A stretch of 64,000 nt of DNA, from assembly GCF_034355335.1 (NCBI RefSeq), contig NZ_CP136422.1, positions 5,306,501 through 5,370,500 on the forward strand. Reading direction: 5' to 3'. Within the stretch, counting starts at the first letter, position 1. Each line of letters starts with the position of its first letter. The translations under genes and the position numbers were made by a program. The notes below the pieces were generated by a model. The model saw only the letters and a list, made by a program, of their open reading frames with translations, did not search any database and was not told the DNA's origin. Shown here piece by piece: positions 1 to 64,000 of the stretch. Origin of the DNA: Blautia coccoides (GTDB lineage: Bacteria; Bacillota; Clostridia; Lachnospirales; Lachnospiraceae).

Positions 1-1229
1 TCCCGGAAAAGGTATATTTCAAGAAAGGCTGTCTGCCGGTCGCTCTCGATGAGCTGAAGAACGTATACGACAAGAAAAAGGCCTTCCTGGTAACTGATAC
101 ATTCCTCTATCAGAACGGCCACACAAAGCCGATCACAGATAAACTGGACGAGATGGGGATACCGTACAGTTGTTTCTTTGATGTAACACCTGATCCCACC
201 CTGCAGTGTGCACAAAAAGGCCTGGAGCAGTTAAACGCCTTCGGTCCTGATGTGATCATTGCCCTGGGCGGCGGTTCTGCTATGGACGCTGCCAAGATCA
301 TGTGGCTCATGTATGAACATCCCGAATGCAATTTTGAGGACCTGGCTATGGATTTCATGGATATCCGCAAGAGAGTCTTTGAATTCCCGAAAATGGGCGA
401 AAAGGCAATGATGGTATCTGTCCCCACCTCCTCAGGTACCGGTTCAGAGGTGACGCCTTTTGCTATCATCACAGACAAGACTACGGGAACCAAATGGCCT
501 ATCGCAGACTATGAACTTCTGCCGAATATGGCCATCATAGATGTAGACTTCATGATGAGCCAGCCAAAAGGACTGACAAGCTCCTCCGGTATTGACGCAC
601 TGACTCACGCCTTAGAAGCATACGCCTCTATAATGGCCACCGATTACACAGACGGTATTGCGCTGAAAGCAGTACAGCTTATCTTTGATTATCTGCCATC
701 CGCTTACGAGAACGGCGCTGCTGACCCCATTGCAAGGGAAAAGATGGCCAATGCCTCCACGCTGGCCGGCATGGCTTTTGCCAATGCTTTCCTGGGCATC
801 TGCCACTCTATGGCACATAAGCTGGGCGCCTACCACCACATCCAGCACGGTATTGCCAACTCCCTGCTGATCGAACTGGTCATGCGCTACAATGCAGACC
901 CGTCACCGGTTAAGATGGGCACCTTTTCACAGTATCCCTATCCGCATGCAAAAGAGAGATACTGCGAGGTTGCGCGATTCATCGGCATCAAAGGCAGAAA
1001 TGACGATGAAGTGTTTGACAATTTCATCGAAGCCATCGCCAAACTGAAAGAGAGAGTTGGGATCAAACGTACCATAAAAGAATACGGCATTGACGAAAAA
1101 GCATTCCTGGCTACCCTGGACCAGATGGTTGAGGATGCCTTCAATGACCAGTGTACCGGTGCCAATCCCAGATATCCGCTGATGTCTGAGATGAAAGAAC
1201 TCTATCTGAAAGCATATTACGGGGAATAA
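1..1229 (+). CDS. adhE: Aldehyde-alcohol dehydrogenase AdhE, C-terminal part (5' end outside window)
   Basis: The reading frame is open from the window edge (first full codon at 3) and gives about 408 residues of the iron-dependent alcohol dehydrogenase half of AdhE. This cytosolic enzyme reduces acetyl-CoA to acetaldehyde and then ethanol with NADH; the aldehyde dehydrogenase half should lie upstream. Visible motifs are the dinucleotide loop GGGSAMDAAK and the iron-ligand region SGIDALTHALEAY followed by GICHSMAHKLGAYHHIQHG, which supplies the histidines. The extreme N-terminal segment (VYFKKGCLPVALDEL) is the AdhE linker rather than the start of a stand-alone alcohol dehydrogenase, so the Met at 153 is internal. 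The gene ends just before a strong hairpin and is convergent with pdxT. Assignment to AdhE rather than a single-domain enzyme is inferred from the linker. Confidence 0.9.
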   Translation, partial: PEKVYFKKGCLPVALDELKNVYDKKKAFLVTDTFLYQNGHTKPITDKLDEMGIPYSCFFDVTPDPTLQCAQKGLEQLNAFGPDVIIALGGGSAMDAAKIMWLMYEHPECNFEDLAMDFMDIRKRVFEFPKMGEKAMMVSVPTSSGTGSEVTPFAIITDKTTGTKWPIADYELLPNMAIIDVDFMMSQPKGLTSSSGIDALTHALEAYASIMATDYTDGIALKAVQLIFDYLPSAYENGAADPIAREKMANASTLAGMAFANAFLGICHSMAHKLGAYHHIQHGIANSLLIELVMRYNADPSPVKMGTFSQYPYPHAKERYCEVARFIGIKGRNDDEVFDNFIEAIAKLKERVGIKRTIKEYGIDEKAFLATLDQMVEDAFNDQCTGANPRYPLMSEMKELYLKAYYGE

Positions 1230-1245
1230 TTCCTCTGTAATAAAT

Positions 1246-1271
1246 GGGGAGGTCCGAATTCGGACCTCCCC
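1246..1271 (+). terminator. Perfect 13-bp inverted repeat after adhE
   Basis: GGGGAGGTCCGAA is followed directly by its exact reverse complement and then a weak T-rich stretch (tgttt). It lies between the convergent ends of adhE and pdxT and can serve both strands. The poly-T tract is poor, so termination efficiency is uncertain. Confidence 0.65.
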
Positions 1272-1303
1272 TGTTTAAACTCCCCTTCAGACCTACTGAA
1301 TAG

Positions 1304-1867
1304 CTAGCAAATCTCTTCTATAAAATATCTGTGTATTCCCGGATCACCGGTAAGCTCCGGATGAAAAGCCAGCCCTAACTGGCTGCCATAGCGTGCTGCC
1401 GTTATATTCCCTTCTGTGACGGCCAGGATTTCCACATCCTCTCTGACTTTTTCTATATAGGGCGCCCGTATAAAGGTCATAGGGAACTGGCCCACTCCTT
1501 TCACTTCCTCCACAGTCTGAAAGCTTCCCAATTGTCTGCCATAGGCGTTGCGCCTGACAGTAACCGGCATGGTTCCGAAGCATGGCTCCCCTCCATCCAC
1601 GTTCTCAGCCAGCAGGATCAGTCCGGCACAGGTTCCCATGACCGGCATACCGTCCTCAATACTTTTTCTGATGGGATTCAGAAGCCCCAGCTCCCCGAGC
1701 AGCTTTTTCATAACTGTGCTCTCACCGCCGGGAAGGATCAGAGCGTCCAGGTCTTCTCGGAAATCTTTTCTCTGCCTGATCTCTGTACAATCCGCCCCCA
1801 GGCTTTCCAGCATATCTCTGTGTTCTGCAAAGGCACCCTGAAGTGCCAGAATACCGATCCTCATCAT
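1304..1867 (-). CDS. pdxT: Pyridoxal 5'-phosphate synthase glutaminase subunit PdxT
   Basis: 187 residues, the normal length for PdxT (YaaE/SNO). This class I glutamine amidotransferase releases ammonia from glutamine and channels it to PdxS for ribose-5-phosphate-dependent vitamin B6 synthesis. The N terminus [15 protein letters not shown], the oxyanion segment LPGGEST, the nucleophile cysteine in GTCAGLILL and the His-Glu pair in AFHPELT are all present. The start ATG overlaps the pdxS stop as ATGA, which points to translational coupling. Two consecutive ATG codons (1865-1867 and 1862-1864) leave a one-residue ambiguity. Confidence 0.96.
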
Positions 1868-2736
1868 TTACCTCTCTCAGCCATGAGCAGCTCTATTTCC
1901 TGCTCATTGATACCCACCATAGCTTCACCCAGGTCCATGGACAGTTCTGCTATCATTTTTGCATCCCTGAAATTTGTCACAGCCTTTACGATCGCCGCTG
2001 CCCGCTTCCGGGGATTCCCGGACTTAAAGATACCGGAGCCTACAAAGACTCCCTCTGCCCCGAGCTGCATCATCAGCGCCGCGTCTGCGGGAGTTGCCAC
2101 GCCGCCTGCTGCGAAGTTCACAACAGGAAGCCTTCCATGCTCTCTCACATACACCACCAGATCATAGGGAACGGCAAGTTCTTTTGCCTTATTGTATAAT
2201 TCATCCTCCTCCATAGAGGTGATCCTGCGGATTTCCCCCTGCATCAATCGCATATGGCGCACAGCCTGGACCACATCTCCTGTACCCGGCTCCCCCTTTG
2301 TGCGGATCATGGATGCCCCCTCATTGATCCTGCGCAGTGCCTCTCCTAGATCTTTTGCCCCACAGACAAAAGGCACTTTGAACTTCCTCTTGTCTATGTG
2401 ATATACGTCATCCGCAGGGGATAAAACTTCGCTTTCGTCTATGTAATCAATCTCTATGGCCTCCAGGATCTGTGCCTCCGCGAAATGTCCGATCCTGCAT
2501 TTTGCCATAACCGGTATGGATACCGCGGACTGGATTCCCTGGATCATTTTTGGATCACTCATCCTTGCCACGCCTCCTGCGGCCCGGATATCCGCAGGTA
2601 TCTTTTCCAGCGCCATTACTGCGCAGGCTCCCGCCTCCTCTGCTATCTCCGCCTGTTCCGGTGTGGTCACATCCATGATGACTCCGCCTTTCAGCATCTG
2701 GGCCAGTTCTTTATTTAACTCATATCTGTTTTCCAT
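1864..2736 (-). CDS. pdxS: Pyridoxal 5'-phosphate synthase subunit PdxS
   Basis: 290 residues, the standard PdxS (YaaD/SNZ) length. It is the TIM-barrel lyase that builds PLP from ribose 5-phosphate, glyceraldehyde 3-phosphate and ammonia, forming a 12+12 complex with PdxT. Recognisable segments are [20 protein letters not shown] with the early catalytic Asp, [19 protein letters not shown] with the substrate-binding Lys, RTKGEPGTG, and [20 protein letters not shown]. It is the first gene of a two-gene operon, has a GGAG site ahead of the ATG, and is preceded by a good sigma-A promoter with direct repeats just upstream of the -35 box. No regulator gene is adjacent. Confidence 0.97.
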
Positions 2737-2846
2737 TCTTATCTCCCTTTCTGCTTTTCCCTTTAAAGTGAATGTGATAAACTCATACCCATATCAGTTT
2801 AAACATCTTCCCGGGATAGACATGTGTAGAATTTATGATGTTATGA

Positions 2847-2908
2847 ATTATATCTGCCATCTGTCCTTTTTACAAATGCCAGTTCTAACATTTTTAACCA
2901 TGCCAGTT
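2847..2908 (-). promoter_or_regulatory. pdxST promoter with two direct repeats upstream of -35
   Basis: On the minus strand, TTGTAA (2870-2875) and TATAAT (2847-2852) are separated by exactly 17 bp. Immediately upstream are two exact copies of AACTGGCAT (2876-2884 and 2900-2908), 24 bp apart start to start. MocR/GntR-type PdxR regulators of pdxST bind direct repeats near this promoter in other Gram-positives, so an activator site is a reasonable inference. The repeats are seen directly; the binding protein is not in the window. Confidence 0.6.
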
Positions 2909-2920
2909 TTGCGTAAAGGG

Positions 2921-2956
2921 AAAAAAATACCTCTCAGGATTTTACACCTGAGAGGT
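2921..2956 (-). terminator. Rho-independent terminator of the deacetylase gene
   Basis: On the minus strand the stem ACCTCTCAGG / CCTGAGAGGT with an 8-nt loop is followed by a run of seven T. It lies about 25 bp past the deacetylase stop codon and upstream of the pdxST promoter. Confidence 0.85.
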
Positions 2957-2979
2957 TATGTATCTGTTGATCTGCGTTT

Positions 2980-4107
2980 TTACTCTACCTGCTGCTCACC
3001 TTCGCCAAAGAAGTAATGAGCCGCGCCATTTTCCAGTTTCACGCCTTTTGCCTCTGCCAGTTCACTTACAGTTACCAGCTTGTAGCCCTGTTCAACCAGT
3101 TCCGGGATTGCCCGGATCGCGGCCTTCACGGACCACTGATGGATGTCATGCATGAGAACTACAGAACCATCCTTCACGTTATCCACAGTTACCTGATAAG
3201 TCTGGTCTTCACTCTTGGTTGCCCAGTCTCTTGTATCAATACTCCACATGATAAGCGGCATGCCAATTGCGGCCTGTACCTCCTCATTATACGCGCCTCC
3301 CGGCGGACGCATAACCGTTGCAGGTTCCCCTGCTGCTTTTTTGATCGCATCATTGGTTCTTGTAACTTCGTCCGTTACCCCGCTGGCACCTAATGTAGTC
3401 AGGTTTTCATGACTCCATGTATGATTACCCAGCTCCATTCCGGCATCCTTTAAATCCTTCACAATTTCAGGATATGCCTCTGCCTGAGGCCCCAGCATGA
3501 AAAAGGTAGCCTTGGCATTATTTTTTGTGAGACAATCCAGCAGTTCTTCCGTATATTCCCCCGGACCATCATCAAAAGTCAAAGCAACCATTGGCCGCTT
3601 CTTTGTCTCGTCGTATTTCCCGCTGTCATCAAAAAAGTAGTCCTCACCGTCCAGCTCCAGCCAACCGGTCTTCATGTAGCCGTTCTCATCAAAATAATAC
3701 TTAGAGCCGTCGATCTCTTTCCAGCCGTTTTTGAAAAAGGTTCCATCTGTGTCACGGTACCACCAGCCCTTGTCGTCCTGCTGCCAGCCCATCACACCTG
3801 AGGATGTCATCTTTGACAGATCCGCCGCTCCCATAACCGGCTGCTTCGTCGCCGCTGTTGTGTCCTCCTGGGTAGTTGTCTGGGCTTTAACCTCCACAGC
3901 TCCCTCTTTCGGAACCCCTGTCTTTCCCGAAATCAGTTTATGTATGCCCGTCCCCACAAGTCCGATCACCAACACCAGCACTGCTGCCATAGCTACCAGG
4001 CGCATTATCCTTCGTCTGCGCATCTGCCGCTTCTTTTCGAGTCTTCGTCTGCGCATGCGTTCCTGCCTTCGCCGCTCGTACTCCAGATCTCTTTCGTCTT
4101 CCATCAT
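2980..4107 (-). CDS. Membrane-anchored polysaccharide deacetylase with cell-wall-binding repeats
   Basis: 375 residues. A very basic cytoplasmic N terminus (residues 5-33) precedes one membrane segment (about 36-58) and a polar stalk. Residues about 103-165 hold aromatic repeats (WWYRDTDGTFFKNGWKEIDG, then YYFDENGYMKTGWLELDG) typical of choline/cell-wall-binding type 1 repeats. The rest is a NodB-type carbohydrate esterase 4 domain with TFDDGPG (metal and catalytic Asp), HTWSHENL (the two metal His), RPPGG, and the closing LMHDIHQ. Such enzymes remove N-acetyl groups from peptidoglycan or surface glycan outside the membrane. The tandem ATG start sits behind GGAG, and the gene appears monocistronic with its own promoter and terminator. 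The substrate cannot be read from the sequence. Confidence 0.9.
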   Translation of the reverse strand: MMEDERDLEYERRRQERMRRRRLEKKRQMRRRRIMRLVAMAAVLVLVIGLVGTGIHKLISGKTGVPKEGAVEVKAQTTTQEDTTAATKQPVMGAADLSKMTSSGVMGWQQDDKGWWYRDTDGTFFKNGWKEIDGSKYYFDENGYMKTGWLELDGEDYFFDDSGKYDETKKRPMVALTFDDGPGEYTEELLDCLTKNNAKATFFMLGPQAEAYPEIVKDLKDAGMELGNHTWSHENLTTLGASGVTDEVTRTNDAIKKAAGEPATVMRPPGGAYNEEVQAAIGMPLIMWSIDTRDWATKSEDQTYQVTVDNVKDGSVVLMHDIHQWSVKAAIRAIPELVEQGYKLVTVSELAEAKGVKLENGAAHYFFGEGEQQVE

Positions 4108-4145
4108 TATACTCCCATCTCCACTTACACTAGATATTCCATTTC

Positions 4146-4174
4146 ATGATACCTTTTTTCTCGACAAGTTGCAA
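4146..4174 (-). promoter_or_regulatory. Sigma-A-like promoter of the deacetylase gene
   Basis: On the minus strand, TTGCAA (4169-4174) and TATCAT (4146-4151) are 17 bp apart, placing transcription start about 30 bp before the ATG. The rest of 4175-4442 holds no gene; it is A/T-rich and contains a second, weaker TATAAT near 4225 and the short repeats described next. Confidence 0.5.
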
Positions 4175-4358
4175 CAGCAAATCTCTTAATTTTCCTTAAA
4201 CCGTAAAAATTTCTTATTCTTATTATAATGTATTTTTCTAAGTTTGTATAGTCTAATCTTTACTATTTTTATCCAATTATGTCATATAAAAAATCCGGAA
4301 AGAAAATTTACACTTGTCAGACCGGCTGACACCAATTTTCCCTCCGGATACTTCTATA

Positions 4359-4398
4359 CACATGCTATTTGTTCACATGCTTTTTTCTATTCACATGC
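4359..4398. repeat. Three direct copies of CACATGC
   Basis: CACATGC occurs at 4359-4365, 4374-4380 and 4392-4398, each followed by a T-rich stretch, in the gap between the deacetylase promoter region and the 3' end of the symporter. It could be a protein-binding array or simple sequence; nothing else supports a function. Confidence 0.4.
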
Positions 4399-4442
4399 TA
4401 TTTTTCACCATTTCTTGTATTTGGTCCTTTATGCGCCTCTCT

Positions 4443-5897
4443 TTAAGATTCTGCCTGAACGTTTGGGCTGATTTCCCCTTTTTCATCGTCAGACTTTCCA
4501 AAATAGTTTTTCGTCTCCGAGAATACCACACGGCTCAGCGCCACCAGTGCGATCAGGTTCGGAAAAGCCATCAGAGCATTAAAGATATCCGCAATGTTCC
4601 ACACCGCCTGCACCGTCATATACGGCCCGATAAAAATTGCCAGAATATACAGCCAGCGGTACCCTTTTACCACCTTCCTGTTCCTGTTAAACAGATATTC
4701 AATACAGCGCTCCCCGTAATAGTTCCAGCCCAGGATCGTGGTAAATGCAAAAAATACCAGACACACCATCAGAACCACAGATGCCACCACCGGCGGAAAC
4801 GGCAATCCCTTCTGGAACGCCGCAGTGGTGATTGCCACGCCCTCCAGTCCTGTATTCCAGGTGCCTGTCACCACGATGGAAAGGCCCGTCATGGTACAGA
4901 TCACAATGGTATCAATAAAAGTACCCGTCATGGATACAAGTCCCTGGCGTACCGGGGAATCAGTCTGTGCCGCTGCTGCCGCAATCGGCGCACTTCCCAG
5001 GCCTGCCTCGTTGGAGAATATACCCCTGGCAATTCCCTTCTGCATGGCAACCATCATAGTACCCATGGCTCCGCCTGCCAGGGCACTGCCGGAAAACGCA
5101 CTCTTTACGATTGCCAATGCCGCAGCCGGGATTTCTCCCAGATGGGTCACTATAATAATAAGCGCAAATACAAAATACAATACAGCCATAAACGGCACTA
5201 CAACCTGGGAAACCTGCGCGATCCTCTTCAGTCCGCCGATGACCACCAGGCCTACGCATACAGTCAGGATAAGGCCCGCAATGACAGTCGCTATGGAGTA
5301 ACTTCCTCCAAACAAAGATATCGTGTTGGCTTTTTCCGGGTCAAAGAAGTTGCAGACCGCAGAGGAAATACCATTTACCTGGGTAAAAGTACCGATTCCC
5401 AGAAGGCCCACACCTGCCCCGAAAAATGCAAAGATTTTAGCCAGCCATCTCCATCTGACTCCCATACCATTTTCTATGTAATAAAAGGGTCCGCCCAGCA
5501 CATGTCCGTTCCCGTCAATGGTGCGGTATTTGATTGCAAGCACCCCCTCGGCATATTTGGTAGCCATTCCGAAAAAGGCTGCCAGTACCATCCAGAACAA
5601 AGCTCCCGGGCCGCCTGCCGCAAGGGCGGTTGCCACTCCTACAATATTTCCTGTACCGATGGTGGCTGACATAGCTGTGCAGAGAGCACCAAAACTGGTC
5701 ACCTCACCATTCCCGCTGTCTTCATTCTTAACCATGAACTTCAGCGCTTTCCCCAGATGCCGTATCTGCAGAAAACCCATTCTCAAAGACAGATAAATCC
5801 CTGTGCTGAGAATTAAAATTATCAGCGGCGGTCCCCAAACCACCTCGTCAAACCATGCGATAAAACGATCCAATTGCTGCAAAACTACCTGTAACAT
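4443..5897 (-). CDS. Sodium:alanine/glycine symporter, AGCS family
   Basis: 484 residues from the ATG at 5895-5897; an upstream in-frame extension would run back through the riboswitch leader and is not credible. The protein has about ten to eleven membrane helices with the family signatures GALCTAMSATIGTGNIVGVATA near the N terminus and AIARGIFSNEAGLGSAPIA-type segment in the middle. Members import alanine or glycine with sodium. The long leader carries a glycine riboswitch and an intrinsic terminator, which argues for glycine as a physiological substrate. The gene is monocistronic in this window. Confidence 0.93.
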   Translation of the reverse strand: MLQVVLQQLDRFIAWFDEVVWGPPLIILILSTGIYLSLRMGFLQIRHLGKALKFMVKNEDSGNGEVTSFGALCTAMSATIGTGNIVGVATALAAGGPGALFWMVLAAFFGMATKYAEGVLAIKYRTIDGNGHVLGGPFYYIENGMGVRWRWLAKIFAFFGAGVGLLGIGTFTQVNGISSAVCNFFDPEKANTISLFGGSYSIATVIAGLILTVCVGLVVIGGLKRIAQVSQVVVPFMAVLYFVFALIIIVTHLGEIPAAALAIVKSAFSGSALAGGAMGTMMVAMQKGIARGIFSNEAGLGSAPIAAAAAQTDSPVRQGLVSMTGTFIDTIVICTMTGLSIVVTGTWNTGLEGVAITTAAFQKGLPFPPVVASVVLMVCLVFFAFTTILGWNYYGERCIEYLFNRNRKVVKGYRWLYILAIFIGPYMTVQAVWNIADIFNALMAFPNLIALVALSRVVFSETKNYFGKSDDEKGEISPNVQAES

Positions 5898-5949
5898 TTC
5901 TTCTTCCGTCCTCTCTTTTTTACATATTTTCTTCCGTTTAAAACGAAAC

Positions 5950-5976
5950 AAAAAAAGACTGTGGCTTTCCACAGTC
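5950..5976 (-). terminator. Intrinsic terminator in the symporter leader (riboswitch expression platform)
   Basis: On the minus strand an 8-bp GACTGTGG / CCACAGTC stem with a 4-nt loop is followed by seven T residues. It lies between the glycine aptamer and the start codon, so transcription can be aborted before the coding sequence. This is the expected place for a riboswitch expression platform. Confidence 0.8.
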
Positions 5977-6022
5977 TCCATAAGAGTACGACAAAATATA
6001 TACAAGATTTTACCTTTGTATA

Positions 6023-6102
6023 CTCTGTCCTTTTGCCTGAGAGATTGGCAGCTAATGAAACTGCCGTACACCTTCGGCGCTCTTACTTGAGACTCTCCAG
6101 AG
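6023..6102 (-). promoter_or_regulatory. Glycine riboswitch aptamer (gcvT type, single)
   Basis: Read on the minus strand, the aptamer has the paired ends CTCTGGAGAG and GGACAGAG, the conserved core GCCGAAGG and the hallmark CTCTCAGGCAAAAGGACAG. A variable stem GGCAG/CTGCC lies between them. Only one aptamer is present, but a short hairpin (CGTTGT/ACAACG, 6104-6119) lies directly 5', as in single-aptamer variants that keep a remnant of the second aptamer. Whether glycine turns the gene on or off cannot be decided without folding the anti-terminator. Confidence 0.92.
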
Positions 6103-6120
6103 CCGTTGTTTTCACAACGT

Positions 6121-6148
6121 TTTATACTTTACCATATTCGCCCTGCAA
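6121..6148 (-). promoter_or_regulatory. Candidate promoter of the riboswitch-symporter transcript
   Basis: On the minus strand, TTGCAG (6143-6148) and TATAAA (6121-6126) are 16 bp apart. The predicted start falls close to the small hairpin 5' of the aptamer, so the exact promoter could be a little further upstream. Confidence 0.35.
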
Positions 6149-6235
6149 ACACAAGTGTTTTTTTCAGAACAACGTTTCCTTTTGCCGCTCCGGTTATAAT
6201 ACCATGATATAACGTTTTTCCCCGGACAGCATAAA

Positions 6236-6266
6236 CGCAGGGACTGCAAAAAATGCAGCCTCTGCG
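6236..6266 (-). terminator. Stem-loop after the DAACS symporter gene
   Basis: A 12- to 13-bp stem with one mismatch (CGCAG...CTGCA / TGCAG...CTGCG on the minus strand) lies 37 bp past the symporter stop. The T-tract that follows is short, so it is a weak or RNA-stabilising terminator. Confidence 0.5.
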
Positions 6267-6302
6267 CAGACTTAGAATCTTTCTTTTTTATACATGCAGT
6301 GA

Positions 6303-7493
6303 TCAGAATTCTATATTCAACGCCTGCTCCTTCACATGATGTTTCTCCGCGAATCCGGTCAAAAACAGGGTCAACGCCCCGTCTCCTGTCACATTGCAGG
6401 CAGTTCCAAAGCTGTCCTGAAGCGCAAAGATGGTAAGCATCAGCGCTGTTCCAGTCTCGTCAAAAAGAAGAACACCTGTGATCAATCCCAGGGAAGCCAT
6501 AACCGTACCTCCCGGCACTCCCGGCGCTCCGATGGCAAACACGCCCAAAAGCATGCAGAACAGCACCATCATCCCCACAGACGGCAGCTCGCCGTATAAT
6601 ATCTTGGATACCGTCATGACAAAGAACACCTCTGTCAGAACAGAGCCGCACAGATGGATATTGGCAAATAGCGGAATGCCGAAGTTCACCATATCTTTCC
6701 TCAGTACCTTTGATTTTCTGGCGCCCTCGAGTGCCACTGCAAGGGTGGCGGCGCTGGACATGGTACCCACAGCAGTCAGATAAGCAGGGCCGTAATATTT
6801 CAGCACTTCCAGTGGATTTTTCCCTGAGTATGCACCGGCTATGCCGTAGAGCAGCGCAAGCCAGATGTAATGTCCTGCCATAACGATAACAATGACTTTC
6901 AGGAACACAGGGAGCTGCTTTGTGATCGTTCCCTCATATGCCAATCCGCAGAAGGTTGACGCGATAAAAAACGGCAGAATAGGAATGATGAATTTTGTCA
7001 CGATCTTCAGCACGATTTTCTGGAACTCATCCAGGATCGCTGTTGTATAGCGGGCTTTCGTCCACGCTGCTGCCAGACCGAGCATAATGGAGAATACCAG
7101 CGCACTCATAACCGGCATGATCTGGGGAATATCAAGCTGGAACACCACATTCGGCAGTTCCTTCAGCCCCTCCACCTCAGACTGTATGGACAGATGAGGG
7201 ATCAGTCCGTAACCCGCTCCCATTGCCATCAATGCAGCCCCGATAGAAGAAGTATAGGCTATAACCAGCGCCACTCCCAGCATCTTAGAGGCATTGTTCC
7301 CCATCTTGGTAATGGACGGCGCAATAAATCCGATGATGATCAGAGGAACGCAGAAGGTGATGACCTGCCCCAGAATATATTTGATAGTTACCACTACATT
7401 CATAACTGCCTCATTTGCAAAAAGGCCGATGACCATACCCAGGACTACGCCGATCAAAAGGCGCACGGGCAGGCTTTTCAATAATTTTTTCAT
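6303..7493 (-). CDS. Dicarboxylate/amino acid:cation symporter (DAACS family)
   Basis: 396 residues with about eight membrane helices and the two re-entrant loops of the glutamate-transporter fold. The first hairpin carries GTMSSAATLAVALEGAR in place of the serine-rich motif, and the second has AIGAPGVPGGTV. The last helix contains TACNVTGDGA, equivalent to the NxxxD cation and substrate site. Relatives move glutamate, aspartate, serine/threonine or C4-dicarboxylates with sodium or protons; the substrate is not fixed by these motifs. The gene is preceded by a GAGGAG site and lies 31 bp downstream of mntP on the same strand, so the two may be co-transcribed. Confidence 0.9.
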   Translation of the reverse strand: MKKLLKSLPVRLLIGVVLGMVIGLFANEAVMNVVVTIKYILGQVITFCVPLIIIGFIAPSITKMGNNASKMLGVALVIAYTSSIGAALMAMGAGYGLIPHLSIQSEVEGLKELPNVVFQLDIPQIMPVMSALVFSIMLGLAAAWTKARYTTAILDEFQKIVLKIVTKFIIPILPFFIASTFCGLAYEGTITKQLPVFLKVIVIVMAGHYIWLALLYGIAGAYSGKNPLEVLKYYGPAYLTAVGTMSSAATLAVALEGARKSKVLRKDMVNFGIPLFANIHLCGSVLTEVFFVMTVSKILYGELPSVGMMVLFCMLLGVFAIGAPGVPGGTVMASLGLITGVLLFDETGTALMLTIFALQDSFGTACNVTGDGALTLFLTGFAEKHHVKEQALNIEF

Positions 7494-7524
7494 CTCAATT
7501 CTCCTCTCTTTTTTTCCTATTTGT

Positions 7525-8088
7525 TTATCCCAGTATGCCCAGATGTTCCAGTAATATTTTCAATCCGAGAAGCACCAGGATAATACCGCCGGCAAGTTCC
7601 GCTTTGGCTTTGTATTTCGTCCCAAAGACATTGCCTACTTTTACCCCAAAGACGGAACAGACAAATGTGACAAGACCGATAAAAGCGGCCGCCGGCACGA
7701 TCGCCACATCCAGAAAGGCAAAAGTGATTCCCACCGCCAAAGCATCAATGCTGGTTGCCACAGCCAGTGGAAACATAGTTTTTGCATCCACCCCTGCCAC
7801 GGGACAGGATTCCTCTTTGTCCAGGGATTCCCGGATCATATTGATACCGATAAATCCCAGCAGGATGAACGCGATCCAATGGTCGATTGCGGTTATCTTA
7901 TCTTTGAACTGTACGCCCAGCAGATAACCGATCACCGGCATCAAAGCCTGGAATCCCCCAAACCAAAGACCTACGGCTGCCATGTTCTTTATCCTCAGCT
8001 TCTCCATGGAAAGCCCTTTGCATATGGAGACAGCAAAGGCATCCATGGACAGGCCAACCGCCAATGTAAATAACGTAAATAAATCCAT
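7525..8088 (-). CDS. mntP: Manganese efflux pump MntP (YebN)
   Basis: 187 residues with six predicted membrane segments, the normal MntP size. The duplicated family motif is visible as [14 protein letters not shown] near the N terminus and [15 protein letters not shown] in the second half, each with the membrane-embedded Asp needed for Mn(II) export. The start has AGGAG 6 bp upstream. A consensus-like sigma-A promoter lies at 8138-8166. I could not find a yybP-ykoY manganese riboswitch in the roughly 50-bp leader, so regulation must be different here or absent. Confidence 0.95.
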
Positions 8089-8137
8089 AGTTTACTCCTG
8101 TTCATATGTATTCTGTTATCTTGTCATTGTATTGCCC

Positions 8138-8166
8138 ATTATACTATACGGAGCAGGTTTTGTAAA
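8138..8166 (-). promoter_or_regulatory. Promoter of mntP
   Basis: On the minus strand, TTTACA (8161-8166) and a perfect TATAAT (8138-8143) are 17 bp apart. It is back-to-back with the GH43 promoter. Confidence 0.75.
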
Positions 8167-8212
8167 AATGTTTTTTTCGCGTTTTTTTCCAGGGAAAAGG
8201 CGTTTTTTTCTA

Positions 8213-8241
8213 TTTACCAAAACGAATTCCCTGCTTATAAT
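8213..8241 (+). promoter_or_regulatory. Promoter of the GH43 gene
   Basis: TTTACC (8213-8218) and TATAAT (8236-8241) are 17 bp apart, followed by AAAGGAG (8264-8270) and the ATG at 8279. This placement rules out the longer upstream reading frame as the true start. Confidence 0.7.
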
Positions 8242-8278
8242 GGAGAAAATGGAGAAATTTAGTAAAGGAGAATATGAT

Positions 8279-9853
8279 ATGTTGAAAGAAACGTTCCACA
8301 ACCCGCTTCTGCCCGGTTTTTATCCGGACCCATCCATCTGTCGTGTGGGGGATGATTACTATATGGTGACCTCATCTTTCGTGTACTATCCCGGACTACC
8401 TATATTCCACAGCAAGGACCTGGTCCACTGGGAACAGATCGGTCATGGCATCCACAGACCTGAACAGCTCAATTACAAAAACTGCGAAACCAGCGAGGGA
8501 CTTTGGGCACCCAGCATCCGATTCCACAAAGGAACCTTTTATATTATTAATACGTTCGTTTCCGAAGGACGTGAAGCAAAACGTGATAATTATATCATAA
8601 CAGCTAAAAATCCTGCGGGACCGTGGAGTGACCCCATTGTGGTGGAGGGAGCCGACGGCATTGATTCCAGCCTGTTCTTTGACGAAGACGGATCTGTCTG
8701 GTACGTGGGAAATTTCATCAGTGATGAAAAGCTCTACGAAGGGCATCACGGCATTTACTTAAATGAACTGGACCCTGAGACACTGCAGTTCAAAGGACCC
8801 AGGACTATAATATGGGATGGCAAAAAAACCAGGAGCAAATGGATCGAGGCTCCCCATATCTATAAAAAAGACGGCTATTATTATCTGTTAGTGGCAGAGG
8901 GCGGCACCTTTGTAACCCACAGTGTACAGATGGCCCGCTGCCGCACCATTGACGGGGATTATGAGATCTGTCCCAGAAATCCCATTGTGACCCACCGGCA
9001 TATGCCGCTTTTAAACCCTATTTCCGTTACCGGACATGCTGATATCGTAGAGACCCAGAACGGGGAATGGTGGATGGTACTGCTGGCTGTACGCCCTTAT
9101 GAAGGCGGGCACTACAACCTTGGCCGTGAAACCTTTATGGTTCCTTTTGTATGGGCAGAGGACGGCTGGCCTATGATCGACAACGAAACAGGACTCGTGC
9201 AGGAGGAGGAGCGCCTTCCGAAGCTGCCGCGCACCGTATATCCTCTTATGCCGGAGTGTGACAACTTTGAGGATGAAGCTCTTCAGATGCAGTGGAATAC
9301 CATTCACCCACCGGTGGAACCTTTCTATTCTCTCACAGAACGACCCGGATATCTGCGGCTCATGACAAGACCACAGGTGATGGAAGAGATCTGTACTCCT
9401 TCTTTTGTGGGACGCAGGCAACGCCATAAGAGCTTTCTGGCTAAAACTGCCATGGAATTCCATCCGGCCTCAGACTGCGAAGAGGCAGGGATCGCACTGG
9501 TACAGGATGACCGCTTTCACTATCTGATGGTCATGAAGAAAAAGGGCACCACCCCTTACCTGCAGTTCTACAAAACAGAAAACGGCTGCCGTACTCTGGT
9601 AAAGGAAACCGAGCTTAAAGACAGCAGACGTCTTTATCTAAGTGTTCAGGGAAACACTACGGACTATGATTTTTACTACGGATACAGCGAGTCAGAAATG
9701 ATTCCTTTCCTGTCCGGTGTGGACGCCTCTCTTTTAAGCTCTGTTGTAAACAACGGCTTTACAGGCGTTTATCTGGGCATGTATACCAGCTCTGCTCACG
9801 AACCAAGCACCAGCTATGTTGATTTTGACTGGTTCCAGTACCAGGGAGAATAA
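8279..9853 (+). CDS. Glycoside hydrolase family 43 (beta-xylosidase / arabinofuranosidase type)
   Basis: 524 residues, cytoplasmic (no signal peptide). The five-bladed propeller shows the three catalytic acids in context: NPLLPGFYPDPSIC (general base Asp), DSSLFFDEDGSVWYV (pKa-modulating Asp) and WIEAPHIYKKDGYYYLLVAEG (general acid Glu). The C-terminal roughly 200 residues form a beta-sandwich as in GH43 beta-xylosidases of about 530 residues. Together with the GH3 enzyme and the sugar ABC system further along, it suggests intracellular trimming of xylo- or arabinoxylo-oligosaccharides. The start is fixed by promoter and RBS. Xylosidase versus arabinofuranosidase activity cannot be separated by inspection. 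Confidence 0.92.
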   Translation: MLKETFHNPLLPGFYPDPSICRVGDDYYMVTSSFVYYPGLPIFHSKDLVHWEQIGHGIHRPEQLNYKNCETSEGLWAPSIRFHKGTFYIINTFVSEGREAKRDNYIITAKNPAGPWSDPIVVEGADGIDSSLFFDEDGSVWYVGNFISDEKLYEGHHGIYLNELDPETLQFKGPRTIIWDGKKTRSKWIEAPHIYKKDGYYYLLVAEGGTFVTHSVQMARCRTIDGDYEICPRNPIVTHRHMPLLNPISVTGHADIVETQNGEWWMVLLAVRPYEGGHYNLGRETFMVPFVWAEDGWPMIDNETGLVQEEERLPKLPRTVYPLMPECDNFEDEALQMQWNTIHPPVEPFYSLTERPGYLRLMTRPQVMEEICTPSFVGRRQRHKSFLAKTAMEFHPASDCEEAGIALVQDDRFHYLMVMKKKGTTPYLQFYKTENGCRTLVKETELKDSRRLYLSVQGNTTDYDFYYGYSESEMIPFLSGVDASLLSSVVNNGFTGVYLGMYTSSAHEPSTSYVDFDWFQYQGE

Positions 9854-9878
9854 AAGAGACTGCTGCCTGCAGGATTCC

Positions 9879-9912
9879 CATGCCGGAGCACAGGTTAATG
9901 TGCTCCGGCATG
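9879..9912 (+). terminator. 14-bp perfect hairpin between convergent genes
   Basis: CATGCCGGAGCACA is followed after 6 nt by its exact reverse complement. It separates the GH43 gene from the convergent acetyltransferase gene. There is no T-tract on the plus strand, so it may act as a bidirectional structural terminator or 3' end stabiliser. Confidence 0.6.
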
Positions 9913-9937
9913 ATCTAAACACAACGGCAGCATTTTT

Positions 9938-10597
9938 CTAAATAAGAGAAGAAAAGGCATCCAGATTCTCCTGCAGCATCCGGAAAAATTTCTCCGCATG
10001 ATAGCCGTCATTTGCCACATGGTTAAAGTTTCCGGTCACGGGCATTTTAATCCTTCCGTCTTTCTCCTGATATTTTCCCACTGTGATGAATGGGATGTAG
10101 CTTTCACTGCCTGACTCCGGATTTACGAAAGAGGCCGGGCGCACATAACAGATAGACTGGTATGACGTGTTGGGCAGAATGGTGATATCCACACATCCCG
10201 GAACAGGTTTTCCGTAATAATACAGGGAACTGCCGTTCTCCGCCTTCTCTTTATCTTCCAGAAATGCCTCATAAAACCTCTTAAAATCACCGCTGAACTC
10301 TGTGACCATATGGGTGAACAGATGCCCTTCCCCTCTCCGCATAAGCGTGTAACACGGATTCAGCCGCTCATAATACCCTATGGACCCATCCACCTTTGCA
10401 AAGCGGAAATCCGCATCACTGTTTACCGTATTGGCAATGCACCAGCAGACAGACGGATAGAACTTATATCCCTTTCCATGTATGCCTTCCAAAAATCCTG
10501 TCACATCCACCTCTGAAGTCAGATTATAGGTATATCCTGCAAAGCGCTGAAATATTTCTTTTCTCTCCCAGTTCTCAAGATCAATTGTGTGAAACAT
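9938..10597 (-). CDS. Chloramphenicol acetyltransferase-like protein (CatA family)
   Basis: 219 residues, the classical type A CAT length. The catalytic region reads NFNHVANDGYHAEKF, matching the HHxxxDG motif with the general-base His kept and the first His replaced by Asn. Other family landmarks are FYPSVCWCIANTVN and FRFAKVDGSIGYYERLNPCYT near the N terminus and PGCVDITILPNTSYQS in the middle. Family members transfer acetyl from acetyl-CoA to the 3-hydroxyl of chloramphenicol, although many chromosomal clostridial homologs have not been shown to give resistance. It has its own promoter (10631-10659) and an AAAGGAGG site. Confidence 0.85.
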   Translation of the reverse strand: MFHTIDLENWERKEIFQRFAGYTYNLTSEVDVTGFLEGIHGKGYKFYPSVCWCIANTVNSDADFRFAKVDGSIGYYERLNPCYTLMRRGEGHLFTHMVTEFSGDFKRFYEAFLEDKEKAENGSSLYYYGKPVPGCVDITILPNTSYQSICYVRPASFVNPESGSESYIPFITVGKYQEKDGRIKMPVTGNFNHVANDGYHAEKFFRMLQENLDAFSSLI

Positions 10598-10630
10598 AAT
10601 TTCCTCCTTTTTCCGTTGGGTCTTTCTTAC

Positions 10631-10659
10631 AGAATAGCTTTTTTCACCGGGTAAAACAA
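10631..10659 (-). promoter_or_regulatory. Promoter of the CAT-like gene
   Basis: On the minus strand, TTGTTT (10654-10659) and TATTCT (10631-10636) are 17 bp apart, about 35 bp ahead of the start codon. No leader-peptide attenuator of the inducible cat type is visible in this short leader. Confidence 0.5.
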
Positions 10660-10682
10660 GCAGTATTTTTCATATAGACAGC

Positions 10683-10716
10683 AAAAAAGGTATCGCTTTT
10701 ACGCAATACCTTTTTT
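10683..10716 (-). terminator. Terminator of the CmpB-type membrane protein gene
   Basis: On the minus strand, GGTATTGC and GCGATACC pair around a short loop and are followed by six T; the opposite strand also ends in six T, so the element is bidirectional. It lies about 35 bp past the membrane protein stop. Confidence 0.75.
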
Positions 10717-10750
10717 CCTATGTCAAATCTATTAGTCTACGCCTCCGGCG

Positions 10751-11392
10751 TTAAAAAATCCATCTCGTTGTCTCAGATACATCCATGGTAATGCCAGGAC
10801 CCATCTTCGGATATATAGCTGAAAATACCAGATCCACTGCGAACAGGGCGACCAGCACAACACAGAGAACCACTTTTGGCGTCTTCGGGATTTTTCTGAA
10901 CAGGTTATCCATTGCAGGTGCGGCTATATAGAGAATCACACATGCGCCTACGGCAAACAGTGTCAGAACTTCCAGACATACCCTTCCGTTAATGTTAAAC
11001 AGGCTCTCACTGTAATCCCAATACTTTACGCCCCGGAACTGTTCCAGTGCCCATCCTGTGGTATATTCCAGGATACCGCTTCCTATGTACGCAAAGACAA
11101 ATACATGAACCGGCTTTGCAGCAAATCTTTTCAAAAGCACCAGAGTCATCACACCGCCCACACCATATATGGGAAGCCACGGTCCCCATGTGGTGCCCCT
11201 GTTGATGATCGCTCCGTCCATGAAAATATGAAGAAATACTTCCCATAGCCATCCTACGGTTGACGCAGAAAAGAAAAATAATATTAAACTTGTCAGGGAA
11301 TAGGCCCTGTCATATTCTGCTTCTATAAATCTTTCCTGTGCAAACTGTCTTCTCACACCCTCTGAGATTCTTACCACCATGTCTCTAGCCAT
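10751..11392 (-). CDS. CmpB-type multispanning membrane protein (PF06541 family)
   Basis: 213 residues with five or so membrane helices. The family pattern of aromatic and glycine motifs is present: TVGWLWEVF, INRGTTWGPWLPIYGVGG and LEYTTGWALEQFRGVKYWDYS...NINGRVCLE. The family is labelled a putative ABC transporter permease (CmpB), but no ATPase gene is adjacent and the biochemical role is unknown. The gene stands alone between its terminator and a 270-bp divergent gap, with GAGGGG as RBS. Confidence 0.75.
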   Translation of the reverse strand: MARDMVVRISEGVRRQFAQERFIEAEYDRAYSLTSLILFFFSASTVGWLWEVFLHIFMDGAIINRGTTWGPWLPIYGVGGVMTLVLLKRFAAKPVHVFVFAYIGSGILEYTTGWALEQFRGVKYWDYSESLFNINGRVCLEVLTLFAVGACVILYIAAPAMDNLFRKIPKTPKVVLCVVLVALFAVDLVFSAIYPKMGPGITMDVSETTRWIF

Positions 11393-11582
11393 TTCTTTCC
11401 CCTCCTTCTTTTTTCCTTTTCTTTATTATGGCTTTATCTTACCAACGAAAAAACAAGAAGGAATTGTAAAAATCCGAAAGAAATTATAAAGATATTATTT
11501 AAAAATTCCAAAACTTTATAAAGTTCATACTCTAATAGGCACTTTGCAATTTATGCCCCGGCTAGTGTTTCATGGGAAGGTA

Positions 11583-11591
11583 TGATATAAT
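11583..11591 (+). promoter_or_regulatory. Extended -10 promoter of the VOC gene
   Basis: TGATATAAT gives a TGnTATAAT extended -10 box about 72 bp before the ATG; the -35 region is poor, as usual for this promoter class. The leader holds only a 5-bp TCAAG/CTTGA hairpin. The rest of the gap 11393-11582 is A/T-rich with no gene. Confidence 0.55.
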
Positions 11592-11662
11592 GGCACCAGT
11601 GGATCAAGGGTATCTGCTTGAACTTGGCTGCTGTTTTTACTTTAAATTGAGGAGGATCTATT

Positions 11663-12043
11663 ATGAAGCTTGATAAAATACACCATGTTGCCATTATTGT
11701 GTCTGATTATAAAAAATCCAGGGATTTTTATGTAAACCAACTAGGATTCGAGATCATACGGGAAAATTATCGGGAAGAGCGGGACGACTGGAAGCTGGAT
11801 CTGCGTCTGGGTGACTGTGAGCTGGAGATATTCGGAGTAAAAAACCCACCGGCCCGTGTAAACCGCCCTGAGGCCTGCGGACTTCGCCACCTGGCCTTTG
11901 CTGTCGATAATATGGAGGATGCCGTTGCTTGGCTGAACGCAAAAGGAATCGAGACAGAACCTGTCCGCACCGATGATTTTACAGGAAAAAAGATGACCTT
12001 CTTTTTTGACCCGGACGGTCTTCCCCTGGAACTGCACGAATAA
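11663..12043 (+). CDS. VOC-family glyoxalase-like metalloprotein (SMU1112c/GloA2 type)
   Basis: 126 residues forming the two beta-alpha-beta-beta-beta modules of the vicinal oxygen chelate fold. Metal-ligand positions are visible as IHHVAI (His), LEIFG (Glu), LRHLAFAV (His) and PLELHE (Glu at the end). Such single-domain proteins include glyoxalase I-like enzymes and dioxygenase relatives; the reaction is not defined by sequence. An AGGAGG site precedes the ATG, and a bidirectional terminator begins at the stop codon. Confidence 0.85.
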   Translation: MKLDKIHHVAIIVSDYKKSRDFYVNQLGFEIIRENYREERDDWKLDLRLGDCELEIFGVKNPPARVNRPEACGLRHLAFAVDNMEDAVAWLNAKGIETEPVRTDDFTGKKMTFFFDPDGLPLELHE

Positions 12044-12068
12044 AAATGTGACCTTCTGTCACATTTTT
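12042..12068 (+). terminator. Bidirectional terminator embedded in the ends of two convergent genes
   Basis: AAAAATGTGAC / GTCACATTTTT forms an 11-bp stem with a 5-nt loop, followed by T-rich sequence on both strands. It starts within the stop codon of the VOC gene and contains the last codons and stop of the histidine kinase gene. Confidence 0.85.
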
Positions 12069-13162
12069 ATTTTTACGGTTGTCCCCTCTTCCTCTGAGGA
12101 TTCGTAGTCCATCTTCCACCCATGGAGTTTTACGATCTCATAACATAGGCCGATTCCGTAACCGTTGCGCTCAGCCTCAGCTCTTGGAAACTCATGATTC
12201 CGGTTCAGGTAGTTTAACTTCTGCTTTTCTATATATTTTCCGTCATTCCATATACAGACACAGTTGTCCGAGGCAGTCACGGTCACATGCTTCCCTGCTT
12301 TTACGGCATTACTGATCAGGTTTTTAAACAGACAAAGGATAAGAGAGCCGTCCCCCTCTATGACGTCCATGTGATTTTCCACATGAATGCCGGGATATGC
12401 TTTTTTCATCTCACCAAGCAGTTCCCGCATCTGCAGCCTCTGGTATTTTATATTCCCTTCTCTCAGGTTTCCCATGACCAAAAGTCTGTCCACAGTTTCC
12501 CTGAGACTGCCGGCCTCCTTTACGATCTGTTCCCCTGCAAAGAAACGGTCCTCCTCTGTAATATTTCCCATCTGGATATACTGTCCATAGCCCTGCAGTA
12601 CAGTCAGAGGTGTCCTCAGTTCGTGGGCAATATTATTGATCGGCATATAAATCTTTTTCATGGTCATGTAGAGCATAGTGCCTATCACTGTCTCCAGAAG
12701 CAGGGCTGTAACCAGGAAATACAGCAGTCTTCTGCTCTGCCCCCGGTATAAATCCTGAATGTTCTCCATATACACCACCTCACAGCCTTCCTCCCCGGTT
12801 CCTGCCTGACCGATGATGACTGCATAGCGTTCCCCTTTATAGGTCACAATATCCGCATTGCCCATAATCCCCACGCCCGCCGGAAGGTGGTTCACAACGG
12901 TCCTCTCCCCGCGGCTCACGTTGATATAAGTTCTATTCCGGTAATAGCCCTGCCCCAGGTAAAGCAGCTTCTCCTCCCCATCCTCTGAACCCATCAGCCC
13001 TTCTACTGTATAGGCAAACTGCTGCTGTCTTTTTATGACATCGTTCATGCGGGTTTCCAGATCATTTTTAAATCCCATGGTAGCCAGAAGAAGCATGGAC
13101 AGATTCAAGATCACCAGAAATAGAATATACGCTGCCAGATAATTTTTCTTCCAAAGCTGCAT
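12059..13162 (-). CDS. Sensor histidine kinase of an OmpR-type two-component system
   Basis: 367 residues from the ATG at 13160-13162, one base after the regulator stop. Two membrane helices (about 9-30 and 148-172) flank an extracellular sensor loop of some 115 residues with no recognised domain. The cytoplasmic part has the H-box NIAHELRTPLTVLQGY, the N-box KNLISNAVKA and a glycine-rich ATP lid NGYGIGLCYEI. No clear HAMP domain is seen between helix 2 and the H-box. It should phosphorylate the adjacent regulator in response to an envelope signal, possibly with the secreted protein at 13829-14386. The stop codon sits inside the shared terminator hairpin. Confidence 0.9.
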   Translation of the reverse strand: MQLWKKNYLAAYILFLVILNLSMLLLATMGFKNDLETRMNDVIKRQQQFAYTVEGLMGSEDGEEKLLYLGQGYYRNRTYINVSRGERTVVNHLPAGVGIMGNADIVTYKGERYAVIIGQAGTGEEGCEVVYMENIQDLYRGQSRRLLYFLVTALLLETVIGTMLYMTMKKIYMPINNIAHELRTPLTVLQGYGQYIQMGNITEEDRFFAGEQIVKEAGSLRETVDRLLVMGNLREGNIKYQRLQMRELLGEMKKAYPGIHVENHMDVIEGDGSLILCLFKNLISNAVKAGKHVTVTASDNCVCIWNDGKYIEKQKLNYLNRNHEFPRAEAERNGYGIGLCYEIVKLHGWKMDYESSEEEGTTVKIKM

Positions 13163-13163
13163 A

Positions 13164-13811
13164 TCATATCTCCAGTCTGTATCCGTATTTGAATACTGTC
13201 TTGATATAATCCTCGAGTCCCAGTTTCTTCCGTATCCTCTGGATATGCACATCCACAGTTCTGTCATCTCCGAAAAAATCCATCCCCCAGGCCAGATCCA
13301 GAAGCTGGTTTCTGGAAAGAGCTATATTTCTGTTGACCAGCAGTACCCGCAGAAGCTCGAACTCCCGGTTGGTAAGCTCCACATCCGCCCCGCCTCTGGT
13401 GACCCGGTGTCTCTCCACGTCTACCCTCACCCCATCAATGGCAAATATCTTTTCTTCCCTGTGGAACCTTCTGAGCACTACCTGGACCCTGGCAACCAGC
13501 TCTTCCATGGCAAAGGGTTTTACAATATAATCCTCCGCGCCGCTGTTCAGCCCTCTTACTCGGTCTGTGACCTCATCTCGGGCTGTCACGTAGATGACCG
13601 GAACATCCCCTATCTGCTCCATCACCTGAAAGCCGTCCATATCCGGGAGATTAATATCCAGAAGTACGATATCCGGTTTTTCATTTACTGCTGCCCTGAG
13701 AGCCTCTCTGCCGGTGTATACCTGACAGCATTTGTGGCCCGTCATGGTGAGTGTTCTTTTCATCAGCTCATTTATGGACCGCTCATCTTCCACTATTAAA
13801 ATATCTGCCAT
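13164..13811 (-). CDS. OmpR/PhoB-family response regulator
   Basis: 215 residues. The receiver domain has the acidic pocket VEDE, the phospho-acceptor Asp in IVLLDINLPDMDG, the switch Thr in VIYVTARDE and the Lys in IVKPFAMEEL. The C-terminal winged helix ends with the usual GDDRTVDVHIQRIRKKLG and YGYRL motifs. It is the middle gene of a three-gene operon, 17 bp after the small secreted protein gene and one base before the kinase. Its target promoters are not identified. Confidence 0.95.
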   Translation of the reverse strand: MADILIVEDERSINELMKRTLTMTGHKCCQVYTGREALRAAVNEKPDIVLLDINLPDMDGFQVMEQIGDVPVIYVTARDEVTDRVRGLNSGAEDYIVKPFAMEELVARVQVVLRRFHREEKIFAIDGVRVDVERHRVTRGGADVELTNREFELLRVLLVNRNIALSRNQLLDLAWGMDFFGDDRTVDVHIQRIRKKLGLEDYIKTVFKYGYRLEI

Positions 13812-13828
13812 TTGTATCTGCCTTTCTG

Positions 13829-14386
13829 TCAGTTTTTCGGATGGTCTGAGGTGTTATAGGCGTTTTCTCCTATAGCGACCAGATCCTCCGCTGTCAAATC
13901 CTTTATCTTTGCACTCTCTGCATCCAGTCCGTGTTCTTCGCAGTAGGACTCAATGACCTGCTTTCCCCCGTTAAAAGCATAGATATCACCAAGATAGGTT
14001 TCCAGAGAGTCCATGCCCTCTCCCTTTTCCGTCAGGAGGGGTTTTCCTCCCATCTCATTGAGAAGCCAGAGAGCCTCTTCATAATTCCTCATTTCACGGG
14101 TGACATCTTTCATGGTGACACTGTCATAATCCAGACCGTATTTTTCACACACCTGTTTTACGATATTCTGGTCTGTCACCGCCTCTTTGTACAGCGTATC
14201 CTCATCCCAGGGTATATAGACTGCCGTTTCATCCTGTGCCAGTTTCTCCTCTGCGGCCTCTTTCACCTGCTTCTCTGCCGCGTTCTGTCCGTAAACGGCT
14301 ATGGTCCCCGCTGCCGCAGTGACGCACAGGGTTACTGTGACAGCCGCCGCTGCTGCCTTATGCTGTTTTAATTTTTTCCACATCAT
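13829..14386 (-). CDS. Small exported/anchored protein encoded with the two-component system (unknown function)
   Basis: 185 residues starting at ATG 14384-14386, which has GGAGG 7 bp upstream; a longer frame lacks an RBS. A basic start MMWKKLKQHK and an Ala/Val/Thr-rich helix of about 22 residues form a signal anchor. The exported part is acidic and helical, with two copies of a related motif: EKYGLDYDSVTMKDVTREM near the middle and EEHGLDAESAKIKDLTAED near the end. I do not recognise the family. Its position as first gene of the operon makes it a candidate signal modulator or main output of the system. Confidence 0.7.
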   Translation of the reverse strand: MMWKKLKQHKAAAAAVTVTLCVTAAAGTIAVYGQNAAEKQVKEAAEEKLAQDETAVYIPWDEDTLYKEAVTDQNIVKQVCEKYGLDYDSVTMKDVTREMRNYEEALWLLNEMGGKPLLTEKGEGMDSLETYLGDIYAFNGGKQVIESYCEEHGLDAESAKIKDLTAEDLVAIGENAYNTSDHPKN

Positions 14387-14544
14387 AATTCTGCCTCCTT
14401 TTCCTGAATCCTGTTTTCTTTTTACATTTACAGCATAATCTACCCATGTTGCAGAGTTATTACAGACTTTCACAAAAGAATTATATGAATGATTAAATTC
14501 AGAAATATTTTCATGCCTCTTCTTCTCATCATACTATAACTTAG

Positions 14545-14585
14545 AAAAAAGAACCATACCGCACACATCCATGCAATATGGTTCT
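14545..14585 (-). terminator. Terminator of the GH3-DUF4340 operon
   Basis: On the minus strand, AGAACCATA and TATGGTTCT pair around an 18-nt loop and are followed by six T. It is 12 bp past the DUF4340 stop. Confidence 0.75.
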
Positions 14586-14596
14586 TCCTCTAAATT

Positions 14597-15643
14597 TTAA
14601 AATGCATCTCTTATCTGTTCTGTCAGCGCGTCCACATCCGCTGATTTTACCAGGAAACGCTCACTGCCGTTAATGGAAACACTGTCATATGTATCATCAT
14701 AAGGATAATATGTCAGCTCTACATCAGGGGCATCCTCTGTGTTCCTTTTAAAGACTACCTGCAGCTTCACATCCCTGCTGCCTTTTTGCAGGCCGCCCTC
14801 CTCTATCTCCGAATCCAGCATTACACTTAAAAGAGCCTGATAGACGGCTGTAAAGTCCTCTTTTTCCACTTTCTTTCCGTCCATTTTATACTGGTCCCCG
14901 CCCGGTTCCATGGTGTGCTCCTTGCTGTCGGTCTTGATTTCCACACGTTCCACGGTTTCAATGTTGACCAGCGCCGGAATCTTCAGGATATAGTCAAAAG
15001 GATTCAGTCCATAAACCGCATCCAGCAAGGCGGAAGGAATCTTGTACACTACGTCCTCATATCCCTCTACTGCCACATAGCGGTTTCCCTCTCCGTCTTC
15101 ACTGCCTATGAGAAGAGTTGCGGTACTGTCCGCATACTTTGTCTTCTTGGCAGTATCCGCATCCATGGTATTCACAAAATCAATGGTCATAATGGTGGAG
15201 GTTCCTGTGATTCCTGTATCCACACCCTCCTCCACTGCCACCGGAGCCGTAAAATCCATTTCCTTCAGGATATCAAACAGCGTGTACATGGTTTCCGTGT
15301 TGACTGTGACGATCTCATCATAGGGGTTTAGTATCTCCCAATAATCAAAATCCATCTTATAATCAGCCGGCTCTTTGGAGAGATTAAAAATTTCGTTTCC
15401 GTCCTGTACCAGCACAAGCCTGCGGACACCGTCCGGGATGAACTGAGGATGTTCCGACACTGCTGTCCCGGGTTTCTCTTCCGCGGCCTTTGCTTCACTT
15501 TTTCCCTTTTCCGTCTCTGCTTTTTCTGTCTTTTCCCGGGACGCAGATTCCGCTTTTGTCTCCTGACCGCAGCCTGAGATCACTCCGGCTGTCAGAGATG
15601 AGACGATACCCAAAATCATCAGTTTCCGTAAAATTTTCCTCAT
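14597..15643 (-). CDS. DUF4340-type lipoprotein
   Basis: About 348 residues; the ATG at 15643 is better spaced from AGGAG than the one 6 bp upstream. The signal peptide ends in the lipobox VISGC, so the protein should be lipid-anchored outside the membrane. A charged Glu/Lys linker (residues about 30-60) precedes a globular part with the repeated organisation of DUF4340 proteins (YWEILNPY...VNTETMYTLFDIL; IVERVEIK-like strand). The function of the family is unknown; many members lie beside gliding or ABC-type genes. Here it follows the GH3 gene by 16 bp. Confidence 0.7.
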   Translation of the reverse strand: MRKILRKLMILGIVSSLTAGVISGCGQETKAESASREKTEKAETEKGKSEAKAAEEKPGTAVSEHPQFIPDGVRRLVLVQDGNEIFNLSKEPADYKMDFDYWEILNPYDEIVTVNTETMYTLFDILKEMDFTAPVAVEEGVDTGITGTSTIMTIDFVNTMDADTAKKTKYADSTATLLIGSEDGEGNRYVAVEGYEDVVYKIPSALLDAVYGLNPFDYILKIPALVNIETVERVEIKTDSKEHTMEPGGDQYKMDGKKVEKEDFTAVYQALLSVMLDSEIEEGGLQKGSRDVKLQVVFKRNTEDAPDVELTYYPYDDTYDSVSINGSERFLVKSADVDALTEQIRDAF

Positions 15644-15659
15644 ATTCATCTCTCCTGTC

Positions 15660-17780
15660 TTATAAGATCACATCCAGCTCCACTGTTTTTCTGCCTGTCA
15701 ACTGCTCACTTCTTGCATCCGGCTGAGAGGTTCCCGCAAACAGTTTAAAGTGTCTGCTGTCAATATGACGTTCGCCTGCCTCATCCACCACATTCATGGC
15801 TACATTGGCAACTGTCACAGTAATGGTCCTGCTCTCACCTGCTGCAAGGGACACACGCTTAAATGCGCACAGGCTGTAATTACGCACTGCAAGGGGGGAT
15901 TCCATATCCTTGATATAGATTTCCACCACGTCTTCTGTTGCCGCGCTGCCCTCATTTTTAACGGTGAGCTTCACTTCAATATCTGACTGGGCTGTCACCT
16001 TTCCTGTGATCTCTGCGTCCGTCACTTTTACATCGCCGTATGTGAGTCCGTAGCCGAATGGATAAAGTGCCTCTTTTTCCATATAACGGTAGGTGCGGTT
16101 CTTCATGCTGTAATCGGTAAACTCCGGCATTCCCTCTAAATCCCTGTAGAAGGTGATCGGAAGTTTTCCTGATGGTGAAACTTTGCCAAACAGCAGGTCT
16201 GCCACTGCTTTTCCGCCTCTTGCGCCCGGATACCATGCGAGCAGGATACCATTGCAGTTTTCATCCGCATAGTTCATATCAATGGCACTGCCTGCCATAA
16301 GCACCACGATAGTAGGTTTGCCCACAGCAGTCACCTTTTCTATGAGTTCCTCCTGTACTTTCGGCAGATGAAGGTCGTGTTTGTCGCCGGAGGCATCACT
16401 GTTTCCGGTATCTCCCTCCTCACCTTCCAGAGACTCATCCAGTCCCACACAGAGAACTACCACATCGCTGTGCTCTGCTGTGATAACTGCTTCTGAGATC
16501 CTGTCCTGGTTCCAGGCCAGATTTTCCACTTTGTCTTTATACAGATGGCAGCCCTCAGAATAGAGTACACGCACATCATCTCCCACTTCATCCTGGATAC
16601 CTTCCAGAACTGTGATATATCTGGATGAGGTTCCGTGATAGTTTCCGATAAGGGACGCACGACTGTCTGCATTAGGACCAATGACACCGATGGTCTTTAG
16701 TTTAGATTTATCGAGAGGCAGAACACCGTCATTCTTTAAAAGAACACAGCCCTTTCTTGCCATATCCAGAGCTTTTTCCACATGCTCTTTGCACTCAACC
16801 ACTTCATACGGAATATTGTCATACTCACTTCCGTCAAAAAGTCCCAAAAGGAAACGGGTTGTGAACAGTCTCTCCGCTGCCAGTGTGATATCCTCCTCTG
16901 TGATCAGTCCATCCTCAATGGCACCCAGAAGATGCAGATATGTATTGCCGCAGTTTACATCACATCCCTTTTTCAGCGCAAGGGCAGCGGACTCTCTGGC
17001 ATTTTTCGTCACCTTGTGGTTCTCGTGGAAATCTTTGATGGCCCAACAGTCAGAGGTGAAATGTCCTTCAAAGTTCCATTTTCCCCTGAGAACTTCTTCC
17101 ATCAGATAGGTATGGCCGCAGCACGGCTCTCCGTTTGTTCTGTTATAAGCACCCATGACAGATTCCACGTCAGCCTCTGTGACCAGAGCCTCGAAAGCCG
17201 GCAGATATGTCTCCCACATATCCTTCATGGTTGTCTCAGCATCGAATTCGTGACGGATGGATTCCGGACCGCTGTGAACTGCGTAATGCTTGGCACAGGC
17301 TGCGGCTTTCATCACTTCCCCGTCACCCTGGATGCCTTCCACAAATTTCACACCTAATCTGGATGTCAGATACGGGTCCTCTCCGTATGTCTCGTGGCCT
17401 CTTCCCCAGCGCGGGTCACGGAAAATGTTTACATTTGGGGACCAGAAGGTCAGTCCTTTGTAGATATCCCTGTCTCCGTGTTTGGAATACTCATTGTACT
17501 TTGCACGTCCCTCTGTGGCAATGATATCGCCCACCTTTTTCATTTCCTCGTCGTCAAAAGCCGCTGCCATACCGATGGCCTGAGGGAACATGGTTGCCAC
17601 ACCTGCCCTTGCAACGCCGTGCAGAGCCTCATTCCAATAGTTATAGGTGGGGACATCCAGACGTTCCACCGGGGATGCGTCATACTTTAACTGGGATGCT
17701 TTTTCCATCAATGTCATTTTAGATACCAGTTCTCTCGCTTTTTCTCTGGCGGCTGCTCTCTCTTTTTTGTGGTCTCTCAT
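15660..17780 (-). CDS. Glycoside hydrolase family 3 (beta-xylosidase/beta-glucosidase)
   Basis: 706 residues from ATG 17778-17780, with AGGAG 8 bp upstream. The N-terminal TIM-like domain carries FSPNVNIFRDPRWGRGHETYGEDPYL-type sequence, the substrate KH pair in CAKHYAVHSGPE and the nucleophile Asp in FTSDCWAI. The second domain starts near GCVLLKNDGVLPLD, and residues about 590-690 form the fibronectin-III-like cap. There is no signal peptide, so it acts on imported oligosaccharides. The arrangement resembles bacterial xylan beta-1,4-xylosidases, which fits the nearby GH43 gene, but beta-glucosidase activity is possible. It lies downstream of yesN-like and ABC genes on the same strand. Confidence 0.92.
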   Translation of the reverse strand: MRDHKKERAAAREKARELVSKMTLMEKASQLKYDASPVERLDVPTYNYWNEALHGVARAGVATMFPQAIGMAAAFDDEEMKKVGDIIATEGRAKYNEYSKHGDRDIYKGLTFWSPNVNIFRDPRWGRGHETYGEDPYLTSRLGVKFVEGIQGDGEVMKAAACAKHYAVHSGPESIRHEFDAETTMKDMWETYLPAFEALVTEADVESVMGAYNRTNGEPCCGHTYLMEEVLRGKWNFEGHFTSDCWAIKDFHENHKVTKNARESAALALKKGCDVNCGNTYLHLLGAIEDGLITEEDITLAAERLFTTRFLLGLFDGSEYDNIPYEVVECKEHVEKALDMARKGCVLLKNDGVLPLDKSKLKTIGVIGPNADSRASLIGNYHGTSSRYITVLEGIQDEVGDDVRVLYSEGCHLYKDKVENLAWNQDRISEAVITAEHSDVVVLCVGLDESLEGEEGDTGNSDASGDKHDLHLPKVQEELIEKVTAVGKPTIVVLMAGSAIDMNYADENCNGILLAWYPGARGGKAVADLLFGKVSPSGKLPITFYRDLEGMPEFTDYSMKNRTYRYMEKEALYPFGYGLTYGDVKVTDAEITGKVTAQSDIEVKLTVKNEGSAATEDVVEIYIKDMESPLAVRNYSLCAFKRVSLAAGESRTITVTVANVAMNVVDEAGERHIDSRHFKLFAGTSQPDARSEQLTGRKTVELDVIL

Positions 17781-17979
17781 CAATCTTTCTCCTTTAATTT
17801 TTTATATTCCGGAACCATTTCACATGGATTCCCGTTTTCTGTTTTCATCTTACACCATACGTGACGGGGATGCACATATTTCCTTGCTGTTTCCTGCTCA
17901 TTTTTTGCGTTTGGTTATTATTCACGGACCCATGAACAGTAACTGCGTTTGTCCTCTCTGCGGCAAAGTGTATCTACTG

Positions 17980-18026
17980 CAAAAAGGTATGGCACTATAT
18001 ACCTTTAAGCATAGTGTACCATACCT
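17980..18026 (-). terminator. Terminator of the YesM/YesN operon
   Basis: A 14-bp stem with a 2-nt bulge (AGGTATGG...ACTAT / ATAGT...CCATACCT) is followed by TTTTT on the minus strand. It separates the regulator gene from the GH3 gene, whose own promoter must lie in 17781-17980; I see only weak candidates there. Confidence 0.8.
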
Positions 18027-18082
18027 GTATTCCAACCGTAATAAAAAAAAGTTACTTCCTTCTATAAATTTCCGCCTTTCTC

Positions 18083-19648
18083 CTATACGAAATGCTGTAT
18101 CTCCTCCCTGTACTTTGTGGGGGACTTTCCTGTGTGCTTCTTAAACGCCAGAGAGAAGTAATTCGTATCCCGGTATCCCACCATCATAGCAATTTTTCCG
18201 GTCTTCATGCTGGTGGTTTCCAACAGAGATTTTGCCTTCTCTATGCGCTTTCTCACTATGTATTCGTTGCAGCCCTCCTTTGTCACACGCTTAAAAAGTC
18301 TGGAAAAATAATTGGGCGTGATATACAGGCTTGCCGCGATATTGGATACGGAAAGCTCCTCTGTCAGATGTTCGTCTATGTAATGCTTTGCCTTTGTTAT
18401 GATCTCATGGACATTCTCTTCCTCTTTGCACAGAAGCTGGGAGATGAACATGCGTGTCACCTCACATGCCTCCTCCCTGTCAGCGCAGATGAGACTTTTT
18501 GAGAGGGAATCCAGTTTTCCCGATTCCACCTCCCCGGAATCTCCCAAATAGGAAAAATAGAGGGCAGACGCGATCTCAAAACAGTTTCTGCGCACCATAG
18601 CCGGTGACAGATTATAGGACTGGGTCGCTTTTGAAAATGTATTAAATGCTTTCATGACATAATCCGTATTTCCCACATTTGCGCACATGATACACTTTAA
18701 CTCCGCATAGATATCTCTGAAAATATCCGCCTTATTCTGCGCGCCGAAGGTCTGTACAATATCACGTATTCCCTCTTTTTCATTGTCCAGCAGATAACGG
18801 GCGTCATTGTAAGAGATGAAGAGATTGCAAAATCCATGCACTGCGCTGCCCACCACCATCTTGGGTTTTACGTCAAATTCATCCCTGAGGATATCTGACA
18901 GTTCCTCAATGGCATCCAGCACCACGTCTCCCGTCTCTGCCTCGAACCAGGCGATGGCAATGGTGCTGTCATCGTCTGAGAAGGTGATTCCCCTCTCCTG
19001 GGCATCCACCATGCCCATGCAGATATTTTTCACAGACATGGCCTGGAAGTTCTCTTCCGCCGGCTGCTGATTCATATACAGAGTGGGCACGATCAACATG
19101 AGCTTTAGATCACGTTCTGTATCAATGTGATAATATTCTCTCAGATTATCCATAATGCCGCACATATCCTCCCGCTTGTGCACCAGATTCCTCATGTAAT
19201 GCTCCAGCTCTGTCTGTTCTGCCGTTCCCTGGGTCCTCTGGAGAAGTCTCAGATTCTTTTCCTCTGCTTTTAAGTCCTCCAGATAATTCACCTGCTTGCT
19301 CACAGCCCTCGCAAGCTCCTCCTCCTCAATGGGCTTCAGGAAAAAGTCCTGTACCTGAAGGCGGAGGCTCTGCCTCGCGTACTCAAAATTATCATATCCT
19401 GTGAGCACGATGACCCTAAGCTCGGGAACTATCTTCCGTGCCTCCTCAATGAGTTCCAGACCAGTCATCTCTGTCATCTGGATATCAGAAATCATAATTT
19501 CCGGTTTCTTCTCTCTGATGATACCCAATGCTTCCTTCCCTGAGGCCGCGTCGTACACTTCACTGATTCCAAGGCTCTCCCAGGGCAGAACTTTTTTCAT
19601 GCCCAGGCGAATCATTTTCTCGTCGTCAACAATCAAAATTTTATACAT
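18083..19648 (-). CDS. YesN-type response regulator with AraC DNA-binding domain
   Basis: 521 residues. An N-terminal receiver domain has VDDEKM, the phospho-acceptor Asp in IMISDIQMTEMTG and LKPIEEEEL. A middle region of about 270 residues matches the usual YesN linker. The C terminus holds the two AraC helix-turn-helix motifs, ending in VGYRDTNYFSLAFKKHTGKSPTKYR. Such regulators activate sugar ABC transporter genes after phosphorylation by a YesM-type kinase. Its start overlaps the kinase gene by 8 bp. The likely targets are the neighbouring binding-protein genes, which share an upstream motif (25165-25202 and 26786-26823). Confidence 0.94.
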   Translation of the reverse strand: MYKILIVDDEKMIRLGMKKVLPWESLGISEVYDAASGKEALGIIREKKPEIMISDIQMTEMTGLELIEEARKIVPELRVIVLTGYDNFEYARQSLRLQVQDFFLKPIEEEELARAVSKQVNYLEDLKAEEKNLRLLQRTQGTAEQTELEHYMRNLVHKREDMCGIMDNLREYYHIDTERDLKLMLIVPTLYMNQQPAEENFQAMSVKNICMGMVDAQERGITFSDDDSTIAIAWFEAETGDVVLDAIEELSDILRDEFDVKPKMVVGSAVHGFCNLFISYNDARYLLDNEKEGIRDIVQTFGAQNKADIFRDIYAELKCIMCANVGNTDYVMKAFNTFSKATQSYNLSPAMVRRNCFEIASALYFSYLGDSGEVESGKLDSLSKSLICADREEACEVTRMFISQLLCKEEENVHEIITKAKHYIDEHLTEELSVSNIAASLYITPNYFSRLFKRVTKEGCNEYIVRKRIEKAKSLLETTSMKTGKIAMMVGYRDTNYFSLAFKKHTGKSPTKYREEIQHFV

Positions 19649-21431
19649 GAATCATCTCTCCCCGTATGATACCGTCTTCCACTTGTGTCACATAAGGCAG
19701 GCGTATCTCCACTGTCACCCCGCCGGATTCGTTTCTCAGATAGTAAAGTCCGAACTCCTCCCCATAGAGAAGCTCAATCCTTTTATTTACATTTCTCACA
19801 CCATAGCCAAAAGAATCGTCATATTCTGAGAGATGCTGGTTCATCTCATCAATCTGCTGCTGGCTCATGCCGGTTCCCGTATCCGCCAGGGTGATGAGGA
19901 CATCGCTGCTTCGCTTTCTCACTTTCAGGAATAAGCTTCCTGTCTTTCCCTCCTTCACCTTGATTCCATGGTATATGGAATTCTCCACCAACGGCTGCAG
20001 TGTAAGCTTAGGGATCATCACATCGGATGCAGCCTCCTCCACGTCAAATTCACTTCCGATAATGTCATCATACCGCATATTCTGGATGATCAGATAATTT
20101 CGCACATGTTCCAGCTCCATTTTCAGCGGGATCACATCATGACCGCCGCTTAAACAGATGCGGTAATACTTTGCCAGAGCCTTCACAAGCGTAGATATCT
20201 CTTCATTGCCGTCCACCATGGCCTGCCAGTGGATACACTCCAGGGTATTGTACAGGAAATGGGGCTGTATCTGGGACTGGAGGGCATTAAAACGGATCTG
20301 TTCTATCTGATGCTGCTCCATTTTCACCTGGTCCATAAGTACCAGGATCTCCTCCATCATGGAGTTAAACCCAACTGCAAGCTTGGTAAAATCTTCCCCC
20401 ATATGTTCCACGTTGATACGTGTTTTCAGGGAACCTGACGCCACATCGTCCATTTTCCGCACCACCTTGTCCAACGGACGGTATACCTTGCTGATGATAC
20501 GCTTGACCACCATAAGGCTCAATGTGAGCAGAAACAGCAAGATGAATGCCATGAGGAAAATGGTCCGGATACTGGATTTGTAAAGCTCCATCATAGGCAC
20601 ACTGCTCACTACATAGAAACGCCAGTCGGAGACCTTCTGGTAGATATACAGCCTGCCGTCCTTACTAAAAGTGCCGGATACTCCCTTCATCTTTGGGATA
20701 AAGTCCACATTCGTCCCAATCTTCTCCTTATCTCTGGCGGAGATCATCATTCCATCTGTATCAACCACCATGGACTCCAGCCTTTTTGAACTGTCGTATT
20801 CCAGGATCTGCTGCAGACTCGGATCTGTAAAGTTCATACAGAGAAGCCCCAGCTCCCCCAGTACCCGGTTCGTGTCATAGATGGGGAAATAAATATTCAG
20901 CGTATATTTACTTCCGTTAAAATACGCATTGTTGAAGCACATCTTAATAGAGGTGTCCTGCACCGTTTTGCACTGTTGGGAGTCAAAGGTGTAAACCTGG
21001 GAAAACTGTGCGGCTGATATGGCGATCTGCCCCTTGTATATGTAGTCATCCGGGGACTTTCCCACAATGGCAATAAAATTCATATCTGAATGCATGTTGG
21101 AAATACTCGCCAGTATATTATACGCATTGTTTTTCAGCCCGCCTGTCTCTTTAGAAAAATTAGCCGTCTTCAGGTACTGCTGAATGGATGTGTCCATAAC
21201 TGTGGCGATTGCAAGTGTTTTATAATTGTCCAGTGAGCTTTTAAAGTTTTCAGCCGTTGTGCTGTTCTGTGCTTGCAAAAGCTCTATGGACTGCTGTTTC
21301 ATGGATGTGACAGAAGATATTGTGGATACCACCAGTACAATAAGTGTGGTGGCTATAATGGATACCGTCACAAGAAGCTGCATTTTTCTGTCAAATTTCC
21401 ATCGGCTTATTTTTTCCATCCACTTTCTCAT
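19641..21431 (-). CDS. YesM-type sensor histidine kinase
   Basis: 596 residues. Two membrane helices (about 17-40 and 290-313) flank a large extracellular sensor of the double-Cache type. After a HAMP domain, the kinase region has the LytS/YesM-class phospho-acceptor QSQIQPHFLYNTLECIHW and the ATP-site segment KLTLQPLVENSIYHGI with a DTGTGM lid. It probably senses an extracellular oligosaccharide, either directly or via the binding proteins encoded upstream. It lies downstream of the permease genes, separated by a terminator, and is translationally linked to the regulator by an 8-bp overlap. Confidence 0.94.
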   Translation of the reverse strand: MRKWMEKISRWKFDRKMQLLVTVSIIATTLIVLVVSTISSVTSMKQQSIELLQAQNSTTAENFKSSLDNYKTLAIATVMDTSIQQYLKTANFSKETGGLKNNAYNILASISNMHSDMNFIAIVGKSPDDYIYKGQIAISAAQFSQVYTFDSQQCKTVQDTSIKMCFNNAYFNGSKYTLNIYFPIYDTNRVLGELGLLCMNFTDPSLQQILEYDSSKRLESMVVDTDGMMISARDKEKIGTNVDFIPKMKGVSGTFSKDGRLYIYQKVSDWRFYVVSSVPMMELYKSSIRTIFLMAFILLFLLTLSLMVVKRIISKVYRPLDKVVRKMDDVASGSLKTRINVEHMGEDFTKLAVGFNSMMEEILVLMDQVKMEQHQIEQIRFNALQSQIQPHFLYNTLECIHWQAMVDGNEEISTLVKALAKYYRICLSGGHDVIPLKMELEHVRNYLIIQNMRYDDIIGSEFDVEEAASDVMIPKLTLQPLVENSIYHGIKVKEGKTGSLFLKVRKRSSDVLITLADTGTGMSQQQIDEMNQHLSEYDDSFGYGVRNVNKRIELLYGEEFGLYYLRNESGGVTVEIRLPYVTQVEDGIIRGEMIHV

Positions 21432-21559
21432 AAATGTTCCTGCCCTTCTACTGTTTTCTGTCCTATATCATACCATATTCCACAGCCAATTTGTGTCTGA
21501 AAATTGTTTTTGCCAAGCCTTGCATCGCAATTTACGGGAAAGCATTTTTTCTCAGTCAG

Positions 21560-21592
21560 AAAAAGCTGCCGCCTGGATATACATCCGGCAGC
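21560..21592 (-). terminator. Terminator after the permease genes
   Basis: On the minus strand, GCTGCCG and CGGCAGC pair around a 14-nt loop, followed by TTTTT. It is 23 bp past the second permease stop and separates the transporter from the two-component genes. Confidence 0.75.
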
Positions 21593-21614
21593 AGCTTTGA
21601 AGTCACAGCAGCAC

Positions 21615-22463
21615 TCAGCCTTTAACAGCTCCTGCAGTCATACCTTTTACCAGCTTATCCTGGAAAATGATGAACATGATGATCATTGGCAGAAGAGTCA
21701 GTGTCAAAACAGCCATGATCATAGGTGTATTCATAGAGTACTGGCCCTGGAATTCCCAGATTGCCAGAGGCAGGGTACGGTTGGCAGATGACTGTGTCAG
21801 TGTGTAGGCAAAGGAGAACTCATTCCACATATTTACACCGTTGTAAATTGCCAATGTAGCAAGGCCGGGTTTTGCCAGCGGAAGGATCATAGAAAAGAAC
21901 ATCTGGATCTTGCCGCAGCCGTCGATCTCAGCGGACTCTTCAATCTCCCGCGGAATCTCTTTCATAAAGCTTGTGAGAATAAAAACAGAAATAGGAACCG
22001 CAAAAGCGATATAAGGTCCAATCAGTGCCCAGATACTGTCATACAGACCTGTACTTTTTGCCATCTTGAACACAGGGATCAGGGTAATATGCACTGGTAT
22101 GGACATACATGCCACGATCAGCGCATAGATCGGATTGGCCAGTTTAAATTTAAATCTTGCAAGCGGATAGGATGCGCAGGAAGCAATAAACAGTAAAAGT
22201 ATCAGGGAGATAGCAAGAACGATCACACTGTTTTTAAAATATGTACCGAATCCGCCTTTTAACACTTCTGTGTAGTTGTTCCAGTTCAAGGCATCCGGAA
22301 GCTGGAACACACCTTTTGTCAGCATCTCAAACTTCTCTTTGAAAGAGTTCAATACCATAAATACAAAAGGCATAAAGGATACTGCCAGCCAGAAAATCGC
22401 CAGAATAAAGGCAACCGTCCAGGCTGTTACACTTTTTACTCTGCTCTTCTTATAATTATCCAT
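21615..22463 (-). CDS. Carbohydrate ABC transporter permease, MalG/AraQ type (MetI-like fold)
   Basis: 282 residues starting at ATG 22461-22463, just after the preceding permease stop and behind GGAGG. Six membrane helices are predicted. The cytoplasmic coupling loop reads EIPREIEESAEIDGCGKIQMFFSMILPLAKPG, the EAA motif that contacts the ATPase. The usual C-terminal end for this class, GLTAGAVKG-like, is present. No ATPase gene is in the cluster, so a shared MsmX-type ATPase encoded elsewhere is expected. Confidence 0.94.
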   Translation of the reverse strand: MDNYKKSRVKSVTAWTVAFILAIFWLAVSFMPFVFMVLNSFKEKFEMLTKGVFQLPDALNWNNYTEVLKGGFGTYFKNSVIVLAISLILLLFIASCASYPLARFKFKLANPIYALIVACMSIPVHITLIPVFKMAKSTGLYDSIWALIGPYIAFAVPISVFILTSFMKEIPREIEESAEIDGCGKIQMFFSMILPLAKPGLATLAIYNGVNMWNEFSFAYTLTQSSANRTLPLAIWEFQGQYSMNTPMIMAVLTLTLLPMIIMFIIFQDKLVKGMTAGAVKG

Positions 22464-22467
22464 TTTT

Positions 22468-23370
22468 TCAGTCCTCCTTCTTTCCATTTAACAGCTTCAT
22501 GGTGATCAGGGATACCATACTGATCAGGATAAACATACCGCCGGCTACTGCGGAACCATAACCCATATTAAACGTCTTAAAGGACTGCTTATACATATAG
22601 GTTGCCATCAATTCCGTAGAGGTTCCTGGACCGCCGCCGGTCATAACATAGATCAAATCAAAGTATTTCAGAGATCCTACCATGGAGAGGATCGCCGCAC
22701 TCTTCATGGATGGAACCAGAAGGGGAAGTGCTATTCTCCAGAAATACTGTCCTCTGGTGGCTCCGTCAATCCTTGCCGCTTCAAATACATCATATGGAAT
22801 GTTGGTAAACGCTGCCATAAAGTACACCATATAGAATGGGGTGAACTGCCAGCAGATGACCATGATAACCGTCAGCAAAGCTGTCTTGGGATTTCCCAGA
22901 AGGTCAATGTTGCCGCCTCCGAACCAGCCTGAGATGGTGCTTACGAGACCGCCGTTTGTTGCCAGTGCATATGTAAAAAGAAAACCGATCGCAACAGATG
23001 ACATCAGCAGGGGAATAAACCAGATAACCTTAAAAGGAGTAAGTTTCTTCCCTCCGAAATCCAGGAATGTTGCCAGCGCAAGTCCAATGGGGATCTGGAT
23101 ACAGATAGATAAGATCATAATGATAACATTGTTCTTGAACGCAACCCAAAAGCTGGTATCTGCAATAAGTTTTTTCCAGTTTCCGATTCCGATAAATTTC
23201 TTAGCCGCGGAGATTCCGTTCCACTGGTAACCACTTGTAATAAAAGTATCTACGATGGGATAGAAAATAAATATTACCATTAAAATGGTGACCGGTGCCA
23301 GGAAAAGCGCCGCAACTCTTCGTGTGTTTCTCTGCCTCATCTGGGCCAGAGAAATACCTTTTTCATTCAT
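22468..23370 (-). CDS. Carbohydrate ABC transporter permease, MalF/UgpA type
   Basis: 300 residues with six helices and an EAA loop reading VFEAARIDGATRGQYFWRIALPLLVPS. It forms the heterodimeric channel with the next gene, whose start lies 4 bp beyond this stop codon. The substrate class (oligosaccharide) is inferred from the binding proteins and glycosidases around it. A strong GC-rich hairpin lies between this gene and the upstream binding-protein gene, likely to reduce permease expression relative to the binding protein. Confidence 0.94.
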   Translation of the reverse strand: MNEKGISLAQMRQRNTRRVAALFLAPVTILMVIFIFYPIVDTFITSGYQWNGISAAKKFIGIGNWKKLIADTSFWVAFKNNVIIMILSICIQIPIGLALATFLDFGGKKLTPFKVIWFIPLLMSSVAIGFLFTYALATNGGLVSTISGWFGGGNIDLLGNPKTALLTVIMVICWQFTPFYMVYFMAAFTNIPYDVFEAARIDGATRGQYFWRIALPLLVPSMKSAAILSMVGSLKYFDLIYVMTGGGPGTSTELMATYMYKQSFKTFNMGYGSAVAGGMFILISMVSLITMKLLNGKKED

Positions 23371-23535
23371 AATAGAAGCCCTCCTTTTTGTTTCTGAAAT
23401 CTTTTACGTAACTGTTTCGTTACCCTTTCTTTTCTTATTATATATACTAACAAACCGGGTACTGAAAAGACATAGAACAATCTACGCATTATCTATAAAT
23501 ATTTGTCTTTTAAAAACAGAAAAATCATGTACTAG

Positions 23536-23568
23536 AAAGCGCCCTGCCCGCAAGGGACAGAGCGCTTT
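23536..23568 (-). terminator. Attenuating hairpin between binding protein and permease genes
   Basis: AAAGCGC / GCGCTTT closes an inner CTGTCCC / GGGCAG stem. The T-tract is short on the minus strand, which suggests partial read-through into the permeases, as is common after binding-protein genes. Confidence 0.65.
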
Positions 23569-23581
23569 TTATCATGTAAAA

Positions 23582-24949
23582 TTATTCAGCCTTAGTGCTT
23601 AAATACTCATCCATTGCCTTCTGCATGGAATCCTGTGCTTCCTGCGGAGTCATGGTCAGACCGAACACTTCCTGTAATCCATCAAGATGAGCAGTTGCAA
23701 CTGCCGGCGGCAGATACTGGTCATACCAAAGCTGGATTTCCGGAGCGTTATTGGCTGTCTCAACAATCTTTTTGGCAACCGGGTCTGTGATCTTCTCTTC
23801 GATTCCTTTTACTGGCGGAATCTTTCCTTTTTCAATCTCAAAGTCAATAACTTCATCAGAGAGATGTGCCTCTGCGCATTCAAATGCTGCTGCCAGCTTG
23901 TCGCCTTCACAGTTGAATGTGATGAACTGGTCACCTACTGTACCGATCTGGATGGTAGCGTCTGCATCAGAGCCTTCAATTGCCGGGAATGGGAACCAGT
24001 CAATTTTCTGATAGAAGTCTTCACTGTCAGAGGAGAAGGTACCTGTATACCAGGAACCGCACAGGAGCATGCCTGCAGTCTCCTGATACATGAGCTGTTT
24101 TGCCTGTCCGTCATCCTCACTCAGAGAGTTTACACCTTCCGGGAAGTAGCCTGCATTCACCCATTCCTGGATCTTCTCACCGGCTTTGATGAAGCAGTCA
24201 TCTGTAAATTTGCCTTCGCCTGCAACTGCTTTCTGGAATGGTTCCAGTCCGCCGTAACGTGCTGCAAGGCTCATGAAGTACATGGATCCTGTCCATTTAG
24301 AACCGTTAGCTAGGGCAAAAGGAGTAATGCCGTTGTCTTTGAGTGTCTTACAGATATTCTCTAAGTCACTGAGTGTTTTCGGTTCTGAGAGGCCATATTT
24401 TTCAAACATTTCCTTGTTGTAGAAAATACCTGCAAGGGATACATTCTGATAAGGAACTGCGTACACATGGTCATTGTATGTAGCCTGGGAAACAGCGGCA
24501 TCCATGAGTTTATCCTTGATATCAGATGCATTGAACAGGTCGTCGATGGGCTGTCCGAAACCGGAATCTATGTATTCATACATAGGACCGCCGGACCAGT
24601 TGGAATACATATCCGGGCACTCGCCTGAGCTCATGGCAACCACCAGTTTCTCTTTATAAGTATCGTTCTGTGTCGGCACGGTTGTAACGGTATAGCCTGA
24701 TTCTGTCTCGGAGTTAAATTTGTCTACTGCCTTTGCAATAACATCTTTGTCCGGGCTTTCTGTACCGATATTCCAATAAATGATCTCCTTGCTGTCATCA
24801 CCGGACTCTTTCTTTGCTGTTGTGTCTTCCCCTGAGGTTTTACTTTCGCTTCCGCCGCTGTTCCCTCCATCACTGCCGCATGCCGCCAGTGTTGCTGCCA
24901 TGAGTGCGGTCATAGAAAGAGCAACCAGTTTTGTCATTCTTTTCTTCAT
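23582..24949 (-). CDS. Extracellular sugar-binding lipoprotein 1 (ABC transporter)
   Basis: 455 residues of the solute-binding protein family 1 type. The signal peptide ends in the lipobox LAAC, followed by a Ser/Gly/Asp/Lys-rich flexible linker (residues about 25-50). The mature part has the two-lobe fold with landmarks NKEMFEKYGLSEPKTL, NGITPFALANGSKWTG and SLSEDDGQAKQLMYQ. It delivers its ligand to the two permeases encoded directly downstream. A close paralog lies upstream (25335-26711). Its leader is interrupted by a 134-bp mobile repeat at 24991-25124. Confidence 0.93.
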   Translation of the reverse strand: MKKRMTKLVALSMTALMAATLAACGSDGGNSGGSESKTSGEDTTAKKESGDDSKEIIYWNIGTESPDKDVIAKAVDKFNSETESGYTVTTVPTQNDTYKEKLVVAMSSGECPDMYSNWSGGPMYEYIDSGFGQPIDDLFNASDIKDKLMDAAVSQATYNDHVYAVPYQNVSLAGIFYNKEMFEKYGLSEPKTLSDLENICKTLKDNGITPFALANGSKWTGSMYFMSLAARYGGLEPFQKAVAGEGKFTDDCFIKAGEKIQEWVNAGYFPEGVNSLSEDDGQAKQLMYQETAGMLLCGSWYTGTFSSDSEDFYQKIDWFPFPAIEGSDADATIQIGTVGDQFITFNCEGDKLAAAFECAEAHLSDEVIDFEIEKGKIPPVKGIEEKITDPVAKKIVETANNAPEIQLWYDQYLPPAVATAHLDGLQEVFGLTMTPQEAQDSMQKAMDEYLSTKAE

Positions 24950-24990
24950 TTTTTTCCTCCTTTAAATGAAATACATATGTTACTTTACGT

Positions 24991-25124
24991 GTAACCATTC
25001 AGTAGGTCTGCGCATTTACTGCGCTGACCGTAAGAAAACGTTCAGAAGCCAAGTAAAAATCCCATCACCACAGGCGATTCTGCATGGATATTTGCTTGTA
25101 ACTGTGAATGCACTGAACAGTTAT
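24991..25124 (+). mobile_element. Short non-autonomous mobile repeat (MITE), copy A
   Basis: 134 bp. It starts GTAACCATTCAGTA and ends with the imperfect inverse TGAACAGTTAT. It is flanked by near-identical 8-bp repeats, ctttacgt (24983-24990) and ctttatgt (25125-25132). By hand alignment it matches copy B (47605-47737) at about 88% with one 1-base gap. Internal features are a GCGC/GCGC hairpin near the left end and a weak hairpin in the middle; there is no coding capacity. GTAA termini with 8-bp duplications are the signature of IS66-family transposition, so an IS66-type transposase acting in trans is inferred. Confidence 0.8.
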
Positions 25125-25164
25125 CTTTATGTCTTATATCATAGTCCACTTTTGAACTAATAAC

Positions 25165-25202
25165 CATAAAATAAAGTGTCCTCATTATATAATATTCTTA
25201 CC
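25165..25202 (-). promoter_or_regulatory. Upstream motif of binding protein 1 (shared with binding protein 2)
   Basis: On the minus strand it begins GTAAGAATATTATA and continues to ACACTTT and a T-rich tail. 31 of 38 positions match the element at 26786-26823 upstream of the second binding-protein gene. It lies 216 bp from its start codon, of which 134 bp is the inserted mobile repeat. It probably contains promoter or YesN-binding sequence. Confidence 0.6.
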
Positions 25203-25250
25203 TGAAAGGCGGATTATTTATATATTTTTTCCAAATCTTCCTCTGACAAA

Positions 25251-25302
25251 ACAGAAAAAAGAGAAAAAGCCGACAATGAAATCCATCCATTGCCGGCTTT
25301 CT
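25251..25302 (-). terminator. Terminator of the binding protein 2 gene
   Basis: On the minus strand an 11-bp stem AGCCGGCAATG / CATTGTCGGCT (one G-T pair) with a 9-nt loop is followed by TTTTTCTCTTTTTT. It makes binding protein 2 a separate transcript from binding protein 1. Confidence 0.85.
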
Positions 25303-25334
25303 GCCGAAAACTCATCTTATTTTTGTATCAGCCT

Positions 25335-26711
25335 TTATTCCTCGCCGTGGCTGCTGTTATACTCATCCATTGCTTTCTGCAGTTCTTTATTGGCCTCTTC
25401 CGGTGTCATTGTGAGACCGAATAATTCCTGACAGGTATCTTTATGTGCCTCAGATACAACCGGCGGCAGGTACTGGTCATACCAGAGCTGTACAGAGGAC
25501 GCATTCGTGGCGGCCTCCAGGATCTGCTGGCTGACCGGATCTGTGATCATGTCTTTTGCTTTTTTGACCGGAGGAATCTTGCCGTTCTCTACCATGAAAT
25601 CCAATTCCTCATCATCAAAATAGTAGCTTGCCATCTCAAACGCCGCATCCAGCTTCTCACCTGTACAGTTAAATGTCAGGAATCCATCCCCGATGGTACC
25701 TATGATGATAGAAGCATCCGCTGAGGAGTCATCAACTGCCGGGAACGGGAACCAGCCCAATTTGTTGTAGAACTCTTCGCTGTCCTGTTTAATAGTTCCG
25801 GTATACCAGGAACCGATACAGGTCATGGCAGCTTTATCCTGATATAAAAGCTGTTTGCCCTGTCCGTCATCCTCACTCAGAGAGTTCACACCTTCCGGGA
25901 AATATCCTTTTTCGACCCACTCCTGAATCTTCTCCCCAGCATAGACAAAGCTCTCATCCTCAAAGGTTCCCTCGCCGGAAACTGCTTTCTGGAAAGGTTC
26001 CAGACCGCCGTAACGGGTAGCCAGGTTCATGAAGTACATGGAGCCTGTCCATTTGGAGGCATTGGCCAGTGCGAATGGGGTGATCCCGTTCTCTACGAGA
26101 GTATTGCATACTTTTTCCAGCTCGCTGATGGTTGTGGGCACTTCCAAATTATACTGCTCGAACATATCTTTATTGTAATAAATACCGGAGATAGCCACAT
26201 TCAGCACCGGAAGTCCATATACTTTTCCATTGTAAGTTCCCTGTTCCAGAGCTGCGTCCATAAGTACATCCTTCAGACCGTATTTTTCGATGTACTCATC
26301 AAGAGGCTGACCGAATCCTGCTTCCACGTACTCGATCATAGGACCGCCGGACCAGGTCTGATAGATGTCAGGGCATTCACCTGAGCTGACAGCCACCACC
26401 AGTTTTTCCTTGTAGGTATCATTCTGGGTGGGAACATAGGTCACCTGATAGCCGGTCTCTTTCCCTTTGCCGTCATTGTATTTGTCTATCGCATAATTCC
26501 AGATACTCTTGTCCGGGTCTTCCGTACCGTTAGCCCACATGATAATTTCTTTATCCCCGTCCTTGCTGTCGGAGGATGTGGCGCTGTCTTCTTTTTTGCC
26601 TTCCTCTGTACCGCTGCTGCTGTCCCCTCCATTGGAACCACACGCACCCAAAGCTGCCGCCATAAGTACGGACATGGATATGGCTGCCAGTTTCATCATC
26701 CTTTTTTTCAT
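25335..26711 (-). CDS. Extracellular sugar-binding lipoprotein 2, paralog of lipoprotein 1
   Basis: 458 residues, colinear with the 23582-24949 product along its whole length. Shared stretches include NGITPFALAN-SKWTGSMYFM, GLEPFQKAV-GEG and SLSEDDGQ-KQL-YQ. The lipobox is LGAC and the linker is Ser/Lys/Asp-rich. Differences concentrate in the linker and scattered surface positions, consistent with an old tandem duplication that has diverged, perhaps in ligand preference. It has its own upstream motif and terminator but no permeases of its own, so it presumably shares those at 21615-23370. Confidence 0.93.
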   Translation of the reverse strand: MKKRMMKLAAISMSVLMAAALGACGSNGGDSSSGTEEGKKEDSATSSDSKDGDKEIIMWANGTEDPDKSIWNYAIDKYNDGKGKETGYQVTYVPTQNDTYKEKLVVAVSSGECPDIYQTWSGGPMIEYVEAGFGQPLDEYIEKYGLKDVLMDAALEQGTYNGKVYGLPVLNVAISGIYYNKDMFEQYNLEVPTTISELEKVCNTLVENGITPFALANASKWTGSMYFMNLATRYGGLEPFQKAVSGEGTFEDESFVYAGEKIQEWVEKGYFPEGVNSLSEDDGQGKQLLYQDKAAMTCIGSWYTGTIKQDSEEFYNKLGWFPFPAVDDSSADASIIIGTIGDGFLTFNCTGEKLDAAFEMASYYFDDEELDFMVENGKIPPVKKAKDMITDPVSQQILEAATNASSVQLWYDQYLPPVVSEAHKDTCQELFGLTMTPEEANKELQKAMDEYNSSHGEE

Positions 26712-26785
26712 ATTTCGTCCTCCTTGTATTATATAATATATACAATTCTTATGGACTTATCATAGCATTCATTGTGCGTATTTCC

Positions 26786-26823
26786 CATTAAAAAAAGTGT
26801 TCTTCTTCTATAATATTCTTACA
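26786..26823 (-). promoter_or_regulatory. Upstream motif of binding protein 2
   Basis: Same element as 25165-25202 (GTAAGAATATTATA...ACACTTT on the minus strand), here 75 bp from the start codon with no insertion. The spacer also holds a TATAAT-like box close to the AGGAGG site. Confidence 0.6.
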
Positions 26824-26836
26824 TCCTGGCTCCTTG

Positions 26837-28081
26837 TCAGGCCATATGTCTGTTATAAAAATATATGGTCATTCCCGCAAACAGCGGAATTTCCACCGCC
26901 AGAGCCACAGGTATCACGAACGGTATCCAAAATGATACCCCGCCCAGATAAAGGAAATTGAAATCAAACAATTCATAGAAAAAGCTGCTTCCCAGACCAA
27001 GCCCTCCTGTGGGCAGTATGCAGCGTATCCAGCCGGCCAGATTTCCGCTGCTCATCTGTCCGATAATAATGGGGAGCAGACAGAGGACCATGCCTGCGAT
27101 GACTGCTGCCTGAACACTCCTGCATATAGATGATATCACCAGTGTGCACAAAACTGCAGCTATAATGGTAAGGAAACCAACCCCGGCTCCCACTAAAAGC
27201 ATCTGTCCCAGGTTCATATCAGGCAGACTCACTGCTGAGTACACCATCTGTATGGAGTTTTTCATACATTCCGCGCCAAATATGCTTTTCATAAGAAACA
27301 GGTATACAGCAGTTCCTGCCGCCACCGTGGCTGCAGATATGAAAAACATAACGGTTAATCTGGTCGCTGCCAGCCGCCTTCTCCCATATCTGGTACACCG
27401 CTGTATATCATCTGCTTTTGTCTGATAGTCAGATGAAAAAGTCGGCGCTGCCAAGAGCACACAGATAAATTCCAAAAGAAGAAGATAAAGGATCAGATAG
27501 TCTCCCGCATCTTTGTTAAAGCCGGGGTAATATTCATAGGGCTGTTTCACTTCAGCGTAAAGGGCACTGGCTTTTTTTTGGGCATCCGGGTGCTTCTTCT
27601 GTTCCATGTTCATAAGACTGTTCAGACGTTCTGTACACTGTTGGTAAAACTGTCCGGCATTTTTAGGGTCTATCTCCATGATATCCGGCGCGATGCCTGT
27701 TGTTTTATCCGCATTTACCTCCCGGACAACATGGATCACAGCCTCAATGGGCAGAATTTTTTCATTATATACATTGAGAGGAAAATCTTCACCTGACGTA
27801 GGGCCATACTCATTTACACAGGCCTGATAGGTTTCCAGTGCCGCCTGTATCTTATCCGGTGTTATGGTTCCTGCGGATACTGCCTGCTTTTCTTTTATGA
27901 TCTCTATGGCTTTTTTTCCGGTTATGGTTATCTGTTTCCCGCTCTCATCCAGATAGGAATACTGCACAAAACTCATGGGAAAATAGGCCATGATAAGAGA
28001 CAGCAGAAGCGCTGCCGCCAGAAGGAAGGGCACAGTCCTTGTCTTCATAATTCTTTTCCATTCCGCTTTTATCAATCCCAT
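26837..28081 (-). CDS. ABC-2-type transporter permease
   Basis: 414 residues. One N-terminal helix (about 17-33) is followed by an extracellular domain of some 170 residues and then five or six helices in the second half, the layout of ABC-2 permeases such as those exporting lantibiotics or lipids. The start codon follows the ATPase stop codon directly (TAAATG), so the pair is translated together. No signature reveals the cargo. It is the last gene of the sigma factor operon, and no terminator is obvious before the next gene's promoter motif. Confidence 0.85.
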   Translation of the reverse strand: MGLIKAEWKRIMKTRTVPFLLAAALLLSLIMAYFPMSFVQYSYLDESGKQITITGKKAIEIIKEKQAVSAGTITPDKIQAALETYQACVNEYGPTSGEDFPLNVYNEKILPIEAVIHVVREVNADKTTGIAPDIMEIDPKNAGQFYQQCTERLNSLMNMEQKKHPDAQKKASALYAEVKQPYEYYPGFNKDAGDYLILYLLLLEFICVLLAAPTFSSDYQTKADDIQRCTRYGRRRLAATRLTVMFFISAATVAAGTAVYLFLMKSIFGAECMKNSIQMVYSAVSLPDMNLGQMLLVGAGVGFLTIIAAVLCTLVISSICRSVQAAVIAGMVLCLLPIIIGQMSSGNLAGWIRCILPTGGLGLGSSFFYELFDFNFLYLGGVSFWIPFVIPVALAVEIPLFAGMTIYFYNRHMA

Positions 28082-28972
28082 TTACTCCACCTCCTTTTCA
28101 AACCGGCTCTCCGGAAACAGCCAGAGATACAGATCCTCCAGTCTCGGCACCTCTTTTACGGAATCCGCGACTTGGGGCTTTTCAGATAAATATCTGATGG
28201 AAACCTGTCCGTCCGCCTCATTTTTCAGATTCACGATCTGCAGTTTTCTCTCATACTCTGCAAGCTGTCCCAAAGGTACCATACCTGTCCAGACCTTATC
28301 CTCCACCATGGTGACCAGCTCCTCTGTTGTACCGGTTGCCAGTATTTTTCCGTCTTTCATCACTGCGTTGCATGTGGCAATATACTCCACATCGGAGACA
28401 ATATGGGTGGATATGAGCACGATCCTGTCATGGGAAGCAAATTCTGAGAGCAGATTACGGAACCGCACACGCTCCCCCGGGTCAAGGCCGCTTGTGGGTT
28501 CATCCAGAACCAGCACCTCCGGTTCATTGAGCAGAGCCTGGGCAATCCCCACCCGGCGCTTCATTCCCCCTGAAAGCTTCACGATCTTTTTCTTCCTGAC
28601 ATCCAAAAGTGTCATCTTCTCCAGAAGCTCTTCTATCCTTCTTTTTCCTTCTTTTTTCGTCAGTCCTTTCAGCACTGCCATATACTCAAGGTAGTCCTGG
28701 ACCGTAAATTCAGGATAAAAGCCAAACTCCTGCGGCAGGTAGCCGAAAATATCCCTGTATTTCTCTCTCAGCACCTGAATAGAAATACCGTCATAGAGCA
28801 CTTTCCCTTCCGTGGGTTTCAGTATACCAGCCACCATACGCATGAGCGTTGTCTTTCCCGCTCCGTTGGCACCCAGAAGTCCCCATACCCCGGGCGTCAG
28901 CTTCAGGCTCACCTGACTGACTGCTGTCTTGTCCTTATATTTTTTTGATATCTGATCTATGGTCAGTTCCAT
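28082..28972 (-). CDS. ABC transporter ATP-binding protein
   Basis: 296 residues from ATG 28970-28972, placed behind AAGGAGG; a longer frame overlaps the upstream gene and lacks an RBS. The nucleotide-binding domain has Walker A GANGAGKTT, the signature LSGGMKRR, Walker B VLVLDEPTSGLDPGE and the switch His in ISTHIV. The last roughly 70 residues are a C-terminal extension typical of DrrA/BcrA-like exporters. It partners the ABC-2 permease downstream. Confidence 0.93.
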   Translation of the reverse strand: MELTIDQISKKYKDKTAVSQVSLKLTPGVWGLLGANGAGKTTLMRMVAGILKPTEGKVLYDGISIQVLREKYRDIFGYLPQEFGFYPEFTVQDYLEYMAVLKGLTKKEGKRRIEELLEKMTLLDVRKKKIVKLSGGMKRRVGIAQALLNEPEVLVLDEPTSGLDPGERVRFRNLLSEFASHDRIVLISTHIVSDVEYIATCNAVMKDGKILATGTTEELVTMVEDKVWTGMVPLGQLAEYERKLQIVNLKNEADGQVSIRYLSEKPQVADSVKEVPRLEDLYLWLFPESRFEKEVE

Positions 28973-28991
28973 CTTCTTCCTCCTTATCTCA

Positions 28992-29774
28992 TTATTGCCA
29001 TATCTCCACTGCTGTTTCCATTCTGTCTGCTCTGCGGAGCTGGCGGATATCCCACAGGACTGCCACTGCACACACTGCCATCCATCCCTTCTGAAACGAA
29101 TGCTCATAAAAACCGTGGCAGTAATAATACATCAGCAGGAGAATCACCACAGTTCCTATCCCTGCCCCAAAGCAGGCTCTCAGTATATATTGCATTTCCA
29201 CATGCACAGCAATGGTCATGTAAATACTCCCCAGTACCAAAAAGGGCATCAGAAGATATAGTAGCGCAACGCCCGGATTTCCCCCCATACCAACCACTGA
29301 AAATAAAAACAGCAGTACCAGCATCAGGAAATCCCCTGCGCTTATGATCATCAATCGGGCAGTCAGCAGACGATTAGAGGAAAACCTGGAGACCTGTTCT
29401 GTCTCCGCCATCTGATAGCGCCGGGACCTGGCAAGCATGGGCAGAGAGGGAAAGAGCAGAAACACACTGGCAAAACACAGCAGAACCGGGAGATGCCGTC
29501 CCCACAGATATCCCATATCACCACGATATAGTGTATAAAAAAATGCATAGACTGTCATCAGAGCAGCCGCCTGTGCTCCCCACGTCCTCCAGCCCATGAA
29601 TCTGACCTGGCCTGCCATGAACTGCCAAAAGGAAATTCTCCTGTTTCCGGAAGCGGCGCGGTATTCCTGTCTTGCGGCCAGCATAACAGCTCCTCTTCCA
29701 CTCTCTTCTATATCCGGGTCAGTCCTTTTTTGCAGACTTTGCCGCATCCTTTCCTCTATGTCAGATTTTCTCAT
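28992..29774 (-). CDS. Multispanning membrane protein between sigma factor and ABC genes (unknown; possible anti-sigma role)
   Basis: 260 residues. The hydrophilic N terminus (about 1-60, rich in Arg/Glu) is cytoplasmic, followed by six membrane helices. It overlaps the sigma gene by 14 bp, the position in which ECF anti-sigma factors are usually encoded. I see no zinc-binding anti-sigma motif. It could equally be an additional subunit of the ABC exporter. Family not recognised. Confidence 0.65.
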   Translation of the reverse strand: MRKSDIEERMRQSLQKRTDPDIEESGRGAVMLAARQEYRAASGNRRISFWQFMAGQVRFMGWRTWGAQAAALMTVYAFFYTLYRGDMGYLWGRHLPVLLCFASVFLLFPSLPMLARSRRYQMAETEQVSRFSSNRLLTARLMIISAGDFLMLVLLFLFSVVGMGGNPGVALLYLLMPFLVLGSIYMTIAVHVEMQYILRACFGAGIGTVVILLLMYYYCHGFYEHSFQKGWMAVCAVAVLWDIRQLRRADRMETAVEIWQ

Positions 29775-30294
29775 ACGGAATTCCTCCTTTCTCCAGCTCC
29801 TTCTTCATTCTCTTCAATGCTGCCCGCAGTCTTGACTGTACTGTTCTTACAGGCAGATCCAAAATCTGTCCGATTTCCCTCATAGTCAGGTCATGGGCAT
29901 AGCGAAGATATATGATCTCTCTCTGCTCTTTTGGCAGTTCTTTGATCAAAAGTATAAAATCCATCTCTGTCTCTGCCCTTGAATATCCATGCTCCAGGCA
30001 TTCCAGAGTGTCCGGTATCTGTTCCTCCAGGCGTTTTTTTCTCCACATATCTACACACGTATTGGCTGCCACCTGGTATAAAAAAGCGCGGAATTTGCCC
30101 TTGTGCACATAACGGTCCAGATACCGCACGGTTTTAAGGAATGTCTCCTGAACGGCATCCTCTGCGGTCTGCCTGTCTTTTGTGTGACAGATGCAGTACC
30201 GGAGAATATCCGCGTAGTACAGGGATATCAACTCATCCAGGGCACTCATATCTCCATATTCCAGTTTTTTTAATAGTTTGTCTTCACGCGTCAA
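29761..30294 (-). CDS. ECF-type RNA polymerase sigma factor
   Basis: 177 residues starting at a TTG codon preceded by GGAGGAAATC; no ATG is suitably placed. Region 2 is seen in YYADILRYCICHTKDRQTAEDAVQETFLKTVRYL and region 4 in LPKEQREIIYLRYAHDLTMREIGQILDLPVRTVQSRLRAALK. With the overlapping membrane protein and ABC exporter it forms a stress-type operon, plausibly for envelope-active compounds. A candidate autoregulatory promoter lies upstream. Confidence 0.93.
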   Translation of the reverse strand: MTREDKLLKKLEYGDMSALDELISLYYADILRYCICHTKDRQTAEDAVQETFLKTVRYLDRYVHKGKFRAFLYQVAANTCVDMWRKKRLEEQIPDTLECLEHGYSRAETEMDFILLIKELPKEQREIIYLRYAHDLTMREIGQILDLPVRTVQSRLRAALKRMKKELEKGGIPYEKI

Positions 30295-30326
30295 GATTTC
30301 CTCCTATAGGGCGTCCCCTGCTTAAT

Positions 30327-30356
30327 ATAACGTATCAGGTGCAGGAAAATGATTCA
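30327..30356 (-). promoter_or_regulatory. Candidate ECF-type promoter of the sigma operon
   Basis: On the minus strand, TGAATC (30351-30356) followed by ATTTTCC resembles an ECF -35 box, and CGTTAT (30327-30332) resembles the CGT-type -10 box. The spacing of 18 is slightly long. Autoregulation is inferred from this resemblance. Confidence 0.35.
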
Positions 30357-30383
30357 GCTTTTTTTATTTTATCAAAAAAAGGC

Positions 30384-30435
30384 CAAAAAAAGAATGCCTG
30401 TCTGCATGATACGATGCAGACCTGCATTCCTTTTT
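30384..30435 (-). terminator. Strong terminator after the cohesin gene
   Basis: GAATGC...GTCTGCAT pairs with ATGCAGAC...GCATTC over some 16 bp with a symmetric internal loop, followed on the minus strand by seven T. It ends the dockerin-cohesin operon and also works in the other direction. Confidence 0.85.
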
Positions 30436-30436
30436 C

Positions 30437-30477
30437 GTAACTGTTCAGCGCCCTCACTGTTATGAGCCAAAATCCAT
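30437..30477 (-). mobile_element. Terminal remnant of the mobile repeat (copy C)
   Basis: 41 bp matching the right end of copies A and B on the minus strand: 35 of 41 bases agree with 47697-47737, including the terminal TGAACAGTTAC. The rest of the element is missing. It begins at the last base of the cohesin gene's stop codon and ends against the terminator, so either a deletion or an insertion end created the present 3' end of that gene. Confidence 0.6.
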
Positions 30478-31286
30478 TATCTTCTTTTCTTTTTAGCAAT
30501 TACTGAAGCGGCTATGACTATTACTGCCGCTCCGGCACCCAGAACAGGTAGTAAGATGTCAGTGTCATCCCCTGTCTTGGCTGATTTGGAAGTTGTTGTG
30601 CCGCTGCCGGACTTTTTAGCCGGAGTCGTTGTAGGTGTGGTCCCTTTATTTCCGCTGCCGCCGGTTCCGTCATTTTTATCGCCGCCCTGGCTGCCGTCGC
30701 CGCCCGGATTTTCGGTATCATCACCGCCCGGATCCTGGTCGTCTCCACCCGGTTTATTGTCGTCGCCGCCCGGATTGGGATTTTCACCCTTTGCTTCCAC
30801 TGTAATAGAAGCAGTATGCGTTTCATTGTGTCCTATATTGCCGCTGTCTCCTGCCAGTTCCTCAATATCCACCCGGATATCCGCTGTATCGCCAGCCTTT
30901 ACGCCCTCTGCCAACTGAAAAGTCATATCAAGCAGACTTCCATCTTCCGAAAGGGGAGCTGAAGAGGCAAATGCCGCCACAATTTCACCCTCATCCTTGT
31001 TCCCGGTCAGACAATCATTGATCTCACATAAGGCCCCGGACAGCGCACCTCCGGCGCTGTCCGCAGTGAGGACAAGTTTGGATGCATCGTAATGGATACG
31101 GATCTTTCCATTGGTCACTTCCTGGGCGTCTGTGATCTCACAGTTCACCTGAACCTGACTGCCCTCCTGTGCCTTACCTGGGTTTAACGCGATTTCTGTT
31201 CCACCTGCGGCCCAGACAGGCATTGCCTGTACAAACAGAAGTGCACTCATACATAACATTGCTATTTTTCTGGTTCTCTTTTTCAT
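30477..31286 (-). CDS. Wall-anchored cohesin-domain protein
   Basis: 269 residues. A signal peptide (about 1-27, cut near VWAA) precedes a cohesin-like domain (about 30-165) with GSQVQVNCEITDAQEV, KIRIHYDASKLVL and DGSLLDMTFQLA. A low-complexity linker of PGGDD-type repeats (about 170-215) follows. The end is a sorting signal: KSAKTGDD, a hydrophobic helix and the basic tail AKKKRR, close to the (N/S)PKTGD signals of clostridial sortases. It should display one cohesin on the wall and bind a dockerin. The gene directly upstream encodes a dockerin protein, and both share one terminator. Confidence 0.82.
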   Translation of the reverse strand: MKKRTRKIAMLCMSALLFVQAMPVWAAGGTEIALNPGKAQEGSQVQVNCEITDAQEVTNGKIRIHYDASKLVLTADSAGGALSGALCEINDCLTGNKDEGEIVAAFASSAPLSEDGSLLDMTFQLAEGVKAGDTADIRVDIEELAGDSGNIGHNETHTASITVEAKGENPNPGGDDNKPGGDDQDPGGDDTENPGGDGSQGGDKNDGTGGSGNKGTTPTTTPAKKSGSGTTTSKSAKTGDDTDILLPVLGAGAAVIVIAASVIAKKKRR

Positions 31287-31326
31287 ATAGGTTACCTGCC
31301 TGTTCTCCTGGATTTTCCTCTAAAAT

Positions 31327-34300
31327 TTAGAATGTTGTGATCTTCTCTGCTGCCATCTGAAGTATTCTAGTCGCGTCAGTTGTGTTGGTCTCATTATCTG
31401 CATTCACATCACCGATGAGGATCTGCTCTTCTGTCAGTTCTTTGAGTCCTACACTGTACTGCAAAAGCAGTGCACTGTCTGCTGCATTCACAACACCGTT
31501 CAGATCCACGTCACCGAGAAGTCTTACTTCTTCTACTTCTTTTGTAAGTTCTGCTACTGCTGCATTGATCTCATCCTGAACTGCCTCCAGATCGTCATAG
31601 ACAATCTTAGCTTTGTCAAAGGCTTCCTGCAGACCCTCAATACTTCCTGCCAAATATCTGCCTGAATTGTTGAGGATTTCCTGGGCTTTTGCCATAACGG
31701 TCTCCAGTGCTGCCTTATTGCCTTTGAATACAAGGCCTGTAATGGCTTCTTCCAGTGCCTGACGAGCCTCTCTCGCTTCCTGACCTGTCAGTTCTGTATT
31801 GGCTGCTGTCTGTCTTGCTGTTTCGAGCTGGTTCTTAAGTCTTTCCACAGATTCTGCTGTGTATTTGCCGGAATCCTTCAGGATAGTTTCTGCCTGTGCA
31901 ATGACCGCATGCAGGCGGGCAAAATCCTTATCTAACATCTGAGATACTGCGGTGAGCAGATTCGTGGTTGCCTCATTAACTGCAGTCTGTCCTGCCTCTA
32001 CTTCATCCTCACCGTATTCGGTATCTAATACAGTCTTGGCTGCCTTTAATGCGTCTTTTACTGCCTGGGCACTGCCTTCTGTATAGCGTTCTTCTGTGGC
32101 CGGATCCGCGAGGATTGCTTCCGCTCCCTGAACAGCGGCTTCCAGACCAAACTTCTGTACACCCGGTTTCAGAGATGTGATCGCGCTTATCAGTTTACTA
32201 AACGCGTCATCCACCTGTCCCTGTGTTGTCTCAAGGCTTGTCAGAATCTCATTCGCCTCAGTAAGAGCCTCTTCCACTGCTGCCCAGCTCTCCGGTGAGA
32301 AGGACTGGCTGCCGTTTGCAAGGTTCTCGGCCATGGTAATGGCTAATTCCAGGCCCTTGGTATCTACTGTAAGCTTAACCTGTACAGTAAAGGATGCTGT
32401 CAATACAGTTTCTCCCTCTGTATAAGTCACCGTGATTTCTTTCGGTCCGATCACACTGGAATCAAATCCGGTGGTGGTGTATTCATCTGCATTCAGCGGC
32501 TTTGATTTTCCGTCATTATAAACGGCTTCTACCACGATACCTTCTGCGTCGAATTCATCGCCTAACAGATAGTCTGTCTTGGCATTTTCTGTATTGACTG
32601 TGATGGCTTCAAGGGTGATCGGTACCAGCACATCTTTTGCGTTGCCCAGGGCTACAATGGCATCGGTAATCTCCTTCTGGGATGCTGCATTTTCCACAAC
32701 CGCCTCTGCCGCTGCAATAGCTTCCTGGAATTTCTGGTAGCTGTCCGGTGTATAACCGTCAGCCTCAATGCCCTTCATCTCCTGAATCAGGGCTTCCAGA
32801 CTGGATGTCTCAAGCTTCTTGAAGGTAACTTCCAGAGTATGGTCTTCAATTACATATTCAAATGTAACTTTGTTATTATCCACTGCTGCCGGTTTGCCAT
32901 CCACAAGAACTTTATCAACCGTATAACCTTTATTCGGTTTGATGACAAATGTTTTGTTTGTCTCACGGTCTACAGATACATCACCTGTCTGGCTGACGGT
33001 TCCGTTGTCACCTGCTGTTACGCTGATGGTATGTGTCGGAACTTCATCACCGTAGTATACTTCTTTTACGGTAATTCCGTGAGCTGCTCTTCTTGTCTGC
33101 AGCGTATACTGTCCGGGTTCTGTGCTGTAAGGAACATTGGACGCACTTCCTAATTCTGTCCCGTCATACCACAGAGTCAGGTCATATAATCCTACTGCTT
33201 TGCCGGCACTCGGTACAAATTTGAATATAATTTCATGCTCTTTATTTTCAGTAAGCGGATGACCTTTGGTAAAGTCACCCCAGCCATTTTCTGCCGTTTT
33301 ATCATAGAACCAGTTTCCGCCGCCTGCATCATACCCGAACATGATTCCGCTTCCGACTGTAAACAATGTCTGGTCTGCTATACTGTCTGTGGTAAAGCGG
33401 ATACGGAATATCCCCTGATTGATAGCGGAGGCATTCATATCCTTAGCAGTTCCGTTACCTCCGATAGATAATAACATACCCTCATCCGTAAGCTGTCCGG
33501 AAGCATTTGTATATTCAAAGTTTGCTTCATCTGCTATTGCAAAATCCTGATAATAAGTATCATATTCTGCCACGTTAACCGCTTCAGTAAATGCCTTCAT
33601 AGCTGCTTCCAACTTCACATATGCTGTTTCATATTCAGCCGCTTCTTTTCCGTCCGGAACTGCCTTTGCTTCATCGATGGCTGCTTTGAATGTATCGACT
33701 GCTTCCTGGGTGTATTCGCCAGGTTTCGGTCCAACCACTGCCGCATTCAACTGTGCTTCCGCATCCTGGATCAAAGCACCTAAATCTTCATGCGTAAAGT
33801 TATTCGGTACATATGTGATCACTTTTTCCAGAGCGGTCACATGGCCTTCCGCATTGCTGAAAGATACATTAACAGTTACCAGTTTTCTTGTTGCTCCCTC
33901 TTCTGCCGTAAAGGTTACATTCATAAGTTCCGCAGCCTTCTTGAATGCATCCTGTTTTTTGATTCCATAAGAGAAACGAACCGTCTTGGTTCCGTCCTCA
34001 TTGTCTGTCACTGTCGGCTCTGATGTTTTCAGAAGCGCCTCTTCGTTCAATGCGGCACTGTCTGTGTTTAAAGTGATCTGAGCCGGGTCATAAGTATATT
34101 CCACAACTGCATTTCTGTATTTGTTGAATATATTCTCCAAGCCAACATTTACCTGGTAGTCATGGTTTCCTTTATCCTCTGTACTCACTGTTGCAGCCGG
34201 GCTTCCTGTGATCTCTTCACCGTATACTCCCAGCTCTGTCATGGACATTCCCCATTCGTTCGCGTTGCTAATGGAAACAATGGCTACATACTGAGCCTCT

Positions 34301-37300
34301 GCCGGATCAAATTTTACAAGATTCAGTCCCGGATAAGCGCTGTTTACTGTCTTTACAGTATTCCAGGAATTTCCGTCTGCAGATACCTGTACCTCATAAT
34401 CTGTGGCATAAGCGCCCGGTGTCCAGTCAACCGCAACTGTATCTACCATATATTTCTTTTCCAGATCTATGCTGATCCACTGTCCGCTTCCCTGTCCGCT
34501 GCTGTAGCGTGTGGACTGGCTGCCGTCAACCGCGTATTTTGCTGCCATGGAATCTGCTTCCTGACCGCTTGCGTCTGCCGGTTTGTTAAGCGCCAGATTC
34601 TCGCCTGTTATTTCCTGATAAGGTTCCACGATAACTGCGTTGACAATGGCTTTTCCTTCGGATGCTTTCAGTCCGATATCAATGAGGCCGTCTTTTGCCT
34701 CTGCCGTAACAGTGATATCGTATGCTTTATCCTGTTCCGGAATGGTGAAGCCTTCTTCCACAACAGAACCGTTGACACTCACATCAAATGTTCCGGGTGT
34801 GAAATCATCTGCGCTGGTATCATTAAAATACAGTTTTACTCTGTAGATTCCAGGCGCTGCTTTGAATTTGTATCCAAAGTCTTCGCCGGCACGTCCGCTC
34901 TTAAGTGCAGTTCCAAGACCTGCATCGGGTACAGGCTTCTGGCCGCTGAGGCTGCTGTTAATCTCCTCTGTTCCAGTGGAACCATTTGCATACCAGCCGC
35001 TTCCTGTCACTTCAAATTCCGCATCCTCAAACAATCCGTCATGGTTGCCCATATTGGAGGTATCGGAATTACCTGCATCCAGTCTCATATTCACTTCTGA
35101 CATTACAGCCATATCTGCCGCGATACCATTCAGAATAGGATTCGTCATTGTTCCGGCTTCTTCACTGTATGCGCTCTGAAGCTTGATCGTAATAACACCG
35201 CCTGCAGGGTATACAGAGCCGATTTCGATAACATCTGTGTCACCGGATAGGGTGTATCTCTCTTTTACCACTTCACCGTTGACCAGAACGTCAAAAGTAC
35301 GTCCGGCAATATCTTCCATCTCAGAAACATAGAGTTTCAGATTGTGGGCAGTATCTGATGCATAGACCTTGTACTCAATCGTATCCGCGGTAACACCTGT
35401 GGCATATACACCACTTCTGCTGCTTGTCAGTCCGCTGTATTCATCCACATAACCGGATAATTTTTTATTTGCGTCATAAGCCTGGTCTGCACTGAATCCG
35501 TCAATGGCATCTCCGCCCACATTATAGGATTTGGAATGCTCCTGAAGAATAAATTTCCAGTCAGTACCTGCTGCTCCCAGAGAAAGAGTTCCGTCATTAT
35601 TGCAGACAAGGAAGTCATCCCCTGATTTTAACTGATGAAGTCCGTTCAGCATGTCAACTGCTGTCCAGACAGTAGCATCTTTTTCTGTCAAAACTGCTGC
35701 GCCGCCGTCAATGTTCAGATACAAGTAAGCATTGCTCTCTGTATCCCAGATCTTCACTTTATAGCCGCCGCCTGCGTTTTCCATAACGAACTGGCTGCCT
35801 GAAGCATTGACTTCCAGGCCGTCTTCTCCGCTGGCAAGATATTCTCCGCATTCCGGATCATATACTTTATATCCCGCGTTGCTCTCAAGGCTGAAGTCCG
35901 CGCCTTTTACGCCAGTCATCTCCATAATACCGATATCTGGAGCACCGTCATAGAGAGGATTGCCGAAGAAGTCGGTCTTTGCATTTCTGTCTGAGGTGTA
36001 ATCCCAGAGTCCCATGTTTTCCTGGCTAGTTGCCGGAACTACATTGACATACACACCATTTCCGATAGCCGGTGAGCCATCCTTCAGCGCGTAGGCTTTC
36101 AGGGATTCCCAATCGGAGACTGCTGACATACCATCCTCACTGATCACTGCGCTCTGGCCGCCGCCCGGATTTTCAAAGAGCGGGTCTGCCTGGATCGCAT
36201 TAGGGATCTCACCAGGATCATGGATGCCGCTGGCCTCATACACCAGGTTCCCTGCCTGCTGCAGGTAGGAGTTCTTCCAACTGTCAGCCGTTGTATCCGC
36301 ACTTCCCCATTTACTTGTCACTTCTTCATTGTAGTTATAGTAAATGTTGTTGTACATATGCCAGTTGTAAGCGCTTCCCATTGCGGAGCCGCCGCCGTTG
36401 CTGTGGTTGAATACCCAGTTGGCGCCGTCGTAATAGAATACGTTATTGTAAATATAGCTGGCGGAATTTGTATTTCCCGCTCCGTGACGCCATGCAAGAC
36501 CGTCATTCTGGCTCACATTATAACGGATCACATCTGTGTTGTTGTTTCCCATCATAAGCATAAAGCCCATAGGCGTGTCATGGCTGTAGTTATACTCGAA
36601 GATAGTACCTGCACACCAGTAATCACTGTCATAGGAACAGCCGTCCTGATTGTAAGCAGGTCCGTCAAAGCTCTCGTTATAGCGGAATAAGGTATCAAAG
36701 GAGTTCCATGCCCAGATACCCGCATTGGCACCTTTTGCACGCATGGCCTGTCCGTTTACTACGTTATGCTCAACAACTGCTCCCTGAGCTTCACAGACCA
36801 GAATACCGTCACCGCCGATGTCACTCAGATAGTTGCCGACAATATGAAGGCCTCTCTGTGCCTGGCCTTTATAGCGGATGTTGTCATGACGCACACCGTC
36901 ATTGGCTGAGTTGTTGTCCGCGTCATTGTTGGGATCGTATCCGGTTTTATTCGGATCATTGTTTTTGAACTGATCCAGGTCTGAGAGGCGGATCGCCTTG
37001 ATACCTGTACGGTCACACTGGTCAATTCTGTTGTTCTGTATCGTCACACCGTTAAAGTAAGGATAAACGCCTGCCTTTGAGCTGAAAATAACTTCAACGC
37101 CGATACCGCCGTCAACTTTGTTCACACCGCGGTTTTCATTTCCGTCTACATCATGTACATAACAACCGTCAATAACGATGGTATTGTACTCTTTGTCGTC
37201 CTCTAATGTTTTGTTTACAGTTTCCCGCTCATCAATGGTAACGTGAATGCCCAGACGCCTGGGAACAACATCATCACTTCCGGAATTCAGATTGTTTTCA

Positions 37301-37872
37301 TCTGCTGCATCGCTTGTCTCATTGAATGCGTCATCATTGGTCACTTCCAGTCCTGTCACATATGTATATTCCATGTTCTGGATCAGGACTGCCTCTTTAT
37401 AGCCTGCATATTCAGGAACTTTAACACCAGGGATATCGCTGTCGATCATATTGCCGGTTCTTCTAAATCCTCCCGCATTGATAACAGGCATACTTCCCTC
37501 GCCGTATGTGTCGATCACAATTGGTTTCTCCTGGGTTCCTGTTCCCTTAGGCGCAAGCTGCTGGTTGTCAAAAATACTGCCTTTCTTCAGGCTGATGCCG
37601 TCTCCCGGCTGCAATTCGATGGCGTTCACTTTTGCCAGTGTCTTAAATGGTTTTGCCTCCGACCCGTCTCCGCTCTCATCACTGCCGTTTTCACTGTCCA
37701 CATGGTAAACCGTTCCTACTGCCTGGGGAATCTCCTCTGTGACTGCAGCAGGTACACTTCCCTGGTCTTCTACAGCCGCCTGTATATAGACTGGGAAATT
37801 TACCGAAGTGCAGACAAGAGCCGTCGCCAGCGTAGCACCAAACGCCCTGTTCCATCGCTTCCATGATTTCAT
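31327..37872 (-). CDS. Giant secreted multidomain glycan-active protein with C-terminal dockerin
   Basis: 2181 residues from ATG 37870-37872, which has AAGGAG 8 bp upstream. Approximate order: signal peptide 1-33; right-handed beta-helix of the polysaccharide lyase/hydrolase kind 55-660; a trefoil-like region 665-785; two malectin/CBM-like domains 785-1090; F5/8 type C (CBM32-like) domain 1090-1220; an internal cohesin-like domain 1228-1356; FIVAR 1365-1435; a lectin-like beta domain 1436-1612; a beta-repeat 1613-1690; FIVAR 1690-1750; a Big_3 Ig-like domain 1752-1832; four FIVAR modules 1837-2111; and a type I dockerin 2118-2179 with two calcium loops, GDVDLNGVVNAADSALLLQY and GDVNADNETNTTDATRILQM. 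The substrate of the beta-helix is unknown. It is followed after 40 bp by the anchored cohesin gene. Confidence 0.88.
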   Translation of the reverse strand: MKSWKRWNRAFGATLATALVCTSVNFPVYIQAAVEDQGSVPAAVTEEIPQAVGTVYHVDSENGSDESGDGSEAKPFKTLAKVNAIELQPGDGISLKKGSIFDNQQLAPKGTGTQEKPIVIDTYGEGSMPVINAGGFRRTGNMIDSDIPGVKVPEYAGYKEAVLIQNMEYTYVTGLEVTNDDAFNETSDAADENNLNSGSDDVVPRRLGIHVTIDERETVNKTLEDDKEYNTIVIDGCYVHDVDGNENRGVNKVDGGIGVEVIFSSKAGVYPYFNGVTIQNNRIDQCDRTGIKAIRLSDLDQFKNNDPNKTGYDPNNDADNNSANDGVRHDNIRYKGQAQRGLHIVGNYLSDIGGDGILVCEAQGAVVEHNVVNGQAMRAKGANAGIWAWNSFDTLFRYNESFDGPAYNQDGCSYDSDYWCAGTIFEYNYSHDTPMGFMLMMGNNNTDVIRYNVSQNDGLAWRHGAGNTNSASYIYNNVFYYDGANWVFNHSNGGGSAMGSAYNWHMYNNIYYNYNEEVTSKWGSADTTADSWKNSYLQQAGNLVYEASGIHDPGEIPNAIQADPLFENPGGGQSAVISEDGMSAVSDWESLKAYALKDGSPAIGNGVYVNVVPATSQENMGLWDYTSDRNAKTDFFGNPLYDGAPDIGIMEMTGVKGADFSLESNAGYKVYDPECGEYLASGEDGLEVNASGSQFVMENAGGGYKVKIWDTESNAYLYLNIDGGAAVLTEKDATVWTAVDMLNGLHQLKSGDDFLVCNNDGTLSLGAAGTDWKFILQEHSKSYNVGGDAIDGFSADQAYDANKKLSGYVDEYSGLTSSRSGVYATGVTADTIEYKVYASDTAHNLKLYVSEMEDIAGRTFDVLVNGEVVKERYTLSGDTDVIEIGSVYPAGGVITIKLQSAYSEEAGTMTNPILNGIAADMAVMSEVNMRLDAGNSDTSNMGNHDGLFEDAEFEVTGSGWYANGSTGTEEINSSLSGQKPVPDAGLGTALKSGRAGEDFGYKFKAAPGIYRVKLYFNDTSADDFTPGTFDVSVNGSVVEEGFTIPEQDKAYDITVTAEAKDGLIDIGLKASEGKAIVNAVIVEPYQEITGENLALNKPADASGQEADSMAAKYAVDGSQSTRYSSGQGSGQWISIDLEKKYMVDTVAVDWTPGAYATDYEVQVSADGNSWNTVKTVNSAYPGLNLVKFDPAEAQYVAIVSISNANEWGMSMTELGVYGEEITGSPAATVSTEDKGNHDYQVNVGLENIFNKYRNAVVEYTYDPAQITLNTDSAALNEEALLKTSEPTVTDNEDGTKTVRFSYGIKKQDAFKKAAELMNVTFTAEEGATRKLVTVNVSFSNAEGHVTALEKVITYVPNNFTHEDLGALIQDAEAQLNAAVVGPKPGEYTQEAVDTFKAAIDEAKAVPDGKEAAEYETAYVKLEAAMKAFTEAVNVAEYDTYYQDFAIADEANFEYTNASGQLTDEGMLLSIGGNGTAKDMNASAINQGIFRIRFTTDSIADQTLFTVGSGIMFGYDAGGGNWFYDKTAENGWGDFTKGHPLTENKEHEIIFKFVPSAGKAVGLYDLTLWYDGTELGSASNVPYSTEPGQYTLQTRRAAHGITVKEVYYGDEVPTHTISVTAGDNGTVSQTGDVSVDRETNKTFVIKPNKGYTVDKVLVDGKPAAVDNNKVTFEYVIEDHTLEVTFKKLETSSLEALIQEMKGIEADGYTPDSYQKFQEAIAAAEAVVENAASQKEITDAIVALGNAKDVLVPITLEAITVNTENAKTDYLLGDEFDAEGIVVEAVYNDGKSKPLNADEYTTTGFDSSVIGPKEITVTYTEGETVLTASFTVQVKLTVDTKGLELAITMAENLANGSQSFSPESWAAVEEALTEANEILTSLETTQGQVDDAFSKLISAITSLKPGVQKFGLEAAVQGAEAILADPATEERYTEGSAQAVKDALKAAKTVLDTEYGEDEVEAGQTAVNEATTNLLTAVSQMLDKDFARLHAVIAQAETILKDSGKYTAESVERLKNQLETARQTAANTELTGQEAREARQALEEAITGLVFKGNKAALETVMAKAQEILNNSGRYLAGSIEGLQEAFDKAKIVYDDLEAVQDEINAAVAELTKEVEEVRLLGDVDLNGVVNAADSALLLQYSVGLKELTEEQILIGDVNADNETNTTDATRILQMAAEKITTF

Positions 37873-37973
37873 ACATTGCTCTCCTTCCAAAAGAATATTT
37901 ACGCAATGAGCTTCGGCACACTGTTTTTATGAGTTTCCGTCATTTTACCAGGCGCCGCATTGCCGTGTCTCCT

Positions 37974-37979
37974 ATTATA
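37974..37979 (-). promoter_or_regulatory. Candidate -10 box for the dockerin-cohesin operon
   Basis: A perfect TATAAT on the minus strand lies about 100 bp before the start codon, but its -35 region is weak. The gap 37873-38194 otherwise holds A/T-rich sequence and the terminator below; no small gene is evident. Confidence 0.35.
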
Positions 37980-38116
37980 TCTTACATATCACCATAAATT
38001 ATTACGAATTCTACCTGTTTTTCGTCATTTTCGACCATTTATATTTTTATAGGATGCGATAGTACAAAAAAATAGATATATTGGGTAAATTTTATGCAAA
38101 CCGTCCACAGTCACAA

Positions 38117-38162
38117 TAAAAAAAGACATTTACGCACCTTATTATCAGGCACTTAAATGTCT
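38117..38162 (-). terminator. Terminator of the MazG-to-SurA-like operon
   Basis: On the minus strand AGACATTTA and TAAATGTCT pair around a partly paired 21-nt loop, followed by TTTTTTTA. It lies 33 bp past the SurA-like stop. Confidence 0.75.
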
Positions 38163-38194
38163 CTCTTTTACAAATATGAAAATATTATATTTAA

Positions 38195-38959
38195 TTATTT
38201 TCCTTCTATAGCATCCTTCACCGCCTGGGTCAAAGCCATTTGATCCGGTATCTCCACCACTGCTGCCTCTGCCATTTCTTTCAAATGTTCCTGGTATTTA
38301 TTCTCCAGAACAAGATTTTTAGCAGATGTCTCTATATTTTCATAGTCCTCATTGTCAAAGTAGTCCGGGTCTGCATCATAAACTGCCCTGGCCTCCTCAT
38401 CGGATGCGGTAAGCTCTTCTTTATTGATCAGCTCTCTTTTATTCTGGAGAGAGAGATTCTCGTTGAAATAATCGTAAAACTGGTCTGCCGTGTACTGTGT
38501 CATTCCAAATACAGTTTCATTATTCCCCTTTTTCTCTTTTCTGTCCTTGTTTTCCTTTTCCATTGCTTTTATCAGGGAGGGATAATCAATGGCATCCGCA
38601 AGACCATTGTCCATGGCCTCCTTCTGCATGGTCTTGATGGATTTCATCTCTGCAACCACTGCGTCTGCCAGATATTCATAGCCGTTTTTTCCTTCCACCT
38701 CTGTATCCCAGGTGAATTCTGATATGTCAATCCCAGCCTTCTCTGCTATTTTCTCCCTCTGATGTAATTTGATCTTATTGACAACGCATGCCACCTCTTC
38801 CCTGTAAACCGGCTGTCCGTCAACGGAAAATACTGCTTTCTCTGTTCTGCCCTTCACAAAAAATATGACTGCTGCCGCCAATGCCGCAGCCAGGACCACC
38901 AACAGAAGCACTATCCATTTCTTTGATGATTTTCCGCTGTCTTTCTGCATTTTACCCAT
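38195..38959 (-). CDS. Membrane-anchored SurA/PrsA-N-like protein without a PPIase domain
   Basis: 254 residues with AGGAG upstream. A basic N terminus is followed by a single membrane helix (about 14-36). The exported part begins with AVFSVDGQPVYREEVACVVNKI, the typical opening of SurA/PrsA/foldase N-terminal domains. It continues as charged helices, with no rotamase (parvulin) domain. It could hold or fold exported partners; the neighbouring lipoprotein barnase is an obvious candidate. It is last in a five-gene run on the same strand, 21 bp after barstar. Confidence 0.7.
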   Translation of the reverse strand: MGKMQKDSGKSSKKWIVLLLVVLAAALAAAVIFFVKGRTEKAVFSVDGQPVYREEVACVVNKIKLHQREKIAEKAGIDISEFTWDTEVEGKNGYEYLADAVVAEMKSIKTMQKEAMDNGLADAIDYPSLIKAMEKENKDRKEKKGNNETVFGMTQYTADQFYDYFNENLSLQNKRELINKEELTASDEEARAVYDADPDYFDNEDYENIETSAKNLVLENKYQEHLKEMAEAAVVEIPDQMALTQAVKDAIEGK

Positions 38960-38980
38960 TTTCTCTCTCCTGTGTTTTTA

Positions 38981-39229
38981 TTAGCCAATCAATCGAAGAC
39001 CTTCATTCTCTTTTGCAGCGTCCAGCAGGACACTCCATATCCGCAGAAAATAGTTCTGCGCCTGCTCTCTGTTCTGCACTTCAATCTCCATCTCTTCCGC
39101 CTCTGTAAGACAGTCGTACAGCGCGTCCAGATTCCCCCCATAGTAATCCGGGAACTGCATTTTTTCCTTCAGATATCTGTGTGCTGTCTCCTTCTCATCC
39201 ATATATAACGCGTCCAGGACTATCCTCAT
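38981..39229 (-). CDS. Barstar-family ribonuclease inhibitor
   Basis: 82 residues, close to the 90 of classical barstar. It keeps FPDYYGGNLDALYDCLTE, the helix-loop that plugs the barnase active site, including the Tyr and Asp contacts. It overlaps the preceding ribonuclease gene by 4 bp (ATGA), as expected for a toxin-immunity pair that must be made together. It is cytoplasmic, so it would protect the cell from enzyme that has not yet been exported. Confidence 0.92.
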   Translation of the reverse strand: MRIVLDALYMDEKETAHRYLKEKMQFPDYYGGNLDALYDCLTEAEEMEIEVQNREQAQNYFLRIWSVLLDAAKENEGLRLIG

Positions 39230-39762
39230 GGATTCTCCTCTCCATACAAAAGCTCAAAAGTTTCGTAGTGATCCTCCGTGTAATACACAAGGCCGTCATC
39301 TGAGTAAATGATCCGCTTTGCCCCCCGGTAGCCTCCGTCACTGTCAATGTCACATTCGTAATACTGCCGTCCCTCTTTTTCCGGCAGAATTCCTTCATAA
39401 TTGCCGAATCTGTCCCCACCGATACTCTTGCCCGGCGCAGCTTCTGACAGATTGCCCTTACTGCTGACCCATCCGGCGTTCTTGGCTTCTTTCTTCGTGA
39501 TAAAGTTGTCCGGAAGGTGTCTGAACTGATGGATATAAGCCGCCACATCCTCCTTTGAGGTATAGCTTCCAGACTCCTCAAGTGTCTCTGCATTCTGCTC
39601 TGCCTCTGTGTTCTGCTCCTCCTGTCCGGACGTCTGCTGTATGTCTATGTCCGTCTGGTCTGCGCTTTTATCTGTAATGCCGGTACATCCGGTCAAAAGA
39701 CAGAGCAGCAGTGCCAGAATGCCGCATATATATTTAAATTTATGTCTCCAAATTTGAACCAT
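39226..39762 (-). CDS. Barnase-type guanyl-specific ribonuclease, predicted lipoprotein
   Basis: 178 residues. The signal peptide ends in the lipobox LLTGC (Cys 26), followed by a Gln/Glu/Thr-rich stalk (27-66) and a barnase domain (67-175). Catalytic residues align with barnase in identity and exact spacing: Glu 136 (YECDI), Arg 146 and Arg 150 (GYRGAKR) and His 165 (EDHYETF), matching Glu73/Arg83/Arg87/His102. The motif KGNLSEAAPGKSIGGD is also conserved. Membrane anchoring is unusual, because classical barnase is freely secreted. It may digest external RNA or act on competitors at contact. The immunity gene follows immediately. Confidence 0.9.
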   Translation of the reverse strand: MVQIWRHKFKYICGILALLLCLLTGCTGITDKSADQTDIDIQQTSGQEEQNTEAEQNAETLEESGSYTSKEDVAAYIHQFRHLPDNFITKKEAKNAGWVSSKGNLSEAAPGKSIGGDRFGNYEGILPEKEGRQYYECDIDSDGGYRGAKRIIYSDDGLVYYTEDHYETFELLYGEENP

Positions 39763-39776
39763 ATTTGATACCCTTC

Positions 39777-40604
39777 TTATAATTTTAGTATATTCCTGAT
39801 GCCATATGCAACCCCGCAGGCTTCATTGGACAGGGTGATATAGTCCGCGGCGTCCTTGCACTTCCGGGATGCGTTCTCCACTGCGATTCCGATCCCTGCA
39901 AATGCCAAAAGCTCCGCATCATTATCACCATCCCCAAACGCCGCAAGCTCCTCTCTATCCAGCCCCAAATGATCCAGCAAAAAGGCTGCTCCTGTATGTT
40001 TCCCGGCATCTTTATAGGAAATCTCCAGAAGCTGCGCCACCGATGAAGTGATATACACATCCTCTGCCTCCGCATCCAATAGCTGCCAAAGCCTGGTTTT
40101 CAGTTCCTGATCCCCGGTTATAATGTCCACGCCGTCCAGTACAGACTCATGGGCACGGATAAATTCCAAGATATCTCCCACTGGCTTTCTGGTCCCCTGG
40201 ATATACGGTACAGCCCTTACGCTGGCTCCAAACTGTATGGGATTCTCCACATAGGCCTTTGGCGCATATGCCTCCCCGTCCACAAATGCCTCGTAGGTCA
40301 CAGGAAATTTTCCGGTCAGATCCACAATGCGCCGCACTGAGTTCTCAGTCATCTTATATTGTTGCAGGCATTTTCCTGTGTGAAGTTCATAGACTGCGGC
40401 TCCGTTTGAGGTAATAGCATACCGAATTCCCTGCATCTCTCTGATAGCCGGCGGCAGAGTGGAGAGTGCCCTTCCGCTGGCTACCACAACCTGCACGCCC
40501 TTTTCCATGATCTCCAAAAGGGCCTGTCTGTTTTCCTCCGGCAGATATCCATCCCCATCCAGTGTCGTCCTGTCCAGATCAAGGGCAATACATCTGATTT
40601 CCAT
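39777..40604 (-). CDS. Cof-type HAD-IIB phosphatase
   Basis: 275 residues, the normal length of Cof/YidA-like cytosolic phosphatases. The four HAD motifs are visible: ALDLDRTTLDGDG with the nucleophile Asp, the Ser/Thr of VVASGR, the Lys in SYKDAGKHTG and the acidic pair in AAFGDGDNDAELL. Substrates are usually sugar phosphates, nucleotides or FMN; nothing in the sequence narrows this. It sits 18 bp after the MazG-like gene and 14 bp before the barnase gene. Confidence 0.93.
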   Translation of the reverse strand: MEIRCIALDLDRTTLDGDGYLPEENRQALLEIMEKGVQVVVASGRALSTLPPAIREMQGIRYAITSNGAAVYELHTGKCLQQYKMTENSVRRIVDLTGKFPVTYEAFVDGEAYAPKAYVENPIQFGASVRAVPYIQGTRKPVGDILEFIRAHESVLDGVDIITGDQELKTRLWQLLDAEAEDVYITSSVAQLLEISYKDAGKHTGAAFLLDHLGLDREELAAFGDGDNDAELLAFAGIGIAVENASRKCKDAADYITLSNEACGVAYGIRNILKL

Positions 40605-40622
40605 ATGTGCTCCTTCCCGCCG

Positions 40623-40955
40623 TCATTTTTCCGGCTTGGGATACTTTACCGCATTTTTTACCATCTTGTCACGGATTATATCGTCAATGTCAAAGGAATA
40701 CATCTGGGCAAAACGCAGGGAAAAGATCAGTGTATCTGCCAATTCTTCCCCTATACGTTCTCTCTTCCTCTCGTCTCTCATCATTTCTTTCATCTGGTCA
40801 TTGGATTTAAAGCGGAACAGATCCATCAGCTCATTGGCCTCTGTGGAGATACCAATAGATAAATCCTTGGGATTGTGAGACTTGTTCCAATGTCTCTCCT
40901 CACAAAAATCAAAGACTCTGCCTTTTAAATCCGCCACGGTTGTATTTTTATCCAT
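40623..40955 (-). CDS. MazG-like nucleotide pyrophosphohydrolase
   Basis: 110 residues from ATG 40953-40955, with AAGGAG 9 bp upstream. All-alpha NTP-pyrophosphatase fold with the metal motif EANELMDLF followed by EELADTLIFSLRFA. Members hydrolyse (d)NTPs such as dCTP to monophosphates and pyrophosphate, usually for nucleotide-pool cleaning. It is the first gene of the run that ends with the SurA-like gene. Upstream, a 12-bp sequence ccttatgtttta occurs twice (40967-40978, 41015-41026), and the region 40979-41086 has no gene. Confidence 0.88.
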   Translation of the reverse strand: MDKNTTVADLKGRVFDFCEERHWNKSHNPKDLSIGISTEANELMDLFRFKSNDQMKEMMRDERKRERIGEELADTLIFSLRFAQMYSFDIDDIIRDKMVKNAVKYPKPEK

Positions 40956-41086
40956 CTTATCTGTCTCCTTATGTTTTATCTTGTGAATTATATTATATTT
41001 TGACTTATGAATCACCTTATGTTTTACCTAACATTCTTCTTTCCCTCTATTCTTTTGTCTCCAATTTTGTTTATCCTTTGTATATT

Positions 41087-43006
41087 TCAGTTCAGAGAAT
41101 ACTGTTTCATGATTCCCTTTCCACTGTTCTTGGCATCATACAGCGCATAATCTGCCGCCTTTAAAAGCGTCTGAAACTCATTCAGACCACCGCCGTACCA
41201 GGCCAGCCCTGAAGAAATCTCCAGTGTCTTTCTGCTCTGATCAGGAAATACCACGGGGTTCTGCTGAAGACAGCTATAGAATTCTTCCATATCATTGGCA
41301 ATCTCCTGCTTCGTCTTATAGTGGTGCAGAAACAGACAGAATTCATCCCCGGACCGTCTAGCCGCAAGCCCGTGCTCTCCATTGAATTCTGTCAGGAAAC
41401 CTGCGCAGACACGCAGATATTCATCGCCCCAGTCATGGCCAAAACGATCGTTTATCCCCTTGAAACTGTCAAGATCCAGCATAATCATTGCACACTGACC
41501 GATATCCTTTTCATCCAGGATATTCTCCACTTCTTTTCTGAAGGTATCCAGATTGCAGAGACCGGTAAGAGAGTCATAATCCCTCTCATGCTCCAACCGT
41601 TTCTTTTCCTGTACCTCCCCGGTCACATCTGAGATGATCCCAAAGGTGCTGCCATTTTCTGTAGTGGTGAATATACGCACCCATTTTTCAGGATTTTCCT
41701 TTATTTTAAAGTCACTGCCCCTTTTGTCCAAAGCGGCTCTTAGAGTCTTTTCCAGCATTTCCCGAAATACATTCCTATCCCGGCAGGCCTGATCCATCTC
41801 CTCTGCGGACCAGTCAAGTACAAGGCGGATACGCTCCGTTGCCATAACCCTTTCATTATCCTCATTGAATTCAAAAACGCCTATAGGTAAATCCAGTGTA
41901 TCAATGACCTTTGAAATCTTGACTGTTGCATCTAAAATCCCCTGTACCATTTTATTGATGCCCTGGCTCAGTTGTCTGAACTCAGGATTGCTGTCCACCT
42001 TCACCACAGTATCCAGATTGCCGTCTGTGATTTCATTCAGATCATCCATAATGGTGTGCATCCCATCCACGATCTGATATTTTAACAGCCGGTTAATGAC
42101 CAGAATCGTCACCAGATAAACCAAAAGCAGGTAACAGAAGGTCAGAAGCGTCTGCGTATTCCTCTCGTCATAAAGCTGATCCTCATTCTCCCCTGCTCCA
42201 AGTATCAGGCTGCCTTTCTCCTGGATGACACAGAAGATTTTCTCTCCGTCCTGACGAATAAATCCTCCATCTCTGCAGTCTGCGATCTCCTTTTCTGAAA
42301 GCCCCAAATCTTCCATACTGCTGCCGGCCATCTTCTCATCTGAATGGGCCAGAACCTCCCCGCTGTCCTTGTCTATGGCAAAGAGTACACCTCCTGCATC
42401 CACAGGAACTCTGGAGAATATGTAATCAAGCTGATTCCTCTTCTGGGCCTCCAGCATCCTGGTCGGAGCCATTCCCACCTGCACAATTCCCTTTTTATCC
42501 TGACGGGCAACGCCGATATACTGGAACACCTTCTCTTCATATCCGTTAGGCCTTATATCCTGCACCAGATAGGAATCCGGATCATCCAGAATACTGAGAA
42601 ATTCTTTTGTCTGGTCCGTAGTGTGAAAGTCCATGCCAAAGTATTTGGAAATACTTCCTGCGAAAAGGATCCCGTTTTCATCTATCACATGAAGTTCATC
42701 CACATTGAGCAGCTCCGCAATACGCTCCATTTCCTGCTGGCTTTCCAGCACGCTGGGATTCTGTTGTATAATATAGGCGAAAGCATAGGCTCTTGTCAAA
42801 TAATCCTCACTTAAGCTCTCTTTCAAGTTCTGCAGTTCCACTTCATTATTATCAATGGTCTGTGAAATCTGTCCCAGCTTCAGAGCAGAGTTTTGTATCA
42901 TCTGACTTCTTGCATTACGTCCCTGCAGGCCCCAGTTCAGCACCAAAATGGCCAGAAGGGCTGCGGCGACAACATAGCTGATATACCTGGTAAAAATCCT
43001 CTGCAC
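41087..43006 (-). CDS. Membrane diguanylate cyclase (GGDEF) with extracellular sensor
   Basis: About 639 residues using the GTG at 43004-43006 behind GGGGAAA; a GTG 48 bp upstream lies almost at the predicted transcription start and has no RBS. Two membrane helices flank a double-Cache-like extracellular sensor of about 250 residues; then come a HAMP-like segment, a PAS-like domain and a GGDEF domain. The active site reads RRSGDEF, an SGDEF variant found in many active cyclases. Other cyclase residues are LDLDSFKGINDRFGHDWGDEYL. No EAL domain. It should make c-di-GMP in response to an outside ligand. It is a single gene with its own promoter. Confidence 0.9.
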   Translation of the reverse strand: MQRIFTRYISYVVAAALLAILVLNWGLQGRNARSQMIQNSALKLGQISQTIDNNEVELQNLKESLSEDYLTRAYAFAYIIQQNPSVLESQQEMERIAELLNVDELHVIDENGILFAGSISKYFGMDFHTTDQTKEFLSILDDPDSYLVQDIRPNGYEEKVFQYIGVARQDKKGIVQVGMAPTRMLEAQKRNQLDYIFSRVPVDAGGVLFAIDKDSGEVLAHSDEKMAGSSMEDLGLSEKEIADCRDGGFIRQDGEKIFCVIQEKGSLILGAGENEDQLYDERNTQTLLTFCYLLLVYLVTILVINRLLKYQIVDGMHTIMDDLNEITDGNLDTVVKVDSNPEFRQLSQGINKMVQGILDATVKISKVIDTLDLPIGVFEFNEDNERVMATERIRLVLDWSAEEMDQACRDRNVFREMLEKTLRAALDKRGSDFKIKENPEKWVRIFTTTENGSTFGIISDVTGEVQEKKRLEHERDYDSLTGLCNLDTFRKEVENILDEKDIGQCAMIMLDLDSFKGINDRFGHDWGDEYLRVCAGFLTEFNGEHGLAARRSGDEFCLFLHHYKTKQEIANDMEEFYSCLQQNPVVFPDQSRKTLEISSGLAWYGGGLNEFQTLLKAADYALYDAKNSGKGIMKQYSLN

Positions 43007-43065
43007 AAAATTTCCCCTTTCCCCACTATATGCCGCTGACCACAGCGACCTCACGCTTTTTTGTT

Positions 43066-43074
43066 ATTATAGCA
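43066..43074 (-). promoter_or_regulatory. Extended -10 promoter of the diguanylate cyclase gene
   Basis: TGCTATAAT on the minus strand is a TGnTATAAT extended -10; the -35 region is weak. Transcription would start near 43059, giving a leader of about 53 nt to the chosen GTG. Confidence 0.55.
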
Positions 43075-43087
43075 TACAAACGAATAA

Positions 43088-43113
43088 ACCGCATGCCATT
43101 TCTGACATGCGGT
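43088..43113 (-). terminator. Stem-loop after the alpha/beta hydrolase gene
   Basis: ACCGCATG and CATGCGGT pair around a 10-nt loop about 57 bp past the hydrolase stop; on the minus strand TTTATT follows. It is a probable end point for the ABC-MFS-hydrolase operon. Confidence 0.55.
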
Positions 43114-43170
43114 AAAAAAACACTGCGGGGTCTAGGCCGCCTAAGCTATCCCGGAAATCAAATCACTTTT

Positions 43171-43998
43171 TTATCCTGCCTGTGGATTCGTCCTGACAGC
43201 CCGTAGGAATATCTTATTAAACAGAGCCAGTTCATCATACATAATGCCATGCCCGCTGTTCTCCATGGTCACAAGCCGGGAGCAGGGAATCCCCTCTTTC
43301 TGGATGCGGGCCAGATCATTGGATACCACCACATCTTTCCCTCCATGGATGATCCAGGTTGGAACATGGACACAGGGAAGATCACTGCGCCCGTCCTCAT
43401 CCCTGAGTGAAACTGCTGTTCTGACTGTACCTATACCGGAAGCTGAGAGTGATATATCCTGAAACCACTGTTTCACCGGTTCCCTGTGCGGTGTGGCAAA
43501 GAGCTGTTCGTGACTGAAATTATAAGCCAGCTGCGGTCTGTCCGTCTCTGCCAGATGGATCAGACTATCCACATATTTCCTGCAAAGGCCGTATGGATAC
43601 CCCTCCCGCTGTGTCCAGGATGGTGCCGCCGCTGCCAAAAGGATGAGTTTCTCCACACCATAGCCGCAGAACAGCCGCATATAACGAAGTACAATGGCTC
43701 CTCCCATGGAAAAACCTGTGAGAACGAATTTTTTAAGGCCCATGGCCTTCACCACGTGGTAAATATCTGCCGCCATCTGGTCATATTCATAACCGCAGGC
43801 CGGTGCATCAGATTGGCCGAACCCTCTCAGATCCACTGCCACCACATGATATCCGCACTTTGTCAGCAGCTCGATCTGGTATTCATAAATCTTGTGTGAA
43901 AGAGGCCATCCGTGAACGAGAAATACGGTCTTTGGACACCCTTTGTTGAACTCATAGACAGCAATTCTGGTGCCGTCATTGGATCTTACATAGAACAT
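43171..43998 (-). CDS. Alpha/beta-fold hydrolase
   Basis: 275 residues. Oxyanion region LVHGWPLS, nucleophile elbow GFSMGG (Ser), acid Asp in IHGGKDVVV and His in ENSGHGIMYDE complete the triad. The layout resembles chloroperoxidase/esterase-type hydrolases. It is cytosolic, lies 21 bp after the MFS gene, and shares the TetR-controlled run, so it may act on the same compound that the transporters handle; that is inference. The RBS is weak. Confidence 0.88.
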   Translation of the reverse strand: MFYVRSNDGTRIAVYEFNKGCPKTVFLVHGWPLSHKIYEYQIELLTKCGYHVVAVDLRGFGQSDAPACGYEYDQMAADIYHVVKAMGLKKFVLTGFSMGGAIVLRYMRLFCGYGVEKLILLAAAAPSWTQREGYPYGLCRKYVDSLIHLAETDRPQLAYNFSHEQLFATPHREPVKQWFQDISLSASGIGTVRTAVSLRDEDGRSDLPCVHVPTWIIHGGKDVVVSNDLARIQKEGIPCSRLVTMENSGHGIMYDELALFNKIFLRAVRTNPQAG

Positions 43999-44019
43999 AA
44001 AGGAAATCTACTTTTTTCT

Positions 44020-45303
44020 TTATTTATATGCACCGGACACGGTCTCTGTTCCGCTGTCCAGTATTCCCTCGGCGATCCATATCCTTCTCAGATACAGACT
44101 GACAAAAATACTTGCAATGCCTGCCGTCATAAAGATTGCCCATTCCATCCCTCTTGCCTGCTCAAACACAACCCCGTATAAAGCCTGCCCAAGAGGCTGG
44201 GAACAGGTTGCAATAGCCATAACCCAGGAGATCACTTTACCGATCAAATGTCCCGGAGTGTTCATCTGTACAAAAGACATGGTCTGTACCGTAAACAAAG
44301 TTGCACACAGCATGATTAAAAACGCTCCTGCTGCCAGTACCAGATATTTTCCCATATCGGGAACACTGGAATACAGAATCCCCCCCATGGGAAACATGAG
44401 CAGAGCCAAACCCAGGATCAGCTTCCAGGTATCTCCAATTTTGATCCTGCCTCCAAGGATTCCGGCAGCGATTCCCCCTGCAATTCCCCCGAAAGCCATG
44501 ATTCCCGACAGATATCCGTACATCTGGTTCGGGTCAGCCCTATGGAATTTAAATACTTGGGTGCAGAGGACCGGAAGCCCGATGATCAGCAGCGCCGATA
44601 TGAATAGATTTACAAATGCCACAATAACGGTAACTTTACCGATGACCTTCTGACTCTTTGCAATAAAGTACACACTCTCCTTCAAGTCTCCGAAAATGAT
44701 GCGGAAGGCCCCCATGTCGGTCTCCCTTTTTGTAAATGGGATCCTGATGAATATTTCCATCACAGCAGACAGGAAAAAACACACCATACTGATGGCAAGC
44801 ACCACATGAATTCCCTTCATGCTGTAGAAAATACCACCCAGAACAGGTCCTAAAAGACCGGCAAGGGAAGATACCGTATTGATAATGGCATTGGCCTGCA
44901 CCAGTTTCTCTTCCGGCACCAGAAACGGCATACTGGCCTGAACAGAAGGCTGATAAAGACCGGAAATACTATAAAGCAGGATCAGGGCCACAAGAATAAG
45001 CGCCACAATATTTACCTGCCTTGACAACAGAAGAAACAGCAGGATAATTCCGGCAGTGGAAAAATCCAGCACTACCATGATGTTTCTTTTATTTACCCGG
45101 TCCGCTATCACACCTCCAAGGGGTGACATGATGAGCAGGGGCAGAAATGCCAGAGCTGACACCATTCCGTACAAGGTAGGAGACCCGGAGATGTTCAGCA
45201 GATGCAGGGGGAGGGCAAACCTGACCACCGCATTACCGAACAGAGAGATGATCTGTCCCAGGACTACCAGCATAAAATCCCTTGAAAAACCGTTTTTCTT
45301 CAT
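44020..45303 (-). CDS. MFS exporter (macrolide-efflux/MefA-like)
   Basis: 427 residues with twelve predicted helices. The N-terminal half has GQIISLFGNAVVRFALPLHLL and the loop motif GGVIADRVNKRNIMV, typical of MFS exporters related to MefA. The centre carries YQPSVQASMPFLVPEEKLVQANA, characteristic of this branch. The substrate is probably a hydrophobic drug-like compound. It starts 4 bp after the ABC permease stop and belongs to the TetR-controlled operon. Confidence 0.9.
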   Translation of the reverse strand: MKKNGFSRDFMLVVLGQIISLFGNAVVRFALPLHLLNISGSPTLYGMVSALAFLPLLIMSPLGGVIADRVNKRNIMVVLDFSTAGIILLFLLLSRQVNIVALILVALILLYSISGLYQPSVQASMPFLVPEEKLVQANAIINTVSSLAGLLGPVLGGIFYSMKGIHVVLAISMVCFFLSAVMEIFIRIPFTKRETDMGAFRIIFGDLKESVYFIAKSQKVIGKVTVIVAFVNLFISALLIIGLPVLCTQVFKFHRADPNQMYGYLSGIMAFGGIAGGIAAGILGGRIKIGDTWKLILGLALLMFPMGGILYSSVPDMGKYLVLAAGAFLIMLCATLFTVQTMSFVQMNTPGHLIGKVISWVMAIATCSQPLGQALYGVVFEQARGMEWAIFMTAGIASIFVSLYLRRIWIAEGILDSGTETVSGAYK

Positions 45304-45307
45304 ATCT

Positions 45308-46024
45308 TTACACCTCCAGATTCTTTATTTTGTTTGTAAGTCCCACATAACAGCCCAGGCCTGCCGCCAGCGTAACCACCATGATGCCTGTCATGATCCA
45401 CAGCCCGCTGTCTGCTCCCAGCATGAACAGGTTGGTCACCGGACATATGAGAATAACGGAAGTCACCACAGAAGCCACCAGTGATCTTTTCCAGAAACCG
45501 ATGCGCATGGATATCTGACCTATGGATGCTGCCATCACTCCCAGAACCGCACCGGCTGCCAGCACTCTTCCAAACTCAGTCATACCAAAGGCTTCCGGCA
45601 TAAAATGGAACAGATTTGCCGAGATGCCCATAACAAGAAAACAAAGTGTCTCACAGAGGAAAACAGCCGTGAATATGAACCCCCAGAGCAGGGTACATTT
45701 TGCCTTCAGCACCGCTTTTCTCTTCACTGGGTAAGAAAACAGCAGAAGCGCATTTTTCCCTGCATACTCTGTCACCACCAGCCGGGCTGACATGGCTCCG
45801 CCCAGGACGGCAAAGCAGGACATGATCAGTCCGGACACCGGCAGCAACACGCCTTTCCAGGTTGCAAACAGCAGTGCGTCATCTCTTGTCACGCTCCCCT
45901 CCTCCAGCTTTGGAAGCAGCGGAAACGCAAATGTCATGATCAGACAAAATACAAAGATTCCCGCTGCCGCCAGCAGATAGCCCTTAAAGTCCGTTCTTTT
46001 TAATTCCAGCTTCATCAGCTTCAT
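45308..46024 (-). CDS. ABC-2-type permease of the TetR-controlled exporter
   Basis: 238 residues with six membrane helices; a short basic start MKLMKLELKRTDFKG precedes helix 1, the usual ABC-2 layout. Its ATG overlaps the stop of the ATPase gene by 4 bp. The protein probably dimerises to form the pore for the adjacent ATPase. Cargo is unknown. Confidence 0.85.
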   Translation of the reverse strand: MKLMKLELKRTDFKGYLLAAAGIFVFCLIMTFAFPLLPKLEEGSVTRDDALLFATWKGVLLPVSGLIMSCFAVLGGAMSARLVVTEYAGKNALLLFSYPVKRKAVLKAKCTLLWGFIFTAVFLCETLCFLVMGISANLFHFMPEAFGMTEFGRVLAAGAVLGVMAASIGQISMRIGFWKRSLVASVVTSVILICPVTNLFMLGADSGLWIMTGIMVVTLAAGLGCYVGLTNKIKNLEV

Positions 46025-46737
46025 ATCTGTTTCCTCCTCATAATGTCAATGACATAATTTTCAAAATTTTCTCCATATTGTTTCCGCATCAGAGACGGGG
46101 AGAATTCCTCCACGATCTTCCCCTGTGCCAGGACTCCCACTCTGTGGGCCAACTGCTCCATTTCACTTAAAATATGGCTGGATACCAGAATGGCCGTACC
46201 CCTCTCTGCCTGGGCAAGCAGAATCTCCCTCACTTCCTGTATACCCACAGGGTCAAGTCCGTTAATGGGTTCATCCAACAGCAGGCAGTCTGGATCATGG
46301 AGCATGGCCCTTGCGATCCCCAGTCTCTGCTTCATTCCCATGGAAAACCTGGCCACCGTTTTTTTCCCGGTCCGCGCCAGCCCTACCTGCTCCAATGCTC
46401 CTGTAATATCACCGTTTTTCCCCATATAGGCCATATGGATCTCCAGATTTTCCCGGGCAGTCAGGTGCTCATAAAATATGGGTGTCTCGATCAAAGTGCC
46501 TATCCTGCTCTGGATCTTCTCCCTGTACTCCCAGGTATCCATGCCGTCTATCTGCACCTCCCCCTCGTCCGCCTGCTGAAAACCGCCGGTTATCTTCATC
46601 AACGTTGTCTTTCCCGCGCCATTAATGCCCAAAAGGCCATAAATTTCACCCTTTTGCAGACTCAGGGAGCAGCGTTCCAGTACACTCTGCCCCTGGAAGC
46701 TTTTTGATACTTCTCTTATTTCGATTACTGCGTCCAT
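46021..46737 (-). CDS. ABC transporter ATP-binding protein (BcrA-like)
   Basis: 238 residues from ATG 46735-46737, with AGGAG 7 bp upstream (another ATG lies immediately before). Walker A GINGAGKTT, signature FSMGMKQRLG, Walker B CLLLDEPINGLDP and switch His VSSHIL are intact. A longer frame would cross the operator and has no RBS. It is the first gene of an operon with the permease, the MFS exporter and the hydrolase. Confidence 0.93.
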   Translation of the reverse strand: MDAVIEIREVSKSFQGQSVLERCSLSLQKGEIYGLLGINGAGKTTLMKITGGFQQADEGEVQIDGMDTWEYREKIQSRIGTLIETPIFYEHLTARENLEIHMAYMGKNGDITGALEQVGLARTGKKTVARFSMGMKQRLGIARAMLHDPDCLLLDEPINGLDPVGIQEVREILLAQAERGTAILVSSHILSEMEQLAHRVGVLAQGKIVEEFSPSLMRKQYGENFENYVIDIMRRKQI

Positions 46738-46752
46738 CATTTCTCTCCTTTT

Positions 46753-46772
46753 AATACCGACCGTAGGTATGT
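46753..46772 (-). promoter_or_regulatory. TetR-type operator in front of the ABC-MFS operon
   Basis: On the minus strand, ACATACC-TACGGTC-GGTAT is an imperfect palindrome sharing its half-site (ACATACC) with the operator upstream of the TetR gene. It overlaps a TATACA -10 box that lies 17 bp from a CTGGCA -35 box, so bound repressor would block transcription of the operon. Confidence 0.65.
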
Positions 46773-46780
46773 ATAATGAT

Positions 46781-46822
46781 AAAAAAATAGGCTGCCAGGC
46801 CAGACTATGCTGCCGGGCAGCC
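46781..46822 (-). terminator. Terminator of the TetR gene
   Basis: On the minus strand, GGCTGCC and GGCAGCC enclose an inner CGGCAG/CTGGC pairing and are followed by TATTTTTTTATC. It begins 6 bp after the TetR stop codon and overlaps the promoter of the next operon. Confidence 0.8.
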
Positions 46823-46827
46823 ATATA

Positions 46828-47481
46828 TTATTTATATTCATTATAGATTTCTGTCAGTTCCTGCAGCCTGTTGATAGTTTTCTCGTCCACAATGTCAAGA
46901 CCCAAAGCATCCAGAATCTCCTTAAAACAGAGACATTTCCTGAGTGTCTCCTCAGGTGTGGAATCCATAGTCATTGGGTTCAGCCATACATTTCCAAGCA
47001 GAAGCAGCACTTCTCCTAACTCTGACGGATAATTTGTATGGATACTGCCGTCCTTTATGCCCTCTTCCATGATCGGTGTCAGGTATTGAGGCGCTGTGAT
47101 CTCAATGGTCTCCCGCATTACCATGGACAATAGCTGCGGATTATCTCCAAGGCGGGGCGCGGAACGAAACATATCATTCTGCTCCGGCCTGTTGAGGGAT
47201 TCCAAAAATAATTTTTTCAGCTTTTCTTTCCCTGTAAGCGTTTCATCATCCCTTATCCGGCGCAGCAGAACTTCTGAGCCTTCTGTCATGCGGTCTGTCA
47301 CAGCAGTGAGGATTTCCTCCTTTGACTTAAAGTGGTGATAGATCGCGCCTTTACTAAGCCCTCCCAGATTATCTACGATATCCTGGATAGATGTCCGCTC
47401 GTATCCTTTTTCCACAAAAAGCCTGCCTGCAGTTTCCAGGATCAGATTTACTGTCTCCTCCGGATATTTATTCCGTGCCAT
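46828..47481 (-). CDS. TetR/AcrR-family transcriptional repressor
   Basis: 217 residues. The N-terminal helix-turn-helix reads YERTSIQDIVDNLGGLSKGAIYHHFKSKEE, classic for the family; the C-terminal ligand domain is not assignable. An 8-3-8 palindrome sits in its own promoter, and a related site sits in the promoter of the downstream ABC-MFS operon, so it probably represses both until an export substrate binds. Confidence 0.94.
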   Translation of the reverse strand: MARNKYPEETVNLILETAGRLFVEKGYERTSIQDIVDNLGGLSKGAIYHHFKSKEEILTAVTDRMTEGSEVLLRRIRDDETLTGKEKLKKLFLESLNRPEQNDMFRSAPRLGDNPQLLSMVMRETIEITAPQYLTPIMEEGIKDGSIHTNYPSELGEVLLLLGNVWLNPMTMDSTPEETLRKCLCFKEILDALGLDIVDEKTINRLQELTEIYNEYK

Positions 47482-47518
47482 ATTGTACCTCCATTATTCA
47501 TTGGATTATATTCAAATT

Positions 47519-47543
47519 AACATACCAATGGTATGTTTGTCAA
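47519..47543 (-). promoter_or_regulatory. TetR promoter with operator in the -35/-10 spacer
   Basis: On the minus strand, a perfect TTGACA (47538-47543) is followed at once by the perfect palindrome AACATACC-ATT-GGTATGTT (47519-47537), which fills the spacer before a TGTTAATTT extended -10. This is a standard autorepression layout. Confidence 0.75.
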
Positions 47544-47604
47544 TAGCTTTTATTTTGCCGGTTGCTTTTTTCCACCTGAGGAGTAAAATAATGGAAGAAA
47601 GTAA

Positions 47605-47737
47605 GTAACTATTCAGTAGGTCTGCGCATTTACTGCGCTGACCGTAAGAAAATGTTCAGCAGCCAGGCAAAAATCCCATCGCCAAAGGCGATTTACATGG
47701 ATTTTTGCTCGTAACTGTAAGGGTACTGAACAGTTAC
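47605..47737 (+). mobile_element. Short non-autonomous mobile repeat (MITE), copy B
   Basis: 133 bp, starting GTAACTATTCAGTA and ending TACTGAACAGTTAC; 13 of 14 terminal bases are inverted-complementary. It is flanked by gaaagtaa (47597-47604) and gaatgtaa (47738-47745), a 7-of-8 match. Internally it holds GCGC/GCGC and ATCGCC-AAA-GGCGAT hairpins and no reading frame. It lies between the TetR promoter and the MATE gene, ending 31 bp before the MATE start, so it may carry or disturb the MATE promoter. The rest of 47544-47604 has no gene. Confidence 0.8.
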
Positions 47738-47768
47738 GAATGTAAAATATAAACGGAGTTATATTATC

Positions 47769-49121
47769 ATGAATGCAGCAGAATCTAAAACCCTGATGAC
47801 CTCAGGCCCCATATGGAAAAAAATCATAATGTTCGCTCTCCCGCTGTTTCTGGGAAACCTCTTCCAGCAGCTCTACAACACTGCGGACTCCCTGATCGTA
47901 GGAAATTTCCTGGACAGTAATGCCCTGGCTGCTGTCAGCTCCTCTGGAAATCTGATCTTCCTGATGGTCGGCTTTTTTAACGGCATTGCCATGGGCGCAG
48001 GCGTAGTGATCGCCAGATATTACGGTGCCAGAAATACAGAGAACCTTCAAAAAGCAATACACACCACTATTTCCCTTGGCCTGGCAGCAAGTGCTGTGCT
48101 CACTCTGGCCGGCGTTATCCTTGCCCCCCAGATACTTGTCTGGATGGGAACGCCCAAGGATGTGCTGTCCCAGTCTATTACATATTTCCGCATTTACTTT
48201 GCAGGTTCCCTGGGATTTGTTATGTATAATGTATTTGTGGGCATACTGCAGTCTGTAGGTGACAGCAGGCATCCCTTAGTTTACCTGATCATCTCCTCTG
48301 TGGTTAATGTTGTACTGGATTTATTTTTTATCATTGTACTGCATCTGGGGGTCGGCTCTGCCGCACTTGCCACTATTATCTCACAGTTTCTAAGCGCCTT
48401 GCTCTGTCTTGGAAAGCTTAAGCGCTGTCCTCTGGAATATCGGGTTTACATAAATAAGATAAGATTTGACAAAGCCATGCTGGGCCGTATTATTAATAAC
48501 GGTCTTCCCGCCGGTTTCCAAAATTCGATCATAGCCTTTGCCAACGTGATCGTGCAGACGAATATCAACGCCTTTGGAAAAATGGCGGTGGCCGGATGCG
48601 GAGCCTACTCTAAAATTGAGGGATTCGTCTTTCTGCCGATCAACTGCTTTACCCTGGCGCTGACCACCTTTGTCAGCCAGAACCTGGGGGCCGGGGAATA
48701 TGACAGGGCAAAAAAAGGCGCCAGATTCGGTCTTTTATGTTCCATGCTGATCGCAGAGCTGATCGGTGTGCTGATCTACTCTTTTGCGCCGGCTCTCATC
48801 TCGGCCTTTAACAGCGAGGCACACGTGATCCAGTACGGAACCGCCCAGGCAAGGACTGTCACATTGTTCTATTTTCTTCTGGCGCTCTCCCACTGTATCG
48901 CCGCCATTCTGCGAGGTTCCGGGCATGCCTCCGTGCCTATGCTGGTCATGCTGGTGTTTTGGTGCATTGTGCGGGTTTCCTATATATCCGTGATCGTGAA
49001 ATTCATACCGGATATCCAGGTTATATTCTGGGCTTATCCGCTGACCTGGTTTTTAAGCTCCGTGGTGTTTGTGATATATTATAAAAAGGCAGACTGGGTG
49101 CATGGATTTGAACGTTTATGA
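47769..49121 (+). CDS. MATE-family efflux transporter
   Basis: 450 residues with twelve predicted helices in two related halves. Family motifs include IIMFALPLFLGNLFQQLYNTADSLIVGNFLDSNALAAVSSSG-type sequence at the N terminus, matched by GLPAGFQNSIIAFANVIVQT in the second half. Members export cationic drugs or metabolites against sodium or protons. The start has a short GGAG site 8 bp upstream. Its stop codon abuts the stop of the convergent GNAT gene with no intergenic base, and no terminator is seen there. Confidence 0.94.
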   Translation: MNAAESKTLMTSGPIWKKIIMFALPLFLGNLFQQLYNTADSLIVGNFLDSNALAAVSSSGNLIFLMVGFFNGIAMGAGVVIARYYGARNTENLQKAIHTTISLGLAASAVLTLAGVILAPQILVWMGTPKDVLSQSITYFRIYFAGSLGFVMYNVFVGILQSVGDSRHPLVYLIISSVVNVVLDLFFIIVLHLGVGSAALATIISQFLSALLCLGKLKRCPLEYRVYINKIRFDKAMLGRIINNGLPAGFQNSIIAFANVIVQTNINAFGKMAVAGCGAYSKIEGFVFLPINCFTLALTTFVSQNLGAGEYDRAKKGARFGLLCSMLIAELIGVLIYSFAPALISAFNSEAHVIQYGTAQARTVTLFYFLLALSHCIAAILRGSGHASVPMLVMLVFWCIVRVSYISVIVKFIPDIQVIFWAYPLTWFLSSVVFVIYYKKADWVHGFERL

Positions 49122-49610
49122 TCAAAAGAGCAGTCTCATATCATTCCAGACTGCATTGCCGTGGCACGAATCCGCTCTGCCGTAATTGACAAAACCGAAT
49201 TTTTCGTAATAATGGATCATGTGATCCTTACAGGTCAAAATGACCCCCTTTTTACCCTCCTGCTTTGCGGATCCTATCAATGCATTCATAAGTTTTTCGG
49301 CAATTCCCTGTCTTCTGTATTCGGGCAGAACATTCAGACCGAATACAGTCTGATAGGCGCCGTCCGAGTTATGTAAACTTATATCATGATACATCTCATC
49401 CGGCAGATGTGGTTCGTCTGTCACGCCTCCGTTGACAAACCCCACTGATTTTCCTTCTGTTTCCGCCACAAAAAACTTTTCGGGAAACGCCGCCAAACGC
49501 TCTTTTATTGCCTCTTCACTGGCTGCTTCCGCTGCCGGAAAACAGGCTGCCTCAATGGCAGCCAATGTCTCTCCCTCCCCCGGCTGTGCATTTCTTATCG
49601 TTATCTGCAT
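49122..49610 (-). CDS. GNAT-family N-acetyltransferase
   Basis: 162 residues. The acetyl-CoA pyrophosphate loop reads VLPEYRRQGIAEKLMNALI, followed by the C-terminal Tyr region DHMIHYYEKFGFVNYG. The substrate (amine, amino acid or polyamine) is not apparent. It is last of three minus-strand genes, 16 bp after the nucleotidase. Confidence 0.9.
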   Translation of the reverse strand: MQITIRNAQPGEGETLAAIEAACFPAAEAASEEAIKERLAAFPEKFFVAETEGKSVGFVNGGVTDEPHLPDEMYHDISLHNSDGAYQTVFGLNVLPEYRRQGIAEKLMNALIGSAKQEGKKGVILTCKDHMIHYYEKFGFVNYGRADSCHGNAVWNDMRLLF

Positions 49611-49626
49611 GTTATTTTCTCCTTTT

Positions 49627-51102
49627 TCAATCTGTTGTTATCGTTCTTTTTTCATAAACCGGGCGCAGCGCATTGTGTTCCCTGAAATATTCTTCAATGG
49701 CTGTGCGGATATTTCCCGTTATGGTCCGTGAAGGTTTCCGCCGTTCGATGGTTTCCTGATCCAACCCCAGAAAACTGTCCATGTTGTTGTAATGAAATAG
49801 TTCCAGGCCCACGGCAAATACATCCTGGTCCTGTATTTCTTTTCCGTTAAATCTGGCATCTGTCAGTTCCTGCCGGCCTGTAGAATAAACCATGCGTATT
49901 CCTTTACTAAACTGGTAGTATTCAAAATCACTGCCCTCCACGCTCACACTTTTTTTCATGGCGTGCAGAATCCCCTCTTTCAGCTCTTTTCCCGTCAGTT
50001 CAATGCGCACCAGGGTTTCGTCATAGGGATACATGTTGAGCAGATCCCCCACGGTAATGATAGGCCCAATCTCCTCCGCGCGCAGGCTTCCGGAACCGAG
50101 CATGACAATATCCAGCCCGAACTGCATTTTCAATGCGTCACAGAACAGATTACCTGCACTGGTGGACTGATAGCGGCCGGGATGGGTGGCTTTTCTCACC
50201 ATACTGGTGAGGATCGCCCCGTATTTTTCATCCGTTACCTTCTTAAAGTCGTAAATGAGATGTTCCAGTTCTTCATTTCTTTCGCAGTGCGCATCATCAA
50301 TGGGGACCGTCTCCCAGGTATAGCTCTCCACAGAATTGGTGTCTGTGTTCACCTCTATCTCAAATCGGCCGATCTGGTCTGTTCCGATCCCGGCCTGTAC
50401 AATAAGGATATTGTTCACCTCTGCCGGTTCCTCCAGATATGTGTGGCTGTGACCGCCGATAATGACATCCACGCCCCATTTGGGATCAAGCTGCTCGGCA
50501 AGCTTCAGATCCTCCGCAAATCCGATATGTGTCAGGAGAATGGTAAAATCAATGTCCACGTTTTTATAACTGTTGCAGATGATCCCCACTTCCCTGGCCG
50601 CATCAGACAGATCCACAAAGGTTCCCAGGAGCATGTCTGATTTCGCCTTGCTCATTATATCCTCAGTCAAAAGCCCCATGACAAGAATCTTCATGCCATC
50701 TACATGAAGGATCCTGTGAGACTGAAACAGACGCATGCCTGTTGGTCTGATGTAGATATTTGCATTTACAATGGGAAATTTACAGCAGCGCTCCAAAAAA
50801 AGCAGATGCGCAATGCCGTAATCCAGTTCGTGATTTCCCAGGGACACGATATCAGGTCCCAGAACATTCATGATCTCTATTGTGGAGATGCCCTTGAACT
50901 CGGTATCTATGAGGGATCCTCTGAACATGTCTCCCGCGATCATATAAAGTGTGTTCGGAACATCTCTTCTCACCTGGTTTACATAACCCGACAACAGAGA
51001 GACACCTCCAACCAGTTCGTTGTCAATTTCTTCTGCCAGGAAATCACCGTGCATGTCATTGGAATGCAGAAGGGTCAGATGTTTTATATTCTTTTGCGTC
51101 AT
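49627..51102 (-). CDS. Cytosolic 5'-nucleotidase/UDP-sugar hydrolase-like metallophosphoesterase
   Basis: 491 residues without a signal peptide. The N-terminal calcineurin-like domain has all metal motifs: HSNDMHGDF, AGDMFRG, SLGNHELDYG, LLTHIG and GGHSHTYL. The C-terminal 5'-nucleotidase domain carries GSGSLRAEEIGPIITVGDLLNMYPYDET for nucleoside stacking. Periplasmic relatives (UshA) hydrolyse nucleotides; this one stays in the cytoplasm. It lies 25 bp after the EndoQ-UvrD gene, where it could recycle nucleotides freed by repair, but that link is speculative. Confidence 0.9.
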   Translation of the reverse strand: MTQKNIKHLTLLHSNDMHGDFLAEEIDNELVGGVSLLSGYVNQVRRDVPNTLYMIAGDMFRGSLIDTEFKGISTIEIMNVLGPDIVSLGNHELDYGIAHLLFLERCCKFPIVNANIYIRPTGMRLFQSHRILHVDGMKILVMGLLTEDIMSKAKSDMLLGTFVDLSDAAREVGIICNSYKNVDIDFTILLTHIGFAEDLKLAEQLDPKWGVDVIIGGHSHTYLEEPAEVNNILIVQAGIGTDQIGRFEIEVNTDTNSVESYTWETVPIDDAHCERNEELEHLIYDFKKVTDEKYGAILTSMVRKATHPGRYQSTSAGNLFCDALKMQFGLDIVMLGSGSLRAEEIGPIITVGDLLNMYPYDETLVRIELTGKELKEGILHAMKKSVSVEGSDFEYYQFSKGIRMVYSTGRQELTDARFNGKEIQDQDVFAVGLELFHYNNMDSFLGLDQETIERRKPSRTITGNIRTAIEEYFREHNALRPVYEKRTITTD

Positions 51103-51127
51103 TCTTTTTCCTCTCAGTCTGGTTCAT

Positions 51128-54100
51128 TTACAGGAAATCAAAAAGGTTTAACTGCTCTCCTCCGCCATTTTGTTTTCGCTTATCCGCGCTTTCCCTTAAC
51201 AGGAATTCTTCCGGCATATCCTCCAGAAAAACAGAGGCCTCCCGGGAGGTGGTCAATATCAATTCCTCTTTGGCTCTGGTCATTCCCACATAAAAGAGCC
51301 GACGCTCTTCCTCTATGTCGGTAATGAAGGTCTCCTGTTTTTCCGAGCTGTTTTCTTCCTTTTGATGGGAGCTGTTTTCTTTCTTCTGCTGTATGCTGTT
51401 TTCTCTCTTTTGATGGGTACTATTTTCTTTTATTTGGCGGAAGTCCCTTTCAAAGGGAATGGCTCCTTTTCTAACGCCATAGATGATCGTCACAGGAAAT
51501 TCCAGGCCCTTTGAGCCGTGAAGCGTCATGAGCGTAACGCAGTCGGCTGTATACTGTCTGCCGCCGCAGCGTTTTAGATCACTTTCCACGCCAAGGTAGA
51601 CAGCATCCATAAATTCCTGCATGGTTTTATAGAAAACAGTCATTCCAAGAAGCTTGTTTACAGCTATATCATCTGTAAGATTCATGTCTTCTATCCATTG
51701 TGCCAGGACTTTCTGGGGTTTTCCTTTTTTCAGAAAAGGAATATATTTTTCCTGCATGGTCTCAAAAATACTGCCGCTTATCCGGTTCGGTTCCAAATCC
51801 CACAATAATTTCAGGCACATATCCCTAGCCACTATGTCATCCCGGTTTACAAGACAGCGGAAAAAACAGATGCATCCCCGGACGGTCTTTTCTGCAAGGA
51901 AATCCTCACGCCCGGCGATCACATATGGTATCCCTTCTCTCTGCAGGCACTTTTCCAGAAGTTCCGCCTGGCGGTGCGTTCTGTACAATACAGCAATATC
52001 GGCAAAGCTTCTTGTCTTATATTCTGTGTTTGTTTCTTGTTTTTCCTGCGCATCCAGCATGTCAATCCCGCCAATGAGACGATTAATTTCTTTTGCGGTA
52101 AATATGGCTTCTCCCATCTCACTTCCGGCTGTGACAAGACGGACCGGAGTGCTGTCCGGCCGGTTGGGGTGGATCACTCTCTCCATTCCGGGATTTTTAG
52201 AAATAACTTTCACTGCACTGGAAATCACCTGGGGCGCAGAGCGGTAATTCTCAGTCAAACGGATGATATTCAAATCTGAAAAGTCGTTTTTTAAATGCTC
52301 AAAGCATTTATCGTCTGAGCCGCGGAAACCATAAATGGACTGATCCGGATCTCCAATGACAAAAAGCTCTCTGCCCTGTTTTGCCCACTCCATGATCAGC
52401 CTGTACTGGATCGGACTGATATCCTGGAATTCGTCAACGTGAAGATAGTTGAAATTTTGTGCCAGAACTGCCGGGTCGGCTTTTATTAGCTTCAGAGTTT
52501 CTGTAAGCAGGTCGTCAAAGTCCAGGATATGCAGGGACTCCAATGTCTGCCGGTATTCCAGATACGCTGCATATTCCGGTTCTGTTATACCATGGGTGGA
52601 TAAAAGTTCATGGTCTGAAAAATCCGGGGTCACATCAGTGTTTGTTTTTATTATGGATACTTTTTGAAGAAACTGCTTGGGCTTGATTCCCAGGTTCCTG
52701 CTTTTTACTATATCTGCTGCAATGTCCAGCGTTTCCGTCTCATCGGCAAGGGAAAACTGCATGCCTTGTTTTTTCAGCAGCTCAAGGCAGATCGAGTGGA
52801 AGGTCCCCACCTGGATCAACCGGGCAGATCTGCCTTTTCCTAACTGCTGCCTCAGGCGCTCTTGCATCTCGGCAGCGGCTTTGTTCGTAAAAGTCACAGC
52901 TGTTATCTCTGACGTTTTTACTTTTCTGGTCTCCAAAAGATAGAGAATGCGGGATATCAAAGTCTTAGTCTTCCCTGTCCCCGGTCCCGCTATAACCGCT
53001 ACTGCCCGGTCTATGGACTGAACAGCCTGCTGCTGTTGGGGGTTCAGCGGCTGGAGAGCGGGAATGGATGGTCCACTTTCCTGTGCTTCGGCTGACGGTC
53101 CGCTTTTCTGCGCTTTCTCTGATAGTCTGCTTTCCTTTACTTTAGCTGATAATCTGTTTTTCTGTGTTTTATCTGACCTCCTAATTTCCTGAACAGTTCC
53201 TGCATCACCTGTTATTTCTGTCATATCCTGGATCATTTCCATGCTGTCAAAAAGGCTCATCTGCCCATCCAGATTCTCAATCTCAGTCTGCTCGAATAAC
53301 TTTATGGTGCCATATTCTCCGTCAAAACCGGGAATCCTCTCAACTTTTCCTTCCCTAAGTCTCTGGATTCCCTCAGTGATCAAATGTCCGGAAATGCTCC
53401 TGATCTCTTCCAGAGGCATGATCCGCAGTATCTCAAACTCAGATCCCAGTTTCCGGAGCATTTCTTCATACTGCCTCACAACTTTTCTGCTTGCCGCGGA
53501 GTATCCCACAGATGCGCCGATGACCTCCGGCAGCGGCACCAGGCTCTCAAAGGCTTTCGCATGAGGTCTTTGAAAGCCTTCCGGGCGGTCAGCCAACTGC
53601 TCCACTCTGTGAGACACTCCGATTGTGAGTTTTTTTCCGCAGACAGGGCATTTACCGTGGTATTTTTCAGCTTCCGTGGGACTTAAACAGAGATGACATT
53701 TTCTGTGACCGTCAAAATGATATTTTCCTTCTTCCGGAAAGAACTCTATAGTCCCTGCCAGTCCTTCTCCCTCCTGAATGGCCTTTCTTAATCCTTCATA
53801 GGAAAGCTCTATGTCCAGCAGATTTGCCTCCCTTCCCAGCTTTGCCGGGGAATGTGCATCGGAATTTGATATAAGCTGGTACTGATCAAGCGCGGATATC
53901 CTCCAGTTCATTGGCGGGTCTGAGGAAAGCCCTGTTTCCATAGCCCGGATGTATGGTGATAAGTCGTCAAAGCATTCCTCCACCGTATCGAAACCGGAAA
54001 AGGCCCCGAATAAAGAAAAATGAGGTGTCCAGATATGAGCCGGCACATAGACGGCATTCGGACACAGCTCCAGCAGTATCTCCAGCAGGTCCCTGCAGTC

Positions 54101-54514
54101 TAATCCCAAGATAGGCCGTCCATCGGAATGGATGTTGCCGATGCTTTCCAGTTTTTTGGAGATGATTTCCGCATCCTCCAATCCCGGCAGGAGGATCAGG
54201 CTGTGTACTTTACGAACCTTATCCATTTTTTTATAAATAGAACTGATCTCACCTGTAACGACAAAACGCGGCTGCATGGCTGCGGCCGCTGTGGGGTCCT
54301 GTATTCTGTATTCTTTCTTCAGCACATACAGCCCATCCTCCGCCGGTTCCAGTTTTTCCTGGAGTTCCTCTCTCCAGGCCGGATGCGTGAAGTCGCCTGT
54401 GCCAACTATTTGTATTCCTTTTCTGCGCGCCCAGAGGTCAAGATGTTCCGGGGTGCAGTCTTTGCTGGTGGCACGGGAATAGCGGGAGTGGATGTGCAAA
54501 TCTGCGATGTACAT
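51128..54514 (-). CDS. EndoQ-like PHP nuclease fused to a UvrD-type helicase
   Basis: 1128 residues. Residues 1 to about 430 match endonuclease Q: the PHP metal motifs DLHIHSRYSR, GTGDFTHP, TGEISSIY, PAHIWTPHF and SNSDAHSP, then a zinc site CHLC...CPVC. Characterised EndoQ enzymes cut 5' of deaminated bases or abasic sites. Residues about 490-1128 are a superfamily 1A helicase: Walker A AGPGTGKTKT, DEFQD, GDPDQSIYGFRG, TLHGSKGLEF and VGMTRAKEELIL. The junction (446-482) and a segment before motif VI (1025-1057) are made of tandem repeats. The fusion would couple lesion incision to strand unwinding. It starts a three-gene minus-strand operon. Confidence 0.88.
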   Translation of the reverse strand: MYIADLHIHSRYSRATSKDCTPEHLDLWARRKGIQIVGTGDFTHPAWREELQEKLEPAEDGLYVLKKEYRIQDPTAAAAMQPRFVVTGEISSIYKKMDKVRKVHSLILLPGLEDAEIISKKLESIGNIHSDGRPILGLDCRDLLEILLELCPNAVYVPAHIWTPHFSLFGAFSGFDTVEECFDDLSPYIRAMETGLSSDPPMNWRISALDQYQLISNSDAHSPAKLGREANLLDIELSYEGLRKAIQEGEGLAGTIEFFPEEGKYHFDGHRKCHLCLSPTEAEKYHGKCPVCGKKLTIGVSHRVEQLADRPEGFQRPHAKAFESLVPLPEVIGASVGYSAASRKVVRQYEEMLRKLGSEFEILRIMPLEEIRSISGHLITEGIQRLREGKVERIPGFDGEYGTIKLFEQTEIENLDGQMSLFDSMEMIQDMTEITGDAGTVQEIRRSDKTQKNRLSAKVKESRLSEKAQKSGPSAEAQESGPSIPALQPLNPQQQQAVQSIDRAVAVIAGPGTGKTKTLISRILYLLETRKVKTSEITAVTFTNKAAAEMQERLRQQLGKGRSARLIQVGTFHSICLELLKKQGMQFSLADETETLDIAADIVKSRNLGIKPKQFLQKVSIIKTNTDVTPDFSDHELLSTHGITEPEYAAYLEYRQTLESLHILDFDDLLTETLKLIKADPAVLAQNFNYLHVDEFQDISPIQYRLIMEWAKQGRELFVIGDPDQSIYGFRGSDDKCFEHLKNDFSDLNIIRLTENYRSAPQVISSAVKVISKNPGMERVIHPNRPDSTPVRLVTAGSEMGEAIFTAKEINRLIGGIDMLDAQEKQETNTEYKTRSFADIAVLYRTHRQAELLEKCLQREGIPYVIAGREDFLAEKTVRGCICFFRCLVNRDDIVARDMCLKLLWDLEPNRISGSIFETMQEKYIPFLKKGKPQKVLAQWIEDMNLTDDIAVNKLLGMTVFYKTMQEFMDAVYLGVESDLKRCGGRQYTADCVTLMTLHGSKGLEFPVTIIYGVRKGAIPFERDFRQIKENSTHQKRENSIQQKKENSSHQKEENSSEKQETFITDIEEERRLFYVGMTRAKEELILTTSREASVFLEDMPEEFLLRESADKRKQNGGGEQLNLFDFL
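51345..51440. repeat. In-frame minisatellite, 4 x 24 bp, in the helicase C-terminal region
   Basis: Four imperfect 24-bp units encode an eight-residue repeat of the form ENSxxQKx (minus strand), inserted between helicase motifs V and VI. The units are polar and probably disordered; copy number may vary among strains. Confidence 0.8.
53070..53177. repeat. In-frame minisatellite, 4 x 27 bp, at the nuclease-helicase junction
   Basis: Four imperfect 27-bp units encode a nine-residue repeat (RLSAKVKES, RLSEKAQKS, GPSAEAQES and a further copy), lying exactly between the EndoQ-like and helicase domains. It looks like an expandable flexible linker. Confidence 0.8.
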
Positions 54515-54574
54515 TATTTTATCACCTTATCCTTTTTGATGTTGTACGGTAATTGCGATTATCATGTATCAGTT

Positions 54575-54604
54575 AGTATAACATTTTATCGGTGAAATTT
54601 CCAA
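54575..54604 (-). promoter_or_regulatory. Candidate promoter of the EndoQ-UvrD operon
   Basis: On the minus strand, TTGGAA (54599-54604) and TATACT (54575-54580) are 18 bp apart, about 60 bp before the ATG. The divergent AraC gene shares the 180-bp gap; no LexA-type box was seen. Confidence 0.45.
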
Positions 54605-54694
54605 CATTCTATAGTATCATCTTCTTATGTACTACTCCCAAAACCTGTGATACAGTTAGATTAACCGCTGATTTTCACCCAGAGAGGTACTTAT

Positions 54695-55762
54695 ATGCAA
54701 AATATGAATTATTATTACGACTTTTCAGGCCAAAAATTCGGATATCCGCTTAGTCTGAGCATCAACGGCTTTGACCGTCAGGTTTTCTCCCGGCAGACAA
54801 GCCTGGAGCTATCTTACGTCTTAAAAGGAGAATATGAAGCTATAACAGAGCATTTTTCCTGCCCGGTAAAAGAACAGGAGCTGCTTTTGATTGCTCCCGG
54901 TGATATCCATATGATCCGTCAGAAAGGGACAGGAGAAAATGTGATCTTGACTATCCATGTGGATTTCTCCCGTTTTGCAAAACCCATGGCTGGAGATGTG
55001 GAGGACGCATTTGAATCCATGCTCTGTACAAAAGAAAAAAATGCCCAGATATTAGGGAAGCTAAAAAGAAAAATAGGCGAATTGGTAAGCCTTTTGATGG
55101 AAAATGACAATGATCTGTTTCAGATGAATGCAATCATGGCGGAGCTGGTCTGCATTGCCTCCAATCATAAGCAGTACCCTATCGAGCGCCTGCCCCTTCT
55201 CTCCGAAAACCGTGAGAATTATATGAAAGCGATCCTCTACATCAGCAGCCATTATCAGGAGCAGCTTCATCTGGAGGATGTGGCAAAGGCGCTGTCCTTC
55301 AGCAGTTCCTATGCCTCCAGACTTTTCAAGAAATACACCGGCATTACCTTTGTCAAGTATTTGGCATATACCCGCGTCCGCGCTTCTCTGGAAAGTTTAC
55401 TGGAAGGAAAAGATACTATTGATAAGATTGCTCTGGACTGCGGTTTTGCCAATTCCAAAGCTTATACCATCGCATTTAAAGAGTTATACGGGATTGCTCC
55501 CAGCCGTTACAGAAAACATTTTCTTCAGAATTTAAAATATAACCAGGAATTAAAAGAACAGCAAATGACCCTGGATGACCGTCAAAGAGAGCTGCTGAAG
55601 CACCTTGTTCTGGAAACAGAGGAAATCCTGTATGAAAACGCTGCCGTTAAAATCACGAACAAAAACGGACACGTACTCTGTCAGATCAAAACCGATGCAA
55701 AAACAAAAAGCATCATCACCCAGGCGGATCAAATGGTCTCCATAGAAATCATAAAGGAATAG
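54695..55762 (+). CDS. AraC-family transcriptional regulator with long C-terminal tail
   Basis: 355 residues. An N-terminal cupin-like sensor has SYVLKGEYEAI and LLIAPGDIHMIRQKG. The paired helix-turn-helix domain (about 165-270) reads LHLEDVAKALSFSSSYASRLFKKYTGITFVKY and ALDCGFANSKAYTIAFKELYGIAPSRYRK. A tail of about 85 residues with a predicted amphipathic helix follows the HTH; most AraC proteins end there, so this is an unusual extension. It lies 178 bp upstream of the flavoprotein gene on the same strand and is its likely regulator. Confidence 0.9.
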   Translation: MQNMNYYYDFSGQKFGYPLSLSINGFDRQVFSRQTSLELSYVLKGEYEAITEHFSCPVKEQELLLIAPGDIHMIRQKGTGENVILTIHVDFSRFAKPMAGDVEDAFESMLCTKEKNAQILGKLKRKIGELVSLLMENDNDLFQMNAIMAELVCIASNHKQYPIERLPLLSENRENYMKAILYISSHYQEQLHLEDVAKALSFSSSYASRLFKKYTGITFVKYLAYTRVRASLESLLEGKDTIDKIALDCGFANSKAYTIAFKELYGIAPSRYRKHFLQNLKYNQELKEQQMTLDDRQRELLKHLVLETEEILYENAAVKITNKNGHVLCQIKTDAKTKSIITQADQMVSIEIIKE

Positions 55763-55940
55763 ACAAAGAAATAATTGGGGAAATAAATGCTCCGACAACG
55801 GTCATTTTTTGTCATTTTTCACAACAAAACGAGACTCCTATGCAAAAATCATGACAAAAAACAGTCTGTTTCTGCCAGCAGGGACACAGCTTCTTTTTAG
55901 CGGCTATGATAAGATAAACGTAGCGAAAGGAGTTGTTGTT

Positions 55941-57887
55941 ATGACAAAATATCCCCATTTATTTTCTCCGATCAAAATAGGAGAAACAACTGTAAAAAAT
56001 CGTGTATTTATGCCCCCCATTTCCACCAATCTGGCAGATAAAGGCTACATAACCGACACACTTGTGGAGCATTACGCAGCAAGGGCAAAAGGCGGTGTCG
56101 GCCTGATCGTAACAGAGGTAACTACCGTGGAACCCGTATACACCTATTTGCCCGGTGATATATCTATCTGTGATGATTCCTATATCCCGGGTTGGGAAAA
56201 ACTGGCCTCAGCCGTACATAAATACGGAGCTAAAATCCTTCCCCAACTGTTTCATCCGGCATACATGGCCTTCCCCATTCCAGGTACCCCGCGCCTTATC
56301 GCCCCTTCAAATGTGGGGCCATCCTATGCAAAAGAAGCTCCGAGATCTGTCACCATACCGGAACTGAAAGTGATTATACGCCAGTTCGGTGAAGCTGCCC
56401 TCCGTGTCAAAAAAGCAGGCGGTGACGGAGTTGAAATCCACGCAGCCCATGCCCACGGCCTTCTGGGTGGTTTCTTAACCCCGCTTTATAACAAAAGAAC
56501 AGACGAATACGGCGGAGATATCAATGGCCGTCTGAAACTTACCCTGGAAGTGATCGAAGAAGTCCGCAGAGTCTGCGGAAAAGATTTCATCGTGGATGTA
56601 AGGATTTCCGGAGATGAATACAGCGACGGAGGCCTGAACCTAAATGACGGCATTTATATTGCCAAACAACTTGAAAAGGCAGGCGCAGACATGCTTCATG
56701 TATCAGGCGGAACCACCATCAAGCGTGGAAGCGCAATTCCGGCTCCCGGTACCAGACAAGGCTCCCACGCCGCCTTATCTATGGAGATCAAAAAACATGT
56801 GTCCATTCCTGTGGCTACCGTTGGGCGTATCACAGAACCTTGGATCGCGGACGAGCTGATTGCCAATCAAAAGGCTGATATCTGCATGATGGGACGGGCA
56901 AATCTGTGCGATCCGGACTTCTGCACCAAAGCCCAGGAGGGCCGTGAGGATGAAATCCGTCCCTGCATCGGCTGTCTGCGTTGTCTAAACGGTATCATGT
57001 TCGGAAAACGTGTGGCCTGCACTGTTAATCCATCCTTTGAATTGGAAAATGAAGATACCTTAAAACCTGCGGAGGTAAAAAAAGACATCCTGGTCATCGG
57101 AGGCGGCCCTGCCGGAATGGAAGCTGCTTTTGTCGCCAAGAAACGCGGCCATCACGTAGTGCTCTGCGAACAGGGAGACGCATTGGGCGGACAAATGCGC
57201 ATTGCTTCGGTTCCCATTGCCAAACAGGATCTCGCCAAGGTAATAAAATATATGTCAAAGAAACTACAGGCAGAAAATGTAGAGGTCCGTTTGAACTGCA
57301 AAGTGGATAAAGAAATGCTGGAAACAGAATTTTCCGGCTATGAAGTGATCGTGAGCTGCGGAGCTGCCCCCATCGCTCCGGCAGCCTTTACAGAATTTAA
57401 ACATTGGGCAACAGCGGATGATATTTTGGCCGGAAATGCGTTCCCCGGACGACGTATCGTGATCATCGGCGGCGGCTCTGTTGGCTGTGAGACAGCCGAT
57501 TACCTGGCTCCCCTCATCCATGACCTCTACCCCCGCGACCGGGAGGTTACCGTTATTGAAATGACAGATTCCATTATGGCCGCCGAAAGCGGCCCCGGCA
57601 GAAGCCTTCTGGTACAGCGGATGATGAAAAAGGGGATCCAAATAATCTGTGGTGCAAAAGTAGAAAAAGTAGAAAAAGACAAATTATACTACAGCCAAAA
57701 AGGGAAGTCCTTCTGTCTGGATGAATTTGACTCTCTCATCTTAGCCATGGGCTACCGCCCGGACACTGCATTTACGGAAATGCTGAAGGAACTCGGCATT
57801 ACCTATCATGTGATTGGAGATGCAGAACAAGTTGGAACTGCTAAAGACGCTATTCATGCAGGATATGATACTGCTATAAAATTGTAA
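55941..57887 (+). CDS. Old-yellow-enzyme/2,4-dienoyl-CoA reductase-type FMN-FeS-FAD oxidoreductase
   Basis: 648 residues from the ATG at 55941, behind AAAGGAG; an upstream frame start lacks an RBS. The TIM barrel has the FMN/catalytic stretch EIHAAHAHGLLGGFLTPLYN. A 4Fe-4S site CIGCLRC...C follows, then an FAD domain GGGPAGMEAA and an NAD(P)H domain GGGSVGCETADYL. Relatives include FadH, enoate reductase, trimethylamine dehydrogenase and bile-acid BaiCD/BaiH. Its substrate is probably an alpha,beta-unsaturated dietary or host compound. The adjacent AraC sensor suggests induction by substrate. Confidence 0.9.
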   Translation: MTKYPHLFSPIKIGETTVKNRVFMPPISTNLADKGYITDTLVEHYAARAKGGVGLIVTEVTTVEPVYTYLPGDISICDDSYIPGWEKLASAVHKYGAKILPQLFHPAYMAFPIPGTPRLIAPSNVGPSYAKEAPRSVTIPELKVIIRQFGEAALRVKKAGGDGVEIHAAHAHGLLGGFLTPLYNKRTDEYGGDINGRLKLTLEVIEEVRRVCGKDFIVDVRISGDEYSDGGLNLNDGIYIAKQLEKAGADMLHVSGGTTIKRGSAIPAPGTRQGSHAALSMEIKKHVSIPVATVGRITEPWIADELIANQKADICMMGRANLCDPDFCTKAQEGREDEIRPCIGCLRCLNGIMFGKRVACTVNPSFELENEDTLKPAEVKKDILVIGGGPAGMEAAFVAKKRGHHVVLCEQGDALGGQMRIASVPIAKQDLAKVIKYMSKKLQAENVEVRLNCKVDKEMLETEFSGYEVIVSCGAAPIAPAAFTEFKHWATADDILAGNAFPGRRIVIIGGGSVGCETADYLAPLIHDLYPRDREVTVIEMTDSIMAAESGPGRSLLVQRMMKKGIQIICGAKVEKVEKDKLYYSQKGKSFCLDEFDSLILAMGYRPDTAFTEMLKELGITYHVIGDAEQVGTAKDAIHAGYDTAIKL

Positions 57888-57893
57888 TATGAT

Positions 57894-57942
57894 CCCTCTT
57901 AAGCAGAAAGGTATGTACCTCACTCTGTTTAAGAGGGTTTTT
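57894..57942 (+). terminator. Terminator of the flavoprotein gene
   Basis: CCCTCTTAA...CAGA pairs with TCTG...TTAAGAGGG and is followed by TTTTT, starting 7 bp after the stop codon. Confidence 0.85.
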
Positions 57943-57960
57943 ATGTCCGGAAATGCTTCA

Positions 57961-58575
57961 TCAACCCCCAGGGCTGTATGCAGACTTTCTGAGATTCCAG
58001 ATCCAGGACACCCGGCTGTAAATAGGCCCCATTGCCAGAACACACAGAATAGTTCCCAATCCCACAGCGCCCCCCATAAAGAATCCCAGGACAGTACAGC
58101 AGACATCCACAGACATCTTTCCGTACTGCATAGGAATCCCAGCCATGTCTTTCAGCACCTCCAGCAGTATATCTGCACAGTTAGGTCCCATCTCCGGAAA
58201 TACAACTGTGGCGAATCCCGCTCCTGCCAAAAGCATTCCTGTCAAAAATACAATAAAACTACCGGGGGAATATGGTTCCGGATGGAAAGAGGAGAGCAGA
58301 CGGACAGATATGTTGAGAAATCCTGCAAAGCTCAGCATAGAAAGGAATGTGCCCCACTTCAGATATTTCCTGTTCAGTGAGGCACAGATGATCAGAATCC
58401 CTATATTTACCAGAAAGGAAGCCGTGCCCATTTCCAGCTCAAACACTCTGTGGACACCATCGTAGAGGGCACTGACAGGGTCTACCCCCATACCTGCCGC
58501 AGAACACAGGGCCACGCCCAGAGCTGCTGCCAGATTTCCACACACAATACAGACTGCTCCACTGCTTTTACGCAT
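57961..58575 (-). CDS. YczE/YitT-like membrane protein
   Basis: 204 residues from ATG 58573-58575, which overlaps the end of deoD by 8 bp and has GGAGG just upstream. Five or so membrane helices, with motifs GMGVDPVSALYDGV and GPNCADILLEVL resembling the YczE/YyaS/YitT group. The function of these proteins is unknown. As the last gene of the nucleoside operon it could be a transporter or chaperone for the pathway; this is only positional evidence. Confidence 0.7.
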   Translation of the reverse strand: MRKSSGAVCIVCGNLAAALGVALCSAAGMGVDPVSALYDGVHRVFELEMGTASFLVNIGILIICASLNRKYLKWGTFLSMLSFAGFLNISVRLLSSFHPEPYSPGSFIVFLTGMLLAGAGFATVVFPEMGPNCADILLEVLKDMAGIPMQYGKMSVDVCCTVLGFFMGGAVGLGTILCVLAMGPIYSRVSWIWNLRKSAYSPGG

Positions 58576-59284
58576 CTGCCTCCACTGCCAACTGCAGGGC
58601 AGCTTCCAGCATGACCGTAAAGCCAGTTCTGCGCTCATCTGCAGGCATGGCTTCTCCCTTCAGAGGCAGATCTGATATGGTCAGCAGAGTCAGCGCCTTT
58701 TTCCCCAGCCGCACTGCATTACAGTATAAAGATAGGGATTCCATCTCCACACAGAGCACATTCATCTTCTTCCACTTTGCAACTGCATCCTTCTCATCTG
58801 TATAAAACAAATCTGAGGATAAGATGGTTCCGATCTTATGAGGGATTTCTCTGCTCTCCAATATCTCTTCTGCCTGCTTCAAAAGGCCAAAATCTGCACA
58901 CGGAACAAAGGTGCCCGGCAAATTGTACTGGGAGACAAAGGCCGAATCTGTGCACAGGCCCATCCCCGCTGCCACATCTCCCATGGAAAGACTGTCTGAT
59001 ATGGCCCCTGCAGAGCCGACTCTGATAATCGTGTCCACATCATAATCCTTATACAATTCCCAGGAATAAATCCCCATGCTGGGAATTCCCATACCGCTGG
59101 ACTGCACAGAAATCTGCTTATTTTTATAGGTTCCGGTATATCCCAGCATATTCCTCACTGTATTATAACAATGAACATCCTCAAGATACGTCTCTGCAAT
59201 GAGTTTCGCCCGCAGAGGATCTCCCGGCATGAGAACGATTTTTGCAATATCACCTTTTTTTCCTTCATTATGCGGTGTAGACAT
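58568..59284 (-). CDS. deoD: Purine nucleoside phosphorylase DeoD
   Basis: 238 residues, the standard bacterial hexameric PNP length; ATG 59282-59284 overlaps the deoB stop as TGATG. Motifs are VLMPGDPLRAKLIAE (phosphate site), GSGMGIPSMGIYSWEL, RVGSAGAI, VEMESLSLY (ribose and base contacts) and TISDLPLKGE with the catalytic Asp. It splits inosine or (deoxy)guanosine with phosphate to base plus (deoxy)ribose 1-phosphate, the substrate of the upstream-encoded DeoB. Confidence 0.97.
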   Translation of the reverse strand: MSTPHNEGKKGDIAKIVLMPGDPLRAKLIAETYLEDVHCYNTVRNMLGYTGTYKNKQISVQSSGMGIPSMGIYSWELYKDYDVDTIIRVGSAGAISDSLSMGDVAAGMGLCTDSAFVSQYNLPGTFVPCADFGLLKQAEEILESREIPHKIGTILSSDLFYTDEKDAVAKWKKMNVLCVEMESLSLYCNAVRLGKKALTLLTISDLPLKGEAMPADERRTGFTVMLEAALQLAVEADA

Positions 59285-60432
59285 CACTGTTCTCCTCTCT
59301 TTCTTTCTATTTGAAGCCAGTTCTCCACTATGCCGGAGATACAGGCAAAACTGTCCTTCTCCCCCATATTGACCTCATGGTTCATGGAATTGCTGTACAT
59401 CATAATGGGGATATATTCTCTGGTGTGATCCGTTCCTTTATATCCCGGGTCACAGCCGTGGTCTGCTGTAATGATCAGCAGGTCATCTTCACCCATAGCT
59501 TCCATGATTTCCGGAACCCTGGCGTCAAACTCCTGCAGGGCAAGGGCATATCCCTCCACATCCCTCCGGTGTCCGTACAACATGTCAAAGTCCACCAGGT
59601 TTGTAAAGATCAGCCCTTCTTCCACTTCTGACAACATTTTCAGGGTTTGCTCTACACCTTCCCTGTTGCTGCCTGTGGAGACATGCCTGGTAATACCGCT
59701 TCCGGCAAAAATATCATAGATTTTTCCCACTGCCGCTGTCTCATATCCCTGTGCTTCTATTCTGTTCAGCATAGTATCTTCAGGGGGCGTCATGGAAAAA
59801 TCATGACGGTTTCTCGTTCTGACAAAGCCGTCCCCGGAAGATGTGAACGGGCGGGCTATCACCCTTGCCACTCCATATTTTCCGGTCAGCAGTTTTCTGG
59901 CTTTTTCACAGATTTGATATAATTCCTTTACCGGGACTACCTCTTCATTGGCCGCGATCTGAAATACACTGTCCGCCGAAGTATAGACAATGAGACTGCC
60001 CGTTTTGGTCTGTTCCTCTCCCAGTTTCCCGATGATTTCTGTTCCCGATGCGGCAATATTGCCGATCACTTTTCTCCCTGCGGCCTTCTCAAATTCTTCT
60101 ATCACATTCCTGGGGAATCCCTCCGGAAATACAGGGAAAGGATTTTCTTTTACATATCCTGCAATCTCCCAATGTCCTACCGTAGTGTCTTTTCCTGCAG
60201 CTTTCTCCCGTGCCTTTCCATAATGTCCCGTCACGGGGCCTGTATACTCGGTTCCATATCCGGGCAGTATCCTGTCCAGACCCAGGCGGTTTAGGTTTGG
60301 AAGGGAGAAGCCTTTGATCCGGGATCCGATGCTTTTCAAAGTATTGGCCCCTGCGTCTCCATATGCGGCGGCATCAGGAAGTGCACCTACTCCAAAACTG
60401 TCCAACACTATCAGGCATACTCTTTTTCCCAT
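59284..60432 (-). CDS. deoB: Phosphopentomutase DeoB
   Basis: 382 residues, close to the usual 390. Alkaline phosphatase superfamily metal motifs are seen in VLDSFGVGALPDA, GKDTTVGHWE (active-site Thr), ITADHGCDPGY and GTDHTREYIPI. It converts (deoxy)ribose 1-phosphate to the 5-phosphate. It starts inside the end of the add gene (22-bp overlap) behind GGAGG. Confidence 0.97.
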   Translation of the reverse strand: MGKRVCLIVLDSFGVGALPDAAAYGDAGANTLKSIGSRIKGFSLPNLNRLGLDRILPGYGTEYTGPVTGHYGKAREKAAGKDTTVGHWEIAGYVKENPFPVFPEGFPRNVIEEFEKAAGRKVIGNIAASGTEIIGKLGEEQTKTGSLIVYTSADSVFQIAANEEVVPVKELYQICEKARKLLTGKYGVARVIARPFTSSGDGFVRTRNRHDFSMTPPEDTMLNRIEAQGYETAAVGKIYDIFAGSGITRHVSTGSNREGVEQTLKMLSEVEEGLIFTNLVDFDMLYGHRRDVEGYALALQEFDARVPEIMEAMGEDDLLIITADHGCDPGYKGTDHTREYIPIMMYSNSMNHEVNMGEKDSFACISGIVENWLQIERKRGEQ

Positions 60433-61466
60433 TGCTCAACCTCCTTCTTCACCTGTTGTTTGATCCCATCCTCTGCAAATGAGGTTTCCATAGCCTGTTT
60501 CATCAGCATTGCTGCCTCCCGTGGGGAGAGGCCTGAATCAGAGTCTAAAAACTGAAGCTCTTTTTTCACCGTAGTATTGGTCACAGTACGGTTATCCGTA
60601 TTGATGGATATGTTCAAGCCGTTATCCATAAATTCCCGGAAAGGATATTTTTCCACAGCTCTTACCGCTCCAGAGTGTAGTTGAGGATTACTTGGATGAA
60701 TTTTCAAACACGCTCCTGTCTGGATATTGCTGTGAGGGCACAGTTCCACGCCGATTCCTCTGCCGCGAAGCTTCTCCTGCAGCTTCCGGTCCCCGCTCAT
60801 TGCAATCCCATGTCCGATCCGTTTTGCCCCGTGGTCCACCGCCAGAGCAATATTTTCGATCCTGCCGCATTCTCCTGAGTGGACTGTAAAAGGAATCTCA
60901 TATTTCCCGGCTCTTTTAAAATACTCCAAAAACAGTTCGTTGGGATAAGCAGATTCATCTCCTGCCAGGTCTGCTCCGCAGACACCTCTTCCCAAGTATT
61001 TTTTCCCCAGTTCAAGTGTCCTGAAATTATCCTTTTCTGAAAAATGTCTCATGCCACAGAGAATCAGAGACGCATAAATCCCCTTTTCCCTGAATGCATT
61101 CTCAAGTCCGGCCGCAGAAGCCTCAATGATGGACTCCGCTGTCAGACTCTCACTGTCTGACAAAAGGGGCGCAAACCGAAGTTCCAGATAACGCACCCCT
61201 TCCTCCGCAGCCGAGGCTGCGGTTTCAAAGGCGGCTGTATAAAAGGCCTCTTCTGTCTTCAGACAACTTAAAGGAAGCTCAAAGGCTTTTAAATATTCTG
61301 TCAGACTTTCACATTCTTCACCCGCTTCGGCCAATTTTCTGAATGCCTTTTCATCACCCGGAACTTCTACATGTCCCTTCACACAGAGTTTTCTCAGAAC
61401 CGGAAGAGGAACAGAACCGTCCAGATGACAGTGAAGTTCTGCTTTAGGTAATCTGTCCAGCCACAT
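60411..61466 (-). CDS. add: Adenosine deaminase
   Basis: 351 residues. Zinc and catalytic motifs are LPKAELHCHLDGSVP (HxH), FTVHSGECG (His and Glu of the active site) and ISINTDNRT (Asp). The middle motif GAKRIGHGIAM supplies the catalytic His. It deaminates adenosine to inosine, the link between the two SAM hydroxide adenosyltransferases upstream and DeoD downstream in the same operon. Confidence 0.95.
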   Translation of the reverse strand: MWLDRLPKAELHCHLDGSVPLPVLRKLCVKGHVEVPGDEKAFRKLAEAGEECESLTEYLKAFELPLSCLKTEEAFYTAAFETAASAAEEGVRYLELRFAPLLSDSESLTAESIIEASAAGLENAFREKGIYASLILCGMRHFSEKDNFRTLELGKKYLGRGVCGADLAGDESAYPNELFLEYFKRAGKYEIPFTVHSGECGRIENIALAVDHGAKRIGHGIAMSGDRKLQEKLRGRGIGVELCPHSNIQTGACLKIHPSNPQLHSGAVRAVEKYPFREFMDNGLNISINTDNRTVTNTTVKKELQFLDSDSGLSPREAAMLMKQAMETSFAEDGIKQQVKKEVEQWEKEYA

Positions 61467-61481
61467 ATTTTTCCCCTTCCC

Positions 61482-62318
61482 TTAAGCCTGGCGGATTTCC
61501 ACCGTGTATTCGGAATCCGTGTCAAGGCCATATTTCTGCCTAAAATCTGCCTGATTGCTTCCGATCGTTACGAAAGAAGCCAGGTCATTAAAGAGTACGT
61601 CTTCTCCCAATCCCACATATCCAAAAGATTTCTCATAAGGAATCAGTCCGTCAAATACTGCCTTATCCCCGTCTGAAATAACCACATGCAGCTTCTCGCC
61701 CAGAGCAAACCCGGTTTTCTCAAATTCACTGTTCAACACAGAAAGCTCCGCACTGCCAAATGGGTCATAGCTCTGGATCACAGCCTTTACATATTTTTCT
61801 TTTACCTGTGCAGTCTGCACTTTATGTAAGACGATTTCCTCCACCGGATATTCTTTTCCCACTTCCTCAAAAGTGATGATGCCTGAGGCCAGTTTTGCCG
61901 CACAGTAGGAGAACAGATCTCTTCCGTGGAATGTGCTCACATCTCTGGTTTCCTGATAACGGTTTCTCTCTTCATCAATTTCGCGGATAGCTTCCACGCC
62001 TATCATGGTGTGGAGATAAGTGAGTGTGCCGTTGTCCGGAGTCACCACATAGCTTCCGTTTTTCAGTTTTGCCACAGATGCCCGCCGGCTGGTTCCCACT
62101 CCCGGATCCACCACTGACACAAAGACAGTTCCCGCCGGCCAGTAGGGTACTGTGTACTGAAGACAGTAAGATGCCGCTTCAATATCAAATGCCGGAAGTA
62201 AATGTGTAATATCACAGGTGACCAGTTCGCTGTCCACCAGTTTGCACATTCCGTGCATACAGGCCACCAGGCCTGAGTTGATTCCAAAATCAGACTGCAT
62301 TACAATTGTCGGTTTCAT
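61482..62318 (-). CDS. SAM hydroxide adenosyltransferase (DUF62), paralog 1
   Basis: About 278 residues from the ATG at 62316-62318, 9 bp from AGGAGG; another ATG is 6 bp upstream. The N-terminal domain has QSDFG and the family triad: Asp and Arg in VVDPGVGTSRR and His in FHGRDLF, with TPDNGTLTYL for ribose binding. Family members hydrolyse S-adenosylmethionine to adenosine and methionine; the fluorinase and chlorinase are halide-using relatives, and the Asp-Arg-His triad favours hydroxide. The product adenosine would feed the downstream add gene. A diverged paralog is directly upstream. Confidence 0.88.
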   Translation of the reverse strand: MKPTIVMQSDFGINSGLVACMHGMCKLVDSELVTCDITHLLPAFDIEAASYCLQYTVPYWPAGTVFVSVVDPGVGTSRRASVAKLKNGSYVVTPDNGTLTYLHTMIGVEAIREIDEERNRYQETRDVSTFHGRDLFSYCAAKLASGIITFEEVGKEYPVEEIVLHKVQTAQVKEKYVKAVIQSYDPFGSAELSVLNSEFEKTGFALGEKLHVVISDGDKAVFDGLIPYEKSFGYVGLGEDVLFNDLASFVTIGSNQADFRQKYGLDTDSEYTVEIRQA

Positions 62319-62343
62319 GTTCATTTTCCTCCTATCTTCTCTA

Positions 62344-63195
62344 TTAACATTTCCTCATCTCTATGGTCCAGTCCGGTCCTACCTGGATTCCGTATTGCTC
62401 AGACATATTCCGGCTGTTGACTGCAATCTGGATCTGCAGTGTCTCGCTGACCATTAAAAGAGGTTCTCCGACTGCAACTGCTCCAAAGGAAGGCTGGAAC
62501 GGTACTGTTCCCGCATATACCGGTTCCTCCTGGCCCTTTCTGCGGATAACCACATCCAGCCGGTCCCCATAGCGGATTCCCTCATCCTCAAACACATCTG
62601 CCGGAATATTGGAACATATCAAGCCAAAATGATAGTCTGCGGTGTCGATCATACCCTTTATCACTCCGTCGGCTATCTGGTAAGGAATGATCTCATGTTC
62701 TATGATCTCTTCAACCGGATAGGCTTCCCCTACTTCCTCATATGTGATAATGCCTGAGGCAAGTCTCGCCGCGCAGTAGGCAAACAGATCCCTGCCATGG
62801 AAAATATTACATTTCTCCGTTTTCTTCAGACGGTTGATCTTCTCATCAATGACGCGTACTTCATCAATCCCCACATATTTTTTCACATGTGTAAGGCTGC
62901 CGTTGTCAGGTGTCACCACATAACTTCCGTTGCTCAGTTTCGCCACGCATGCCCTGCGGCTGGTACCCACTCCCGGATCTACCACTGATACGAAAACGGT
63001 ACCTGCAGGCCAGAAATCCACAACAAAGCTCAGAGAAGTGGAGGCCTGATAAGTATCAAAGCTGTTGATCTCGTGGGTGCTGTCAAACACACGCAGTTCC
63101 GGATCCACCATCATACACACGCCCTGCATGGTACATACGGAAATATCCTTTGTAAAATCAGTCTGCATTACAATTGCCGGTTTATTTGCTGCCAT
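62344..63195 (-). CDS. SAM hydroxide adenosyltransferase (DUF62), paralog 2
   Basis: 283 residues from ATG 63193-63195, with GGAGG 8 bp upstream. Same fold and motifs as paralog 1: VVDPGVGTSRR, TPDNGSLTHV and IFHGRDLFAYCAARLASG. The N-terminal third differs most (TDFTKDISVCTMQGVCMMVD), so the two may have different substrates or form a hetero-oligomer. It lies between the carrier gene and paralog 1 with short gaps. Confidence 0.87.
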   Translation of the reverse strand: MAANKPAIVMQTDFTKDISVCTMQGVCMMVDPELRVFDSTHEINSFDTYQASTSLSFVVDFWPAGTVFVSVVDPGVGTSRRACVAKLSNGSYVVTPDNGSLTHVKKYVGIDEVRVIDEKINRLKKTEKCNIFHGRDLFAYCAARLASGIITYEEVGEAYPVEEIIEHEIIPYQIADGVIKGMIDTADYHFGLICSNIPADVFEDEGIRYGDRLDVVIRRKGQEEPVYAGTVPFQPSFGAVAVGEPLLMVSETLQIQIAVNSRNMSEQYGIQVGPDWTIEMRKC

Positions 63196-63225
63196 AGTTT
63201 TTTCCTCCATAAAATATAATTTTAA

Positions 63226-64000
63226 TTAATTTTTATTTTCTTTTACCACCAATGATTCAAAGCCTTCTGTGCTGTAGGATTCACCCGCCCGTTTCTTTTC
63301 CAGCGCCAGCCTGAGTGCATTCATTTTCTTATCCTGCAGAGGGGTAAGGGCAATTACCAGTCCTGCGATCAGTACACAAATACCGGGCAGTATGGTAAAC
63401 ATGGATTCGATCATTCCCAGCGCCCCATCATTCTGCACTGCAAGATTTGCGTCAAATCCGCTTCTCTGAAGAAGAAATCCCTGAACTGCCGCTGCCACAG
63501 CACCTCCCAGTTTCAGAAGAAATGAATAGTAGGACATGATAATACCGTCTCTCTTTTTCCCTCTGTTAAACTCATCATAATCCACCACATCATAGAGAAA
63601 GTTAAATACGCACATCCAATAAGCGCAGGTCCCCACACCTACCAGCACGACATAGATACAGCCCATAGTAATGCCGGAAATGCCTGTGAACTTTGTAAGC
63701 ATCATGACAACGCCGCTGAATACCATGCACACTACAAACACTTTGCTCTTGCTGAATATGGCTACTGACTTTGTGATAAATGGTATAAACAGGATCGATA
63801 CGATATTCATGGCTGTGAACATAAGGGATGCCTGTGTCTCTCCCAGTCCCATATTATAAGTGACATAATATAACAAGCTGGAATTAAACAATGTCAGGTA
63901 AACATTTGTCAGCAGGGCACAGATGATAACCAGTACATAAGGTTTCATCTTCATAAGGCTGATAACATTTGTAAAGAATCCTTTCAAATTCACCTTATCA
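63226..64000 (-). CDS. GPH-type MFS carrier, C-terminal part (5' end outside window)
   Basis: The frame runs off the window edge; about 257 residues with six helices are present, the second half of a roughly 450-residue protein. The family signature FNFLYDVVDYDEFNRGKKRDGIIMS... and KLGGAVAAAVQGFLL identifies the glycoside-pentoside-hexuronide group. These carriers usually bring in glycosides or nucleosides with a cation. As the likely first gene of the salvage operon, it may import the nucleoside or adenosyl compound. A GTG at 63991-63993 is internal, not a start. Confidence 0.85.
   Translation of the reverse strand, partial: DKVNLKGFFTNVISLMKMKPYVLVIICALLTNVYLTLFNSSLLYYVTYNMGLGETQASLMFTAMNIVSILFIPFITKSVAIFSKSKVFVVCMVFSGVVMMLTKFTGISGITMGCIYVVLVGVGTCAYWMCVFNFLYDVVDYDEFNRGKKRDGIIMSYYSFLLKLGGAVAAAVQGFLLQRSGFDANLAVQNDGALGMIESMFTILPGICVLIAGLVIALTPLQDKKMNALRLALEKKRAGESYSTEGFESLVVKENKN

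Follow-up and report, generated by a model that had tools for sequence, protein, structure and literature searches.

The locus discussed here raises the question of how Blautia coccoides holds an enzyme of 2181 residues at its surface when that enzyme ends in a dockerin and the next gene encodes a small protein with a cohesin and a wall anchor. The window, by which we mean the whole stretch of 64,000 nucleotides that was analysed, belongs to a genome of 6.1 Mb in a single contig and carries three minus-strand genes for proteins of 254, 2181 and 269 residues, in this order (Table 1). The enzyme frame begins with ATG; an alternative TTG start would make it run from 37890. Only 40 nt separate the enzyme gene from the cohesin gene, and both frames are found where the preliminary description had placed its two-gene system. 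The pair stands, but a third gene, for an LnbY-type chaperone, belongs to the system as well and ends 322 nt before the enzyme gene. The three-gene order is kept in B. parvula (L016) and in genome G008 (L055). We consider it probable (about 80%) that this is a split anchor, in which the GH136 enzyme is held on the surface by a separate, wall-anchored cohesin protein.

Table 1. Features of the enzyme-plus-cohesin locus, in window coordinates and in the order of the genes.
Feature	Position	Strand	Residues	Remarks
LnbY-type lacto-N-biosidase chaperone gene	38195..38959	-		254 aa, N-terminal hydrophobic stretch
GH136-type dockerin enzyme gene	31327..37872	-		2181 aa; malectin, CBM32-like, Ig, FIVAR, C-terminal dockerin
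GH136 beta-helix catalytic domain	35914..37719	-	52-653	matches solved GH136 enzymes
W389 codon, predicted galactose-stacking residue	36706-36708	-	389	alignment to 6kqs
Predicted acid/base and nucleophile codons	36622..36645	-	D410 to D417	alignment to 6kqs
Malectin domain	34639..34893	-	994-1078	Pfam 37.0 bits, cut-off 23
F5/8 type C (CBM32-like) domain	34240..34578	-	1099-1211	Pfam 71.7 bits, cut-off 28.2
Internal beta-sandwich, possibly cohesin-like	33817..34209	-	about 1222-1352
Best-scoring FIVAR stretch of five, stalk	32170..32304	-	1857-1901	Pfam
Type I dockerin	31363..31518	-	2119-2170	Pfam Dockerin_1 27.5 bits, cut-off 22.9
Wall-anchored single-cohesin gene	30477..31286	-		269 aa
Cohesin domain	30795..31205	-	28-164
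Sortase-type tail	30480..30584	-	from 235	AKTGD, hydrophobic stretch, KKKRR

The anatomy of this clip is well supported. From their sequences, the enzyme and the cohesin protein are both secreted. Pfam Cohesin recognises the 269-residue protein barely above its cut-off (24.6 against 24.1 bits), and the modelled domain has the nine-strand cohesin fold, in agreement with the sequence profile. A low-complexity linker connects the cohesin to the sortase-type signal, which the NCBIfam LPXTG_anchor model finds with 22.3 bits (cut-off 15.9) in spite of a motif that departs from LPXTG; with 11 sortase matches above cut-off in the genome, the protein can be regarded as a predicted sortase substrate. 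The single cohesin and the sortase-type anchor of the preliminary description are thereby borne out, as are the C-terminal type I dockerin and the malectin, CBM32-like and FIVAR modules of the enzyme, all of which are called by Pfam; a Big_3 domain (residues 1762-1832) comes in addition. The dockerin has relatives among solved dockerins and carries the duplicated calcium-loop/helix motif, and both of its loops look intact, with Asp or Asn kept at the positions that we take to be the calcium ligands. Within the anchored cohesin family, strand 6 (0.65 bits), strand 3 (0.72) and the loop between strands 5 and 6 (0.85) are the best conserved parts; strand 5 is intermediate (1.36), and strand 8 shows no conservation (1.96). 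Strands 3, 5, 6 and 8 with this loop, which in type I cohesins make up the side that receives the dockerin, jointly stand at 1.19 bits and the remaining strands at 1.93 (p = 5e-4); when the loop is left out the value is 1.29 bits (p = 0.004). This pattern supports binding, although the lack of conservation on strand 8, which should belong to the binding face, speaks against it. The pattern also hints that different pairs may have interchangeable clips; from these sequence features we infer that the anchored cohesin would bind the dockerin.

What the clip would hold can be named more closely. The beta-helix noticed earlier is present, and it can now be assigned to GH136 by its matches to solved GH136 structures (7v6m, E 2e-46; 6kqs, 3e-36; 5gqc, 6.8e-31; all such matches lie between 2e-46 and 1.5e-27). 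The NCBIfam LnbX model also matches the enzyme (E 6.1e-36, 123.8 bits), below its equivalog cut-off of 2500 bits. For ErLnb136 (6kqs), the acid/base has been identified as D568 and the nucleophile as D575, with W548 stacking on galactose (PMC7335108); with the numbering of the chain matched to that of the paper through the seven-residue spacing of the two aspartates, these residues align to D410, D417 and W389 of the window enzyme, whose beta-helix thus has the catalytic Asp pair. The 254-residue protein scores 53.7 bits (E 2.5e-14) with the LnbY chaperone model, short of the equivalog cut-off of 400, as would suit a helper of the LnbY/GH136-I kind; a search of the PDB with it gave no match. 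In addition, the genome encodes a GH112 lacto-N-biose phosphorylase at another site, so that the class of enzyme, its helper and the step that would follow are all represented. The window enzyme would accordingly be a lacto-N-biosidase, as predicted from its sequence, and the host-glycan target proposed earlier is upheld as likely, the GH136 assignment pointing to a host-type glycan with Gal-beta1,3-GlcNAc units. LnbX/LnbY and the GH136 lacto-N-biosidases of Clostridiales share with the locus the beta-helix, the Asp pair and a dedicated chaperone or helper subunit (PMC7335108); the main text of that paper makes no mention of a dockerin, whereas the window enzyme has one. A relative from Robinsoniella (46% identity over 1729 residues) is without a dockerin. 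The same Blautia genome encodes two further GH136-type proteins, one of 1941 residues with two GH136 domains (L123) and one of 1564 residues (L124), each adjoined by an LnbY-type gene. Unlike the window enzyme, both carry the anchor within the same chain, as a C-terminal sortase-type tail of their own, and so show what the clip replaces.

In the proposed mechanism, the LnbY-type chaperone would fold the enzyme at the membrane, sortase would link the cohesin protein to the wall, and the dockerin would bind the anchored cohesin with calcium. The FIVAR/Ig stalk may then hold the enzyme out, with the CBM32-like and malectin domains attaching to glycans, while the catalytic domain would release lacto-N-biose from the type 1 chains that milk or mucin glycans carry and the GH112 phosphorylase could split the product. 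Each anchor would mostly hold one enzyme, with no multi-enzyme scaffold.

The pair proves to be one case of a recurrent cassette. A cohesin profile built from 20 relatives was run on a genome collection and on 20 genomes of the genus, and a profile of the cohesin domain on 397 genomes of the family. Seventeen loci from 13 genomes carry a cohesin that scores above 130 bits and are here called strong (the window, L008, L016-L022, L053-L055 and L079-L083; four are from B. parvula and two from the genome of the window). In all 17 a dockerin gene lies on the same strand beside the cohesin gene or genes, its distance to the closest of them being -43 to 388 nt, and all 20 dockerin proteins of these loci pass the Pfam Dockerin_1 cut-off. 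As the profiles were made from cohesins alone, this adjacency was not selected for, and the pairing of cohesin and dockerin genes is more than chance. The arrangement recurs with unrelated catalytic domains: the dockerin proteins include glycosidases of GH136 (three orthologs), GH43 (five), GH30 (two), GH3 (three), GH53 (one) and GH16 (one), as well as a DUF5695 protein, one protein whose GH28 match is below cut-off, one that has ricin-type lectin domains, one in which only FIVAR and dockerin are called, and a frame of 161 residues (L080). Among the principal cohesin proteins, 15 of 17 have an xTGD tail; L019 is without the TGD motif and L053 has KTKD. In L081-L083 a second cohesin protein without a sortase tail adjoins the first, beside GH3 dockerin enzymes, and in L081 and L082 it is this tail-less one that lies nearest to the dockerin gene, the anchored one being about 1.1-1.3 kb away. 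The rule of a single enzyme for each anchor has exceptions: two dockerin enzymes accompany one cohesin in L017, L020 and L054.

The trait is patchily distributed. The domain profile matches 11 of the 397 family genomes at E 1e-4, and four of the 20 genomes of the genus match over most of the cohesin domain; in a class-wide search of 391 genomes, matches outside the family reach 53 bits or less. The 11 include L089, a solute-binding protein by its sequence, which was excluded from the adjacency table together with L076, a second copy of L017. No dockerin gene lies near the cohesin-like domains of L077, L078 and L084 (54-62 bits), and among four loci with lower scores (28-49 bits) such a gene is found next to L085 alone, L086-L088 having none. 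The domain of L077, L078 and L084 sits at the C-terminal end of anchored proteins of 540-640 residues; in L085 (G148:C47) a weak cohesin-like anchored protein adjoins a protein with a dockerin in mid-chain.

Within the genome of the window two recognisable cohesin genes stand out, with one cohesin each, and three dockerins score above cut-off. The second pair (L008) consists of a GH43 enzyme related to galactan 1,3-beta-galactosidases and its own anchored cohesin, for which Pfam gives no match at E 0.1; sugar-transport-like genes and a GH35 gene lie beside it. The best solved relative of the GH30 enzyme of L054 is an endo-beta-1,6-galactanase, and by these two relationships several cassettes appear to be aimed at galactose-rich glycans. 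With no multi-cohesin scaffoldin found and three dockerins above cut-off, a full cellulosome or mucinolysome was rejected, which agrees with the minimal, non-cellulosomal anchor of the preliminary description. The third dockerin locus of this genome is L009 (G000:C1:3932000-3951000; 2272-9218, minus strand). Its dockerin lies inside the chain (residues 274-320) of an M60 peptidase, whose gene is directly followed by that of an anchored 505-residue protein with AKTGD. Profile comparison of the latter with the cohesin family gave a probability of 0.4%, and it was not counted as a third cohesin pair; it is possibly a third clip of another kind.

Whether each enzyme keeps to its own anchor is a further question. 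The cohesins could be interchangeable, any dockerin enzyme docking on any anchor to give a mixed surface array. Where the cohesin is most conserved, on strand 3, the 5-6 loop and strand 6, paralogs hardly differ; distances over the conserved strands follow those of the dockerins weakly (r 0.25), and at some loci a single cohesin is accompanied by two enzymes. Against this, distances between whole cohesins and between dockerins correlate (r 0.55, n = 15; r 0.50, n = 14, the latter count leaving out L080, with its short frame, and the two GH136 orthologs). These values exceed the cohesin-FIVAR control (r 0.38) modestly, the partial correlation being 0.45, and co-inheritance can explain most of the signal. 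The mirror-tree argument was therefore dropped as proof of pair specificity and private pairs are not claimed; we give interchangeable anchors somewhat less than an even chance.

The enzyme might also bind itself. The preliminary description saw an internal cohesin-like domain, by which chains or self-association could arise, the dockerin of one copy binding the internal domain of another with the anchored cohesin as end point. The best Foldseek match of the modelled domain (pLDDT 76) is indeed a cohesin-like module of C. perfringens (E 1.1e-5, TM 0.59). Yet Pfam gives no match at E 1, in a second structural alignment pilin and other domains tie with cohesins, and the residues invariant in the anchored cohesin family are absent; the domain occurs in two of 200 family genomes. 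Given the weak fold assignment and these missing residues, the self-association claim is not supported as first stated, and chains of this kind seem very improbable. Hardly more credible, indeed slightly less so, is a relic of a larger cellulosome-like system with its binding lost, which would suit the missing multi-cohesin scaffold and the mere three dockerins above cut-off but is at odds with enzyme and cohesin frames intact in three Blautia genomes, with two dockerin loops that look intact, and with the cohesin being most conserved on strand 3, strand 6 and the 5-6 loop.

The split anchor has several partial counterparts. In C. perfringens enzymes the dockerin adjoins FIVAR domains, as it does in the window enzyme. 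Cohesin-dockerin pairs of that species likewise concern host-glycan enzymes, with the difference that the cohesin lies inside the partner enzyme and joins two enzymes, whereas in Blautia it sits on a separate wall anchor (PMC12997984). The same source describes the mucinolysome of the gut bacterium Limousia, with dockerin-bearing GH136 and GH43_24 enzymes and an LPxTG-anchored scaffoldin, cSca5, that has an N-terminal cohesin; there the tandem-cohesin scaffoldins cSca1 and cSca2 carry many enzymes, in contrast to the single cohesins of Blautia, each beside its own enzyme gene. Scaffoldins of Ruminococcus such as ScaE share the cohesin fold and covalent anchoring to the wall by sortase (PMC11557425), but serve large cellulosomes with many dockerin proteins, where Blautia has one anchor and one or two neighbouring enzymes. 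That survey of cellulosome bacteria lists Lachnoclostridium sp. MSJ-17 with three single-cohesin proteins and up to 39 dockerin proteins; Blautia, Robinsoniella and Lachnospiraceae do not appear in its main text. Among the literature matches listed, taken by titles and abstract openings and mostly outside subscription papers, none concerned this cassette in Lachnospiraceae.

Most of what is known about cohesins and dockerins comes from scaffolds that carry many enzymes. A clip that recurs with one or two enzymes, in a genome whose sister enzymes have the anchor in the same chain, raises the question of what use a non-covalent anchor may be, and also of how scaffolds may have arisen. Tentatively, and with more reserve than for the split anchor itself, the cohesins of Lachnospiraceae could be seen as a distinct family that provides a general plug-in anchor. 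In this view an enzyme-FIVAR-dockerin gene and a cohesin-sortase gene form a cassette with freely exchangeable catalytic domains, and surface enzymes might be displayed, exchanged or shed through a calcium-dependent clip; the cassette would then be related to cellulosomes as a one-enzyme form, whether ancestral or reduced. Pfam misses half of the sampled members of the family, recognising 15 of 30 relatives at E 0.01, and this, with the silent cohesin of L008, suggests that such cohesins are under-annotated. For Blautia, a common gut genus, the locus points to a surface lacto-N-biosidase system.

The surroundings of the locus deserve brief mention. A scan for promoters and terminators at the locus was uninformative, counts being equal to those of shuffled sequence. 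Directly in front of the LnbY-type gene lies a barstar-type inhibitor gene (38981-39229, minus strand), itself preceded by a barnase-type ribonuclease gene (39226-39762, minus strand), the two together spanning 38981-39762. Directly downstream of the cohesin gene (26837-30294, minus strand) are genes for an ECF-type sigma factor, a 260-residue protein for which Pfam gives no match, and an ABC transporter pair; compared by eye, L016 and L055 have the same kinds of genes in the same order after the cohesin gene. The genes further downstream (15660-26711, minus strand) encode two solute-binding proteins of the sugar type, a sensor kinase together with an AraC-type response regulator, and a GH3 enzyme.
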